Below are positions 1 through 64,000 of a stretch of 64,000 nucleotides of DNA, in pieces. The notes under the pieces were generated by a model. It was not told the DNA's origin and made no database searches. It saw nothing but the letters and a program-made list of their open reading frames with translations. Position 1 is the stretch's first letter. Each line of letters opens with the position of its first letter. The stretch is from Undaria pinnatifida (lineage: Eukaryota; Sar; Phaeophyceae; Laminariales; Alariaceae): positions 2,410,501-2,474,500 of the forward strand of contig JABAKD010000014.1 in assembly GCA_012845835.1 (NCBI GenBank). The letters are read 5' to 3'. The position numbers were made by a program, and so were the translations under genes.

Positions 1-146
1 GTCCTTCTCAAATATCCAAACAACTGCTGCTGGCGCCCGAGGCGGCCAGGCCAGAAGTAGGACATCTTCTCGTGTGAGCCAGCTTGTTTCCTTCCGGCCA
101 GATCTCACGCACCGCTCTGCACACCTCCGTGTCTGCCTCTCGTCAC

Positions 147-257
147 ATGTGGACAGGCAATCCTAAGAGGACGGATAACAAAGCGAGCATGGACCCGTTC
201 GACCCGGATGCGATCATCCACGTCCTCTCAAGATGCGAGTCCTGCCAGCTAGGGCAG
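147..257 (+). CDS. Candidate first exon of the coiled-coil gene
   Basis: The frame opens with ATG at 147 and runs 37 codons to a good donor, CAG|GTGAGA, at 257/258, ending on a codon boundary. A second methionine begins MDPFDPDAIIHVLSRCE, which reads like a real protein start. A Cys pair (CESC) lies near the exon end. An alternative is an acceptor at 155-156 (GGACAG), which would make this an internal exon starting out of phase. No domain is recognised. Assignment to the downstream gene rests on strand and phase only. Confidence 0.4.
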
Positions 258-3200
258 GTGAGATCGATCTCTAGTTCGAAGCCGATGCTGCGCGACGCAA
301 TCAGGTCCTCTCTCGCTTGTCCGGATACCTTACCTCTCCTCTCCGTGCAGGCCACCCCGCGTTTCGTGTTGGACAGCGTACCTCGCTCTCAACCGCATCA
401 GTCCCGCCCCAGAGCAGGCTAACATCAGTTTGGTGCTTAGTTCCGGACGGGTGACCGCGACTCGCACGACGCAAGCTCCGACCACTTCCGAAGATCGCTG
501 ATGGATAGACAGCGCTTTGGACGTAATTATAAGACCGGTTTGTTCTTTGTATTAATACTGTAAGGGTCCTTATATCATGTCTAAGATGGTATTTCAAACT
601 ACAAGTCAAGGCTGCGCACCGCCTCGAGCGGTCGCTCTTGAAGCCCGCTCGCTGCTTGGCCGGGCAACAAGCCCCAGCAATGCTTCCTTTCTCGCTCACG
701 CTCCTTTGCTTTGGGATAGCATCCCTTGTACCCTTACCGCAACTTGTGTACGGTTACCCCCCCCCCCCCCCCCCCCCCCCCGTATCGTGCCTCAACCCAA
801 TCCGATCCAATCCATGGATCGACTTGGGACTTGCTTGGGAAATCAGGTCGGGACCCGCGTTTGCGTCGAGAAGGGTCATTTGGCCACCGTCGCGAGCGTG
901 AAGCGATCCGAGCGCGGGGCTAATTTCGTGGACCCTTACACCGAGGAGGAGGTGGATGCTCGCTACCGCCTCATGCTTAAACCTGGCGAGGTATGGTACC
1001 AATAAGTGCGCAAGCTAAAGACCTAAGCCGTAGACCCACTGCGCAGGAACTCCACCGGACGAGGGACCAAACGCATCGCGAGATTTTACCACGACAAAAC
1101 GCAAGCGCAAATTGTACGTACCGGTACAAACGACGTACCGGACACACAGATATCCGAGCGAGGGGTATCATTATCATACGTACGTACATACGTACGATAT
1201 GTAGCGGTCGTTTGCCCGCGTGTGCTGTTGGGAGTTGAGACTCGGATGTTTTGGTGGACAGCCGACGATGTGTTGGCACGCAGCGGTATGTACGAGTGCA
1301 AAGTTCGAGGATTTCCCTTTGAAAGTCTGTCGCAACATCCCCTTTCTTCAGACACTGCTGTTGTGATACCCGGTACTCGTTTCCATTACCAGGTAACAGC
1401 AGTAGTACAAAGCAGTACCAGGTACAACTCACCCTTTGCGATGCTGGTACTGCTGCTGCTGTGTACGTACATAAAACTGGAAAGTCGTCCGGTTATTTCT
1501 TTCTTTTTGTTTTCCCGCCGTCGTACCGTTGCGAACAGCAGCACCGATATCTGAAGCTCTCCACAAGGTCCGTGCTGGTTTTATACTGGCTTCTACAGCA
1601 GTAGCAGCATCGCACGCCTACCTGATATTATGCTAACGACTACAGCAGCAGTAGTGGTACTCCAGAAGTATGCCAGCGCCGGCCGGTATAGCAAAGAAAA
1701 CAAATTACCGCTGTACCGAGTATGTACTTGAAATAACAGGGGCGTCTCCCACAGGCACGAAAACACTCACCCATGAATTATGCCACACGTTCCACGCACC
1801 CGCCGACGAAGCCATCCACCCACGAACCAACCCGTCTTGAAATTGGTGTGGGGATTTTTCTATTGAAATACTAGTCAGGGGAAGTTCTTGTAGGGGCGAC
1901 CCACTCCCCACACACGAAACATAACAGCAGTACACCAGTGCAGCGGAACGTTCCACCCACCCACCGACCTAGCCATCCACCCACGAGCCAAGCCGTCTTG
2001 AAATTTGGTTGGAGATTTTTATATTCTCCAGGCTTCAGCCTGGAGTCTCCCAAACGGAAATGATTTTGGCGAAGCCCACTTTTTATTAAGCCCACTTGAG
2101 TGAAGCACAAAAGTCACAACCAGGGGTACCCCTTGATCGATTGACCGTCTAAACCCGTTCTCCGGCGACAGCAACATCATCGCGACAATTTTTGCATGCC
2201 TCGACAGCCTAGCACATGTCGTCGGCCTCGGCCGAGTTTGGGCATCAGAGGTGGAGGGTGTGAGACAAAATCTGTGTCGGAAGCTCACCGAGATGCCCCC
2301 ACCCAGGTGCTGCACCATATGCACCACTGATCCGTCCATTGCGTTCGCAACATCAACGATTTCTCGACATTGCGCGAACAAAAAATGACACTGGTAGGCT
2401 TTGAGGGTCGGCCTCTCCGAGCACAACGGGATGGTGTGAGTTTCAGATGGACAGCATCAGCGGTTCGCCAGCCCTTTCCATCCCCCTCGACAGCTCGACC
2501 GAAACGGTGCTAAAACCTGCTCGAAACGGGAGTTCCAGAAACGTTTCGGTTTTTCCCCAAAAGGGGCACGCAGAAAACAGCCCCTATCAAAATTTTATTC
2601 GGCCAATCACTGCCGTGGTATAGGGTTGCGCCCCGTCTGTCTCAGTACCGGGACCCCGGCACCTTTTCGCGGTACCGCTCAGCACCGGGACGAATCCGGT
2701 ACCGACCCAAAATTCCCGTGGGATTTTGAGGACGGGGTTCCTGGGACCCCGGGTACCGCGGGGTCCCGGGGTCAGTACCGGGACGAATCCGGTACCGACC
2801 CAAAATTCCCGTGGGATTTTGAGGACGGGGTTCCCGGGACCCCGTGGGAATTGAGACACGCCCCCATATCCGCTGAGTATGCACCGCGATGCCCCCCTCA
2901 GCTCTCTGGTCTGCGCACCACACGCAGCGGAACAGACTCAAGGGGCCGAAGGTCGCCGAGTTTGTCACCACGCGTGGGGCAGTCGCCGCTGGTGTCCTCG
3001 ACGGCTGCTAATTTCCTACGGAAATGGTCGAGTTGCTTCTATTGCTTGTGGTGAATCTAGTGCACCCCGTGTACCGTGCGATCCCTCCAAACGTCGGCCA
3101 AGTCATTTTGGCCCTGCTGCATGAGGGTAGTGCTGGAATGCTGGAATGCTGGGGTTGTTGCTGATTTTTTTTTTTCACTGGAATGCGGGCCTCGTTTGTA

Positions 3201-6200
3201 TAACTTTTTTCTGCTTGGTTTCACACCACCGCCAGGGCAGGGCGTTCTTAGTCTGCGAGCTTATCTTTTTTTTTTTTTTTTTTTATCCTCCGGCGGATGG
3301 GGAAAAATAAAGCTTTAGCTCACCACACTTCCACGTATTTTCATACGCGTCGTGTATCGATTTAACTCAGTTGCTTATCGTTCTTGCTATTTTGTCGTCA
3401 CACTACCTTAACACACGTTCCATGCATACATGCCATTTGGTTGTCACAGCATGATGGACGAAAGTTTCTCCACCGTTGTCAACATGTTGGGTTTTCGCTT
3501 GTTCGGTTTCGGTTTTGTTGTTTCTTGGGGGGGGGTGCGTTATGTTTTTTTTTTCTGTACTAACAACTGCTGCTGTAGAGGGCTATTGGCAATATTTTCG
3601 ACCTTTTCGTTCTCACAGCAAAATCGAGGAAGCTTTGCCCAGCATATAAAGTAGGAACGGATTCTCTTGGGAAGACAACAGCGATAATAACGTCGACAAA
3701 TGAGGAAAACGCCAAAAAGTTGGCGTTGGTTGGGGTGTGTTGTACTGCTGCTGTTACTGTGTTGGTTGTTGCGATTTTTGGGCTGATTCTGTTTTTGTTT
3801 TTCTCTCGTCTCAGTCGTGGTCAACTTATTTCTTGGGTTCCGATGTTTGTTGAATCATCATTTGCTTTCACTGCTGTCCATCGCACGTGCGTTTTCCTCT
3901 CGGTACCATCTACCATTTAGTACTACTGCTTGCTCTTCGGGCACTGATCCTGCAGCGTGGAACCCGCTCAACTTTGTTTTTTCGTGTGTTGCAAGGGAGA
4001 GGCCTCTCTTTAACGTTCTTTCTGCGAGATGAAACGAGAGAACACCCTTCCTTCCACATCACCACGCCACCTGAGAACTGAGTACCGCACACGTATGCCG
4101 TTGTCAAAAGTGCCCTTCCTTCCACATCACCACGCCATCTAAGAACTGAGTACCGCACACGTATGCCGTTGTCAAAAGTGCCAAGTAGTGTTCGGGTGTC
4201 CCGGGTTCCGGGGACCCGCGGTACCCGGGGTCACGGGAACCCGGCACTCAAAATCCCGCGGTTCTCCCGGGACGAATCCGGGCCTACCCCACGAACAAAG
4301 TTGCTGGGGTCCCGGTACCGAATTTTGGTGCCGGGGCGCAACCCTACTGTGGTGTAATAGCTCGAAGGTAGACGCATAAACGTAACAACAACCGCAACAC
4401 GCTGGTCCGGTCCTTGACGTCACCGCCGCCTCACACAAACATGTGCAGGCCCTGGTGCTCCAGCGGAGTGCTCTGATGTACCTTCGGCAGGGGGTCTTAT
4501 TTGAAACTATGGATGAGCTTGCCGGGCGAGGTCTCCCAACCCAACACAGTACACAACAGAAAAAAAAGAAAAAAATCCACCAACACTTTCCCCATGAACC
4601 CACAATTTGCAATGTGTGTAAGTGTGTAGGATAATAGGAACAGACCTCGAACCGATCCACCCAACCAATTAGATGGCGTCCTGGGGGCGTGACAAACACT
4701 GAAATAAATAGAATAGTACCTGATTTTGGCCACAAAGACACCGCCATTAATACCGGAAAACAGTTGTCCATCGCCGATAAGAATGTTGTATACATCCTTG
4801 AACCCTACCCATCCATGGTGTATCACTCTGTTCACAAAGGCCAAAGTTTCTTGCTGTATCGAGACTGGGTGGTGCATGCTACCCTCGCGACGCATGCCCC
4901 CCTCGCCCCCTTCGCCACGCTCTTTGAGCCCCGTCGCCCGCGCGGAGAGATGCAAGCCGTGTCCTGTGGCGCTCGTTCCGACCCTCGACTGCTTCCGGCC
5001 TCCACCTCCTAGCCTCCACCTGTTGACATCCGCTCTGTCCGGAAGTATATTGCGGGGGTCTGTCTTTATGTTGACGTCTTAACGGTCCTCATGTTCTCGG
5101 GCACGTCTAATTATCCCGTAAGAAAAGAGACACCGGCTCACCCACACACAGACGCTTTCGCTCGTGCCTCGACGAGCACGCGCCCGCGCGGCGGGAGAGC
5201 GCCGGTTTACCCTTGTCTTCACCCATGCCACAAACCCACGGCGAGACCCGTGCTAAACAAAAAGTCGGGGGTAAAAATCGGGCCTGGAGACAAGCAACGC
5301 GGATGATACTCACTCGCGCGCGTTACTAAAACCAGTTGGAATTAGTGTGGATGTATTTTTCTTGGAGTTAGTGGGGGTTGGTTCTTCCAGGGGCGACCCA
5401 CCCACCCCCCACCGCGCGAAACAACTAACCCACGTTGTGCACCCACCACCCACCCACCACCCACAGACCAGCCCACTACTACGACAGCAGCACAGCAGTG
5501 CAGCAGTACGCACGGGCGTTATGGAATCCAGGCTGAGCTTCTCACACAGGAAAATAAGAAACTCGGGATTCGTTTATTGCTGAAGTTCGTGTTGAACGCA
5601 CCTATTCTCATACTTCGTATATGAAATGCAGCCATTGACTTTTTTTTTTCACCAAAGAGCAATAGTATGTATCTGTTGGGACTTTGGAGCTTCAGAGGGA
5701 AATTGATAATGAAATTGATGCTTACAGCATCAATTGATGCTGTAAGCATCGGGCACTGCTTATTTTATTGGGATGTGATACATTTGGAGTCCGAAGTGCA
5801 ATAATGCAAGGGGTCGCAGAGGACGGGTGCGGTATAAAACCTACTCGTACTGCTCGCTACTCGTACTGCTCGCTCACGCTACTCGTAGAAGCTAGAAAAT
5901 ATCGCTATTAATAATTGCCGTGGTTTGGTTGCTGTACTTGGGTCTCATGAGGGAGTCGATGGGCGTGCGGTGCACAAGGAAGCAAGAAAACCGCCAATCG
6001 TCTTTTTTCGTTTTCGGCCTCATTTTGACGACGTCGGTATCTCTGACTTTAGCTCAGCTGCTGGTTGGGTGATAATCGTAGCGACGTTCATACTCGAGGG
6101 GGGGGGGGTCAAGGTTGGAGGCGAGAGTTCCACCTCCAGCCTGAGCAACAGGACTATCGAGGTCGACGAAAGAGTGTATAATATCGATGTGTCGTGTACT

Positions 6201-8538
6201 TATGTAGACTACTGCTGCTGTGCAAGGTGTATGAATAGCGGCTGTTGTAGTTTTGTGTGACCAAGTATGTAAACCTCTCTCCTCTCCCACTCGTGTTGGG
6301 GAAAATTACTCGGCGTTAGTGTGGTATAGCTTTTGCCGTTCTGAAATAGTTGCTGTGGCAGATGTGTCACCACCCTTCGAAACAAATCGTGCCGAACCTT
6401 GGTCTGATTTGTCGAGCGAGGCGGGCCTTTCGGTCTGTCGTTTCTGTTTTGGCACAACGCTACGGAAACACGCCGCAGAGCGGTACGACCGCCCTTGCCC
6501 ATCTCGAGCCGCCCGAAATATTGGGGTTATGGTTGAGCACCCCTACAGAGTGCACATGCGGTATCCATACCCACCTTTTGAACATTGTCGTGCAACACCT
6601 TTTGGTCAATTCTATCTCGATTGTAGATCCAGGCCCAACCCAACCCCGAACCTAAGCCCAACCCTGACCCCAATCCCTTGGGGAGAGCGAGGGTCGGCAG
6701 GGGCTGTCGTGCGTCTCTGCCTCTTGTGTTTTTGGTGGCGCGTTGTTACGAAGAAAAACGCGCAGTCGAAGAGATGACCTCGACCAATCGTTCAGTAATT
6801 GTGGTGTTGCACGAGTGCATTTGCATGGTGTGTTGTCTTTCCTCAAAGCGGTTATGCTTGTTATAGTTATTTATCATGTTCCTGTTGATTCCCCGGTTCC
6901 GATTCCTCCTCCTTGCCTTCTCCGTCCAATTTCGCTTACCGCCGACCCCCTTCCCCCCCCATCCCCCCCCCCCGTCCCCGCCTCTGCGACGACGCCTCGT
7001 TTTTCTGTTCGCGGTGCTACGCTTGCCCGCCGTTACCCGCCTTGACCTCTTTTTAAACTGAAACACCGTCGGCCTGGCGACCGAAACGCCAAAAAACACT
7101 AAAAACTTCAATAAAAACCTACAAAATACCAACACATCAAAAACAAAACGACAACAAACAATCAATAACAACATAAAACGCGTAAAAAACTACTCCAAAA
7201 ATTCAAAATTGTGTACAAACGCAGCCCCTTTCTATTATCAAGACGAACGCGGTCATCGACGGCGCGGTGAAGTTCGCCCCAGGGACCGTCTTTCAGCAGC
7301 CCCCCAACACCAAGAGCCAGACCCTCCTCGGCTGCTTCAAGAACGGAGTCCCCCTCCACGATTTTGTCCTGGGGGGGACAGCGGCGGCGCACGTCAAAAG
7401 GGAGAGGGAGCTCGAGATGGAGGAGCGACAGGACAGACAGGTGGGTTGGGGGGGGGGGGTTGAGGGAGGACATACAGTTGGGTGCGGAGGGGTCAGGGAG
7501 AGGGGAGTGGGAGGGACGGACGGGGCGGGAGGGAGGTACGCGTTGGAAGCGCGAGGGGGGAGGCGGCGATGTAGTTGTGACGTGGGGGGGGCGGGGCGGG
7601 GGCGGGGGCAGGGAAAGATTGCTGTAGTCGCGGTAGGGTTAGGCATGGGGACGGGGGAAGGGGGGCCGATGTAGTTGCGGGGTGGGGGTTGGTCAGGTTG
7701 CTGTAGCTTCATTAGGGGTGAACGTGGAGGAAAGGGGAAGGGCGGCTGCTTAGGTTCTGGGTAGGGGGTGGTGCGACTGCTAAGCGGGACGGAGCCCCTG
7801 CTAATAATCGCTCGCTTTCGTTGCTCCCTCCCCCCCTCCCTCCCTCCCTCCCCGTTCTGCGCGTACTTTCCCCACGCTTTTTATGATTTATTTGTTTCTC
7901 GCCTTCCCTCCCCGTGGCCCGTCTACCTTTTCCCCGGTGTGTCCGTTTTCTTGCATGTCTTACCCTCCGTTCCCGCGCCGCGTGTGTACCCTTTTGCCAT
8001 GTCCCCCCCCTTTTTTTTCACCGTTCCTGCCCATGGCATGTGCACCTTTTTGCGTTACTTTATCTCTTGTTTGTTCGGTGTTATTATACCCCAAGCAGCA
8101 CAAGCGCAAGGCCCCCTCTCCCGTCAATCACGCCGCCTCCGCGAAGAAAGCCCCGGTGGCGCCGATGGTAACGGTGAAGAAGCCGGCCATGTCCGTTTTC
8201 GAGCAGGCAGCCAACCAAGGGGTCTCTGGGATCACGTGCCAATATGTGCGTATGCTTTCGCAATGGTTATCGTTTCTATGGCGAGGAATGGGGGGAGGGG
8301 GAGGGGCGCATATCCTGTGTACGTGGTAGGTCTTTCGTTTTCGTTTCGGACATAGACCGTGTTTTCTGTGTTCAGGGTGTGGAAGGAGAGGCAAGGGGGG
8401 TTAGGGTATTTTTGGCAGTGTATTTGTGTGCGTTTACGGGTGTCTATTGCGTGCGTAGGGAGCCTGGGGGTGCCCGGCAATTTTCTTCCCCTTCCCCCCA
8501 GAGACTCCAACAACAACGTACGAAAATTGTGCCTGTTT

Positions 8539-8608
<70 letters not shown>

Positions 8609-11600
8609 CGTTGTCGTTGTTGTTGTTGTTGTTGTTGTTGTTGTCGTTGTTGTTGTTGCTCGCTGTTCACGCATTCGACCATTACCGAAAGCATCCCATT
8701 CTTAGTTCAAGCGGTTTATCGCCACGATTGGGGTTGCTGTTATGAAGGAGTCGGTTTATCGCCACAATCGAGGGTGCTGTTATGAAAGGATCGGTTTATC
8801 GCGAAAGCCGGGGGTGCTGTTATGAAAGGGGTCGGTGTATCGCCACAATCGGAGGCGCTTCTATGAAGGGGTTGGTATATCACCACAAACGAGGGTTCTT
8901 TTCTGAAAGGGTCAACAGCCTTGTACAACCGCACCCGCCCTTTAGGTGTCAGCGCTTTGTTGTGTGAGTGGATGGTGTTTGCATTGGTTCCCGGTAACTT
9001 TATTCCTGTGCGCTGTCAGAACGTTTCCGAACAACCCCGAATCCCCTGCCTTTTCACACTAATTTTCGGTATAATTTCGTCTTTTTTTTAGCCATCCCCT
9101 CCCCTCTCTTAAGCCAAGTTAATACGCGTTTTGGCTCTGTAGCTCCTCCACCATCTACTCGACATTTCATCAGACTTGTATCTAAACATGGGCTCTCGTG
9201 TGGCCGCTCCGCTGCCAATGGCACATCAATTCAAGGCTTTAACCCGGCACATGACTTGGTTATCCGCCTCGAAAATTCCAATTTCTCCTACGCGTATAGC
9301 ACAAAAGTGTGGGTGTGTTTTTTCAGGCATGGGTGTGTCCCTGGTTTTGGCCGACTTTTGAGATTTTGATATTCTTAATGCATAGTTGCTTGACTTGAAG
9401 TTTGTATATATTTTTCTTATTTTTCTTTCTCGCGCTCAGCATCGATTCCTCTTGTCTTTGCAGTCACTCACGGATAAAGTTTTTTAAGTCATTGCTCTAA
9501 ATGTCCTTGCCTACTGGAAATAGTGTTCCGGACGGACCATGTCATCTCTCTTTTTTCCATCGCTTTTGCTTTCCAGCTTAAATCGTAGGAGGGTTTTACC
9601 CTCAGCGAGCTTCTGGACAACCCGTGGTTACCGGTGTCTTCTCTTCCCCCCCTCGTGCTTGCCGCCATTTTTATAGCGTAATAGGGTTCAACATTCCCGC
9701 TTTCAGCTTTTTATGCTCGTCGATTTGCATCGAGTTTTTCTAGCCCACGCTCTCACGCTTTTCCGCTGGTCAGTTTTACGGAAGGAAGAGTGCCTAACGA
9801 GCACAAGCATGCACTCGGTGAGACTTGGACCGACGACCTTAACGTTGGTAGGGACGATATACACCTACTACGCCATCGAGGACGCCGACTTTATTTGATA
9901 AAATACCATTTTTCGTACCTATACATGCTGAAAAACATTAAAATTATACCACCAAACGTCCGCCGCCAGCAGAACTACAGTAGCACTATTGCCAGTACAG
10001 AGTACAATAGCAGAAGCACTACTACTTGCTGTGTGCACTATTTTTTACTAGTAGCTTTCAACAGACAACGACGGCGGCGGGGCGCAGACAAGCCTGCGTG
10101 TTCTTTGCGGAGGGCACACACACTCGCTTCTGCTTGGTCAGCCTGTTATTCTTAGTGCGGTTTCACGAGCGGCAGGAGACGCAATCTGTGTTGTTTGCCG
10201 AGGATATCCTGTGGGACTGTTGTACCAGAGTACAGCAACAGTACTGCTTGATCTATACTATATACTCGCAACTTTCGATAGGCAACGACGGCGGCGGGCA
10301 GCAGAGCGGGGCCCGCTGCTCGCCCCTCGCCCTGCTCCCCGCCCAGCGGACAAACCCGCGTATCGTCCGGTATGACATGTATGCGTGCCAATGATATGAC
10401 CTCTGCGACTACCTTAATTTTTTACGGGAGGAGGTCGCACGAAGACCGCAACCACTATTAGTATGTACGAGTCAGGAGTCAGGAGTAGCCTTAGAAGCGT
10501 CCCTGGGACCCACGTGCAGAGCAACCTCTCTACGCGCTACGAGCAATACAAGGATTAACCTTCGTAGATCTGACAATGAATCCCCGCCCCCCCCTACTCC
10601 TGAGTTCCCTCTTTTCCCTCTTCGTCCCTCCCCGCCCTACTTGTGACCCCCCCCCTCCCCCTCCCACTGTTTCTGCCCCCCCCCCCCCCCCCCCACTTCT
10701 TTGGTCTCGCGTCATGGCCTGTTGCGGCAGTTTTCTCGTGCGGAGCTAGAGGAGCTAGAGGCGGAGGAGAAGGCGGCGGGCAGACCCATCAAGCGACAAG
10801 GGACCAGGAGCGCCTCGGTCGGGGGCGCTATCACAGGAAGCGGGGTGAGTTTTCCTTCGTCGTGCGTGTTTGTTTTTTTTTGCCGGGGCGGGAGCGCTCC
10901 GTCAGGAAGTGGGGCGATTTTTCTTGACGGGCTTTAGCCGTGGCCAAGTTGTTGCAGGTAGTCGCTGCGCGCTCGCGAAGAAATCACTGGAGCGACTTTT
11001 TTTGTTTTGTGTTTTTTGGGGGTTGCGGTTCTGGCCTGCGGTGTCTTGCTATGGTATCAACGAGCGCCATTATGTATACCATGCATATTCTCGGCACCGC
11101 TCGGGACGAAAGATCACGGTATTTTTGTACTCATAGTATGTTGCGGATATGAATGCCCCAAAAGTCCCTAACCCCCCTTTAGAGCCCCATAATCCCTCCC
11201 TATAGTAACTTTCAAGTAAATTTGTAAAAAAGAAGAGTTTCCAGAAGTGAAGGCGTTACATTTTCGTCAGGGGTTACCTGGTACCAGGTATATGTTAGGG
11301 AGGCGCCCTTCTTGGGTGGCCCCTTGTAGCGAAGGGAAGTGCCATGGGTCAATCCAAAACTTGCCTTCAATGTCATGTTCAATCTCTTTCTCATTCTCGG
11401 AGTCAATCTCAAGCTCAATCTCATTATCGTTCTCGGAGTCAATCTCAATCTCAATCTCAATCGTTTAAGCTTGTTGTCCTCAATCTATCGCCTTAATCTC
11501 GATCTCAGTCACGTCCTCAATCTCAAACCTCAATGTCCCCTTCAGCTCCCCCCTCAATCCCCGTCTCATTCTCCCATTCAATCTCAATCTCAACTTCCCC

Positions 11601-14600
11601 CTCGATCTCAATCTCTATCTCAGTCCCACCCAAAATTCCAAGCTCAATCTCCTCCATCTCGATCTCGCTCCCCCCTTCGATCTCGATTTCAATCTCCAAG
11701 TTCAGTCTCCCTCAATCTTAGTCACCATCTACCCCTCAATCTTGATATCAATCTCAATCTCCCCCTTAATCTCAGTCTCAATATCAATTTCTCCGTCAAT
11801 CTCCCCGTCAATCTCAATCTCAAGCTCTCCACCAGTCTCAATCTCATTCTCAAGCTCTCCCTCATTCTCAATCTCAATCTCAATCTCCCCTCATTATGTC
11901 TTCACTTCAATCTCAGTATCAATCCCCCCCTCAATCTCAATCCCAATCTTCCACCCTCACTGCCTTCCTTGGTTCAAATTTTCGGTTGACAGTCTGCTGC
12001 AGTTTTGGCCCGTAGACGTCTGTTTAGACTTAACTCAATGCATGTAGTACTGATGCTCGATTCGCGCGTCCGATTTCATGGGAAGTTCAATCTCACCTAC
12101 TCATCGAAAACGAAGGGTAATCGGCTAGCTTGTTGGCTGAAAACGTTTTTTTTTTTCAATCGAATTTTCCCTTCTATTCCACTGTCTTTGTTTTGCTTCA
12201 GTTTTGACCTTGTTTTGCTTTTCTTGCCTTTTCGTCATATTTGGCCGTTTAATCCTTTTGCGTATTTTCCGTTGTGGGGACAGGCGGGTTGGGACGGCAC
12301 CCTGACGGGGGCGGAGGGGGCCGACAGCGCGACGCAGCTGGAGTTGCTATCAGCCGCGGAGGCCGAGCTGAGACACTCGTTCGACGCACAGATGAAGTTT
12401 CTCAACGAGGCAAGAGGAGGACCATAGTGGGAGTTTCCCTATATAGTGCCGGTTACGTAGTGCCTGTTGCCGCTGTAGTGCTGGAACGAGTTGAGACGAC
12501 TTGAACCCGCTGTACTAGTACCGGTATCGATGGTATACCCAATGGTGCGGGGGTCCGACATACTGCCGGTATTGTGGGCTGGTACATGCCGGCACTATTG
12601 GAACACCTTCCGCTGTGTTGATATATGGTTCATTTTCCCACGACAAACACGGTGTTCTAGTAGTTCCAAGTAGCTTGTGGCTAAAAATCCGGTGGCGTTA
12701 TACGGGGTTTAGTATCCCCCGTCGGCTGGCCGTTCATAATTGTTGCTTAAATTGATATCATATCCTCCTCGTGCCACCTTCCAGCTTACGTAATGAAGCA
12801 TTACTCGGGGGGGGTGGGGGGGTTGTACCTGATACTGATTGTCGTTCATAGCCGTAGTCCTTTGAGCATAACCTGTTCCACCCCTACAATGCCGAGGCGG
12901 GACATTCACCGATCAGGTAAGGGCGGGAGCAGTACACTGGGACAGAGGGGGCTATGGGGTGGCGACGTCTCCATTCGCTGGAGGAGGCTTTGGTTTTTTG
13001 GTGGTCGGTGGTGCGTACCTAAGGTTGTCGTAATAGGTGGCCTCGGGTTGTGTCCCCCTTGCGTGCGCTCGAGATACCGGCCGCCACAAACTCGTCGAGC
13101 GTTTTTTAATGGGGACGATTATGTCGTAGCATAACGACCTTGCCGCGTCAAAACGATCTCGTGTTGGCAACACGATTTTGTCTTGTGGCGAAACGATGCT
13201 ATCGTGGCAAAACGATGTTATCGTGGCAAAACGAAGTTATCGTGGCAAGCCTGTGAATTATTTTAATATTATTCGAAGGCGTTTTCGAGACATTTGAAGG
13301 CGATTTTGTCATTTTTCCACCAATTACCAGTGTGCATTATCCTTCCTTCGTGTACAGGCGGAAGAGGCCAAAAAGGCGGAAATGGTGGCGTTCCAGCGGG
13401 CTGGAGAAGCAGCCCTGCAAAACTACGAACGATCTAGGAAGGTGAATAAAGCGCAGCAGTACCTGTGTTGTTTAGTTTTTCTTGTCGTGTTGCTCGGCCT
13501 TGTTTCTGTTGTGCTTGTCGTGCCCGGTGCGTTGACATTTTCATTTGCTTTCCTCGATGCACAAGTTGCGACAATTTCGGTTTTTCTCTGTTTCATGGTC
13601 TTGGCCTTATAATTATATTTGCTGGTATCGAAGTAGGATACAGGATCAGGACGGACACTGTGTGTGACACTTGTTACGATAGATGTATACCGCTTTTTGG
13701 CGAAAGTTTTTTCTGAGTAACGGGGCTCCTTAACCCGAAAGCGTCGGAAAAAAAATGAATAATGGGCCATTTTTTTCGTATCTAAGCCGTGGGTCTGTTC
13801 GTGAAGTTGCACTTTCGGTATACAAAAAAAACGGTTTTTGATCCGGCTTTGAGGCTCTTCCAAGTTGAAGAGCCCCCAGGAAAAAAAAAAATGTTGCGCG
13901 CCTCTACCGTCGCACGCGTCGTGTGTTGGTGTCATTGGATAAAGACAATGGTTTGCTGTGAGAACAACGCGCACAGTGGGACTTCCACTGGGGGGTTGTT
14001 TTCCGGCAAGCGATGACTATTGCGGCATATTGACCACACGAGGCGGCCTGGTGTAGAGCGGAGTGTCCGGACTGCGCTACTGGGAACAACTGTACGACAC
14101 ACGCAGCATGATGATGCTTGTACCACTTGCCCCTGCCGTCTCCCCGCCTCTCCGTGCTCTCTCACACCGCGTCTTGTTAATAGGCTACATCAGACGACTG
14201 CCTCAAGCTGCACAAAGCTTTCCTCAGCCAGCGTCAGCGCATAACCCGCCTGAGAATGGAGGTGCGCGAAAAAGAACTTGTACCCCACCCACAATGAAAG
14301 GGCTAACCAGATGCGTTCGCCGCACAACAAAAATCGAAGCGTCGGGCGCGCTCAATTTTCTTTCTGACGTCGAGGCTTCGTGATTCTTAATCAGATAATG
14401 AATCATTTTGTCAATGTATGTTGACCAACGTTCGAACAATCTTTTATGCTAGAGATGCAAGTTCTGTTTTCACAGGCGTTATGAATCGAAAATGAATTTA
14501 GGCACCCAAACGAATGTCAAGGTGTGTTTGGTGTAAAGTTCGCATCGAACCGTTTTTTCTACCCGTCCAGCACACCCAGTGTCTGTGCGGATGCTTCATC

Positions 14601-17600
14601 ATACAGAGATACAAGCTCTCCGGGTGTGTTTTGTGTTCTTCGCATGAAACGGATGTTTCTCACCCATCGACATCCAGCACACCCAGTGTCGGTGCCGATG
14701 TGCCATCGTAGAGGGAGACGACGCTCTGCGGTCACACACTACCAGACGGAAATGTAGCAAACAAAGTACAAGGGGTTCAGCAGTGCAATGGCAAACATAC
14801 TGCATACGAAAGCGGAACATACACAAGCCAACACACCAGGCAACATGCACTGAAGGAAGAGAAATAACAAGAAAAAATAACTACAGGAAAAAAATGGATG
14901 CAAACTACAGAGGTCGCAAACAGAGTGAGGATATTTAACAATGCAACATCTCCCTAGGTTCACCATTTTCGCAACAAGGCGGTGCCCTCCGTCAAACAGT
15001 ACACCAGGGTTAGGATGGTTACAACCGAGACTGGCTCGCGTACCTGGGCAGTCTTTGTTACTGTAATGTAATACGGCTCAGTTGTGTGAGGAACCCGGGA
15101 GAAACGATTCCGCTTACGGTTTTTTGTTCACCTCTCCTACGGCATCAAGGCAGGCCGCATGGTCATTGGACACGTCGTACAAATAAAAGCAAACACGACA
15201 AGTCGGTGTCTCGAATTCCAGTGGATAATTGGAACGCTTTTCGGGCAACTGTAGAGGTCCCTCACGGTCCCTCTATAGCGCTGGTGTGTGCCAGCCGGAA
15301 ATACCGGCACTACAGCGGCAGCCGGCACTACTCCGCGTACTACCGCTGCTGGTTGTTCCCGTTTTTGCCACGCGATTTAACTGGCGATATAACGGGCAAC
15401 AGGCACTAGTCAACCGGCGTGATAGAGGGACCAGTACTGTATAGTTTGTCCGACCCATCACGTACTCCATCCAGATTTCCGATTGTTGGAGCAGGCATCG
15501 CGGTTGATTACTCTTGAAGTGCACCCATGTTTTTGGGGACAAGCTACTTGAAAACCATTGAATGTGTTGAGCTTTGTAAAATTAAAAGGGCTGACGAGGC
15601 ATCAAACGCGTTGCGTGGCGATATGTGTACACGGCAGGTGGACCGCGTGATCGGTGGACATATCGATTGACGGTGGACATGGTGTGACTTTCTTTGTTCT
15701 GTAGGGTGGCGTGCAGTAAGCGGTACGAGTCGCATGCTGTAGTGCGCTTTCATTATTTTCCGCAAGCATAGGAAGGCATTTCCATCTCGGGAACCTACCC
15801 TCTAGACCTCCAATATTGCAACAGAGAGCCTTCCTGATTACAGCTTGATATCTGTCTACGCAATGGACCCTCCGCATGTACTGGTCCGGGCAGTACCACG
15901 CATCAACCGTATTACATCTTGGCGCAGGCGGTTACAATACCCCCCCCTGTCCGACGCATACCTTTCATCGGTGCGAAACGGTCATCCCGATCATGACCCG
16001 GCAGTACAGCGGGCGCTTTCCATCCAACTTATCCTCCATTCTTCCTCGGCTCCGGTGGTTGCAACACCCCCCCCAGCCTGGCCCTTGTGAGCGTTGGTGC
16101 CAAGCAGGCATTCCGGCGATGAACCGACCCTCCGTCCTACCTCAGCGCCCCGCCACTGCCACACGCTCCAGCCCGACACCTGTGAGCAACGGCGTCCAAC
16201 CGGTATTCCGGCAACCGAGCGCGTCTCAGTAGTTCCGCGCCCCCGACGACGGTGTTGACCGTTGCCAGTGCTTGGGAAGAGCGGCAGTCCTGGGCTTTGT
16301 TCCCGATTTTTTTTTTTCAACAATAACTCGATAAGCCGACGCCTCGCACCCCTCTCGTCTCACTACGCTTCTAACGACTTGCAGACCTCAGCCAACACCG
16401 CATGAAACCACCCGTCAGGCTCGTACCCAAGGGCGCTTTGGTCTTTCCGCCGTGAGGGCACCACCTTCCCCCCAAACAGCAACGCCCCATGGCTGTTGGG
16501 CGTCCGTCTGCGACAGTGTTGACAACATGGTCGCCAGCGAACATCCCCCCACGTACGCAGACACAAATACTGACACAATCGCACTCTCACAAGGCACATT
16601 CACACAAAAGGCATGCCAGTGCACACACGCGGTCGAGTGCGCAGGTCTCCTACTTTTCCTCCGTGTAGCGCCAGCGCCCGCATACATCGAGAACGTAAAA
16701 TTTGAGCTTAAGCTTTGTTTTTCCCCATCCGCCGGAGGATAAAAAAAAAAAAAGTAATATTTGTGCGAATGGTAAGACCCATAGGAGTCAACAGACGTTT
16801 CATTTTGCCAGAAACCCGCAAACTTCTGGGGGACGCGCGCGGTGCAGAGGATGTGGTGTCATGGCTGCGGATGCAGTGCGTTCCGAGACCGCGCTGTCCG
16901 CTTCGAAGCTGATGCAGCTCGGTAAGAAGCCGTGAAGGAAGATCGGAAGCGCTGCTTCTTTTTCCGCTGCTGCCTGCCTAGCGGTGCCAGCCTGGGATCG
17001 CATAGTGTTGGCCTCGGCTTGGTCTGGGTTCGCGGCCATGACTGCCACATCCACGTTGCCGTGCGCGTGTCCTCCAGCAGCTTACGGACTTCTGGGGAGA
17101 CAAACCGTCTCTCGTCCTAAATGTTCACACACCGGACAGATCATGTTCCAGATAATCTACATCCTTTCTGTTTCGTATACATGTAATGGTATGGTGTGCG
17201 GGATCTGTGCAGTACAGATCTAATCTTGGAAATATGTGCTAGGCTGACCGTCCGGTTCTCACAAGGCGACGTGATCTATCGGCCATGCAGATCGTATGGA
17301 CCAGGGGTCTTATCTGCCCTGAAAGACATGGATCATTAGTAATTAGTAGGGATATGACATTTGCGACGTGTATTCGTGTTCCACTGGCGATGGTGATCAT
17401 AATCATTATCACGACGAGTCTCTACACGCCTTTTGGTGGAACTAGGTACTGGCGTTCCCGATGGAGTAGGTTAATCTCGTCCTTACTAACGTGAAGGTCA
17501 TGGGTTCAAGTCTCGCCGAGTGCATTCCCTTGCTCGTAGGGACTTTTTCTTGCGCAACAATCGACGGGCGGAAAGTGCGAGAGCGTAAGTTAGCAAAAAT

Positions 17601-20600
17601 CGACGAAATCGACGAGCGCAAAAAGCTGAAAAGTGGGAATGCTGAACCTTCTGCGCGATTAAAGTGAAGGCATGTACCGGGGGGGTGAGAAGGGAAGACA
17701 CCTGTGGACACGGCTTGTCCAGAAGATCGCTGAGGGTAAAACCTCGTACGATTCGAGCTGGAGAGTGAACGTGATGATTAAGAAAACTATAACTTGAAAA
17801 GAAAAACACCGGGTAGAGCGTGGCATAGGACGCAAAGAGAACATCGACGATAACTGACTTGTAAGACCCATTTGGACGAGTCCCCACATATGGTTTGTTT
17901 CGCCGGAAGTCCGCAAGCTGCTGGGGGACGCGCGCGGCGCAAAGGGTGTGGTAGCCGTGGCTGCGGATGCAGTGCATTCCGCGACCGCGCTGTGTGCTTC
18001 GAAGCTGATGCCGCTCGGCAGGCAGCAGCGGAGGAAGAAACTTCGAATCCAGGCAGATGGCTCGTCTCGCCGGAAGTCCGCAGGCTGCCGGGGGACGCGC
18101 GCAACGCAAAGTACGTGGTGGCCATGGCTGCGGATGCAGTGCATTCCGAGGCCGCGCTGTCCGTTTCGAAGCTGATGCTGATCGGTGGGCAGCCGCGGAG
18201 GAAGAAGCGCTTCTTCCCTCTCTGCTACCTGCCGAGCCGCGCTTGTCTGGGAGCGGACAATAGCTGTCTCGCCTTGCGCTGCCTCCGCAGCTGTGGCCAC
18301 TACATCCATGGTGCCACGCGCATGTGCTTGAGCAGCTTGGGAACTTCTGGGGAGACGAGCCGTCTCTCGTCGTATGTGTCCCGCTGACGCTGGTGGTCAT
18401 GAGTGATGATAAATCTCTACCCGCCAGTCTCTGCTGGGAGGAAGCAAAGATAACATCGTACGGTTACCGACTACATTCCTGTTCCTGTCCCCGAAGTCCG
18501 CAAGACGGTGGAGGATGTGCGCGCGGCGAAGGATGTTGTCGTTATGGCTGCGGAGGTGGTGCTAGCCGAGATCGCGGATGTCCGCGTTGAGGGTGGCACT
18601 GCTCGGCTTGCGGCCACGGAGGAAGAAGTCCCGTTTTTCTCTTCAAGCTGTTGGAGCCACGGGTAGCTTGGATTGAAGCGCCGCTTCTTCCTTCGCGGCT
18701 TGTTAGGCCCGCCAGCCTCGATGCCCACACTTCGTGGTCTCAGCTTGCGTTGCCTCCGTGACCATGCCCGAGCAAAACTGCGAAGGGAGGCCTGCCAACT
18801 GGACGGCCTGCCGTTGCTCAGCAGTGAGCGCATGCACCACGGATAGCTCGGAGCGAAGCGCGACTTCTTCCTCAATGGCTGCCTGCTGAGCAGTTGCAGC
18901 CTCTAAGTGGGCAGCAGGGACTATCCGATGCGTGGTTTCCCAACTCGTTTGCAGATAATGCTAATATCGCGACAGTCCGCTTCGAAGCTGTCTCGGGTCG
19001 GCAGGCAGCCGCGGAGAAAAAACGGCACTCCATTCCAAGATATCCGAGGTGCTCGCACTGCCTCGGATACCTTAAAGTGCAATATCGACGCTTTCGCCGC
19101 GGCCGCCCGGTGAGCAGCGCCAGCCTCAAAGTGGACAGAAGCCAAGTTCGAACGCGAAGTCTAGAGGCTCGTGTGGCAGTGGAACCCGAGATCGCGACTG
19201 CCCGCTTGAAGAGTGGCGCTGACCGGCAGGCAGCCGCGGAGCAAGAAGCATCGCTTCGCTCCGAGTCATCCGAGCCTCGAGTAGCTTGGATCGAAGCGCG
19301 GCTTCTTCCTTTGAGCTTCGTGTTGAGGCCCGCCAGCCTCGACGCACACACTCATGGTCTCGGCTTGCACTGCCTCCGCAGCCATGGCCGACCAAAGCTC
19401 CGAAACGAGCTCTGCCGCCTGGATGGCCGCCGTTTGCTCGCCGGTGAGAGCTCCACAGATAGCTCGGAACGAAGCGCAGCTTTACCCCGCGGCTACCTAC
19501 CGAGCAGCTCCAGCCTTCAGCTCCAGCCTTTTAGGCGGACAGCAGGCAAGCTCCGAAGCGAGGCATACCGATTGGTTGGCCGCCGCTGCAAGACGCAGGC
19601 GGCACGAAGGATGTGATACGCATGGCTGCGGAGTCTGTGCAAGCCGAGATCACAGCCGTTCGCGGCGAGGCTGGCGCAAATCCACGCGTCGGATACCTCG
19701 GTCGAAATCGCGTTTCGCGCTCCGTGGCTGCCTGCTAGCAGCGTCAGCCTCGACGGCCAGCGCCTTGGATTCCTCGGGTTGAAATCGCGCTTCGCGCTGC
19801 GTGGCTGCCTGCCTGGAGCCACCAGCCCCAACACGGACGGCTGCTTTTTCGGCTTGCACCGCCTCCGGAGCCATGACCGACGAAAGCGCTGAAACAAGGT
19901 CTGCCGACTGGTTGGCCGCCGTTTGCCCACCGGTATGCGCCTCCGATAGCTCGGAAAGATTGAAGCGCAGCTTCTCCCTCCGCTGCGGCCTACCGAGCAG
20001 CGCCAGCGGATAGCAGGCAGGCCCGAAGCGACGCGTGCCGACGGGTTGGCCTCCGCTGCAGGACACGCGCGGAGCGAAAAAAAAAATGTGATGCCCATGG
20101 CTGTGGAAGCAGTGCAAGCCGAGATCGCAGCCGTCTGCGTTGAGGCTGGCGCTGCTAAGGAGCGGAGCGCGAAGCGCGACTTCACCTCGAGTTATCCGAG
20201 GCGCTGTGAGCACTGGTGAGCGCCTCGGGTAGCTTGGATCGGAGTCCCGCTTTTTCGCGCCGCGGCTGCCCACCTATCAGCGCTAGCCTCGACGCGGACG
20301 GCTGCGATCTCGCCTTGCACTGCCTCCGCAGTCATGGCCCAGCGCTCCGAAACGAGGCCAGCCGACTGGTTGGCCGCTGTTTGCCCACCTGTGTGCCCCT
20401 CGACAGCTCGGATCGAGAGCGCCACTTTATCCTCCGCGGCGGCCTGCTGAGGAGCTCCAGCCTCGAAGCGGACGGCTGCGATCTCGGCTTGCATTTCCAC
20501 CGCAACCATGGCAGACCGAATCTCCACAACGAGGTCTAAACACTTGCTGGCCACTATTTACTTAACCGTGAGCACCTCAAAGAGCTCAGAACGTCGCGCC

Positions 20601-23129
20601 TTTATTTCCTCGACCGCCTGTCGAGTAACATAAGCCTGTAAACGGATAGCAGGCGAACTCCAAAGCGAATCATACCCACTGATTGGCCGGAGCTACAGGA
20701 CACACCCTGCGCGAGGAAACTAGCCCCGGAGGCAGTGCAAGCCGAGGTTGCAGCCGTCGGAGGCGAGGCAAGCGCTCTCTTCTACGCGGACGGCTGCGAT
20801 TTCGGTTTGCACTGCCTCCGCAGCCATGACGGACCAAAGCTCCGAAGCGAGGGCTGCCGACTGGCTGGCCGCCGTTTGCTTACCGGTGTGCACTTCGGAA
20901 AGCTCGGATCGAAGCGCTGCTTCTTCCTCCTCGGCTGAGCAGCGCCAGCCTTCAAGTGGACAGCAGGCAAACCCCCACACGAAGGATGCCGACTGGTTGG
21001 CCGCCGCTGCAAGACACGCGCGGCGCGAAATGGGTTATACCCGTGGCTGCAGAGGCAATGCAAACCGAGACCGCAGCCGTTCGCGTCGAGGCTGGCACTG
21101 CTAGGCAGGCAGCCGCGGGGCGTGAAGCGCGATTTTGTTCAGAGGTCAGCGTCTCCGGTAGTCGGATCGAAATCCCTATTCGCGCCCCGCGGCTGCTTGT
21201 CTTGCTGCGCTAGCTTCGACGCGTACGGCTGCGATACCGGCTTGTGCTCCGCAGCCATGGCCGCCCAAAGCTCCGAAGCGAGGTCTGCCGACTGGTTGGC
21301 CGCCGTACACCTATCGGGGTGCACGTCGGATAGCTCGGATCTGAGCGCCGCTTCTTCCTCCGCGGCTGCCTTCTGAGCAGTGCCTGTCTCTAAGCGGACA
21401 GCAGGCAAGGTCCGAAGCAAAACATGCCGACTGGTTGGCCGCTGCTGCAGGACACGCGCGGCGAGAAATATGTTACACCATGGCTGCGGAAGCGCAAGCC
21501 GAGATCGCAGCCAACCGCGTCGAGGCTGGCTCTGCTAGGCAATCAGCCGCGGAACACGAAGCGAGACCTTGCTCCAAGGTATCCGAGGCGCTGGTGAGCC
21601 CCTCGGCTAGCTCGGAAATCCCTCTTCGCGCTGCGCGGCTGCGTGCCTAGAGGCGCTAGCTTCGACGCGGGCGTCTGCGATCTCTGCTTGCACTGCTTCC
21701 GCAGCCATGGCGGACTCAAGCTCCGAAGCTAGAGCTGCTGGCTGATTGGCCGTCGTTTGCTTTCCGGCGTTCGCCTGGGAAAGCTGGGATCGAAGCGCCG
21801 CTTCTTCCTCCACGGCTGCCCGCGGACAGCCGCGATCTCGGCTTGCTTGCACGCCCTCCTCACCCACCGCTACCACGACCTTTGCGCCGCGCGCGTCTTC
21901 CAGCAGCTTGCGGACTTCCTGTGGGACGAGCTGCGTACGGTACCGTAATCGGTTATTGTTCGATGTTCGCTTTGTTTTCTATCTGCTCCCGTTTCATTTG
22001 GAAACGTGTGTGTAAAGATCCCAGCTGTCCATTTCATGGCAGGAGCTGCTCACCACGCAAGCCGCAGAGGGCGAGGCGGCGCTCCACTCTGAAACATCCG
22101 AGGCCGTCACCGGCCTAGCACCTTGGATAGCTCAGAACGGATCACCGCTTCTTTCCCCGCTTTGGCAGCGCCAGCCTCGAAGCATACAGCCATGACTTCC
22201 GCTGTCTCCGAAGCGAGGTTTCCCGACTTGTTGACGGCAGTTTTGCTCACTCGTTCCCAAGTAAAAAAACTCAGCATGGAACGTGTTCCTGTCGTACTAG
22301 TGGTGATCGTATGGTACGTGTCGTGTCCTGCTGTATCATCAAATACGCCCCCGCCCCGGCCCCTGCGCGTGCTTGCAGGAGATACGCACGTTCCCCGCGT
22401 GAGCATTCTAGCCCCATGTATTTTAGCCTGGGAGAATATGGCTGTTTATTATTAATGTTGCCAGCGAAAGCTTTCCAATTTACACCGCCCAAAGAAAATG
22501 GGGACTCCTTTTTCGAGATCGCTGAAACGTATTATACGTCCGACGCTGCCGACCGAAAATAAATGGCACGAACATTGACGATAGTTACAGAGGTCCTGCT
22601 GGGCGCGTTCCTATTGATAGCTATACTGTCTTGAACAATATACAAACTCTTCTGCCCTGCACTGCCGTGTGAACCCCCCCCCCCCACGGCGCACCCGCGG
22701 CGCCTGCAGGAGGTGGACCAGGAGCGGGCCCGAAACCAGCTGGAGAGCGAAAACCGGGAAGCTAGGCTTAAGGCTGAAAAGGAAGCGCTGTCACGTGCCT
22801 GCGAGGAAGAAGCGGAAGAACTAGGAAATGCATGGGCGGTTGTTGAAGCCGCGGCAGGGTTTACACCCAATGATGAGGCGGGAGCGGCGGCGACGGCGGC
22901 GGTGGGGAACGAAAATACCGGCGATAAGATGCACCAGTTAGCCGCGGCGGCGGCGGCGGGGGCGGGGGGTATTGTAGGAGGAGGCGGTGGACTGGGGGTG
23001 GGCGGGGGGGTGAATGGTGGCGGTGACGTTGGCGGTGGTGGTGATGTTGGTGGTGATAGCGATAGAATGGGTGATAATAAAGCGCCGGTACATTCTGTGG
23101 GGGCTAACGGTGATGTTGGAGGGAATTGA
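147..23129 (+). CDS. Large multi-exon coiled-coil protein gene (gene-level entry)
   Basis: I join nine exons into one gene because all lie on the + strand, all end on a codon boundary, and all but the uncertain first begin on one. The later exons encode the same kind of sequence: Ala/Glu/Gln/Arg-rich, strongly helical, without prolines, typical of coiled coils. The exons are 147-257, 847-990, 7243-7440, 8099-8245, 10731-10844, 12284-12409, 13358-13441, 14184-14261 and 22710-23129. Further exons probably lie within the palindromic array at 16.8-22.2 kb. The N-terminal exons are not helical. No catalytic motif, membrane segment or signal peptide is visible, and I do not recognise the family. 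A structural or cytoskeletal scaffold is only a guess from composition. Introns are long (up to 6 kb) and full of mobile elements. The two 5'-most exons could belong to a different gene, because the 6.2-kb gap after them is unexplained. Confidence 0.5.
757..781 (+). repeat. 25-base C homopolymer
   Basis: Uninterrupted C run in the intron between the first two exons. It keeps three frames open as proline and so produces spurious ORFs around it. Confidence 0.95.
847..990 (+). CDS. Internal exon 2, basic and acidic, non-helical
   Basis: The acceptor AATCAG| at 846 and the donor GAG|GTATGG at 990/991 bound 48 codons with both ends in phase 0. The peptide begins VGTRVCVEKGHLATVASV, a beta-rich pattern faintly like the first strands of CAP-Gly or other SH3-like barrels, but the signature of CAP-Gly (GKNDG) is absent, so no domain is assigned. 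The second half carries an acidic run (YTEEEVDARYRLMLKPGE). It follows a 25-base C tract in the preceding intron. Confidence 0.5.
991..1730. other. Intron sequence, no gene seen
   Basis: Rich in GTAC, CAG and CTG triplets (for example near 1385-1460 and 1590-1660), with no splice-bounded frame I can support. Confidence 0.4.
1735..2030. repeat. ~155-bp intronic tandem repeat, two copies
   Basis: Copies at about 1735-1868 and 1893-2025 share AGGGGCG(A/T)C, CACGAAAC, CCACCCACGA and CCGTCTTGAAAT in the same order. A diverged third copy lies at 5340-5470 (CTTCCAGGGGCGACCCACCC). Confidence 0.6.
3262..3322 (-). repeat. Poly(A)-tailed repeat end, copy 1 (antisense)
   Basis: A T run followed by ATCCTCCGGCGGATGGGGAA matches, as reverse complement, a segment at 16700-16753 that ends in a run of A. 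Only about 45 bp plus the A tail are shared, as expected of a 5'-truncated retroposon. Confidence 0.4.
4045..4182. repeat. 68-bp tandem duplication
   Basis: Two nearly identical copies start at 4045 and 4113 (CCCTTCCTTCCACATCACCA). They lie just inside the right end of the TIR-bounded element. Confidence 0.85.
4720..4853 (-). CDS. Possible orphan exon on the - strand
   Basis: On the - strand a CGATACAG| acceptor and an ATCAG|GTACTA donor bound 134 bases with one open frame. The peptide includes QETLAFVNRVIHHGWVGFKD, VYNILIGDGQ and LFSGINGGVFVAKIR. It looks protein-like and superficially recalls a paired amphipathic helix (SIN3) repeat, but I am not confident. No partner exons were found. It lies antisense in an intron of the large + strand gene and may be a captured or decayed fragment. 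Confidence 0.3.
5010..7240. other. Long intron, no supported gene
   Basis: Contains a diverged copy of the 1.7-2.0 kb repeat (5340-5470), a G tract (6100-6109), a degenerate CCCTAA-like stretch (6633-6677) and an A-rich block before 7200. Several frames are open, but none has consistent splice sites and coding-like composition. Confidence 0.4.
7243..7440 (+). CDS. Internal exon, 66 codons
   Basis: A pyrimidine-rich stretch ending TATTATCAAG| precedes the exon, and CAG|GTGGGT follows it; both ends are phase 0. The peptide starts TNAVIDGAVKFAPGTVFQQP, contains GCFKNGVPLHDFVLGGT, then turns into a charged helix (KRERELEMEERQDRQ), so the coiled-coil part of the protein seems to begin here. The frame stays open well into the G-rich intron, which is composition bias rather than coding. 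Confidence 0.6.
7441..7790. repeat. G-rich intronic low-complexity stretch
   Basis: Dominated by GGGGG and GAGGG runs on the + strand, able to form G-quadruplexes. Open frames on both strands (Gly/Arg-rich on +, Pro-rich on -) follow from composition. Confidence 0.7.
8099..8245 (+). CDS. Internal exon, 49 codons, basic linker
   Basis: CCAAGCAG| at 8098 is the acceptor and TAT|GTGCGT at 8245/8246 the donor, giving phase 0 at both ends. The first half is a Lys/Ala/Pro-rich basic linker (HKRKAPSPVNHAASAKKAP). The second half (KKPAMSVFEQAANQGVSGITC) may fold as a short helix. Joined to the exon ending at 7440 the frame is continuous. The preceding intron is unusually T/C-rich. Confidence 0.55.
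8538..8660. repeat. (TTG)n microsatellite
   Basis: About 40 TTG/GTT units with four C interruptions (TCG), inside an intron. It yields spurious poly-Leu, poly-Val, poly-Thr and poly-Gln frames. Confidence 0.95.
8705..8910. repeat. ~44-bp minisatellite, five copies
   Basis: Each copy carries CGGTTTATCGCCACAATCG and GTGCTGTTATGAAAGG with a few substitutions; copies decay toward the right end. Confidence 0.85.
9545..9886 (-). mobile_element. tRNA-derived SINE, copy 1 (antisense)
   Basis: Read on the - strand the element begins GGCGTCCTCGATGGCGTAGT, has a B-box-like GGTCCAAGTCT, then CACCGAGTGCATG, a body with AAATCGACGAGC and AAAAAGCTGAAA, and a tail with TTGTCCAGAAGCTCGCTGAG. It is alignable over about 340 bases with the copy at 17451-17785, including head, body and tail. 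The head has the box A/box B layout of a tRNA, so transcription by RNA polymerase III is expected. No long A tail is seen. Confidence 0.7.
9890..10640. other. Intron sequence, no gene seen
   Basis: Contains two related segments, each with (C/G)AACGACGGCGGCGGG (near 10068 and 10282), suggesting an old duplication, and GTAC-rich DNA. No supported exon. Confidence 0.35.
10676..10694 (+). repeat. 19-base C homopolymer
   Basis: Lies directly upstream of the exon at 10731 and could serve as part of its pyrimidine tract. Confidence 0.9.
10731..10844 (+). CDS. Internal exon, 38 codons, start of coiled-coil
   Basis: The acceptor is TTGCGGCAG| after a 19-base C tract; the donor is the strong GGG|GTGAGT. 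Both ends are phase 0. The exon encodes an acidic helix (AELEELEAEEKAA) followed by a basic, Ser/Gly-rich segment (GRPIKRQGTRSASVGGAITG). The charge pattern supports coding. Confidence 0.6.
11355..11975 (+). repeat. TCAATC-type pyrimidine-rich satellite
   Basis: About 600 bases of degenerate TCAATC/TCTCAA hexamers, with CCCCC variants. Open frames here (Asn/Leu-rich, Ser/Ile-rich) are by-products. It sits in the intron between the exons at 10731 and 12284. Confidence 0.9.
12284..12409 (+). CDS. Internal exon, 42 codons, with probable GC donor
   Basis: The acceptor is GGGGACAG| at 12283. The peptide ends QLELLSAAEAELRHSFDAQ then MKFLNE, a clear coiled-coil helix. No GT lies at the right place; the 3' end reads GAG|GCAAGA, a match to the minor GC-AG intron class. 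Joining it to the next exon (AEEAKKAEMVAFQRAG) continues the heptad-like helix in frame without a break, which is the main support for the GC donor. Confidence 0.6.
12425..13355. other. Intron with a 19-bp tandem repeat
   Basis: Four or five copies of a 19-bp unit (CGTGGCAAAACGATGTTAT-like) occupy 13140-13246. The rest is GTACC/CCGG-rich with no supported exon. Confidence 0.6.
13358..13441 (+). CDS. Internal exon, 28 codons, coiled-coil
   Basis: TGTACAG| at 13357 and AAG|GTGAAT at 13441/13442 bound exactly 28 codons, phase 0 on both sides. The peptide is entirely helical and charged (AEEAKKAEMVAFQRAGEAAL followed by QNYERSRK). It continues the helix of the previous exon. Confidence 0.65.
13669..13919. 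mobile_element. TIR MITE, copy 1
   Basis: The left end (TTGTTACGATAGATGTATAC then CGCTTTTTGGCGAAA) is mirrored at the right end (AAAAAATGTTGCGCGCCTCT then ACCGTCGCACGCG). Internal sequence (TCTGAGTAACGGGGCTCCTT; GAGGCTCTTCCAAGTTGAAG) is shared with copies at 29453-29754 and 39996-40254. No coding capacity. Confidence 0.65.
14184..14261 (+). CDS. Internal exon, 26 codons, coiled-coil
   Basis: CTTGTTAATAG| and GAG|GTGCGC bound 26 codons in phase 0. The peptide (SDDCLKLHKAFLSQRQRITR then LRME) is a basic helix with leucine spacing typical of coiled coils. It is too short to stand out by ORF length; splice sites and phase identify it. The next exons should lie in the array that follows. Confidence 0.55.
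14521..14720. repeat. ~100-bp tandem duplication
   Basis: Two copies share CCAGCACACCCAGTGTC, the surrounding TTCGCAT...AACCG-type sequence and the end CTCTCCGG/CTCTGCGG; 75-80% similar by eye. Confidence 0.65.
14740..16690. other. Intergenic or intronic sequence, no gene seen
   Basis: Holds short CCGG/TACC-rich segments (15290-15340, 15900-16230) with recurring CCGGCA motifs resembling those near 12540-12600 and 60220-60290. No frame with splice support. Confidence 0.35.
16700..16753 (+). repeat. Poly(A)-tailed repeat end, copy 2
   Basis: CCCCATCCGCCGGAGGAT followed by 13 A, matching the inverted copy near 3262-3322. It lies just upstream of the palindrome array. Confidence 0.4.
17451..17785 (+). 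mobile_element. tRNA-derived SINE, copy 2
   Basis: Starts GGCGTTCCCGATGGAGTAGG, with a canonical B box GGTTCAAGTCT at about 17500. Body and tail match the copy at 9545-9886 (GCGGAAAGTGCGAGAGCGTA; TTGTCCAGAAGATCGCTGAG). Relative to the other copy it has lost a few bases in the box A region. It interrupts the palindrome array between its first two palindromes. Confidence 0.7.
18493..18660 (+). CDS. Best-preserved + strand array unit (possible exon)
   Basis: After CCTGTCCCCGAAG the frame reads VRKTVEDVRAAKDVVVMAAE, then VVLAEIADVRVEGG, then TARLAATEEE, and reaches a stop in the palindrome arm just past 18660. It is the most intact forward copy. Other forward copies (16810, 17900, 18070) have a one-base slip after the DAV motif that changes the frame. 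Whether it is spliced into the large gene cannot be decided from sequence alone; no clean donor is obvious before the stop. Confidence 0.3.
21607..21928 (-). CDS. Best-preserved - strand array unit (coding-like)
   Basis: On the - strand an acceptor-like CGTCCCACAG| at about 21929 is followed by VRKLLEDARGAK, AAVEEEAALRSQLSQANAGK, ANQPAALASELES and AMAAEAVQAEIADARVEAS, open for about 107 codons. It holds two tandem copies of the helix. Related - strand stretches are open at 19650-20273, 20192-20554, 20720-20980 and 21139-21420. They could be exons of an antisense gene or a by-product of inverted duplication of + strand exons; the second seems likelier because flanking exons are all +. Confidence 0.25.
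22710..23129 (+). CDS. Terminal exon: coiled-coil then Gly-rich tail
   Basis: GCCTGCAG| at 22709, preceded by a C-rich stretch, opens 139 codons plus a stop (TGA, 23127-23129), phase 0. The first ~45 residues are a classic coiled coil (EVDQERARNQLESENREARL then KAEKEALSRACEEEAEEL). The centre is Ala-rich (GAAATAAVG, QLAAAAAAGAGG). The C-terminus is a Gly/Val/Asp low-complexity tail with repeated GGDVGG. This kind of tail is common in algal proteins and gives no function. Confidence 0.6.
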   Translation, partial: EVDQERARNQLESENREARLKAEKEALSRACEEEAEELGNAWAVVEAAAGFTPNDEAGAAATAAVGNENTGDKMHQLAAAAAAGAGGIVGGGGGLGVGGGVNGGGDVGGGGDVGGDSDRMGDNKAPVHSVGANGDVGGN

Positions 23130-23560
23130 CGCGTCCTTTGGATGATCGGTCGATTGATTTGTTTTGATTCGATTGGTTGGGCGGTCGGTGGGTGGGTTGG
23201 TGGGTTGGCTGATTGGTTCGGTTACGCGGTCGGTCAGCGATGGGCACTCGGTTGGATTGATTTTGGTTAATTTATCGGCCGGTTGACGTTTTAGTTGTGG
23301 GCTGTTCGGTGCAATCGCTGGCTGTTCTAGAACATTGTTGCGCGGTGGGTTTTCATGAGGCGGGGTAGGCCGACAACCCCACCCCCTCCATCCCGCCTCC
23401 GCACCATCTAATGTACTTACGAAACGCCGCCCCAGCCACCCGGAGAGAAATGCATTACGTGCCCCCAGTTTTTTGATTGGTCAATTTTTTGGACAGGTTG
23501 GTACATGAGGCGTCCGCTGTCGTCATAGCAATATTCGTGTCCGATATTCGTTGTCAGTGA

Positions 23561-23566
23561 AATAAA
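23561..23566 (+). promoter_or_regulatory. AATAAA, possible polyadenylation signal of the large gene
   Basis: AATAAA lies about 430 bases after the stop codon, in GAAATAAATGCTGC. The intervening stretch is T/G-rich (GATTGGTT-like repeats), as expected of a 3' UTR. Position only; no transcript evidence. Confidence 0.3.
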
Positions 23567-23599
23567 TGCTGCTTCTACAAGGCGCTTCTTATTTATTTC

Positions 23600-25850
23600 T
23601 TTTGCTCGAGTACCTTGCGTCGGCCGGGTTGGCTTTCCTCGTGGGTCGCAGTCGTAGCGCTTCCGGGAACGTTCGTTGTCGTCGAGAAATTTATTTTGCG
23701 CGAGGAAATTAATTTCTGCGCTATAAAATGTTTGCTCGAGAATTTTCTTTGGGTGATGGTTTTCTGCGTGATGATACGTTTTGTCCGCGTCGAGGACGTT
23801 TCATCTCCGTGCCGTGTAGAGTACACCCGTTTTTTTCAGCTTGCGCGGTGGGGGACGGAAGGGACGGGGGCATGCAGCGCGATCAGGCTGGCCGCTGGCT
23901 GATGAGTTGCGGCACTGATTCAAGAAGGAAAAGGAGAGGAAGAGAGGCAGGTCGATGCGCGGATGGGTGGGTGGATGGATGGGTGGGTTGATGGGTTTTG
24001 AGTCTGAATCTGTTCGTTGCACACTCTATTGTCGAGCAGGACTCGTTCTTTTTGGCCGGCATGGTGGAGAATGAAGCTGTCGTGCTCATGGCGTTCTCGG
24101 TGGTTTTGCTGCAGCTTTCACCGTGTGATGAAGTGCGCGATGTGATAGGCTTTGCTTTTTGACGGCCTCGGCAGTTGACAGCTTATTATTTTCGCGCATA
24201 CCTGAACATGAAAATACGTCACAGGTATTATGCATGTACCTTTGTGGGTGGTAGGGGGGGGGTGGAGGAACCAAATCGGCGGGCACCACACTCGTTGGTG
24301 GTTGTGGTTGTTGCTATTAGCAGATAGTCGCCTATCATGCGGATTGCAAGAATGCGGGCTGCAAAAAATGGAAACGGGACTGCTGATTGTTGTGTTGGAG
24401 AAGCTAGGGGAAACGCTTGCTTGCTTGCTTGCTTCCGTGCTTCCTTGCTTCTTGCTTGGACTACATACTGACAACGTGCTGCCGTCAATCGGAAATCGCT
24501 TGGTTGTGAAGTCACTTCCCCCCCCCCCGCGCGCGCGCAAGGTTCAGGGTGCATTTGTTTGGTACAGTTATCAGCAAAGGAAGCCTTTTCTAGCTCAACT
24601 GCTCTAGTCTAAATATGCAACGCAAAAACGGTCTGATTCGTGAATACACCGTTTTTTTTTACATGCCGAAAAATGTCCAAATATCCATTGCATTTATGAT
24701 CAGGCTGGTATACGATACCACAGCTTGTTGTCATGGGCAAATGAAGGCGTCGGGTGCGAGCTATTATAATGTACCAGGTACTTGATACGGTTGAAGTTCA
24801 TTTATGTACACGCCAGGAAATAAATTATTTGTAACTCCAGTTAGTCTACCATACAAAAAGGCAAGTATGATCTATGTAAGGTTTTCTCTGGTGCCAGATA
24901 GGCGGCTTTTTAGGTGTTAGCTATCACACCGTGCGACCTTTGGATAAAGCGTTGTTTCGGTTCGTTTTTGTATGCTCGTCATACCCGAAGGAATGCAAGC
25001 CTCTCTTGAGCACTGCCATGGAAGAATTTTCCAAGAAGTTTCCTTGTGTTCGATGCAGCAATTATAAAAAGGAAGGGGGGAGGGGAGGGTCGGGAGGATT
25101 GTTGACGTTTCGGCCCTGGTGTAGAGCAAGGAAGGAGAAAGGGAAATAGACAATGCTGCGACATTAGCAAGCAGCGCTGCTACAAAGAAGTGGTACGTAC
25201 CCAGAGACGTACGTTTTTTTTAAGTATTATTTTTTTTACCGTGCATATGGTTACCTCGGTACTATATATACATGGTCTGGTGGTTGATTCTGCCTTGTGG
25301 AAAAAATGTTTTGTGGGTGCGTGGGTCCATGATTTCGTTGTTTTAAGGGTTAAGGGTGAGGTGGAGGTGGGGTCAGAGCAGCAATGATCGAGACATCCAT
25401 TCGAGCATGTATTGTTGAGCTAGCAAACGCAGATATTTGATGCAAGATATCGGCTCTGATTCGTGCAGTTTACGTTTGCGGCTAAATGATGAAGGACAGC
25501 GGCTATGTACTCATGCATTCATTCATGCTGTTATTTCTGTCGCTGATTCTGCATAGAAAAGTGGTCGTGAACGCCAGGGACGCGAGGCGAGCAGAGAAGG
25601 CAGAAAATAATGGCGCAATAAATTACAGTGAATACTCTGGGATACCCCGATAGGTACCCCGGTGCTCCCAGACTTTCTACCCTACTAAGCACATCCTTGA
25701 AGGTTACTACGGTCAAGGCGGCAAGGGGATCACTTTAATAGCCCTTATTTTCCTCTAAACGCCTGGCGCGCGAGTGGCTACCAATCCATCAATGAGGTTT
25801 TTCGGTTTATTAATAGCGGTAGTTTACGATCGTTGAACCGATTGTTACGC
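23600..25850. other. No gene seen
   Basis: T/G-rich DNA with short tandem motifs (GGTGGATG near 23960-23995; GCTTGCTTGCTT near 24415-24435). Open frames up to ~140 codons lack splice signals, start context and protein-like composition. Confidence 0.4.
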
Positions 25851-25885
25851 TGTGATAAAAAAAAAAAAAAAAAAAAAATGTTTGG

Positions 25886-26040
25886 ACGCAAGCTACGATA
25901 TAGGCACAAAGGTGTACCGCTTTTTGGCAAAACATGTTTCTGAATGATGGCGTTCCTTAATCCAAGAATCGTCGGAACGCCTGTTCTTGTTTGGTCATGT
26001 GAATTTTTTTGTTATGCCTAGAGGGCGCATTGGGTTTGGC
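25886..26040. mobile_element. TIR MITE, partial copy
   Basis: AAGCTACGATATAGG, GTGTACCGCTTTTTGGCAAA and TTCCTTAATCCAAGAATCG match the left half of the MITE at 39996-40254; the right end is not found. It follows a 20-base A run. Confidence 0.5.
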
Positions 26041-27080
26041 CATAGCACAAGCACTCTCAGCTTACTTGATAGACGTTTCTGGGTGACGTATAGAGCTCCT
26101 CAAGCAACCACCCTCAGAAGGAAAAAATGACGAGTGGTTACAGGATCACATGTCTCCGCGACTGGCTGGAGGTCCTGTACGCCTCGCGCGTGGGTAGCGT
26201 AAGTTCGGTAGAGGAAATAATAATGGGGGAGACCCAACCCCTCTGTGATAACCTTGGTGTTACGCCCATCAGAAAACTACGGGCACCCTTTCTATCTCTC
26301 TGCCCTCGATATTTATTTCGTGACACGGGGTACGATTGTGCAGACCAATGCCAGAAGTACTCGTACCAATGCCAGAAGTACTCGTTGAAGCAAATCTACC
26401 TTGCGATGTAGTCTATACATGACGCGTTCTGTTACGTCAGGACCAGCCCTACGAAATATTTCGAGTATGAAGTCGGCATTATAGAGCGAAGCACAATATA
26501 TATATACATGCTAAAATGCGTGCAAGAACATCCCACCAGTCAAGTCGGTAAGTATCAGAAAGAGTACGTGCGTATGATGTGTTGTTTTACTGACCTATGA
26601 AAATGTCGAACGGGGATATCGACTCCGATAGTTAGTTGATACATCCAATCTACCAGGTATTACGCAACACTAGCGCGGGCGAAATTCCCTACTCGTTGGG
26701 TTTAAAAATAGGATGGGCATCCACCGCCAAAACCCAACTAACCGTTTTAGCTTCATGTACGCGAATGCTTTTTGCGTGCCCGTTACTCAAATGATTGGAC
26801 GTTCTCGTCACTCACATGATTGAGCGTGGTCGGTGCGTGTGCGATTAGGCGTTCTCGAACTTACTCAGTTTCAGTATGTGAAAATGTCCCGACTCGAATT
26901 CCTTGAGGTTTCTGTCGCCGATATTGTCGAGGTGTCCGTCTGATCGCCCGGAGTGTCAAATGCCACAAAACGGTATACCGGTGCTGTCTACGCCGGTTTA
27001 TGGTAATGCCTTAATATTATATGCTGGCAGTCTGTCTCTCTCTAGAACGAGGCATCGGCACTGACACGTGCTAGATCATG
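26041..27080. other. No gene seen
   Basis: Contains a short direct repeat (CCAATGCCAGAAGTACTCGT at 26345 and 26364). No supported frame or RNA. Confidence 0.4.
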
Positions 27081-27082
27081 AG

Positions 27083-27371
27083 TGGACGCCCCCCCCCTGC
27101 TTCGTCGACAGAGTAGAACGTGGGCAAAGGGGAGACCTTCTGAGCACCTTTTGGGAAATCAATGATGACGAAGAATTCACAGAGCGCAGGCAAACTCCAA
27201 ACGGCAGCCTTTTGGTAGGACCATCTCGAACGCAAAAAATTACGCCAAGCTCACAAAACGTGGCCAAAACCCCCACGTTTTGTGATATTCGACATTCCAA
27301 AAGGTGCTCAGAAGGTCGTCCTTTTGCCCGCCTTCTACTGTGTCGACGACAGGGGGGGGTCCCGTGGACCC
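27083..27371. mobile_element. Foldback MITE with ~75-bp terminal inverted repeats
   Basis: The left arm (27083-27156) and right arm (27293-27370) are near-perfect inverted repeats sharing GGGCAAA and GACCTTCTGAGCACCTTTTG. The 136-bp core contains a second hairpin (TCACAAAACGTGG ... CCACGTTTTGTGA, 27250-27284). Because of the symmetry both strands are open for ~105 codons; neither is coding. Confidence 0.85.
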
Positions 27372-27885
27372 GTGATGTCGATGGGTAAAACATACCAGGA
27401 AACAGTTAAATGTGAAGAACACACACATACACGTATTCGACAAGAAATGCTTCTGGCAAGATGGATCGCCTGACGTGCTGATTGCCAGAGAGACGCAATC
27501 CGCCTGGAATTCATCGGCATACAAAGAGAAGCCGGGTAGTCCTGAGCCAGTGAGCGTATCGCATTAGAAGCGAGAAAAGCACACATCGTTCATGACATAA
27601 TCACGGCTGCTACGCACAGCGTTTGTTTGCGGCAGGTAGGTAGTAGTTCGAGCAGTGTACTTTTTTGTTTTTGTTTTGCACTACCACGGTATGTGAGCCC
27701 TCTTCGAGGCTTCAGGGTGAAAAAAAAACGGTAAGCTGTAATAAAAATAGCCGATCGATTGCAGCATAGACCACACAAAGCAAAACGGGCTGCTGGTGTA
27801 GGGGCGGTGGTTAGCTTTTACTATCCGTACTACCAACGCCAACGCATCATAATGCGCCGAACTATTCCGGGATAGACGTCTTAGT
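27372..27885. other. No gene seen
   Basis: Unique-looking sequence with no splice-bounded frame. Confidence 0.35.
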
Positions 27886-27889
27886 CCTG

Positions 27890-28090
27890 TTGACCCTGGT
27901 CCTGGCATCAGCAGCGGAGTCAACGACTCGTATCCTTCGCGAGGAGAGTATACATAATAGTCTACACACGCCCCGTAACACGCGCAATCGAAGTGTCATA
28001 CATACATACGCAGGTTGCAAAGACGAGTTTCGATGGAATTTTTCGACCTCACAGCTGAATGAAGTGTACCTGGGATTTTTCATTTTTCTA
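27890..28090 (+). repeat. Decayed copy of the MSFDEIF repeat family
   Basis: CGTAACACGCGCAATCGAAG and GTTGCAAAGACGAGTTTCGA match the repeats at 57180-57260 and 59835-59990. Here the initiator ATG is ACG and the frame meets a stop early, so the peptide is lost. Confidence 0.55.
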
Positions 28091-28391
28091 ACTATTACAC
28101 GATACGTAGCACAATCTTATCCATCCTGCTGCGCGCTCGCACTATTATGTTATGGTGCACGGCTTTGAAAGGCCGGTGATTACTCCAAAAATGGGTAAAT
28201 CCTGGTCCCTTTTCGTATTGTTCGGATAGGGTTTTGTATTCGAGATAATCGTGAGACGGGAAGGGCTTGACCCTTTCGGCAATAATCTCCTCTATTTTGA
28301 CCTCCCTTCCGACCTTCGTGGTTCGGACGCTCGCCGGCGCGTGGCGATCGAACCCTGCAAGCCCTGTGCCAATCCCCACGACAGCAGCGAC

Positions 28392-29071
28392 ATGCTTAAA
28401 TACCTACCGGCGGGACTGACGGCAGTACGTGCTCAACAACTTGTCCAAGAAATCCCCTGCATACCACGTCGCTCAAGACAAAGTTGCGGCTCCCCTCCAA
28501 CGACATGAACTGGAGAAGATCACCGGTCACCAGCCGGTCCGCGGGTGAGGTGGCGTCATCGCGGTGCTATACAAGACGCATTGGGCGGGACTCTCTGAAG
28601 CATCCTGGTAGCGGGAAATGAATCTCTAACACCCTCGCACCCACATTTTACGTTATTGGGCCGGCACCCCGGACCAACATCGTCAACCCAACCGCCTTTA
28701 TAGCCGGATACGTATTGGCGCGGCACAGCGTGTGTTTTTTCTGAACATAATCGAACGTTTTTGGCGCCCAGCTACGCTTGCGTCACGCTCACGGAGCGAC
28801 TCCGCCGCTTCCGCGACACAGTACTCCCCAAGGGAGCCCACTTGTTTTATACATGGGCGACGATGGGTCGTGGTGCCTTGAGAAAATTAGCGCGAGCACG
28901 GCCGTGGACGGAGTATATCTGGTCCGATTTCTGGACGACCGGGGCCCAATCAAACTTCCTCTCCCTACGGCGCGCTACACGACTTCGACGGGGGGGCGTG
29001 TACGAGGTTATTTGTGTCTTCAGGGTTCACGTCTGCCAGCGCCTTCCCTCGGGGAATCCAACGTACCGTAG
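28392..29071 (+). pseudogene. Decayed retroelement C-terminal region (chromo-like)
   Basis: One frame reads AAPLQRHELEKITGHQPVRG, stop, GGVIAVLYKTHWAGLSEASW, stop, HILRYWAGTPDQHRQPNRLY, with three in-frame stops. A second frame gives LTERLRRFRDTVLPKGAHL, and a third gives VDGVYLVRFLDDRGPIKLPL and PTARYTTSTGGRVRG. The order resembles polyprotein C-termini of algal retroelements, and the VIAVLYKTHWAGL...W pattern resembles a chromodomain; both are from memory. A second, inverted copy of the last block lies at 58190-58400. At least two frameshifts and several stops make it non-functional. Confidence 0.5.
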
Positions 29072-29214
29072 ATGAACCTCTAGACGCGGCTGTAATTTGT
29101 TGACTTCAACGCCGCCGCCGCACCGGATAGTTTTTTTCTTGTTTTTTTCTGGGTTATTATGAGGTTTGGGTTTTTCTCCTTGTTTTTTTGTGGTTTAAAG
29201 TGTTATTATGGAGT

Positions 29215-29375
29215 TGACCTGGAAGCCTAAGAAGGCGTAAGATCTAGGTACTGAAGTTATATAAAGGAGTTTCACCCGCCTTTGAAGGCATGTGCATAAG
29301 GAAAAAGGGAATGCTTCCTTTTGCTTCAACAGCTCCTATAGTCTTACAATAAACGCCTGACTGACAGCCAAAAAT
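29215..29375 (+). repeat. Partial copy of the 'GGAGTTTCAC' dispersed family
   Basis: AAGGAGTTTCACCCGCCTTTG, GGCATGTGCATA and the preceding CTAAGAAGGCGTAAGATCTAG match sequences at 61715-61985 and 63205-63475, and inverted at 57300-57560. Confidence 0.55.
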
Positions 29376-29452
29376 GGAAAGTTCAACCCAATGAGCGATT
29401 CCACGGCCCAGATGCAAACGACTCTCACACTTTTGACAATTCCACTCACGAC

Positions 29453-29754
29453 GCGTGCTACGACACGGAGGTACAGCAGTAGCACTTTTATGGGTAGCAT
29501 GTTTTCGGAATAAGGGGCTTCTTAACCCAAGTTTGTCGGAATGTCGAGATCTTGTTTCTTCGCAAAAATACCAGGTAGGTATGTTTTTTTAGTGTATACC
29601 TAGGCCATGGAATTGTCCATCGGGTTGCGCTTTAAAGCCTACTCAAAGTACGTTTCGGGGCAAAGAATCTGCTGCGTGCAGCTCTCTTCAACAGTGAGGA
29701 GCCCCACTCAACCAAAAAAAAACGGTGTAGCCTCTACGCACCGTAGTAGCATGC
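29453..29754. mobile_element. TIR MITE, copy 2
   Basis: GCGTGCTACGACACGGAGGT at the left and GCCTCTACGCACCGTAGTAG then CATGC at the right are inverted relatives. The core shares GGGGCTTCTTAACCCAA with the other copies. It is about 50 bp longer owing to an internal segment. Confidence 0.6.
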
Positions 29755-29759
29755 TCTAA

Positions 29760-30640
29760 CAAAACGCGATCAAAACAATCGAGATGTGCGGCCTTGTGCC
29801 ACCCTTCCTTCTGCTAATCATGAGGTAACCAGGCGGGACTAATGATATCCCCTGCAGGTCTGCCTAATAAGCTGATCCTCGGCGCTACTCACTTTCGTGG
29901 CCCAGTGTGAGTAATAGGAGAGAAGCAGCTTTATCAACCCAGAGTCGGCGTGACGGCGTCTGAACATGAAAGGGTCAGTTCCACGAACTAGAACATGAGT
30001 CGAAGGTTCGGCTCCTCAAAACCCATTCAAAACGCACTCCCACACCTCTGAACGGATAGGTTCTGAAACCGACCAAGGCTATGGTGTAAGGGGGTCACTT
30101 TTTTTTTTTTTAGCAGTGGCTCGGGGTCGCTCGCGCGAGTGACCCCCCTGCTGCTTCGCGGTATTAAGCTTTCATTCTCTTGCAGTATAGATAGACGAAT
30201 CCGTAACGGAATGATAAGCTGTGCCGCGCCTAAAACGTCGCCTAAAATACTTTCGTCAGTGAGGTGCGGAGTCGCTCTTGCGAGTGGCTCAAACCCGGTA
30301 TAATAATGAAAGAAAGGGTACCCCCCCCACCCTATCGTAGTCTTGGTCACCGCACATACGCATATGCGTTCTTGCATCGTCGGTGAACCCGCCCCCTGAA
30401 AATCTACCAGCCTTAGGGCAGGGCAACAGGAAGATTGCATCATCTTTGGTGTGCAGCGATATTATTATGAAACTCTCATATTATAGACAATTATTGAAAG
30501 TTGTCACCACGATTGAAATCGCGTTTCATTCTTGCTTCGTTTAAAACAAATCCCGGTTTTCTGCGTCCTAGCCCACCTGGCAATAGTTCGCCCATAATAC
30601 AACGATCTATACTATAGGCCAAACTTTATCGCGAGCTATT
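29760..30640. other. No gene seen
   Basis: A 138-codon - strand frame (30027-30443) crosses an A tract and repeated GCGAGTG(A/G) motifs and has no protein-like pattern. Nothing else is supported. Confidence 0.35.
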
Positions 30641-30647
30641 TCGTGAT

Positions 30648-32013
30648 CCATGGGAGACCCAGTGGTGTCCCATGATGCCCCATGGGAGACCCCATTGCGC
30701 CCCATGTGGTGCCCCATGGGAGGCCCCATGGCGCTCAATGTGGTGCCCCATGGGAGACCCCATGGTGCCCCATGATGCCCCATCGGAGACCACCCTATGG
30801 TGCCCCATCCCCATGGTGCTTCATGGTACCCCATCGGAGATCCCATGGCGCCGCGTGCGAGACCCCATGGTGTCCCATGGTGCCCCATGGGAGACCCCAT
30901 GATGCCCCATGATGTCCCGTGAGAGACCCCATGGTGCCACATGGGAGACCCCATAGTGCCCCGTGGGAGAGTCCATGGTGTCCCATTGTGCCCCATCATG
31001 CCTCATTGGAGACCCCATGTCCCATGGTGCCACATGATGTCCCATTGGAGACCTCATGACTCCCCATGGGAGGCCCACCCCATGGTGCCCCATGCGAGAC
31101 CCCATGGTGCCCATGGCGCCCCATGATGCCCCAGGCGAGACCCCATGGTGCCCATGGTGCCCCATGATACCCCATCGGAGACCTCATGGTTCCTCACTGG
31201 GAGACCACCCCATGGTGCCCCACGGTGCCCTATGGCAGACCCCATGGTGCCCTACGGGAGGCCCCATGGTGCCCCATGATGCCGCATGAGGGGTTGGTTC
31301 CCCATTGTGACCCATGGTGCCCTATAGGAGACCCCATGTTGTCCCATGGTGCCCGATCGATGGTGCCCCATGATGTCCCATCGGAGACCCCATGACTCCC
31401 CATGGGAGACCACCCCATGGTACCCCTTCGGAGATCCCATGGCGCCCCATGGGAGACCCCATGGCGCCCCTTGTGGTGTCCCGTGGGAGACTCCATTGTG
31501 CCCCATGGTGCCCCATGATGCCCCATCGGAGACCCTATGGTTCCTCATGGGAGACTACCCGATGGTGCTCCATGGTGCTCCATCGGAGACCCCATGGCAT
31601 CACATGGTGCCCCATGGGAGACCTCATGGTGCCCCATGGTGCCCCATGGTGTACCATGGTGCCCCATGGGAGATCTCATGGTGCCCCATGGTGTACCATG
31701 GTGCCCCATGGGAGATCCCATGGTGCTCCATGGTGTACCATGGTGCCCCAAAGGAGACCGCGTGGGAGACTCCATGGTGCCCCATGGTGTACCATAGTGC
31801 CTCATAGGAGACCCCATAGTGCCCCATGGGAGACCCCATACTGTCCGATAGAGCCCCACCCCATGGTCACCCATGGGGTACCCCACGGTGCCCCATCGTG
31901 CCCCGTGGTGCCTGCAGCCCCATGGGGGACCCCATGGCGCCCCATGGTGCCACATGGTGCCACATGAGAGACCCCATTGTGCCACATGATGCTCCATGGG
32001 GAAGCCCCATGGT
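30648..32013. repeat. CCATGG-rich minisatellite (~1.37 kb)
   Basis: Higher-order array of GGAGACCCCATGGTGCCCCA modules, with 9-12-bp submodules (CCATGGTGC, CCATGATGC) and periods near 20, 30 and 40. CCATGG palindromes recur dozens of times. All long frames here (His/Gly/Met-rich or Pro/Trp/Cys-rich) are by-products. A single stray module lies at 32500-32533. Confidence 0.95.
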
Positions 32014-33495
32014 GCCTGTAATAGGGCGTCAGTACAGCGGAATGTAGATTCGGTAAGACAACCCGCAGAGTTTCGGTCTATCGACCACAAGAACATTCTC
32101 TTGAACGGAGCATCCTGAGTAGAGGAGATAACCAGTAGAATGTAGCTAGCTTATATCACAAGAGCGTTCCCGGTGATGGAACGTTCCTCGGACAGAGTAG
32201 ACCATATTATTGTAGATGCAAGCGCCTCAAGCACCAGTATGACGGTAGAATACCTAGAACGTTCCTTGTACGTTCCGTAGAAAGAGTACAGAAGAGAGCC
32301 AGCGCTGGGGGGAAGCGAACTCTGTGTGAGCCTCGCCCCCAGGCTCTCACTCCTTTCCTGTCTCTTCGAGCTTCTCATTTCTCCAGCGCGAGTAATACGA
32401 AATCTACCAAGAAGAACCGGTGCTGTCTCCAGGCGAAGCTAATTCACCTACCTACACCTGCATCCTTTCCCTCCCTACACGGCACCGACGTCATCTCACA
32501 TGCTCCATGGGAGACCCCATGGGATCGCCATGGAATTCCGTGAGAGAACAAAAAAATTCCTCACGTACAAAGTTACCATGGCATGCATCACCTCCATACT
32601 TGCAACAACGTACAGGCCGAAACCCTAGTCACCTCAATCATGGCAATCGTAGAAAACTTGGCTAAAATACGAAGTCTTTAGCTTTCGTATGATTGGTGGT
32701 GGTTTCGTACGTAAATACAAAGCCCAGAGTAGAGGTGAGGCTAAACAAATTTCACTCGAACGTGCCGTGTAACTTGGCGTATAACTGAAAAATCAAAACT
32801 CTTGCGATAGCCAAGACCACGAAATCCCCCAAGCTTTTCGTAGATACTAATTTTGGCGTATCGCGAAAGGATGCGGTATAAATCGGCAAAGTAAATTCGA
32901 ACATAATTTTGAGCCCTTTTGATCCCGCCCTTCTGCACGCTGGGCTTTGTACTTGAGCATTAAACTACCGCCACATCAAAGCTGGAGTCTTCACCTTTTT
33001 TTGGCCAAGGCACTTGCTGCCAAGATTTGATCAGTGTTGGCATATGCAGGTCGTTGAAGACTATGACCAAATATCCCCCGAGATGGGAGAAGAAGCTAAA
33101 CCAATACCTGGTATGTTTTTTTCATTTTGAATGAAACCAAAACGAAACGCGGATTTATTTAGTCAAGATAACAACATGCTGCGACAATACCTGCCAGCTA
33201 TAAAGGGGACAATTGCTATAATACCAGGTAAGTAAATCATAACGCCCCATCGGGGTAGAGAATATACCGTAACATAACAATCCCTCCGGAACGGCACATT
33301 GATGTGCTTCGCATGACTTTGACTTCTCCGACACATTGTTCCCCGTATGATGTGTGTTTATCTGTTTGCCGTAACAAATTTTGTCAGCGTGAGGCATGTG
33401 ACTGACGCACACAACCGCACGTAGGCGTGCATCGTCAGCGACCCCTCCCCATGATATAGATCCCGGGTAGTCGTTATAGTGGGACGGGTGGTAAA
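32014..33495. other. No gene seen; possible LTR-like DNA at 32020-32450
   Basis: TAGAACGTTCC-type motifs recur near 32160-32275 (AACGTTCC four times). This hints at a regulatory or LTR segment but no second copy lies in the window. The rest has no supported feature. Confidence 0.3.
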
Positions 33496-33501
33496 CACAA
33501 C

Positions 33502-33712
33502 TGATAAGGTTATTATTAATAGAGGGGTATTAGTCCGTTTGACCACTCACTTGCAAAACGTTAACCAATAATAGCTTACCCAAACTAAGCCTTATAACAC
33601 GCTCCCCCCCTGAAACGGCGGGATAGCAGGTCGGCCGGATGTACGGGCGGGGACCTGTCAATTATCCAAGCTGTTTCATTTTCCTGGGTGTACCGGGGAG
33701 AGTATTTTTCAA
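33502..33712 (-). mobile_element. Partial TRIM retroelement (LTR, PPT, part of interior)
   Basis: 33502-33599 matches the 84-bp LTR of the complete TRIM at 62087-62451 and has the same TG...CA ends (starts TGATAAGG, ends TTATAACA) with small insertions. It is followed by the polypurine tract complement (CTCCCCCCCTG) and interior sequence (GCAGGTCGGCCGGAT). The far LTR and primer-binding site are missing. Confidence 0.7.
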
Positions 33713-33984
33713 CCGTCCGCATTTTCCCGTCATTCCGATATCATACGGTTGATGAATCGAATGGCTTGGCTGCGATTCATTCGGACAGCAAGATGTACTG
33801 AACACGTGCCAAACCAGTGGGGCAACGCGTTACGGGATAGCTTTTCGGGAAGACGTCTACCGACCTATATTCCAGTTTGGACTATTAATGGGGTTCCTAC
33901 TCGCCAGCAATTTGGTAAATATCTCAGGGGAGGGGGGGTGAAACGACTCTGACGATTCGAGGTTTTCCTTTACATTTTGGGTCT

Positions 33985-34705
33985 TCTCGTGTTTTTTTTC
34001 GTTTTTTTTTTTCGTTTTCCGTTTTGTTTTGTTTTTCAAGTTAAAAAAAACAAATAAATAGTGAGTGACAGGGAGGGGGGGGGGGGGAAGTTAGATCTCC
34101 ACTAATGATACCACGGCTGCATGCTCTCTTTGAAGCTGCGTGTTGTAAGTGCCCCGCAACGCCCAGGTGACCCCCACTGTACTGCAAGATTGACACTTCC
34201 GTTCTATACATACTTCGAAGTAGATGTTTATGCCTGGTATATCCTTGGCTCTGATCTTTGTTTTCGATTTCGTTTTTAGTTTTTCGCTTCGAGGCAAAAA
34301 AACAAACAAACAAACAAAAAATACGTAGTGGACAGTGGGTGACAGGTGCGGTAAAGGTTGGATATCTGTTGATAATTCCACCAGGTACCTACCTGCTTGA
34401 CCAACATAATAAAAAGTGTTGTGTGTGTGTTGTTGGTGCACCGTAACTCCCTGGCAACCCCTGCCTAGATAGGCACTTCCTTTCTTTACTTTTTTATGCG
34501 TTTGGATCTATCTGCATTATTATGTTTTCGTTTTTTTTTTGTTTTTCGACTTTCGTTTTGGTATTCAAGCAAAAAAAGTTTAAAAAAAACACAAATAAAT
34601 GTTGCTGGTGACAGGCAGGGCAAAAGCTGGATCTCTGTTGATAATACCACCTTCATAGTCATGAAAACTGATGTGTGCGTGTGGTGCCCCGTGACTCCCC
34701 GGTGA
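33985..34705. repeat. ~270-bp tandem triplication
   Basis: Three successive segments each contain a T-rich GTTTTTCG block, an AAAAAAACAAATAAA block, GTGACAGG, and GGATCTCTGTTGATAATACC (first copy diverged: AGATCTCCACTAATGATACC). They end near GTGTGGTGC/CCGTGACTCC. Confidence 0.7.
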
Positions 34706-34902
34706 CTCCATAGTTCAATTTTCTACTATCATTAACAGTTGTTGCAAGGGCGCACAAAAACAAAATTCGACACCTACCTAGGTCCTACGTACCAAAACTT
34801 TTTTTTCGCCCATCCAGAGGGGGGGGGGGGTACGAAGACCCCACCCCCCCCCCCCCATTACGCCACATAATTTCCTATGCAAACAACCCCTATACTAAAT
34901 CC

Positions 34903-34913
34903 TATATAATAAA
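34903..34913 (+). promoter_or_regulatory. TATA box of the small Cys-rich gene
   Basis: TATATAATAAA lies 126 bases upstream of the ATG at 35039, leaving room for a start site near 34935 and a ~100-base leader. Confidence 0.4.
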
Positions 34914-35038
34914 GGGGCAGGGGCGGTACTATAGAGCAGACACGCAGCCCCCTGGTCGCGCAGCAGCAGCCTGCGTACTAGCTACGCACAGCTCAGAGCA
35001 ACGGAAAAAAATGGAGTGAGCAAGAGAGAGTGGTCACA

Positions 35039-35232
35039 ATGAGCACAGCCTCCACGGTGAAGGGACCCCTGTTACAACCCTCCTTCGACAAGACAGCTTG
35101 GATACAAAGCGTCTGCGGAAAGCCAGCCGATGGCGAGGACTTCGTCTGCTGCTGCGGGGCCAACTTCGGTGACGGTTCAGGAATGGACGAGGGCCAGGCC
35201 ATTGATCATGAGTGTTCGGCACAGCACAGAGA
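35039..35232 (+). CDS. Small Cys-rich protein, exon 1
   Basis: ATG at 35039 opens 64 codons plus two bases to a perfect donor, GA|GTGAGT (without splicing the frame stops at 35234-35236). The peptide starts MSTASTVKGPLLQPSFDKTA and has the cluster VCGKPADGEDFVCCCGANF, then IDHECSAQH. The Cys/His spacing suggests a small zinc-binding fold; I do not recognise a named family. A TATA box upstream and AATAAA downstream support a real short gene of about 82 residues. It is the only likely intact host gene between 24 and 64 kb. Confidence 0.45.
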
Positions 35233-35436
35233 GTGAGTGGAGAGGCATGAGGGCTGTAGTGTGATATTGGAAAGTATCGTGTACCTCGCAACAGCAGCAG
35301 CGGCAAGCACTGGAAAGACAAAACTCTGGTTTATCATATATACGTAAAAGTGCTCACCATCGAGCAGTGTGTGTGTCGTGCTTCCTCCTCCCCAATAACT
35401 GACAACATCAGCAGTAGCAGAAGCCTAGCCTCGGCA

Positions 35437-35468
35437 GCAGCAGCAGCAGCAGCAGCAGCAGAGCAGCA
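35437..35468. repeat. (CAG)n microsatellite
   Basis: Nine to ten CAG units inside the proposed intron of the small Cys-rich gene. Confidence 0.9.
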
Positions 35469-35625
35469 ATACCAGAAGCCCGTAGCCGCATGATCAAAAT
35501 CGCCAAAAAAAAACGCGCACGAACTGCGAACCAACTAAGTTACTCCTCGTCCCTGTTGGTCCCTGCACGCCTTTCGCATGCGAGGAGAGCACTTTGCCTA
35601 TCGGAAAAATCTTCGCGAATACCAG

Positions 35626-35680
35626 CAGCGGCAACTGGGTGTGCAAGAAGTGCAAGCGCGATTTCGGACGCACTTATTAA
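35626..35680 (+). CDS. Small Cys-rich protein, exon 2 (proposed)
   Basis: After GCGAATACCAG| the one-base remainder completes an Asp codon with exon 1, and the frame reads SGNWVCKKCKRDFGRTY to TAA at 35678-35680. The WVCKKCKRDF block adds a Cys-x2-Cys pair that would complete a zinc site. The 393-base intron contains the CAG tract. Other frames here are also open, so the acceptor choice is tentative. Confidence 0.35.
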
Positions 35681-35794
35681 GAGCAACTAAGCCGGACCCG
35701 ACGCGGAGACTCACGAACAGTCGCTTCATCACAAGTGAGGATTTGTGAGGACAGCAGTTGTTGCATTCGCTAGCACCAGCAATTTCGAAAAAAA

Positions 35795-35800
35795 AATAAA
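35795..35800 (+). promoter_or_regulatory. AATAAA, possible polyadenylation signal
   Basis: Lies about 115 bases after the stop of the small Cys-rich gene, in an A-rich context. Confidence 0.35.
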
Positions 35801-36370
35801 AAACGGCAGCTGTGAGTACGACCGATTGAATGATTGAAACTCAACTTTGCAAGCTGCGTGGTACATTAGATCTATGTTTCATTTATGACATGGTGTTTGT
35901 GAAATATACCTGGTTGTTAATACACTGCTTCACATTTTTTTACGGGAGATCGTTCGCGCGTGTTCAGCAGTTTGGGAAATGCCACGCTGGACGTATTTCA
36001 GTCGCGCCGTGTATGAGGCTGCAGGCCTAGTCGATTTGTGTATGTAAAAAGAAGGAGTAAATTCGTATTTTCTTTCCACGGCTGATCAATTGCTATTGCT
36101 CATGTCGCAAGTTGCATGTCGACCAACGTGTGTGGACAGGGGTGCTGGGGCCGCGGCGGCGGTGGGGAGCGGGCGCACGTTGCTGGATTTTTTCAAACCG
36201 AAGAGCGCCACGGACGCGCGAAGGAGTCGCCGATGTTGATGGACAGTAGTAGCGACGGGGGCACAAGCGTGACGCTGACGTGGTGGTGACGGGAGTTGTG
36301 AGCAAGGGTGAGGGTGGTGCGGGCGCGGGCAGTTTCGCTGACGTGGTTGCGACGGGAGTTATGAACGGGC

Positions 36371-36754
36371 TTGCTTGAGGATTGTGAGGGCGCGGGCATT
36401 GATATGGATGGTGTTTTCTCCGACGCTGCAGACGGGAGTGGTCCCGCCGATACGACACTTGTCCACGCTCCCATCTACTGCGCGGGATTACGTCCGGCTA
36501 TCCGGGAGCCTATTCTCCAACACTACCCATCAACTCTCCATGGTATTGGCAACCAGGGGGTGTCGTGGAAGGCTCGGATAAACCTGAATCGCGTGTCTCT
36601 CCACGCGGTGCCAACTGCCTCCCGCGGCATCTTGAGCCCAGGCTGTGCGGGAACGGTGGAACAACCAGGAGGCACGTGCGCGCCGTGTTTGGACATCAAG
36701 GCCACGAAGGCTTACAGGGTTTCGTGCCCAAGCGCGGCGCTTGCCCACCATTGA
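36371..36754 (+). pseudogene. Unrecognised protein-like frame, probably mobile-element-derived
   Basis: The frame contains LVHAPIYCAGLRPAIREPIL, QHYPSTLHGIGNQGVSWKAR, LHAVPTASRGILSPGCAG and GTCAPCLDIKATKAYRVSC. The Cys cluster and block structure look like a real protein domain and give me the impression of a repeat-family protein, but I cannot name it. Just upstream (36180-36230) another frame reads TLLDFFKPKSATDARRSR, a PIP-box-like motif. Overlapping frames with similar blocks suggest frameshifts. No start context or splice sites support an intact gene. Confidence 0.3.
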
Positions 36755-36972
36755 TTATTTCTGACTACATTGACCACCTTGCATTGACGCAAGGATTTAC
36801 ATACCTAAACAACCTAAAGTACAGTTTGACATCCCTTGCTCTTGCAATGTTGGCTTGCTTTTCAAGCCTCTTTGTTAACGCAAGAGTGTGCAGTAAAACC
36901 ATCGACAGGGGCACAGCCAAGAAACGAACCACCAAGCAAGGAAACAAAGCAAAAAACAAATCTTGAAGAAAA

Positions 36973-37073
36973 TGTTTTTTTGGGCCTCGGAGGGGGGGGG
37001 GGGTAGGTGTGCGGGATAACCTTCCTTGTGCGCCCTCGGTTGTTGTTGTTGTTGTTGCTGTTGTTATTGTTGC

Positions 37074-37110
<37 letters not shown>

Positions 37111-37200
37111 GCTGTTGTTGTTGTTGCTGTTGTTGTTCTCACATTAACTCGCATTATCAAGTCCGTGGTCACAGGACAGGCGCCAGTCACTCTGGAGCTG
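36973..37200. repeat. G tract, (TTG)n microsatellite and dispersed flank
   Basis: A 13-base G run near 36990-37002, TTG/CTG units at 37038-37137, then TCACATTAACTCGCATTATC and AAGTCCGTGGTCACAGGACA. The last part recurs inverted at 63778-63825. Confidence 0.75.
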
Positions 37201-37521
37201 AGATCTACCCCAGGGAAAAAACACAAACAAACCAAAGGTGGTACACGAATACATCACAGCTGACGCAATTCATGCCTCCACCAGAAACATAAAGAAGTGA
37301 AGTCGGGAATCAGCCTACGATGTGCCAGGTCCATACTGGTACATACGTCTCACTACTCGCGCCAAAAGACCTAACAATGTGGCCGCCCGGATCTTGCAGG
37401 GCAGGTTTTGCGCTCTCTCATTGGCCGAGGGCTATGTGGTGGTCTGCGGATCGGAATTACAATAAAATTCCAAAAGCGGCGCAGCCGCGTTTGTCGCTCA
37501 TTTCTGGCCCGTTTTTTGTCC

Positions 37522-37590
37522 GGGTTGGGGTCAGGGTGAGGGTTAGGGTCAGGGTTAGGGTTAGGGCTAGGGTTAGGGGGTGGGTTGGGT
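37522..37590 (+). repeat. Interstitial telomere-like repeat (TTAGGG variants)
   Basis: About nine degenerate units: GGGTCAGGGTGAGGGTTAGG, then GTCAGGGTTAGGGTTAGGGC and TAGGGTTAGGG. TTAGGG is the expected telomere motif in many algae, including brown algae. Confidence 0.7.
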
Positions 37591-38147
37591 CTACGCCCGT
37601 ACCTCTATCCGACCAGGAAAAGCTTTCTGCTCGCAAACGCGGACAGCCAACCGCCCCATAGATCCGGGCGGCCAACTTGTTAGGTGAGCTCACTCGCGCC
37701 TGGAAAAACCGACTACAACGCTTGTCACCCAACAAGTACTACCACGTATATATTGCACGTAGTACCTGTCACTACGCATACGCACCACAGACGCAAGTCA
37801 AAAAAGAAACAAATAAATACAAGAGAAGAAGATAAAGGAAAGCAAAACCAAGAAAGCAAAAAACGAAAAAGGAAAGGAAATAACAGAAAAGAAAAGACAA
37901 GAAAAGAAAGAAAAGACAAGACAAGAAGAGGAATCAAGGAAAGGAAAAGAGAGAAGAAAATGTCATTTTAGCAGACCCTAGGACTGACTAAAGACGGTAT
38001 TGGGCTCATAGAGGGTATCAAGTGCATCATCAATGGCACTGGGGAGAGAACGCAACAAGGCGAAAAAGTCAGGCTGGTCTTACGCTATCTTGTAACGACC
38101 ATTGGAAGGCCCACACATTTCAAGACGATGATGGCCAGACCCAGACT
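37590..38147. other. No gene seen; purine-rich block
   Basis: 37795-37970 is almost pure A/G (GAAAAGAAAAGACAAG-type). No supported frame. Confidence 0.5.
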
Positions 38148-39224
38148 TTAGTCTCTTGGGCGGGACGGCCGCCCCTCCCCCCCTCCCCCCTCCCCCCCTC
38201 GCCTCTCCCTCCCTCCCCCCTCCCCCCCTCCCCCCTCTCTCCCTCCCCCCTCCCCCCCTCCCCCCTCCGCCCCTCCTCCTCCCCCCGGCCGCTTAGAGAT
38301 GCCGACGGTGGATGACGCTGCCGCAGCTTTTGCGTGTCGCTCTGCAGCTTTGCGTCTCTCCGTCTCATGCCATTTCCGCGCGAACAACTCAGCTGCCTCT
38401 TCTACACGTCGAAACCATCTGCCAGCCTTCTGAGCAGCCTTTCGACACCCTTCGAATTTCATTCCAAACACCGACATATCCTCTTTCAGATGAGCCATTC
38501 AGTTCTTCTCTTGCCCCCCTGAGTAGCCCTTACCTCCAACAAGCTCCCCAAACATCACCCTCTGTGGCCGATGCTCCTCCTCCATACGTGCTACGAATCC
38601 CGCAAACAATATCCTCCGTTCGCGCACTATTGCCTCCATGCTCTCGGAAACTGTCTTGGCAAGCGCGTCGGCGTACGATAGGGTGTGGTCGTCGCGCTTC
38701 CGTTCCCACCATCCGAGGCATCGGAGGAGCATGGAGTGGTGAACCGTCGTAGCCTGTCATAGATAGTCAGGCTTGTGCGGTCTCCACGTCATGCAACCGT
38801 AAAGTAGTGTCTCGACCACCTCGGCTTTCAGCAACCGCATCTTCAACCATAAGCGCACACCCGGGCGATCATAGATTTCCATCTTGTACAGCTGGAAGCA
38901 CGCCCAGGCCCTCTGAAGACGCCGTGTTATTTCAATGCTAAGGTCTCTGTCTGCGGTGATAGCCCCGCCCAAGTACACAGTATGCTGTTCCGGTTCGTTA
39001 GCGAGAATCTCTTCGAGAGATCGGGGGGCACGGCGCGCGTCACGAGACAATGCAGTACGTCTAATAGATTGTAAAATGTGAATTTTGTTTGTTTTGGCAT
39101 GGTCTCCGGCATAGGAGCGTTTTTCTCTAGCGTCTTCGGCTACGTGGCAATCACAAAGGGGCCATGGGTATGTTACGATGCAGGTCTGGACCCCGGGCGA
39201 GTTCCGTGGCGGTGATCTGAGCAT
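38148..39224 (-). pseudogene. LINE fragment B: reverse transcriptase C-terminal half
   Basis: A single - strand frame carries YLGGAITADRDLSIEITRRL, MRLLKAEVVETLLYGCMTW, LLRCLGWWERKRDDHTLSYA, FAGFVARMEEEHRPQRVMFG and ELVGGKGYSGGQEKN, the end of a non-LTR reverse transcriptase and its C-terminal region. Two in-frame TGA codons (38757, 38499) interrupt it; the second sits where a Trp is likely, so simple G-to-A changes may explain them. The C-terminus (GRWFRRVEEAAELFARKWHE) runs into a Gly/Glu/Arg tail read from the C-rich tract at 38165-38287. The catalytic YxDD region lies upstream and is missing. Confidence 0.7.
38165..38287. repeat. C-rich (CTCCCCC)n tract
   Basis: Almost pure C/T on the + strand with 7-8-base periodicity. 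It forms the 3' end of LINE fragment B and keeps its frame open. Confidence 0.95.
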
Positions 39225-39231
39225 TCAAAGT

Positions 39232-39549
39232 CGACGAGTTGGCTCTTTTGGTCAAGGGGTTGTGTCCCGCCTCGATGAGGCGATCAGGTGCACGGAAAAC
39301 CCCACCTTGTTTTCGTTTTTTATTAAAATATCACAACGTCACCAGCTGGTTTTCGCAGACCCAATGGGGCAGTTGACACCAGAAAAACTCGGGGGATACA
39401 AGTACGTCACAAAATATCTCCAGCGAGTACACCAAATGGTGGGAGATTTTCCTGTTGAAATCCAAGCACGACGCTCTCAGCTCGTTTCAGATGTTCGTAC
39501 AATATGTGGCGATCCCCATTGGTTGCCACGTGGAGCGATCAAGGGCTGA
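39232..39549 (+). CDS. Unrecognised open reading frame
   Basis: Open for over 100 codons to TGA (39547-39549). Composition is protein-like: NPTLFSFFIKISQRHQLVFA, DPMGQLTPEKLGGYKYVTKY, LQRVHQMVGDFPVEIQARRS and VSDVRTICGDPHWLPRGAIK. There is no convincing start, so it is probably a 3' fragment of a longer gene or an element. I do not recognise the family. It lies between two LINE remnants on the opposite strand. Confidence 0.35.
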   Translation, partial: RRVGSFGQGVVSRLDEAIRCTENPTLFSFFIKISQRHQLVFADPMGQLTPEKLGGYKYVTKYLQRVHQMVGDFPVEIQARRSQLVSDVRTICGDPHWLPRGAIKG

Positions 39550-39814
39550 AAAAGGGGAAGAGTTGATCGGCAAGGTGTTCTAAAAAATATTGTTTTCGGA
39601 CGAGTCGTTCTATGGTAGCCCCCCCGACTTTTCTTTAACGAAATCGCCGGTGTTGAAACCAGCTCCCGGCCGTACCTCCTGGAGTACGGTGCCCCTTGCC
39701 ACCCCGACGTCATCGTTCGATAGCCTTCTGCATCCAAGAAAATGTCTCAATGGCATCCTTGCTCCTGTCGAGCAGCCATGAAATGCCCCTTTAAAAAACC
39801 GCTGGTTTCGCGGA

Positions 39815-39861
39815 GGGGGGGGGGGGGGGGGGAGGGGGAGGGCGGGGGGGGGGGGGGGGGG
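39815..39861. repeat. Double G homopolymer (18 + 18)
   Basis: Two 18-base G runs separated by AGGGGGAGGGC. It begins five bases after the stop codon of LINE A (on the - strand, a C tract after the ORF). Confidence 0.95.
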
Positions 39862-39866
39862 CGTAC

Positions 39867-41975
39867 TCACTTCTTGTTGCTTGCCTTAGTCATTCGACCA
39901 TTGATCACGCATCCCTTTTTGAGACGGAACACAGTCTCTACTCCTAATAAAGACATCTCCAACATTTGGGCGCTCCGCACGCTTTTTCTCATGACGCGTG
40001 CTACGATAGAGGTATACCTTTTTTTGGCAAAAATGGTTTCTGAATGACTGAAGACACTCCTTAACCCAAAATCGGCGGAAATACGCCCCATTTCTTTTGT
40101 TGATTGTTCTCGTTGTGTACATGGGCCAAAATATTTTTCATCCGGTAGCAGTTTTATTTTTTCTCCAAATCAGTTTTTGGGAGGGAGAGGTCTTAGGCTC
40201 CCAAATTGAAGGGTACTATTAGAAAAAAAGTGGTGCGCCTCCATCTTAGCGCCCGTCCCATATATTGCGTTAAAACTGTTTGCTTGCGAAATCCCCGTCC
40301 TCTTCACCGTCTGTGGCCACCATCCATCTCCTAGGACGACGATCGTTTTCTCGCTACTCTGTTGTCTACCAAACTCTCCCATGTCACATTCGTCTACTTT
40401 GCTCATCTCCTGCCACTAGCATATACCATTCCTCCTTGTATATCTCACATTATCCTACTATATGGATATTCTTAATCTCTATTTATCGTTGTGCCACACG
40501 GGCACATGTGTGCATCCACGTCTTCCTCCTCCTCCCGGCTACTGGTGTATCTCTTTCTTCTTTCTGGTAGGTCCAGGTCCCCTACACGAAATCGCGGTTT
40601 CAGCTTTTTCGCGTAGTCCATTGGGCCGTGCAAATACGTTTCATTCCAATATCTTCCCTCAGCCCCCCGTATATCTCTAAGTGTTTCCCCTATTTCACCT
40701 TATTTCTTAGCGCTAACCTTCCCCTTTCTTCTATTTTCTTTTTTTTTCTTCTGTCTTGAACCCGCCAAACTTCTCTATAGACAGTATCTCTCCTTAGTCT
40801 CCTCCTAACGTGTTCAATATTATATCGACTACGTTATCCCATCTTATTCCAGCTCGCTCTTTTGCTATTTTCTCCCATACAGCCCTATCATCTATGGCTG
40901 GCAACCTCTTTTCTGACATATTATTTACTTATATTGCCATTTCCACCTTCTCACGTCTCTATTTGTTTGAAGTGGGTGCATTCCTAGTTCTGCTCTAAAT
41001 ACTGTATTACTCGTCGTACTCGAGCATCCTAGTATCTTTTTAGCTGGTGTCATCTGCACTGTTTCCAGGTATTTTACGAAGTTTGCGTATTCTTCCTATA
41101 CTTCTCCTGCATAGTCTAGCTTTGGTACAATCACATTTATCAGAAAACGCATTTTAATTATATTGCCAAGGTGCGAGTCTGTTAGGATCACATCCTTCTT
41201 GCTTACTTGTGATTTATCCTTTCCTAATACTTTCGCTATGTGTACATCCCAAGAGCAGTCCTTTGAGATCTCTACGCCAAGGTACGTATATTGGTCTACG
41301 ATCGGTAGTTCATCTTCTCCCCACTCCCAATAAAAAATTACCGGATTCACCTTATCTTCGTTACATACAATAACTACTACTGCGCATTTTTTCACGTTCG
41401 CTGTCACTTTCCATTTCCTAGTATACTCTAGTGCCTCCTTTGCCCGTTTCTGCAATCCTTCGGGTGTTTCTTCCATCCCCACAAAATAATCCGCAAGACA
41501 TCAACCCCGACACCGTACCTTCGCCCATCTTGATTCCCTGCTTTGCTTCTCCGAATGCTACTATCATGCCATTAATACATACCTTGAATAGATTGGGTGA
41601 TAGTATACATCCCTGTGCAATCCCTTGTAAAATATCAATATATTTGGAGAGTTCTCCGTCCAGCATCACAGCACTTACTTGTCGTACATTCCGTAATCTT
41701 TTTAATCATTCTCCACACCTATCTTTCCTCTGATATCAATTTCCCACCTATTTTTCGACAACCCATTCCTCCATACTGTATCATAGTTCTTCTGTGCATC
41801 CAGGAAGAAGCAGTGCGTCGTTAGCCCGGCGTCTTTCCTACCTTGAATTATCTTACCTAATGCCTACACATGGTCTACGCAACTACGGTTTGGCCTAAAT
41901 CCTGCTTGCCGTTCGCTTGTTTTTTCGTCCTTGTCCAACATTATTTCCACTCTATCGTTCAAAATCTTACAGAAT
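39867..41975 (-). pseudogene. LINE A: non-LTR reverse transcriptase, 3' half
   Basis: In - strand order: GKTFCKILNDRVEIML and SERQAGFRPNRSCVDHV (fingers), LSKYIDILQGIAQGCILSPN followed by LFKVCINGMIVAF (palm), then WKVTANVKKCAVVVIVCNED, VDQYTYLGVEISKDCSWDVH and FLINVIVPKLDYAGEVW (thumb), and a C-terminal part with TTSNTVFRAELGMHPLQTNR, VDECDMGEFGRQQSSEKTI and ERPNVGDVFIRSRDCVPSQK. The catalytic FADD-type motif is lost in a frameshifted stretch near 41450-41500. Many stops and frame changes occur. A MITE (39996-40254) is inserted near the C-terminus, between FNAIYGT and KKRAERPNVG. The 5' half is absent: Copia sequence of the other strand begins at about 42030. Confidence 0.75.
39996..40254. 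mobile_element. TIR MITE, copy 3, inserted in LINE A
   Basis: Left end GCGTGCTACGATAGAGGTAT and right end GTGGTGCGCCTCCATCTTAG then CGC are inverted relatives. The insertion splits the C-terminal coding region of LINE A, so the MITE moved after the LINE. Confidence 0.7.
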
Positions 41976-42029
41976 GTTTTGCCTGTACGGTGCTAAATAG
42001 CGTTTGGGGAGGGGGGGCTGTTGCAGAAT

Positions 42030-44568
42030 CTGTCGGACGGGGGTGTCGCTCGAGTTCGTCAGCACCAACACACTGCAGCAAACATCTGCATGTCCGACCG
42101 GGTTGGAAGAACTCTCGCAGCCATGCTGCGGTGCGTGCTCGCCGACAGGGGACTGCTTTATTCCTCTGGGGAGAATTGATGCCCACGGCGTCGTTCCTGG
42201 TGAACAGGCCGCCGCACTACGCCATCGCCATGCAGTCCCCGTACAAGCTGCTACACGGAATGCAGCCAGAGTTTCGGCTTCTTCGAGTCATGGGCGCCAG
42301 AACTCTCGTGTACGTCGAGACGGATCCCCAGAAGCTCGAACTCAACACGGTGGAAGGACGACTGGTGGGATACAGCAACAACACTGGTCACGCGCTGTCT
42401 GAGCTTCGAGGACTGAACCTCTGCACCAAGATGACTCTGCCGGACATTTCGCACGAAACGCACGGAGCAGACTCAGCCGTGGAGTACGTCTATGCCGTGA
42501 CCACTGTTATGCGAGCGAGAGTGCGAAACTAATTCCTAACACTTTCAAACGAGCCAAGACTGTACCGGCCAAGGCGAAGTGGAAGGCGCCCTGAGACAAG
42601 AAAGTAGCATGTCTAGACAGGAACAACTTCTACACACTCCTGCCGATGGCCGCTGTCCCCGCAGGACACAAGGTTATCGGCAGTCGACGGGTCCACAAAA
42701 TCAAGACCGCCAACTCGCACAAGAGACGCGTTGTTGTACTTGGATGGGGAAAATTACCAGGCGTTGATTACGGCAGCACCGTTCACCCCCCTTTGCAGGA
42801 TCCAGAGCATTCGCATGGTGCTGGCGATAGCGGCGGAATACAATCTGGAGTGCTGGCAGCTAGACTACAACGCCGCGTTTCTGAATGTCGATCCCACGGA
42901 GAAGGTGTACGTCAAGATGGCACCCAGATACGAAGCGTTCGGCAAAAGCAGGAGTCTGAATGGTTATGAGGCTTGTTAAATCCAGTACGGCCTTCATCAG
43001 AGCCCAACCAATTGGTGGAATAGCATTGTCGAACATCTGGTGGAAATCGGCTTCTAAAGTCTCAAGTCGGACCCGTGCGTCTACACCTACTCGGAGGGCA
43101 GCGACGTCATCATCCTGATCCTGCACAACAGCAGGTATCCAGTCATCAGACCCTGAAGACGGCCAGATCCCTTACGTCCATCTGTGACTCTCTCACCTGG
43201 TGCTTGGAGTTCGTGCAGCGCCTCTCCAAGCAGGGGCCAGGAAATATGGCGACCGAAGTCACGTCGTAGTCGAAAACAGCCCGCGCAGATGATCAACGAT
43301 GGAACAAGCGTGGCAACGGGCACGGTGGACACGGCAGCGCCAATGGGACAAGGGGCTGGTAGAGGGGCTGACAGGTCACTTCGCTTCAACTGTTTCTTTG
43401 CACCAATGGTAGTATCAATTAGACACTGGGCTGTCCCTCCATTCGCGTTACTGGACTTTTTACGAGAAACGAAGGCTTTCCCACGCCGGGGAGGTCCTTG
43501 ATACCCCTTTCCAATGAAGCCGAAGGAGCTTGCTTATAACGCTTACCCCCTGCTCACAGACAGACCCTCTACGTGACACTGATCAGCATAGTCACCACGC
43601 GTCGTATTTTCGCTTCCTAGAGCTGCCGCGCTGCAACACCTTGGAAAAGACCTTAGGGTACTCGGGGGGATTTATGAAAAAGTTTATTAGCCGTTTCCAA
43701 ATGACGGACGTGTCGCTCGTCCTCCGGATGGGCATCACCCGTGACCGTGATGAGGGAGCGGTGACTTTTCCCAGGGAAACTACACCAAGTCCCTACTGAA
43801 GCGGTACGTCATGGTAAGCTTCAATCCTGTGTGCACACCTGGTGTGAGAACAGAGCTTTCACTGGACCAGCCGGAGGAGAGGCTTCTGAGCAAGGAATAG
43901 AAACAGCGTTTCGAGGCCATCACGGGCAGCGAAACGTACCTCGGACAGATGACTCGCTATGACATTTTGTACGCCGTCAACCAATGGCGAAGGCGATGCC
44001 CAAACCCAAAGCTCACGTAGCGCCGGCAGAAAGCCTACTTCGGTACCTGGCCGGGACGGTGGATTTTTCCATCACATATTGGCGAAAGGGTTTCAAGCTG
44101 ACGGCTTTTTTGTATGAAAACTGGGGCAACAATCCGAATAACGGCAAGTCGATGTCTTCATACATTGTCTTCATTTCAAATGCTCCGGCGAACTTCAAGG
44201 TGGGGATGCAGGGGCTGTCATCGCGGTCCAGTAGTGAGCCAGAGCTCGTGGCCGCGGCACTAGCGACGAAGGAGGCAGTGTTCTGTTCAAACACGATAAA
44301 GGAGCTGGGATTCGACACACGCTTCGACCGCGTGCTGCTATGCATCGTCAACACCTCGACTCTTCACGTGCCCGGAAACCACACCTACAGCTCGCGAGTA
44401 AAACACGTGGCTCTGCGGTACTTCTTCATCCAGGAGCTAGTCAAGGAGGGCAGAATAGCTATCCACTACGTGAAGACTGAGGATCAACTCGCTGACATCG
44501 GAACCAAGTACCTCGGTAAGCACAGGCACCGCTACCTCCTCGAGCTAAGCAGCGAGTTCACGGCCTGA
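42030..44568 (+). pseudogene. Copia-1: decayed Ty1/copia polyprotein (integrase, RT, RNase H)
   Basis: Integrase end: SLEFVSTNTLQQ, SDRVGRTLAAMLRCVLADRG, FLVNRPPHYAIAMQSPYKLL, LVGYSNNTGHAL (three frames). Reverse transcriptase: IAAEYNLECWQLDYNAAFLN, VDPTEKVYVKMAPRYE, then LHQSPTNWWNSIVEHLVEIG and SDPCVYTYSEGSDVIIL. The following YVDD block is replaced by about 540 foreign bases (43126-43665). After them, MKKFISRFQMTDVSLVLRMG and YLGQMTRYDILYAVNQ resume, followed by an RNase H frame open for 194 codons (43984-44568) with SSRSSSEPELVAAALATKEA, HVALRYFFIQELVKEGRIAI and EDQLADIGTKYL. Gag, protease and the 5' LTR are absent. It cannot be functional. Confidence 0.85.
43126..43665. other. ~540-bp insertion or replacement in the Copia-1 RT
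   Basis: Separates the EGSDVIIL block from MKKFISRF, where YVDD should be. No ends, repeats or frame could be recognised inside. It may be a small insertion or scrambled DNA. Confidence 0.5.
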
Positions 44569-44646
44569 ATTCAGAAGCAGAGAAATATCGAGTGTTTTTT
44601 TTTTTTTTCTTGATGCTTTTGCGCGAATATGGGAGTTAGCGAATGT

Positions 44647-44699
44647 TTCTTCTTCTTCTTCTTCTTCTTCTTCTTCTTCTTCTTCTTCTTCTTCTTCTT
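44647..44699. repeat. (TTC)n microsatellite
   Basis: About 17 TTC units, between the Copia-1 RNase H frame and its probable 3' LTR. Confidence 0.95.
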
Positions 44700-45013
44700 T
44701 TTCCGAGAGTCAGTGTTGCACGCGGTAGACTTTAAACGATTCCATTGGCCTTCTGCAGATAAGTAATCACAAGGGGTGACTTGAATGGGTCCTTGGTGCG
44801 TTCGATCGATATTTTGCGATTTTAACTTTGTGATACAGACATACTTTCAACTTCAATTTCGTTGACAAGCTCACCAGTGAAAGAGGACACAGATGTTGCA
44901 ACGACATTCCACTGCAAAAGCTATAAGTTGGGAAGTTAACCCCACGGTGGAAGTTCCGGGTACCGAGAGTACTTGCTTGCGGCATTGCAGCTGTATTTAA
45001 ATGTGCGACATCC

Positions 45014-45036
45014 GTTGAGAGGGAGTGTTAAGAAAT
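45014..45036 (+). other. Polypurine tract and start of the Copia-1 3' LTR
   Basis: TTGAGAGGGAG directly followed by TGTTAAGAAATAGG is the usual Ty1/copia PPT-LTR junction, about 450 bases after the RNase H stop. The LTR end could not be placed because no second copy is present. Confidence 0.45.
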
Positions 45037-45399
45037 AGGTGGCATCAGCCTATTGTCATTACAAATGTTCTGTAGCGAACGTACAGCTTCATGTTAGTAT
45101 TTGCTGCAGCGGCACATCAGTAGCAGTTGTCTACAGAGTTTTTCATAAGTATAATGTCATTGCATACTTGTAGTGAATAAGGGCACCTCACTATCTGCGT
45201 AGTCAATACGTCTCGTGGCACAGACAAAATCTACCAGGTACCGAGTATAAGGTTATTCCGCTCAAAAAACGGCGGCGGTGTAATTGCTTCCGTCCACTAC
45301 AGGAATCATTGTCACTGTGATCGTGATTTTATGTTCTAGAGTGAAGGTTCTGCATAGATCGGACTTTAATATTGTTCGAGAACTGACAAGAAAGCAGCT

Positions 45400-45765
45400 C
45401 CGAAACTGCCCGTGGGCTTCTCGAATACAATCAGCAATCTAGCCGTCGTCCTCGTAGGGTTCTACGTCGAGGAAACAAGGTGCAGCAACCCCTCCTGCTC
45501 ACTCTTCTCATCCATCCAGCATCTGAACTTATCACAGTTCATCGTCCTAAGCTTTTCTTTCCAAAAAGCAGCATCTTTTTTAAACGTCATCAACTCTTCA
45601 CATCCTCGACACAGCGTATCTGCTAGGTCGGTCTACCGACTACCAGCATCAGCCTTTGCAACTTACTGCAGAGTACCATTTGGGGGTATTCTAAACATAT
45701 ATTGTACAAACGCAAATATCCTATTGAGTCGTTCCTGCACTACATCTCAACACATGTTATCTCAG
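45400..45765 (-). pseudogene. Unrecognised - strand coding-like segment
   Basis: On the - strand one frame reads VVQERLNRIFAFVQYMFRIP then PNGTLQ, stop, and after another stop TDLADTLCRGCEELMTFKKD, AAFWKEKLRTMNCDKFRCWM and DEKSEQEGLLHLVSST, stop. Composition is strongly protein-like. The two internal stops could lie in an intron, or the gene may be dead. No family is recognised. Confidence 0.3.
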
Positions 45766-45881
45766 GAACTAGTGCAGCTCGATATTAAAACACGAAAATA
45801 ACAACATCCACAATTGCATGAAATATCGCCAGCAACGCAACCCCCCATTGACTTCTATACAAACTCCAGCCAAAGGGCGGG

Positions 45882-45884
<3 letters not shown>

Positions 45885-45912
<28 letters not shown>
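45885..45912. repeat. 28-base G homopolymer
   Basis: Ends four bases before the stop codon of Copia-2 as read on the + strand, so on the - strand a C tract immediately follows the ORF. Confidence 0.95.
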
Positions 45913-46656
45913 CGTTTAATCACCGAGAAGATATATGAGGCGGTTTGAAGTAAACGGGAGCGCGCCCAAGCTTTTCGTGAGAATGCCGACCTTTTGAAAG
46001 CCCGTTTCAAATTGCTTCACATCTACTACGTACGTTTTCCGCGACCAAGCACCTAACATGGTGAATTTTTGCGTACGCGTGCTTCGTACGTCGAGTAATC
46101 AGTCGGTTCCATTGGTGCATGCGGCACCCATGTTATCCTCCAAAAAGTACTTATCATTTGGAGTAAGTGCCCAAGGCGAAGTTTCATCAAGCACGCTTTC
46201 GACAGTACCACATGTTCCCGTTCCAGAGCAGACGCAGCCACGTTCGTTCGCTTGACCGACTTCCAGTCTGCAGGCGCTCCTGCCAAGTAGACAACAGCTT
46301 CTGTCGTACAATATCCCTTGCCCGTATCACCAGCGCGGTCCGCGTCAACGTACGCAGTGAGTTCGTCTCCATTTTCAGTGTCTTGGGTGTAAATTAGTCC
46401 AGTCCAATCGAAATCTTACGTTTCAGGTACCTCGAAACTCTTTCCTTCTTGATCATTACTCTCGGACCTGGTGCGCGTTGGTATGCTTCTCGTAAGCACC
46501 AAACCTGCATGATGAGCAAGATCCGGCCTTGCACACCTGCTAAGACAATGGACAGGTCCGGTGTCAGAACTGATTAAGGTGGTGTCTTCCGTTGACAAAC
46601 TTCTTCCTCCTTAATCTGCACGGGCCCCTGTTCAGCAGGCTTTTCGTCGGCTGTGA

Positions 46657-47105
46657 GTTAGCCGTCCCGTGGGTTTCCGGTCGTCTTCGCGTACGTTTCC
46701 TGCGATGAAACAATGGTTTCTGCGTGCAAGTTTCGGTGTATTCCCGTACCAAGGAGGAACTTTGCGTCCCCGAGGTCCACCGTCTAGCACCTGTCCTTCA
46801 GTTTCTCAATCACCTTCAACACTCGCTCGTTGTCTGACCCGGACAGCGAAATGTCGTCAACATAGAGAAGAAGCAACGGGTGTGCGTTAGCCGTCCCGTG
46901 GGTTTCCGGTCGTCTTCGCGTACGTTTCCTGCGGTGAAACAATGGTTTCTGCGTGCAAGTTTCGGTGTATTCCCGTACCTAGGAGGAACTTTGCGTCCCC
47001 GAGGTCCACCGTCTAGCACCTCTCCTTCAGTTTCTCAATCACCTTCAACACTCGCTCGTTGTCTGACCCGGACAGCGAAATGTCGTCAACATAGAGAAGA
47101 AGCAA
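46657..47105 (-). repeat. 229-bp tandem duplication inside the Copia-2 RT
   Basis: Copies start at 46657 and 46886 (GTTAGCCGTCCCGTGGGTTT) and are almost identical. Each carries the YVDD-coding segment, so the active-site region is present twice. The near identity indicates a recent event. Confidence 0.9.
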
Positions 47106-48037
47106 AACTGCTCCTCGCCCCACGTTGTAGACACACGGGTCCGCGGTGCCAGAGATAAAACTAATCTCCAGCAAGTACGTGTGCATACTGCACCACCAAC
47201 CACGGGGGGGAAGGCGTAAGCCGTACAGCCAAACTTTCAGTCGCCATTCTTGATTCGCTTGTTCCTCTTGGCACTCGAACCCTTTGGGAGGGATGGCGTA
47301 TATTTTCGAATCGTCATGCCTCATCCTGGCCTGCTGGAAGATGGTCGTAACGTCGAGTTGCCTGAGGACAAGACTATTCTTGGCGGCGTTAGCAACCAGG
47401 ATAAGGACACACTCCTGAGATGCGATTGGTGCTGCTTTATCGATCCCAGTGTCAGCCTCGTGGCAGACCGTGCACTACCACTCTAGACTTCTGTCGACAA
47501 GATAATCCGCCTTGATTGTCCTTCCACCTGTACGAAAACTTTGACGGGATTGTTTGAACGCCTTGGGGCGGGTGTACCCACTCGAATACATCATGTTCGA
47601 TTAGTGACACCTGAGCTCCTCTGTCATGCAAGCACGCCAGCCTGATTCATCGTTTCCGCTTACACCGCATCGTCGTAGGTTCGCGGGCCAAGCAGCATGC
47701 ACCCTATCTCGCCAGGATCTCCAGCTCCGATGCTTCCAACATCTTCTCCTGCTGGTAGCGCACGTTCGGTCTGCTCGTACGGCGCGTGTGTTATCTCGCC
47801 TACGTTAATGCTGAGAGATCACTGCTGCGCCGCGTTACTGCCGGGCGATATACCTCGCTGTCCGTTGCTTTTGCGCAGAGGTGTCTGTTGTGCCGGCGGC
47901 GTAATCGTCTTTTCGCCAGATCATTTCGCCTTTGGATTTGTTTTGTTTTAGTGCTAGCTTCGGCCCACGGCACAAAAAAACAAACAAACACACACCGTGC
48001 TAGGGTCGGGAAACTCATGCCCTATACCTTTGGGCGG

Positions 48038-49425
48038 CCCACGCCACGGGTGCGGTCTCCTGCACTTCTTGTTTTTTGCGTGGAAGTTCATGAAATCTTC
48101 CGTAGAAGCTTCCACCGATTCCATGGAAGCTTCCATAGCTTCCATGAAAGCTTCCGTGGAAGCTTCAGTGAAAGCTTCCATGGAAGATATGGAAGCTCCA
48201 TGGAAAAAAAATCCCGGAAGCTTTCACGGAAGCTTTCGGGAATGCTTTCATGGAAGTAGCTTCCACGAAAGCTTTCACGGAAGCGTCCACGGGAGTAGTG
48301 GAACATGCCGCGGAAGTCACTTCCACGGAAGCTTTCACGAAAGCTTCCACGGAAGTACATCCACGGAAGCTTTCACGAAAGCTTCCACGGAAGTACCTCC
48401 ACGGAAGCTTCCACGGAAGCTTCCACGAAAGTACATCCACGGAAGCTTCCACGGCTTCGAAAGCTTCCACGAAAGAAATTCCACGGATTTTATGTTTTAG
48501 TTCCATTGAAACAAGCGGCAGCTTCCACAGAAGGTCGGAAGCTCAGCGGCTTCCACCAAAACTTCCACGAAAGCTTTTCGTGAAAGCCTTCGAAGCAGAT
48601 CCCGCAAAAAGGTCGAAACTACATCCGCGGAATTTTACATTATACTTCCACGGAAGCTTCTGCAGCTTCCACGGAATCTCAGCGGCTTCCACGACAGCTC
48701 CCACGGATTTATTTGTATTGGACACTACTGTGCCTCCAGTAGAGCTTACCACTTTTTTGGCAACATGGTTGACGCACACTGTATACGGGACGAAGGGGGT
48801 TTCACCGCACATTGCTTGTTGCGTTTCATTGGGTTAGGGTTAGGGTATATATAATTTAAAGAGTGTCAACCACATGCCGGAAGCTTTTACAGAGGCTTTC
48901 GTGGCAGTAATTTTCATCTACGCAAGCTACCGCGGAAGCTTCCATGGGAGTTATTTTGTTGAAGCTTCCGTAGAAGAAAACCAATATTTATTATTTCTAA
49001 TTTCTAATTTACTTCCACGGAAGCTTCCGTGAAAGCTTCTGTGGAAGCAAGTTTGCTTCCACGAAAGCATCCGTGAGAGTTTTTCGTGAAAGCTTCCGTG
49101 GAAGCAAATTTACTTCTACGAAAGCTTCCGTGAAAGCTTCCATGGAAGCAAATTTACTTCCACGAAAGCTTCCGTGAAAGCTTCCGTGAAAGCTTCCGTG
49201 GAAGCAAAATTACTTCCAAGAAAGCTTCCGTGGAAGTTTAATTCGAAGTAACTTCCGTGGAAGCTTCCACGAAAACCTTCCATGTTAGTTACTTCCACGG
49301 AAGCTTCCACGGACGCTTTCATGGAAGCTTCCATGGAAGCTTCCACAGCTTCCATGAAAGCTTCGATGGAAGCTTTCATTAACTTCCACCAAAAATGCAG
49401 ATAGTGCAGGTGGCCCCACGGGTGC
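48038..49425. mobile_element. Foldback element with modular long inverted repeats
   Basis: Left arm 48038-48700 and right arm 48870-49425 are inverted. The outer ~60 bases correspond (left CGGGTGCGGTCTCCTGCACT, right AGTGCAGGTGGCCCCACGGG). Inside, both arms are built of 12-bp modules (GGAAGCTTCCAC, GAAAGCTTTCAC, GAAGCTTCCGTG), each carrying an AAGCTT palindrome. The loop (48700-48870) is unique and contains GGGTTAGGGTTAGGGT. This is the architecture of FB/TU-type foldback transposons. Frames such as EASTEAFTKAST are module by-products. It sits in the integrase-RT linker of Copia-2. Confidence 0.8.
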
Positions 49426-49801
49426 TCTTCTCCCTAAACGGTACGTCGGATGAGTTGAATACTGCATACGGACCGTGTAGATTTCAGAGCCGTTTGTCAT
49501 GTTCTTGGTGTTGTACTCTACCCAATGCATTTTCTTATCGATTTCGGGGCTATTTTTCCGTGTCTCTGGCATATCTCGACGTGCTTAAATGCCAACGCCC
49601 CCCCCTCATGCGTGTGCTTCATACTACCATGTGGTTCACTCTCCCATACCTCTAGAGGAGCCTTGCCTCCCAGGACATCCGTTCGTGTGTGATTCCTAAT
49701 GTACACCGAAGCTTCACGCGCTTCACGCCACAATATCTCAGGGACGTGGGGAGCTCCAAGAAGTAGGCTGCGCGGAATACCAATTGTATCGATTTACACG
49801 C

Positions 49802-50036
49802 TGGTACCAGCTCCGAGGACTTCTCCTCGTAGGCTCGGAGTGCGTGTGGCGACAAGGACACAGTTTGATAATTATCACCTGGGGTATTAAGTACCAAGCC
49901 ATCGGCTATAGACCTTCCCGTCCATCTCTCTCGAGCTAAGTAGAAACGCGAACAGCGAAAAGTGGAACTCTTTGACAAATTGTATCCACCATGTTATGTA
50001 CGGTAAAATGCCCACTGATACGACTACAGCGTTACG
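49802..50036 (-). repeat. Gypsy-1 3' LTR
   Basis: Begins (+ view) TGGTACCAGCTCCGAGGACT; shares CCTCGTAGGCTCGGAGTGCG and GAAACGCGAACAGCGAA with the 5' LTR at 53083-53309. Diverged by small indels. Confidence 0.7.
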
Positions 50037-50488
50037 GCACCCTCCAAAAGCCCACCTCAGGCTACCAACCACAAGTTGGCTGAGACCGAGTAGCTTTGAT
50101 CGACATCGTTGTCCGTATGTTGGACAATTATCAAGTTCAACCAATCGTGGTCAGTTTCATCGCAACCTAAGATCTACCACGTCTACCGAAGGAGAACAAT
50201 GATTGTTCAGCAGCCGAGTCATCACCAATGCACTTGAAGCAAACCACACACCGCGCGTAACACCTCAAATTCTACGGGATGTGTACTCCAATACAGTAGC
50301 CACCCGTAAGACGGAAGAATCAACCCTGGACAGGCTCTATCCACACACAGCCTCGGGAATGAGCCGCCAGCTGTGGATACGCCAGGCACGCTCAGCACTC
50401 TACGCAGAACCTTCAGCCAGAATAACTAGAATCTATAAAGAAAAAAAGAAAATCAGCAACTCAAAGTCCCTCACAAAACACAAAATGA
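50037..50488. other. Non-coding or unassigned part of Gypsy-1
   Basis: Lies between the truncated coding region and the 3' LTR. A + strand frame (50203-50994) is open here and reads VYSNTVATRKTEESTLDRLY, but past 50490 it overlaps Gypsy-1 antisense. I cannot assign it. Confidence 0.3.
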
Positions 50489-51140
50489 TCACAAACGCAG
50501 CCCATGTCGCCGCACACGTGCTCGCTTCTGCTTCACCTTTAGCCGCAGTGCCTTGGGCTCTTTTCGCAGCACGGTCGGCGCGTCATGGAACATGCGCAAC
50601 ACCGGCTCCCAGGTGCTCTCCGTCTCCTCCTGTCCTTCCCAGGTCACCTCCACGCCGATCTTTGTCACCACCGAGCGCCCCGCAGTCGCGGCAATATTCT
50701 GCCGCTTTTCGCGGTAGGCGATTACGTTCTGGTGGGGGCTTCGCCGGCACCGCCTTTTTAACTGGCCGAAGCCGCAACGTGATAGACTCCACGCGCGCAT
50801 ATGGGTTGCCCAGCAACGCCCGACGGAAGACGTCAAAGTATGTGCGAAAAACGATATCGCGCAGCATCTTGGCACATTCCGGTGGTAAGCCGTGGTCAAC
50901 AGCGTCGTCGATCGCCGTCTCCAACGCACCCATATGCATCTCCACGTCGGAATTCTGGAACATCATAGTGGTTGAGACAGCAGCGTCAGTGTGAGGTCAT
51001 TGTCCACGTCACCTGGCGCGTCGCCGCCCAGCCGAACGCTGTGACCGCCATCGCCGCCCGCAACACAGCGCCAGCGTTGGGCTTGCCTACAGCACGAGCT
51101 GTAAACTCCATCCCAAGGCCGTCCTGACGCCCGTGTGCCT

Positions 51141-51896
51141 TCAGTACCAATGCCTTGAGCTGCGCCATGACGTCGATGCCGAGTTTCTCTCGCAGCGTCT
51201 TCTTCCCGATAATAACCACATCGCCTCCCCCAGGGAGCACAATGAACGGCATGGTAAACCGGAGGGTCCCCATGGATCTTCGATCGTTAAATGGGGCGGA
51301 CACGATTGAGTACATTCCTGGCCCAACGACGTCACTACACGCGCATGTCCAACAAATTCCTGCGTTAACGCGGTTTGCGTCATCTCCAGCTGTCCCCGCA
51401 GGGGCTCTAGCAGCTCCCCCGACATTGCTGTAATCCCTGAACCAGAATCCATGAGCACTTTGGCCTCAGCAGCCGCGGAAGCACACGGAACCGCAAGACG
51501 CCCCGTGACATGCTGCGTCAGCGCCTCCAAATGTGGTTCGGTGTCCACCGTATGCACACTCGCATCACCACAAGGACTGCAAGACCGAGGCATGCGCGTA
51601 CGGAATGGTGCTGGAACCCTCACGCCACTGCTGCGACGCGGGCGACGGCGGGTGCACCGGAACGGAGTGAAGGACTGGTGCTGCTGCGGCCCAGCGCTTT
51701 GGGGAACATGGCGTTGCAACGCGTCGGTGAACCCGGTATCCACTGGCACCACCTTCTCCCGCGGCGCGCGAATGTACACGTAGTCATCATCATGCCACGT
51801 AGACTCTTCAGGTGCAGATGGTTTGGTCTCCGTAACCACCGCGTTTGAATCGGTCTTGTACCCACTAGCTGGACGGGGGGTAGACGGGGTGACCAT
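51141..51896 (-). pseudogene. Gypsy-1 retropepsin-like protease region
   Basis: Contains VLMDSGSGITAMSGELLEPL with the DSG catalytic triad of retroviral-type aspartic proteases, then TALTQEFVGHARVVTSLGQE. N-terminal to it is a Pro/Arg-rich linker after the gag part (EESTWHDDDYVYIRAPREKV). Later parts of the frame are shifted compared with Gypsy-2. Confidence 0.65.
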
Positions 51897-51920
51897 CCCG
51901 GTAATCCTGCTTCGGGTATG

Positions 51921-52535
51921 CTAATTAAGCGGAACCGCTTGTAGACTGCTGCTGCTTGAGGGTCTGGCCGTGGCTCTGGCCATGAACGCCTTTCCCCGCC
52001 TCACCCTGCTGGCTTTGGGGCAACGCAACTGTTTGTAACCTTGCATGCCACGCCCACAACACTCGTTGTTGTCGTACCTACAGCTATCATACATACCAGC
52101 GGCCTTGGAACTCTCGCGTGGCTCGTGCTCGTCATGACCTCTTCCCTGCGGCTTGGTCCCCGCAGAAGCCACCGACCTAGCATCACGCCGCTTTAGCTTT
52201 TGCCGGCGTGAAGCATCGTTGGCTTCCATTACAGCTTGGCCCCGTTTCTGCTTGGCCACTATGTTGAACAGTGCGTCAGGATCATGCATTGCAAGATCGA
52301 ATCGAATCTTCTTTTCCACCTTGCGGCGAAACCCGAGCAGATCGATTATCGCTGCTATTGCCTTAACCAACACCTTGCCACGCTTTAGCGCGAATTGCCG
52401 ATCGTCGGGCTTCACCACCTGCGTGAGCCCGCTGTCAGCAAGGTATTTCCGCAGGGCGTGCTTTAGTATGAACACCCTTCTGTCTACCGTCCATATTCGG
52501 CACACGCAATATCTGGCGACAAAACTCCTCATCAT
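51921..52535 (-). pseudogene. Gypsy-1 gag C-terminal region
   Basis: Aligns with Gypsy-2 54240-54860: KVEKKIRFDLAMHDPDALFN matches, as does YDNNECCGRGMQGYKQLRC, a zinc knuckle in which a Cys and the His are changed. The nucleic-acid-binding function is probably lost. Confidence 0.6.
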
Positions 52536-53082
52536 TCGTCTGCTTCACACCAACCCCAGTAAACGCTTCGAGCCCTTATATTAGCACCTGCTCGGAGAGA
52601 TCAACCCCGGGCTTGCCATCGTAGAACTCATCAGTCACCATCATGTGGGTTGCCGAATGTACCAGCTCTTGCCTTCTCGAGCACCCGGTCTCCTCCATCT
52701 TGGTTTGGGATATGCATCTGCTGCTCGTACTTCCAGCAGGAAAAAAGAGATTCGCGCAAATCTTCGAAGATAATGACAACATCATCGCTCAACCTAGACG
52801 TTCTGTCTCCCCCGATCCTCACCTTACGCCTGGCTTCAGCCGACCACCAGCTCGACCTCCACCTCTAGTTACCCCTTTTTGCTTGACGGACTCCGCCAGC
52901 GCCCCGCGCTCGCGGTCCTCGTGCTGCTGCAGGATCGCCCGTTACTTTGGGCTGGTGTCCGACGCCCAACAACAAGCAAAGCATTGATTTCCTGCCTCCG
53001 AAAAGCAAATAGGTTACGTTTGGGAATAAAAATAACATACCCAATTATATTGAGTTGTACCGACTGGCGACCGCGGGTCCGG

Positions 53083-53309
53083 TGGTATCGGCTCCGAGGG
53101 CTTGTCCTCGTAGGCTTGGAGTACGTTTGTCCATAACGCAGTCGTTCGTTCGTTATTACATGGGGACGTCCCATGTCATCGGCGATGGACCTTCCCGTCT
53201 CTTGAACTAGAAACGCGAACAGCGAAGTTAGTGAAGCTCTTTGACTAATTGTGTCCAACTATTCATAGACGTACGGTGAAATTCCCGACGATACGGCCCC
53301 AGCGGTACA
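53083..53309 (-). repeat. Gypsy-1 5' LTR
   Basis: On the - strand it begins TGTACCGCTGGGGCCGTATC and ends CGATACCA. It matches the LTRs at 49802-50036 (same orientation) and 53453-53691 (opposite orientation). Confidence 0.7.
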
Positions 53310-53452
53310 CAATGATGGTACCAAAACCGCGCTCTGCGATAGAATTTGCTTGAGGGGTGTACAGTGCGTTGGTCTCGATCAGGATTCTAAGTGACGCTGC
53401 CAGCGGTTAAACCCTTCCCTTCACCCCCCCCAGCACATCTAATCTTGTCAAT

Positions 53453-53691
53453 TGTACCGCTGTGGTCGTATCATTGAGCATTTTACCGTACATACAATTC
53501 ATTGATCTGTTTTGTCAGGGAGTTCAATTGTCACTATTGGCGTTTCTCGTGAGCTCTTGAGATCTTGAGATACAAACAGGAAGATCCATGGTCCATGGCG
53601 TGGCACTTCCCCGTGTGATAACGAACGAACTATTGCATCATGGACAAACGCACTCCGAGCCTACGAGGGGAAGTCCTCGGAGCGAATACCA
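53453..53691 (+). repeat. Gypsy-2 5' LTR
   Basis: Begins TGTACCGCTGTGGTCGTATC and ends GAATACCA; the inverted counterpart of 53083-53309. Confidence 0.65.
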
Positions 53692-54510
53692 CCGGGTCCG
53701 CGCTCGCGCGAGTTGGTACGATTCAATTTAATTGGGTACGTTCTGCTTACTGGCGAAAACGTGACCAATTTGCTTTTCGGAGGCCGGAAAGCGGTGTTTT
53801 GCGTGCTGGTGTGGGACACCAGCCGAAAGCAATGGAAGGCCCTACAGCAGCAAGAGGAGTGCGAGCGCAGGGCGCTGGCGGAGTCCATTCTGCAATTTGG
53901 GGCAACCCGAGAGGTGGCGGTCGAGCCGGCGGCCGGCTGAAGCCAGAAGTCAAGGTGACGATAGGAGGAGACAGGCCACCTGGGTTGGGCGGTGATGTTG
54001 TTACCTTCGAAGACATGCGCAGATTTATTGTTGCTTACTCGGAGTACGAGCAGCAGATGCATATCACAAACCAAGGTGGAGGAGATCGGGTGCTCGCAGG
54101 GAGGCGAGAGCTGGTAGATTCGACGACCCAAATGATGGTGGCTGATGAGTTCCACGATGGCATGCGCTGGGTCCACCTCTCGGAGGAGGAGCTAATGCAA
54201 GGGCTCAAAAGGTTTGCTGGCGTTGATATGCAGCAGACGCGTGATGAGGGTTTTTGCCGTCAGATATTCCGTGTGCTGAAGATGGATGCGAGCGTGCCGG
54301 TAGGTAGCAGGGTGCTCATGCAAAAAACGTGCCCTGCGGAAATACCTTGCTGACAGCGGGCTCACCGAGGTGGTGAGGCCCGACGGTCGGCAGTACACGC
54401 GAAAAGCATGGCAAGGTGCTGGTTGAGGAAATAGCGGCGGGAATCGAGTCACTCGACTTCCGCCGCAAGGTGGGGAACAATATTCGTTTTGATCGCATGA
54501 CCCTGACACG

Positions 54511-55509
54511 TTGTTCAACATTATTGCCAGGCAGCAAGGGGACCAAGCCGTAATTGGGGCCAATGATGGTGAACGTCGGCAAACAGCAAAGCGGCGTGGC
54601 GCTAGGTCGATGGCTGCTGCGGGGACCAAGCCGCAGGGAAGAGCTGCTGACGAACACGACTCACGCGAGAATGCCAAGGCTGCTGGTGTAAAAGCAGAGT
54701 GCAATCGTCGGTACGACAACAACGAGTGTTTCGTATGCGCCAACCAGGGACACAAGCAGTGGGACTGCCACCAAAGCCAGCAGGGTAAGGTGGGGAAAGG
54801 AATCCATGGCCAGAGCCACGGCCAGACCGCTATACAGCAGCAGCAGTCCACAAGCGGTCCCGATCAGCATACCCAGAGCAAGACAACCGGGATGGCCCCT
54901 GCGTCGCTCGAGCTAGTGCGTACAAGACCGCCTCAAAAGCGGTGGTTACGGAGACCGAACCTGCTGTGCCTGAGCTATCTACGCAGAATGATGACGACTA
55001 CGTGTACCTTCGCGTGCCGCGGGAAAGGATGGCGCCAGTGGGTTATGGGCTCACCGAGACGGTGCAGTACCAGGTGTCCCAGAGCGCTGGGCCACAGAAT
55101 GCAGCGCCAGTTTTTCACTCCATTCCGGTGCAGCTGCCAGCACCCGCGTCGCAGCAGTCGAATGGTGATTCCAGCACAATTTCATACGCACGTGTCTCGG
55201 TCTTACAGCCGGGTGGAAGTGGTGATACGAGCGTGGATACGGTGGAGACCGAACCGCATGGAGGCCCTGACGCAGCATGTCGCAGGGCGTCTCGCGGTTC
55301 CCGGCGCTTCTGCGGCTACTGAGATTAAGCTGCTGATGGATTCTGGTTCAGGCATTACAGCTATGTCGGAGGAGCTGGTAGAGGCCCTGCCGGGACAGCC
55401 GTGGACGACTCAAACCGCGTTAACGCAGGTGTTTGTTGGGCATGCGCGTGTGGTGACGTCGTTGGACCAGGAGTGTGACAGTGAGACGCAACCTTGTCCG
55501 CTCCACTAA
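54511..55509 (+). pseudogene. Gypsy-2 gag C-terminus, zinc knuckle and protease frame
   Basis: Open for 332 codons. The knuckle ECFVCANQGHKQWDC fits C-x2-C-x4-H-x4-C near residue 75. DSGSG near residue 275 is the retropepsin active-site triplet. A linker with QDGT-type low complexity separates them. It is the best-preserved coding segment of the family here, yet gag upstream and RT downstream are in other frames. Confidence 0.7.
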
Positions 55510-56220
55510 AAAATCGAAGCACCATGAGGACCAGTCCGGTTTACTATGCCGTTTATCGTGCGCCCAGGGGGAGGCGATGTGGTTTTCATCAGGCAGAAAA
55601 CGCTGGGAGAGAAACTCGGCATCGACGTCATGGCGCAGCTCAAGGCATCCTGTACTGAAGGCACACGGGTGTCAAGATGACGCTGGGATGGAGTTTACAG
55701 CTCTTGTTGTGGACGAGCCTAACTCTGGTGCTGTGTTGCGGACGGCGATGGCTGTCACGGTATTCGGCTGTCACGGCTGGGTGGCGACGCGTCAGGTGAC
55801 GTGGACGATGAGGTCGCACTGACGATGCTGTCTCAACGACCCATGATGTTCCAGGATTCCGAGGTGGAGATGCAAGATCGTGTGGGCGCGTTGGAGACGG
55901 CGGTCAATGATGCTGTTGACCATGACTTGCCGTCGGAATGTACCAAGATATTGCGCGATACCGTTTTTCGCACCCACCTTGATGTGTTCCATGGAGCATT
56001 GATGGGTGATCCACCTGCGCGCGTGGAGCCCATGACGGTGCGGCTTCAGCCAGGTGCAAGGACGGTGCGAGCGAAGCTGCGTGCATCCCCGCCAGCCGAG
56101 GCGCCTTGGCTGCACGAGCACATGGCCAACTTGGAAACAGCCGGGATGGTGTTTCGGAACCCGCAGGTGATCTACGCAAGCGTGGCGATGGCAATTTCCT
56201 AGGGATCTAACTCTTACCGC

Positions 56221-56538
56221 ATGGCCACGGACTATCGGGTCGTCAACGACACGATCGAACCGGCGGCTATGCCCATGCCAAACCTGGAAGACGAAGCGTC
56301 TCTTTTCGCGGGCGCGACCGCATGGTGCACGCTGGATATGCTGCACGGCTACTACCGGCAGGTGCCACTGAGTGAGGATGCCCAGGGGATGTTCACCATG
56401 GTCACTCCGGAGGGGTTGTTCACGCCGCGTCGTGTTCCGCCGGGGGTGCTGAACTCTACCGGATTCGCCTTACCTCGAATGGTCGCCTTGTTCATGTCGC
56501 CATATATAGGCCCCATTACTGTGCCATGTACACTCTAA
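56221..56538 (+). pseudogene. Gypsy-2 reverse transcriptase N-terminal fragment
   Basis: Covers the fingers and part of the palm of a Ty3/gypsy RT: DYRVVND, LDMLHGYYRQVPL (first catalytic Asp of the LD motif), RVPPGVLNSTGFALPRMV. The YVDD box and everything after it are missing; the sequence beyond 56540 is unrelated. Confidence 0.75.
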
Positions 56539-56539
56539 A

Positions 56540-57180
56540 CCTGTCGGGACGCCTGTCGGCGTTGCAGCTGCAGTAGAGCATGGAGTAGTAGCAGTTGGCG
56601 CCGAGCAGAGGTTGGGGTAGAGAAAAAAAAACAGAGTGAATTGGTCTCCCACAGCACAGGCGTCGAAGCTGCCTGTACTGACGGTTTCATTTCCTAGTAA
56701 TCCGCCTGTCCATATAGCGCGACACCCAAACGTATCCTATTGAGTCACTGGTGCTTGTTGTATTATAAATATCCTGGCAAAACCCTCCAAGGGAGAATGA
56801 ACGTTACATTTGCGCCACAAAGAAAGCTATTCAGCATGAATGCTCCCAGCAGCAAAAGCGCCCCAAAAAGCTTTTCGCCGCCCCAGAATATAAATCGCCT
56901 GCGGCGAGATGGACTCAATTCCTGTTTGTTTGTGTTTTCACGGTGAAAAATGGCGCGGAGCTCGAAAAGGGGTGATGTTGTAATATGCAGCAAAGCAACG
57001 CTTTATATATGTAGCCTGCCTCAAAAAGCTTTTCGCCGACCCGAAAAAACGACTGCGGCGAAATAAACCCAATTCCAGCATTATTTTTGTCACGGCGAAA
57101 ATTAGCGCGGCGCTCAAAAACGGATGTTGATATAATAATAAATAATTACCTATATCCTTAATGATGAGAACACACAGCTC
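56540..57180. repeat. Tandem duplication, ~165 bp, otherwise no gene
   Basis: AAAAAGCTTTTCGCCG occurs at 56866 and 57025, each followed by TGCGGCGA(G/A)AT, CAATTCC and CACGG(T/C)GAAAA in order. Confidence 0.65.
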
Positions 57181-57181
57181 G

Positions 57182-57262
57182 TAATACGCGCGATCGGAGT
57201 ATCACACACAGCTTGCAAAGATGAGTTTCGACGAAATCTTCGATCTCACAGCTGGAGTGTGT
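57182..57262 (+). repeat. MSFDEIF repeat, copy with intact peptide start
   Basis: GTAATACGCGCGATCGGAGT, ATCACACACAGCTTGCAAAG, then ATG opening MSFDEIFDLTAGVCFHFI and a stop. Related copies lie at 27960-28060 (decayed), 59265-59330 and 59835-59990. Confidence 0.6.
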
Positions 57263-57299
57263 TTTCATTTTATATAACATTATAATAAGATCAAGGGGC

Positions 57300-57770
57300 T
57301 GCTACAGACACAGGCAACCCTTTGCTGATTTCTCTACTAGGAAGGTCTTACCTTGGTCACTCACTTGTGCTAGAAAAGCTCTTGTCTTAGTGCCACACAC
57401 GGCACGGACGAACTGAATAGCGTTCAATTCCGCGAGGCAAAAGCGTCATCCCCTTTTCCCTATACGCACATGCCTTCAAAAGCATGTGAAACCCTTTTAT
57501 ATCCAGCCGTATCCCATATATTACTCCTTGTTAGTCTTCAGGGGAATACCATAACACTAGCCCACCCTGATGAGCCGTATATGCAGAAAAATCGAAGGTT
57601 CTTGGAAACACCGGTTCCACCTCTACCTTGCGAGGCTACGAAGCCTCAGGGAAAATGCTACAGCAGAAAACCACAAACGAAGAACGGAAGACGGAAAAAA
57701 GGGTACAGAACACGCCAGCGAATGGCGGGATCGACAGCCGCGAGAGCGATCACTTCCGCAGATTCGCAAG
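57300..57770 (-). repeat. Dispersed family R2, inverted copy
   Basis: On the - strand it matches 62990-63475: TAGTGTTATGGTATTCCCCT, TTTCACATGCTTTTGAAGGC and AGTGAGTGACCAAGGT occur in the same order, as does the CTGTAGCATTTTCCC/TTCTTCCGTT region. Another partial copy is at 61715-61985. Confidence 0.6.
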
Positions 57771-58140
57771 GGAAACGGGGGCAGACAAAAAAAGGGAAAA
57801 CGGGAACTATTCAGAAAAATGGAAACAATAACAAAATGCGAAAGCGCTGGGGTCGAAGGCTGAAGGGTCAAAAACCTCGCGAGCAAACCCCCAAGCGGTC
57901 GCAAAAACGTACGTGAACGCGCTACGTACGAAACCCAACTCGCGCGCGCGGAATGGACATCGTGCCTCACCCTGCGGGGGTGAGGTCAAAACCGGGCGGA
58001 AAATTACCAGAAAAATACCCCCAGGAAAATTGAATAAAAAGCCCAGAAGAAAAACGAATGTCCCTCGAAGAAGCAAAATTCGAAACCGGGAAAACCGGAT
58101 CAAAGTACTCGAGGGCAGTGGCGGCCTGAACGTCAACTAG
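57771..58140. other. No gene seen
   Basis: A/G-rich DNA; Lys/Arg-rich frames on the + strand (for example PRRKTNVPRRSKIRNRENRI) reflect composition. Confidence 0.4.
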
Positions 58141-58189
58141 CCACGTCCGCGCCTCGAGATTAATCTACGGTACTTTTAATCCCGTGTGC

Positions 58190-58400
58190 AAGTGATCTAC
58201 CCCGACGGAGTTGAGGGACACCAGGAACTTTGAACACCTCCTGTCGACGTCGTGTAGTGAGCCGGAGAGAGCGGAAGCTTGATCGGTCCCGGGTGGTCTA
58301 GAAAACGTACCAAATATTCCCCGTCGATGGATGTGCGAGAAGAAAACAGCGCTTGATACACTACTCGTATAAATAGCATCAAAGTAAAGCAACCTCACGT
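58190..58400 (-). pseudogene. Second copy of the retroelement C-terminal block
   Basis: On the - strand RTSIDGEYLVRFLDHPGPIK, LPLSPAHYTTSTGG and SSWCPSTPSG match the block at 28900-29010. Only about 60 codons remain. Confidence 0.5.
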
Positions 58401-58499
58401 AGTGAGAACAAGTTTTCCTTGCATCCACCTCGTAGTTTATCTTTGGAATATTGGGCATCTGCATGCCACACGCAGGTAGTTTTTTTTTGCTATCATCCA

Positions 58500-58660
58500 C
58501 CTCCGTTCCCTGCCACCATCATCACCACCACCACCACCACCATACACACACCCCTTCCCCGCCGCCCCATCAACCCCCCCCCCCCCCCCCGACACACACG
58601 CACACAACCCCCCCCCCCGCCCCCCCCCCTTCCCCGCCGCCCCACCTAAAATAAAAATCT
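58500..58660. repeat. (CAC)n and C-rich low-complexity stretch
   Basis: CATCATCACCACCACCACCA-type triplets followed by C runs of 10-18 bases; it produces His- and Pro-rich frames. Confidence 0.9.
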
Positions 58661-58784
58661 GCCAAAGAAATAAACACTACCAGACAGATGATATCACCTT
58701 ACTACCTTTCCAGCCATCCATGCCGTGGCTCCAATTCATGTATTATAACCTTTCCCCCCCCGCCCCCTTCTTCCCCGCTACCCG

Positions 58785-59815
58785 CACCATCGCCTAGACC
58801 TAGCACCACACGTATAATTAGTGCCTACCAGGTATACATTTATGCGACCTAAAGCGGTTGGAATTCCCTCCCCCCCCCCTGAGTTTCACCCCCGCCCCTC
58901 GCCCCCCCTTCGAAAACTCCGGGATATAATAAACTGATGCATTATTTCCGCGACCGTCAGATTTGTCCCCTTAAGGGCCCTTAAGGGGTTCCTGGTTTCC
59001 GCGCACAGGTTGAGCTGCCCCCTACCCCAGCTCCCCCCTCCTTTGCAACCCCACCGCCCCCCCGCCCTCGCCCCCCACACGCTTAAAAACTCCGTCCTCC
59101 CCTAACCGGTTATACGACTTACAGGATATTCTTGATAAACTAATAATTCATTTCCTTCCACAGCTGTCACATTTTTCTCCCGTCAAAAATTGGTTTTATA
59201 GTTTCCACGCACAGATTGGTTAAAATCACCCTGTTGACCCTGGTACAAGTTACACTGTAGTTCCAAGGGGAGAAGATGAGTTTCGATGAAATCTTCGATC
59301 TCACAGCTGGAGGATTGTATTGTTGGCTTTATCATGTCATGCTTGCAAAGATGTTGTCAAAGCTCATGTTTGCAAGCTGTGTGTGATACTCCGGTCGCGT
59401 ATATGTCATAGCTCCAATTCTAGCCATCCATGCCGAAGCTCCAACTCATCCCCCCCCCGCCCCCCGCCCCAACGCCCCCCCAAAGGCCCCGCCTTCCCCA
59501 CCACCCGCACCATCGCCTAGACCTAGCACCACGTGTATAACAAGTCCCTACATCAATGCGCTAAAGCTGTTGGAAATCCCCTCCCCCCCACGAAAAAAAA
59601 ACACCCCTTCGAACACTCCGCCCTCTCCTCACTGGTTGTACGACTTACAGGATACACTTGACGAATTGATGATGATGCATTTTCTTCCACAGCTGTCAGA
59701 TGTTGTCCCCCTCAAGAACGGGTTTTTTAGTTTCCGCGCACAGACTGACTAACTTCACCCTGTTGACCCGGGTACAAGCTACACTGTAGTTCCAAGGGGA
59801 GTCGCCGACCTACCG
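58785..59815. repeat. Segmental tandem repeat, three diverged copies
   Basis: Copies near 58785-59060, 59085-59275 and 59505-59805 share TAAAGC(G/T)GTTGGAA, CGACTTACAGGATA, TTCCACAGCTGTCA, GTTTCC(G/A)CGCACAGA and TACACTGTAGTTCCAAGGGG in order. The first copy contains a 22-base perfect palindrome centred on GGGCCC at 58968-58989. The last two copies lead into MSFDEIF-family sequence. Confidence 0.7.
59265..59400 (+). repeat. MSFDEIF repeat, second copy with intact peptide start
   Basis: ATG at 59277 opens MSFDEIFDLTAGGLYCWLYH and runs 36 codons. A reversed remnant of the upstream motif (GTGTGATACTCCGGTCGCGT) lies at 59382, so the copy is rearranged. Confidence 0.5.
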
Positions 59816-59819
59816 TATA

Positions 59820-59992
59820 CTTAATGAGGACACACACCCAGTAATACGCGCGATCGGAGTATCACACACAGCTTGCTATATCCTTAATGAGGACACACAA
59901 CCCGTAATACGCGCGATCGGAGCATCACACACACCTTGCAAATATGAGTTTCGACAAAGTCTTCGACCTCACAGCTGGAGTGCATATATTAT
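59820..59992 (+). repeat. MSFDEIF repeat, duplicated upstream motif plus coding start
   Basis: The motif GTAATACGCGCGATCGGAG occurs twice (59838 and 59900, 62 bp apart). The second leads to ATG at 59945 and MSFDKVFDLTAGVHILYI. Confidence 0.6.
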
Positions 59993-59999
59993 ATATATA

Positions 60000-60950
60000 T
60001 ATATATATTTTAAAATGCAATTGCCTCCGGAGGATGGTGCCCTGCGTGCAGTTCCGACGAGGAAAGATGTGCGCCGAACGCTTTTCACCACCTATGCACC
60101 TATGATCATACATCTTATCTGTCCATTTATACATTTCTTTCTATCTACAAGTAATTCTGATACGGAGCAATAATGATACTATTAGTACTATTAACATGCT
60201 AATAATGCCGCAGTGGGGGGCTCCCAACAGTGCCGGCATGTGCCAGCCCAACATGCCGTCACTATTCAGAGCATCGATCTGCGATATTGGGAATAATAGG
60301 GTTACCACCATTTAGACTATAGTAGTTACTACAACTGTTAACATCAGCAGTATAAATATGTTATTATGGGAACTTCCAGTCGTGCCCAGCGATTTCTCCG
60401 GCGCCAAAGAGGTAATAAGTGTAATACCTGGTAGCGCACTACGATGCTGCTGACGTGGTGCTACTCGAGCCGTTACACGGAAACGACATTCAACCGGACA
60501 ACCGGCACGAACGAGTGGGAGCTCCAAGCCCCCAGTGCACTACAAGTATCCTAAGCTACCAGCTGTCCTCGTAGTAGTAGTAGTAGTAGTAGTAGTAGTA
60601 TGTAATAGTATCAAGGTTTTGTGTGGTCAAATGTGCTGCTGTTAAGATAAGCTAGTGCTGCAGCAATCAGGTGGTGGTGGTTATCTCGGTACAGCAGTAG
60701 TGGTGGGGGCTATATAAGCCGTAGCATGATTGACTATGTGTATGCCTGGCGTAGGATGGCTCACGGGGAGACTGCTCTCGGTATCAAACGAGGGACCATC
60801 AGGCGGGGGAGAAGAGATACGTACGAAGTAAAAAAGTACACGTACCATCGTTCACTGAAGTAGATGGGGAGATGTACGAAATAAAGTGGACCAAAAGATA
60901 GATGTAGACACGCACACACGAAGGTGACCACTCACTTCTGAATTTGCGCA
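60000..60950. other. No gene seen; microsatellites
   Basis: (AT)n near 59988-60008 and ten GTA units at 60571-60600. Short CCGG motifs near 60220 resemble others at 12540 and 15300. No supported frame. Confidence 0.4.
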
Positions 60951-60952
60951 AC

Positions 60953-61206
<254 letters not shown>

Positions 61207-61209
61207 ATA

Positions 61210-61710
61210 GTTCACAACTGAGCATAACGGGGCTCAACTCGAACATACGAAGATTGGGACCGCCAATAATACCAATAATAGTTCTACTCTACTACCATCT
61301 CCGTAGATTATTTGCAGCCATACACGTCAAACATCAGGCGTCAGACGTCAGACATGGATACGAGCACATAGTAGTGAATCCTACACGAGGGTATGGTGGG
61401 AAGAAAATGTGGCCGCGCTGCTGTATCGAGATGTTTCTTTCCAATTGTTTTTCATGTTGTTTGTTTGTTCCTTCTTGTTCGCCTAGTCTAATACTTCTGG
61501 CTTTTCTTGCTGCAACTAGTCTAGTCTAGTGTGTTGACTTGCATGATGTTTTTGTTATTTGCCCACGTGCTCATTGCGGTTGGCTTTGCATGGGCAAATC
61601 GCCTTGCCGTATTTTCAATGTGTTTCTCTTTCTCGTAGTTTGTGGACACAAAGAGAGCTCGCCTCCCTATGAGGCATCAACACGGACATTGGTTGTGTTG
61701 TGCTATGGTA
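61210..61710. other. No gene seen
   Basis: Two short + strand frames (61254-61529, 61539-61727) have no splice or start support. Confidence 0.35.
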
Positions 61711-61714
61711 CTGC

Positions 61715-61985
61715 CCTGGGAGCCTAGCAAGGAGTAAGATCTAGGAGGCGAAAATGGAAAATTATGCAAACTTTTTCAAAGGAGTTTCACATGCCTTTAA
61801 AAGCATGTATGTGCGTGCGTATGTATAGGAAAACGGGGATGGTGCATTTATATTTGCTCCTTGGACTCGCACCAACGCGTTTCGTTCTATCCGCGGCTTG
61901 TTGGGGACTAGTACAAGAGCTTATCTAATACAAGTAAGTGACCAACGTGGCACCTGCCTACCGGCAGTAGAGACCTGCAAGAGGG
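61715..61985 (+). repeat. Dispersed family R2, second copy
   Basis: TGGGAGCCTAGCAAGGAGTA, GGAGTTTCACATGCCTTTAA, TTGCTCCTTGGACTCGC and AGTAAGTGACCAACGTGG align in order with 63222-63440. Confidence 0.65.
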
Positions 61986-62086
61986 TTAATCGGCCATCCA
62001 GGTCCAACACTCACAGGGGTAGGGCCAGGCCCATAATAATGCCTTTTTCTCTCTAATTATATTCTCCGTTTTTTCGAAAAGCATAT

Positions 62087-62451
62087 TGTTAAGGAATTAT
62101 TGGGGTATTGATCCGTTTGACCACTTGCAAAGTGTTAACCAATAGCTTACCCAAACCAAGCCTTACAACACTCTTCCCCCCTGAAACGGCGGAATAGCAG
62201 GTCGGCCGGATATACGGGCGGACCGAGCCGTTTCATTTCCTAGGTATACCGGGGAGGGTATTTTTCAAGTTCGACATAATATGGGGAAAGTCTGAAGAAG
62301 TTTATGATGGTGGATGTGGGACTTGACCTCACGACCCAAAAACCCATGGTCTGTCGACGATGCCATTTGTTAAGGAATTAGTGGGGTATCAGTCCGTCTG
62401 ACCATTTGCAAAAGGTTAACCAATAGCTTACTCAAACGAAGCCTTATAACA
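62087..62451 (-). mobile_element. Complete TRIM retroelement (365 bp)
   Basis: Two 84-bp LTRs (62368-62451 and 62087-62170) have TGTT...AACA ends. On the - strand the 5' LTR is followed after two bases by TGGCATCGTCGACAGACC, a primer-binding site beginning with TGG as expected for pairing with a tRNA CCA end. The 3' LTR is preceded by a polypurine tract (AGGGGGGAAGAG). The interior is only 197 bp with no coding capacity, so it depends on proteins from another element. LTRs differ by about 13 positions by eye. No clear target-site duplication. A partial copy is at 33502-33712. Confidence 0.85.
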
Positions 62452-62664
62452 TTATGCTAAAAACAAGTCAATTATGCTCACTAGCTATTCTGCTTTTTTT
62501 TCGAGGTTCATGTCCCCACTTATGCTCCGTTTGATGGCGAGTATATATGCTTCAAATGCCACTTTAATCTCGCCGGTCTAATTAAGTCGAAGTACCACCA
62601 GAATAGTCGAGTGATTAAACACCAGGCCTTTTTAGAAATGTCTCAAACACCTTTTATGCCCGAT

Positions 62665-62871
62665 ATTTACACGATTTATGCCCAAAGTGAAGCAGCAATG
62701 CTCGTCGCCTATGTGTGTATGCTCTTTCAGCTAAAACACGCTCGAGCATGTGCTCCTCGCACGTAGGTTTTACGCCCAAAATGAAGCAGCAATGCTCGTC
62801 GCCTATGCGTGTATGCTGTTTTTGCTAAGATATGCTCGAGCATATGCTCCTCGCACTTATGCCTTTTCTTA
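62665..62871. repeat. ~103-bp tandem duplication
   Basis: GAAGCAGCAATGCTCGTCGC occurs at 62690 and 62781. Each copy ends with a palindromic GCTCGAGCATGTGCTCCTCG-type segment. Confidence 0.85.
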
Positions 62872-62989
62872 CGCTCAAAAAGGCTAAGGCTAATTACGCT
62901 AAAAACCATGCGGGCATTATTATGGGCCTGACCCTAAACAAGGGTGTCCTGTTGTTCTGTAACAACCCGTAATCTTATAATACATGGCG

Positions 62990-63475
62990 TCGACGGCAGG
63001 CGGGGTTTTCTGTAGTCCATTTCCCGTCTTCTTCCGTTTGTGGTTTTCTGCTTTAGTATTTTTCATGAGGCTCCGTGGCCTTGTATGACGGAGGTGTAGG
63101 AGTGTTTTTCGAAGAGCCACAACTATCTTGCAGTTGTGTATTACACTATGGAGCGGGTGCTTTCCCAAATCTTCCTTATTTCTTCATACACGTCTCATCA
63201 GCAGGGTGGGCTAGTGTTATGGTATTGCCCTGGGAGCCTAGCAAGGCGTAGTTCCTACGATACGGGAATGGTGTCACATGCCTTTGAAGGGATGTGCGCA
63301 TAGAATACGGAGGATGATGCACTTTTGTTCCTTGGACTCGCAAAGCGTTGATTGAGCGTTTAGTTTTATATCCGTGGCTTGTGGGACTAGCTTTTCTAAA
63401 TTAATTACAAGTGAGTGACCAACGTGGTAGAACCTGCCTCGTAGACAAGCTTGCAACAGGGTGACCTCTGTGTCT
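62990..63475 (+). repeat. Dispersed family R2, longest copy
   Basis: Starts near GCGGGGTTTTCTGTAG and includes CTTCTTCCGTTTGTGGTTTT and GGTATTGCCCTGGGAGCCTA. It aligns with the inverted copy 57300-57770 over most of its length. No terminal repeats or coding frame could be identified. Confidence 0.6.
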
Positions 63476-64000
63476 GCAACAACAGCCCCTCATCTTACAA
63501 TGGTTGGATGTACACGGGTGGAAAGATCAGTCTCATGTGAAGATCAAACACACTGTGTCGAGAGAACGGCCCCGCCCTATTCGTATACCTGTGCGTGGTA
63601 TATATAGGCGCTTTCACTCGGGGATACGGTCGTGCCAACCGATTTCAACCGCCTCATCATGTCGAGTGGCCGCCGTATTCTGACCGACTTATTATATAGA
63701 CCTCGTCACTACTACTACTTTATGTGTATAATACAGTGTACCTGGTAGTGTATACCACTACTCCAGACTTACTGGAGCCTGTCCTGTGACCACGGACTTG
63801 GTTATGCGAGTTAATAGTGTGAGAAAAACGGCAACAACAACAACCCCCAGTATGGGCCTGTTACGTACTTGCGCTGATTTCCGACTTCATTTTCATATGT
63901 TTTGGCGGATGCACGATTGCGTCAGCTACGATATACCTGATACACGCGTACCACTTTTAGTTTATTAAATTTACCCTGGGGCATTCTTCCACTCCAGTTG
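63476..64000. other. No gene seen
   Basis: 63778-63825 repeats, inverted, the segment at 37137-37185 (GTGACCACGGACTTGGTTAT). Nothing else is supported. Confidence 0.4.

Follow-up and report, generated by a model that had tools for sequence, protein, structure and literature searches.

Fold-back copying between short interrupted inverted repeats, followed by loss of one arm of the resulting palindrome, is described in the portion of the literature cited here (PMC4689423). In Drosophila, according to the sections cited from PMC10317233, hp-CG4068 comprises 20 copies in D. melanogaster and 9 in D. simulans, and hp-tHMG consists of 13 local inverted repeats. Ectocarpus miRNA loci that lie inside genes are given, in the corresponding excerpt, as mainly intronic and as sharing the strand of the host gene in all but three cases, and genomic hairpins have been suggested there as a source of miRNAs (PMC4513859). 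Among open-access titles and abstract openings, a body of literature with subscription papers mostly outside it, alternating inverted arrays of coiled-coil repeats in brown algae were not found. The locus considered here lies in a window of 64,000 nucleotides from Undaria pinnatifida (contig JABAKD010000014.1, positions 2,410,501 to 2,474,500, numbered below from 1), where forward and reverse copies of one coiled-coil unit follow one another. Row-like inverted repeats and fold-back duplications are already known, and what looks new is the presence in one genome of two homologous coding-repeat arrays that share an inverted habit.

The array appears to lie wholly within the last intron (about 14262-22709, ~8.45 kb) of a conserved brown-algal gene, the ortholog of Ectocarpus Esi_0017_0203. 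A search with the translated exons returned eight homologs (Pylaiella, Ectocarpus Esi_0017_0203, Ascophyllum, Scytosiphon, two without species names and two short ones), and four of them, used as tblastn queries, gave nine plus-strand exon stretches from 189 to 23129. In the six homologs that were aligned, the exon 8 peptide (ATTEDGLRLHKAF...RLRM) abuts the exon 9 peptide (EVDQERARN...) directly, while in the window exon 8 ends in ...RLRME at 14261, followed by GTGCGC, and exon 9 starts with EVDQE at 22710, preceded by TGCAG, both in phase 0. The direct junction in the homologs together with these splice-like sites strongly implies an intronic location for the array, and placement inside a gene, as given in the preliminary description of this DNA, is thereby borne out. 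Exact exon ends were inferred from splice-like GT/GC...AG sites; the intron after host exon 6 is likely of the GC-AG type (gcaaga donor, 12410-12415). The features are listed below with folding z-scores, which were obtained with 60 dinucleotide shuffles for each palindrome between bounds chosen by the authors.

189..23129, plus strand: host gene, from tblastn with four homologs
189-260, 805-990, 7222-7461, 8093-8245, 10731-10823, 12284-12409, 13355-13441, 14184-14261, 22701/22710-23129 (stop), plus strand: host exon matches
14262..22709, plus strand: probable last intron of the host gene, phase 0, ...RLRME to EVDQE..., ends placed from homologs and splice-like sites
16803..22249, both strands: whole array of P, A, Q and T blocks with about 11 palindrome axes, from block profiles, self-alignment and repeat search
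16803..17101: palindrome c1, +P A (Q) / -(q) p; z -7.1 (+)
17102..17896: interruption without array blocks, from block profiles and self-alignment
17897..18356: palindrome c2, +PAQ +PAQ -qap; z -7.8 (whole) and -9.9 (18064-18356), both on +
~18208: axis of c2, within GGAAGAAGCGCTTCTTCC
18488..18880: palindrome c3, +PAQ / -qatq; 18488-18766, z -5.2 (+), -1.7 (-)
18964..19102: degenerate palindrome c4, partial A, Q / q; z -1.1 (+), -3.0 (-), weak
19173..19585: palindrome c5, +AQ / -qatq t(partial); 19173-19387, z -4.2 (+)
19590..20055: palindrome c6, +A / -q q a t q t(partial), with a P start at 19590 read by eye; 19621-19875, z -6.3 (+)
20053..20689: palindrome c7, +(P)AQ / -qatqat t(partial); 20053-20337, z -15.2 (+), the strongest hairpin of the window
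20723..21006: palindrome c8, +A / -atq t(partial); 20723-20828, z -8.1 (+)
21003..21444: palindrome c9, +(P)AQ / -qatq(a)t(partial); 21003-21259, z -12.0 (+)
21441..21927: palindrome c10, +(P)AQ / -qatq(a)p; 21441-21709, z -10.5 (+)
21607-21978, minus strand: reading frame in the c10 region, open for 123 aa
22060..22249: degenerate palindrome c11, +Q / -qat; 22060-22211, z -2.1 (+), weak

Read in sense orientation, the units give AAEAVQAEIAAVRVEA-type helices, and the block consensuses translate as VSPEVRKLLEDARGAKDV (P), MAAEAVQAEIAAVRVEAG (A), AAEEEAALRSELSE (Q) and HTGEQTAANQSADLASELW (T). Followed along the plus strand, the blocks run +PAQ -q p; then, after the interruption, +PAQ +PAQ -qap; +PAQ -qatq; partial copies; +AQ -qatqt; +A -qqatqt; +(P)AQ -qatqatt; +A -atqt; +(P)AQ -qatq(a)t; +(P)AQ -qatq(a)p; and +Q -qat. 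The repeated forward and reverse copies of one coding sequence that had been reported are thus present throughout 16803-22249, and the estimate of about eleven palindromes agrees with the 11 plus-to-minus axes, c1 to c11. Outside the array, the block profiles found just two P-like matches in the rest of the window (E 0.4-0.8).

Strict alternation, as originally claimed, does not hold: there are same-strand runs (+PAQ +PAQ -qap at 17897-18356; -qatqat at 20224-20573), the arms are unequal, and direct repeats occur too. A composite (+PAQ / -qatq...) makes up much of the array and is itself directly repeated, its plus copies lying 320-629 bp apart (successive plus A copies from 18544 to 21479 are spaced by 629, 448, 475, 627, 320 and 436 bp). 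Self-comparison of the array, the check that had been recommended, returned the inverted repeats but also direct ones, with a 431-bp period across 20772-21821 according to TRF and a direct-orientation alignment of 19360-20450 with 20802-21826 over 1115 columns at 70.6%. Since the composite repeats directly, an element that carried both orientations from the start need only have been duplicated in direct tandem to account for much of the alternation.

Identity among 15 A copies is nearly equal for same-strand (0.774, 49 pairs) and opposite-strand pairs (0.765, 56 pairs), and a tree of 21 A+Q segments did not sort by strand (113 and 122 of 500 label shuffles were as low). Window arms are ~67-87% complementary. 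In six core palindromes (c3, c5, c6, c7, c9 and c10; by the author's choice c4, c8 and c11 were left out for their partial arms and c1 and c2 as a diverged 5' group) they were not significantly nearer to their own partner, 128 of 720 permutations being as good, and in the full matrix the own partner was the best minus arm for only two of 11 plus arms (c7, c10). Both the non-significant closeness of partners and the tree unsorted by strand count against the fold-back account set out below.

Dispersed sequences occur in and beside the array. Part of the interruption between c1 and c2 (17451-17776) is a dispersed repeat of ~330 bp, 77% identical to 9558-9886 on the minus strand, with copies also at L036:4874-5114, L037:334-534 and L037:4820-5058; GGTTCAAGTC within it resembles a tRNA-type B box, and we presume that it may be a SINE. 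A dispersed 50-bp sequence is present at 16703-16753, just left of the array, and at 3272-3322, L036:6720-6770 and L037:5849-5898. Elsewhere the window carries a CCCATGG-based tandem repeat built of short palindromes with periods of 10 to 54 bp (30648-31999), tandem repeats on the palindrome-like CTTCCATGGAAG / CTTCCACGGAAG (48097-49379), a retroelement remnant that reads like Copia, with a weak SH3_retrovirus match below the cut-off (41861-44568), a direct duplication of 229 bp with 97% matches (46648-47105) and a long (TAG)86 microsatellite (60953-61211). A bacterial-code scan of the window gave no tRNA, and no Rfam match reached the gathering score.

A second, diverged inverted array is present in the same genome on contig C57 at 9.569-9.571 Mb (L040:2865-5241, corresponding to C57:9568865-9571241), where 12 copies of a 222-nt (74-aa) unit stand in the order ++--+++---++. 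A whole-genome protein search at E <= 1 gave 28 matches, 20 of them on C20 and eight on C57 in both orientations (best there 4.6e-5, 41%). The consensus units of the two arrays align without gaps at 32 of 72 identical residues with a score of 139, against at most 73 in 2000 plain shuffles and at most 80 in 2000 heptad-keeping shuffles; when one unit was rotated, three of 74 scores were as high as the real one, the unrotated alignment included. The C57 array is better preserved than that of the window, and is followed by a plus-strand ORF (5070-5648 of L040) that reads like further coiled coil.

All 13 genome matches to the C57 unit at E <= 0.001 lie on C57. DNA searches of the genome were made with two array stretches, very common words being skipped: 20772-21831 gave 14 matches at E <= 0.001, 13 in the array and one of 80 bp at 78% on C22, and all eight matches to 17840-18400 fell within the array. 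The C22 match (L037:838-917; C22:12406838-12406917) is a solitary T-like fragment, 78% identical and distant from both arrays. Over 200 kb around the window, block profiles gave one weak A-like match outside the array (L006, E 0.008). An intact direct-repeat parent array was not found in this genome; P0011, a protein from another record (E 0.009), appears from the author's reading of its sequence to carry direct A-Q-T repeats with a frameshift. No relative was seen in phage records, and none of 67 viral-contig stretches that matched a pattern was confirmed, in collections from which records close to the window may be excluded. The search for the unit elsewhere in the genome, which the preliminary description had called for, thus yielded the inverted array on C57 and the C22 fragment. 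Its remark that coding units usually multiply as direct repeats was a fair one, and the second inverted array makes this unit family unusual and suggests that inverted duplication comes easily to it.

When the block consensuses were joined into one consensus unit, this showed a strong three-base period, equalled by 0 of 2000 shuffles, and G occupied 60% of first codon positions, which indicates that the unit was once coding, as had been proposed. Among the window copies the pooled differences amount to 0.282, 0.252 and 0.301 at codon positions 1, 2 and 3, and concentration at the third position is not significant in any block (permutation p 0.16, 0.55, 0.22 and 0.40 for P, A, T and Q, with 7, 20, 9 and 19 copies, respectively); many of their reading frames are broken. 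The chained consensus exceeded no curated Pfam cut-off (Tup_N alone appeared, at 21.5 bits against a cut-off of 28.7), and a PDB sequence search at E <= 0.01 gave no match. In the 12 C57 copies there is a third-position excess (0.310 versus 0.234 and 0.239, permutation p 0.026), present alike in ++, -- and +- pairs. Its presence within the plus copies, within the minus copies and between strands indicates that these copies diverged while coding; some contain stops.

The reading that we favour, with a probability of roughly 0.6, is that the window array is the decayed relic of a direct coiled-coil tandem that was inverted by fold-back and then duplicated, and that it has no use beyond being transcribed with the host pre-mRNA. 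The starting point would have been a direct tandem repeat with a unit like that of the better-kept C57 relative, of 74 aa (222 nt). Through replication errors in which the new strand folded back and copied itself, by tandem inverted duplication or an ODIRA-like process, blocks of units would have been turned around; the inverted composite would then have been multiplied by ordinary direct tandem duplication, the arms would have lost parts, and the array would have decayed within the last intron of its host.

The second array offers a view of the proposed inversion step. Mirror units across the C57 plus-to-minus axes are closest partners (five pairs, mean 0.795; two of 120 permutations as good) when compared with 26 pairs that mirror across no axis (mean 0.732), and in four of the five pairs the mirror unit is the best match of the plus unit. 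This is expected if multi-unit blocks were copied in reverse, and the pattern is consistent with a direct array, already in place, whose blocks were reverse-copied at the plus-to-minus axes. Mirror pairs across the minus-to-plus axes are not closer (four pairs, mean 0.739 versus 0.732). Symmetry axes were sought at 20 junctions and 11 were placed on the unit, c3 being counted despite a low symmetry score (22) since both of its arms map to 171-173; the nine not placed are c1, c6, c8, c11 and all five minus-to-plus junctions of the window. Both C57 minus-to-plus axes map to unit positions 73-82, the perfect palindrome TCTTCGAAGA, and the window axis c2 maps to 146-147, inside GAAGCGGCGCTTC (142-154), the sole perfect hairpin in the window consensus (arms of 6 or more, loop up to 12). 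Perfect palindromes thus underlie only three of the 11 placed axes, and the two on C57 may be one event that was copied. The other eight lie off such palindromes: six of them, all from the window, fall close together at unit 170-192, and the remaining two, the C57 plus-to-minus axes, at 13-18 of the next unit. The hairpin that is strongest in the C57 unit (AACGAAG..CTTCGTT, 189-207, arms of 7) carries no axis. Fold-back copying is the most likely mechanism on this evidence, which is suggestive and not proof. If inversion were purely accidental, its occurrence in both of the homologous arrays would be surprising, a point against the relic reading.

Another view of the arrays starts from their predicted RNA structures. 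On the plus strand, nine of the 11 palindromes fold with z <= -4 (c4 at -1.1 and c11 at -2.1 are weak) and on the minus strand seven do (c3, c4, c5 and c11 are weaker), against values between -0.2 and 0.5 for three control stretches in the window; 20053-21259 as a whole gave -12.5 (10 shuffles), and the C57 hairpins gave -22 and -36 against +0.7 for a control (25 shuffles each). The chain of long hairpins anticipated in the preliminary description is therefore predicted for most of the array. Given folding so far beyond that of shuffled sequence, a transcript of the host intron would form such a chain, and a role in small-RNA production is possible: both arrays could be hairpin-RNA loci, their folded transcript (here the host intron) being cut by Dicer into small RNAs for AGO, as for Drosophila hp-CG4068. 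Besides the strength of folding, with z down to -15.2 in the window, the closeness of the C57 arms to their plus-to-minus mirror partners would also result if pairing arms had been kept alike, the intronic position recalls the Ectocarpus miRNA loci inside genes, in the excerpt cited (PMC4513859), and hairpin arrays that make siRNAs exist in Drosophila, as the cited sections have it (PMC10317233). However, any inverted duplication gives strong folding, the long double-stranded RNA that the arms could form is a structural prediction, and the window arms pair imperfectly and are not significantly matched to their own partners. The longest exact matches of 18484-22249 were 17 nt (the C22 copy) and 12 nt (the C57 array), and hence no good trans target was seen; a target gene elsewhere was not found in the searches with two array stretches, the 80-bp match at 78% being the most that they gave. 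With arms not matched to their partners and no good target seen, we regard a small-RNA role as unlikely and keep to the unused relic. Less probable still is a combined scheme in which the 74-aa coiled-coil family was repeatedly inverted at the unlinked C20 and C57 loci through palindromes of the unit that seeded fold-back, the hairpin chains being small-RNA precursors and one of them delivered by an intron.

The suggestion that the units serve as alternative or variable exons, whether in the host gene or in a gene that overlaps it on either strand, draws on their coding origin, on array stretches that stay open for 100-130 aa, and on the acceptor-like CAG after which four of seven P copies start (16803 +, 17101 -, 18356 -, 21927 -). 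The AG is missing from the other three, however, open frames are probably common by chance at 62% GC, and intact, constrained exons with conserved splice sites were not found in the window array. The claim of an exon array or variable exon sets was rejected on the codon tests, which show no significant constraint, on the broken frames and on the six aligned homologs, in which the flanking exons are joined directly across what is here an intron, and we hold it to be very improbable. Slighter still is the chance that the array represents all or the inner part of a transposable element with complex inverted repeats. In favour of this are the +P with which the array starts and the -p close to its end (21872-21927), together with a dispersed repeat within it and a dispersed 51-bp sequence just to its left (16703-16753). 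However, dispersed copies such as a DNA transposon or MITE would have were not found by the genome searches or the 200-kb profiles: two array stretches recovered the array itself and one 80-bp fragment, and the 200 kb around the window held a single weak A-like match outside it. Where ~90 nt upstream of P were aligned, similarity between copies was patchy. Equally remote is the chance that a direct tandem array was wrongly assembled as an inverted one. Assembly of tandem palindromes is difficult, but nearest neighbours among the 15 A copies are 81-94% identical and the copies can thus be told apart, the window contains no N, and the C57 array, on a different contig, is inverted as well. Minus-strand ORFs of the window are also matched by two proteins that come from other records (source label 'lgn'), P0001 at 79 of 81 residues and P0002 at 54 of the first 56 before it diverges, so at least those two pieces are not peculiar to this assembly.

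A pair of homologous, block-inverted arrays of coding repeats in a single genome opens to test the idea that palindromes within its codons let a protein repeat seed its own inverted duplication. Both arrays are also obvious candidates for hairpin-RNA or miRNA loci of recent birth in brown algae, where hairpins in introns have been put forward as an origin of miRNAs. Should neither idea prove right, the locus would be a decayed curiosity, an example of how a gene made of tandem repeats falls apart.

Among known systems, the brown-algal exon-shuffled ROCO receptor genes likewise consist of repeated coding modules, but the excerpt cited mentions no inverted array, and the modules of the window are decayed and intronic (PMC11378527). 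Ectocarpus miRNA hairpins resemble the array in lying within introns, mostly on the host strand, and differ, as far as the cited portion goes, in that their precursors give a defined mature RNA where the window has an array of long imperfect palindromes (PMC4513859). The Drosophila loci hp-CG4068 and hp-tHMG share with it a row of inverted repeats and a variable copy number and, for hp-tHMG, a relation to a coding gene; unlike it, in the sections cited, they give Dcr-2-dependent siRNAs, and hp-tHMG has near-perfect arms against the ~67-87% of the window (PMC10317233). Tandem inverted duplication and ODIRA offer inverted-order copies about palindromic junctions, some on short palindromes, with arms later shortened (PMC4689423), and copies in inverted order around palindromic junctions are found in both the window and the C57 arrays, the mirror-image blocks being a likeness seen across the plus-to-minus axes of C57. 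The cases described in the portion cited are gene-carrying amplicons in yeast and humans (PMC4689423), whereas the Undaria arrays are made of ~0.2 kb coding repeats and are old, diverged and represented by two homologous loci.
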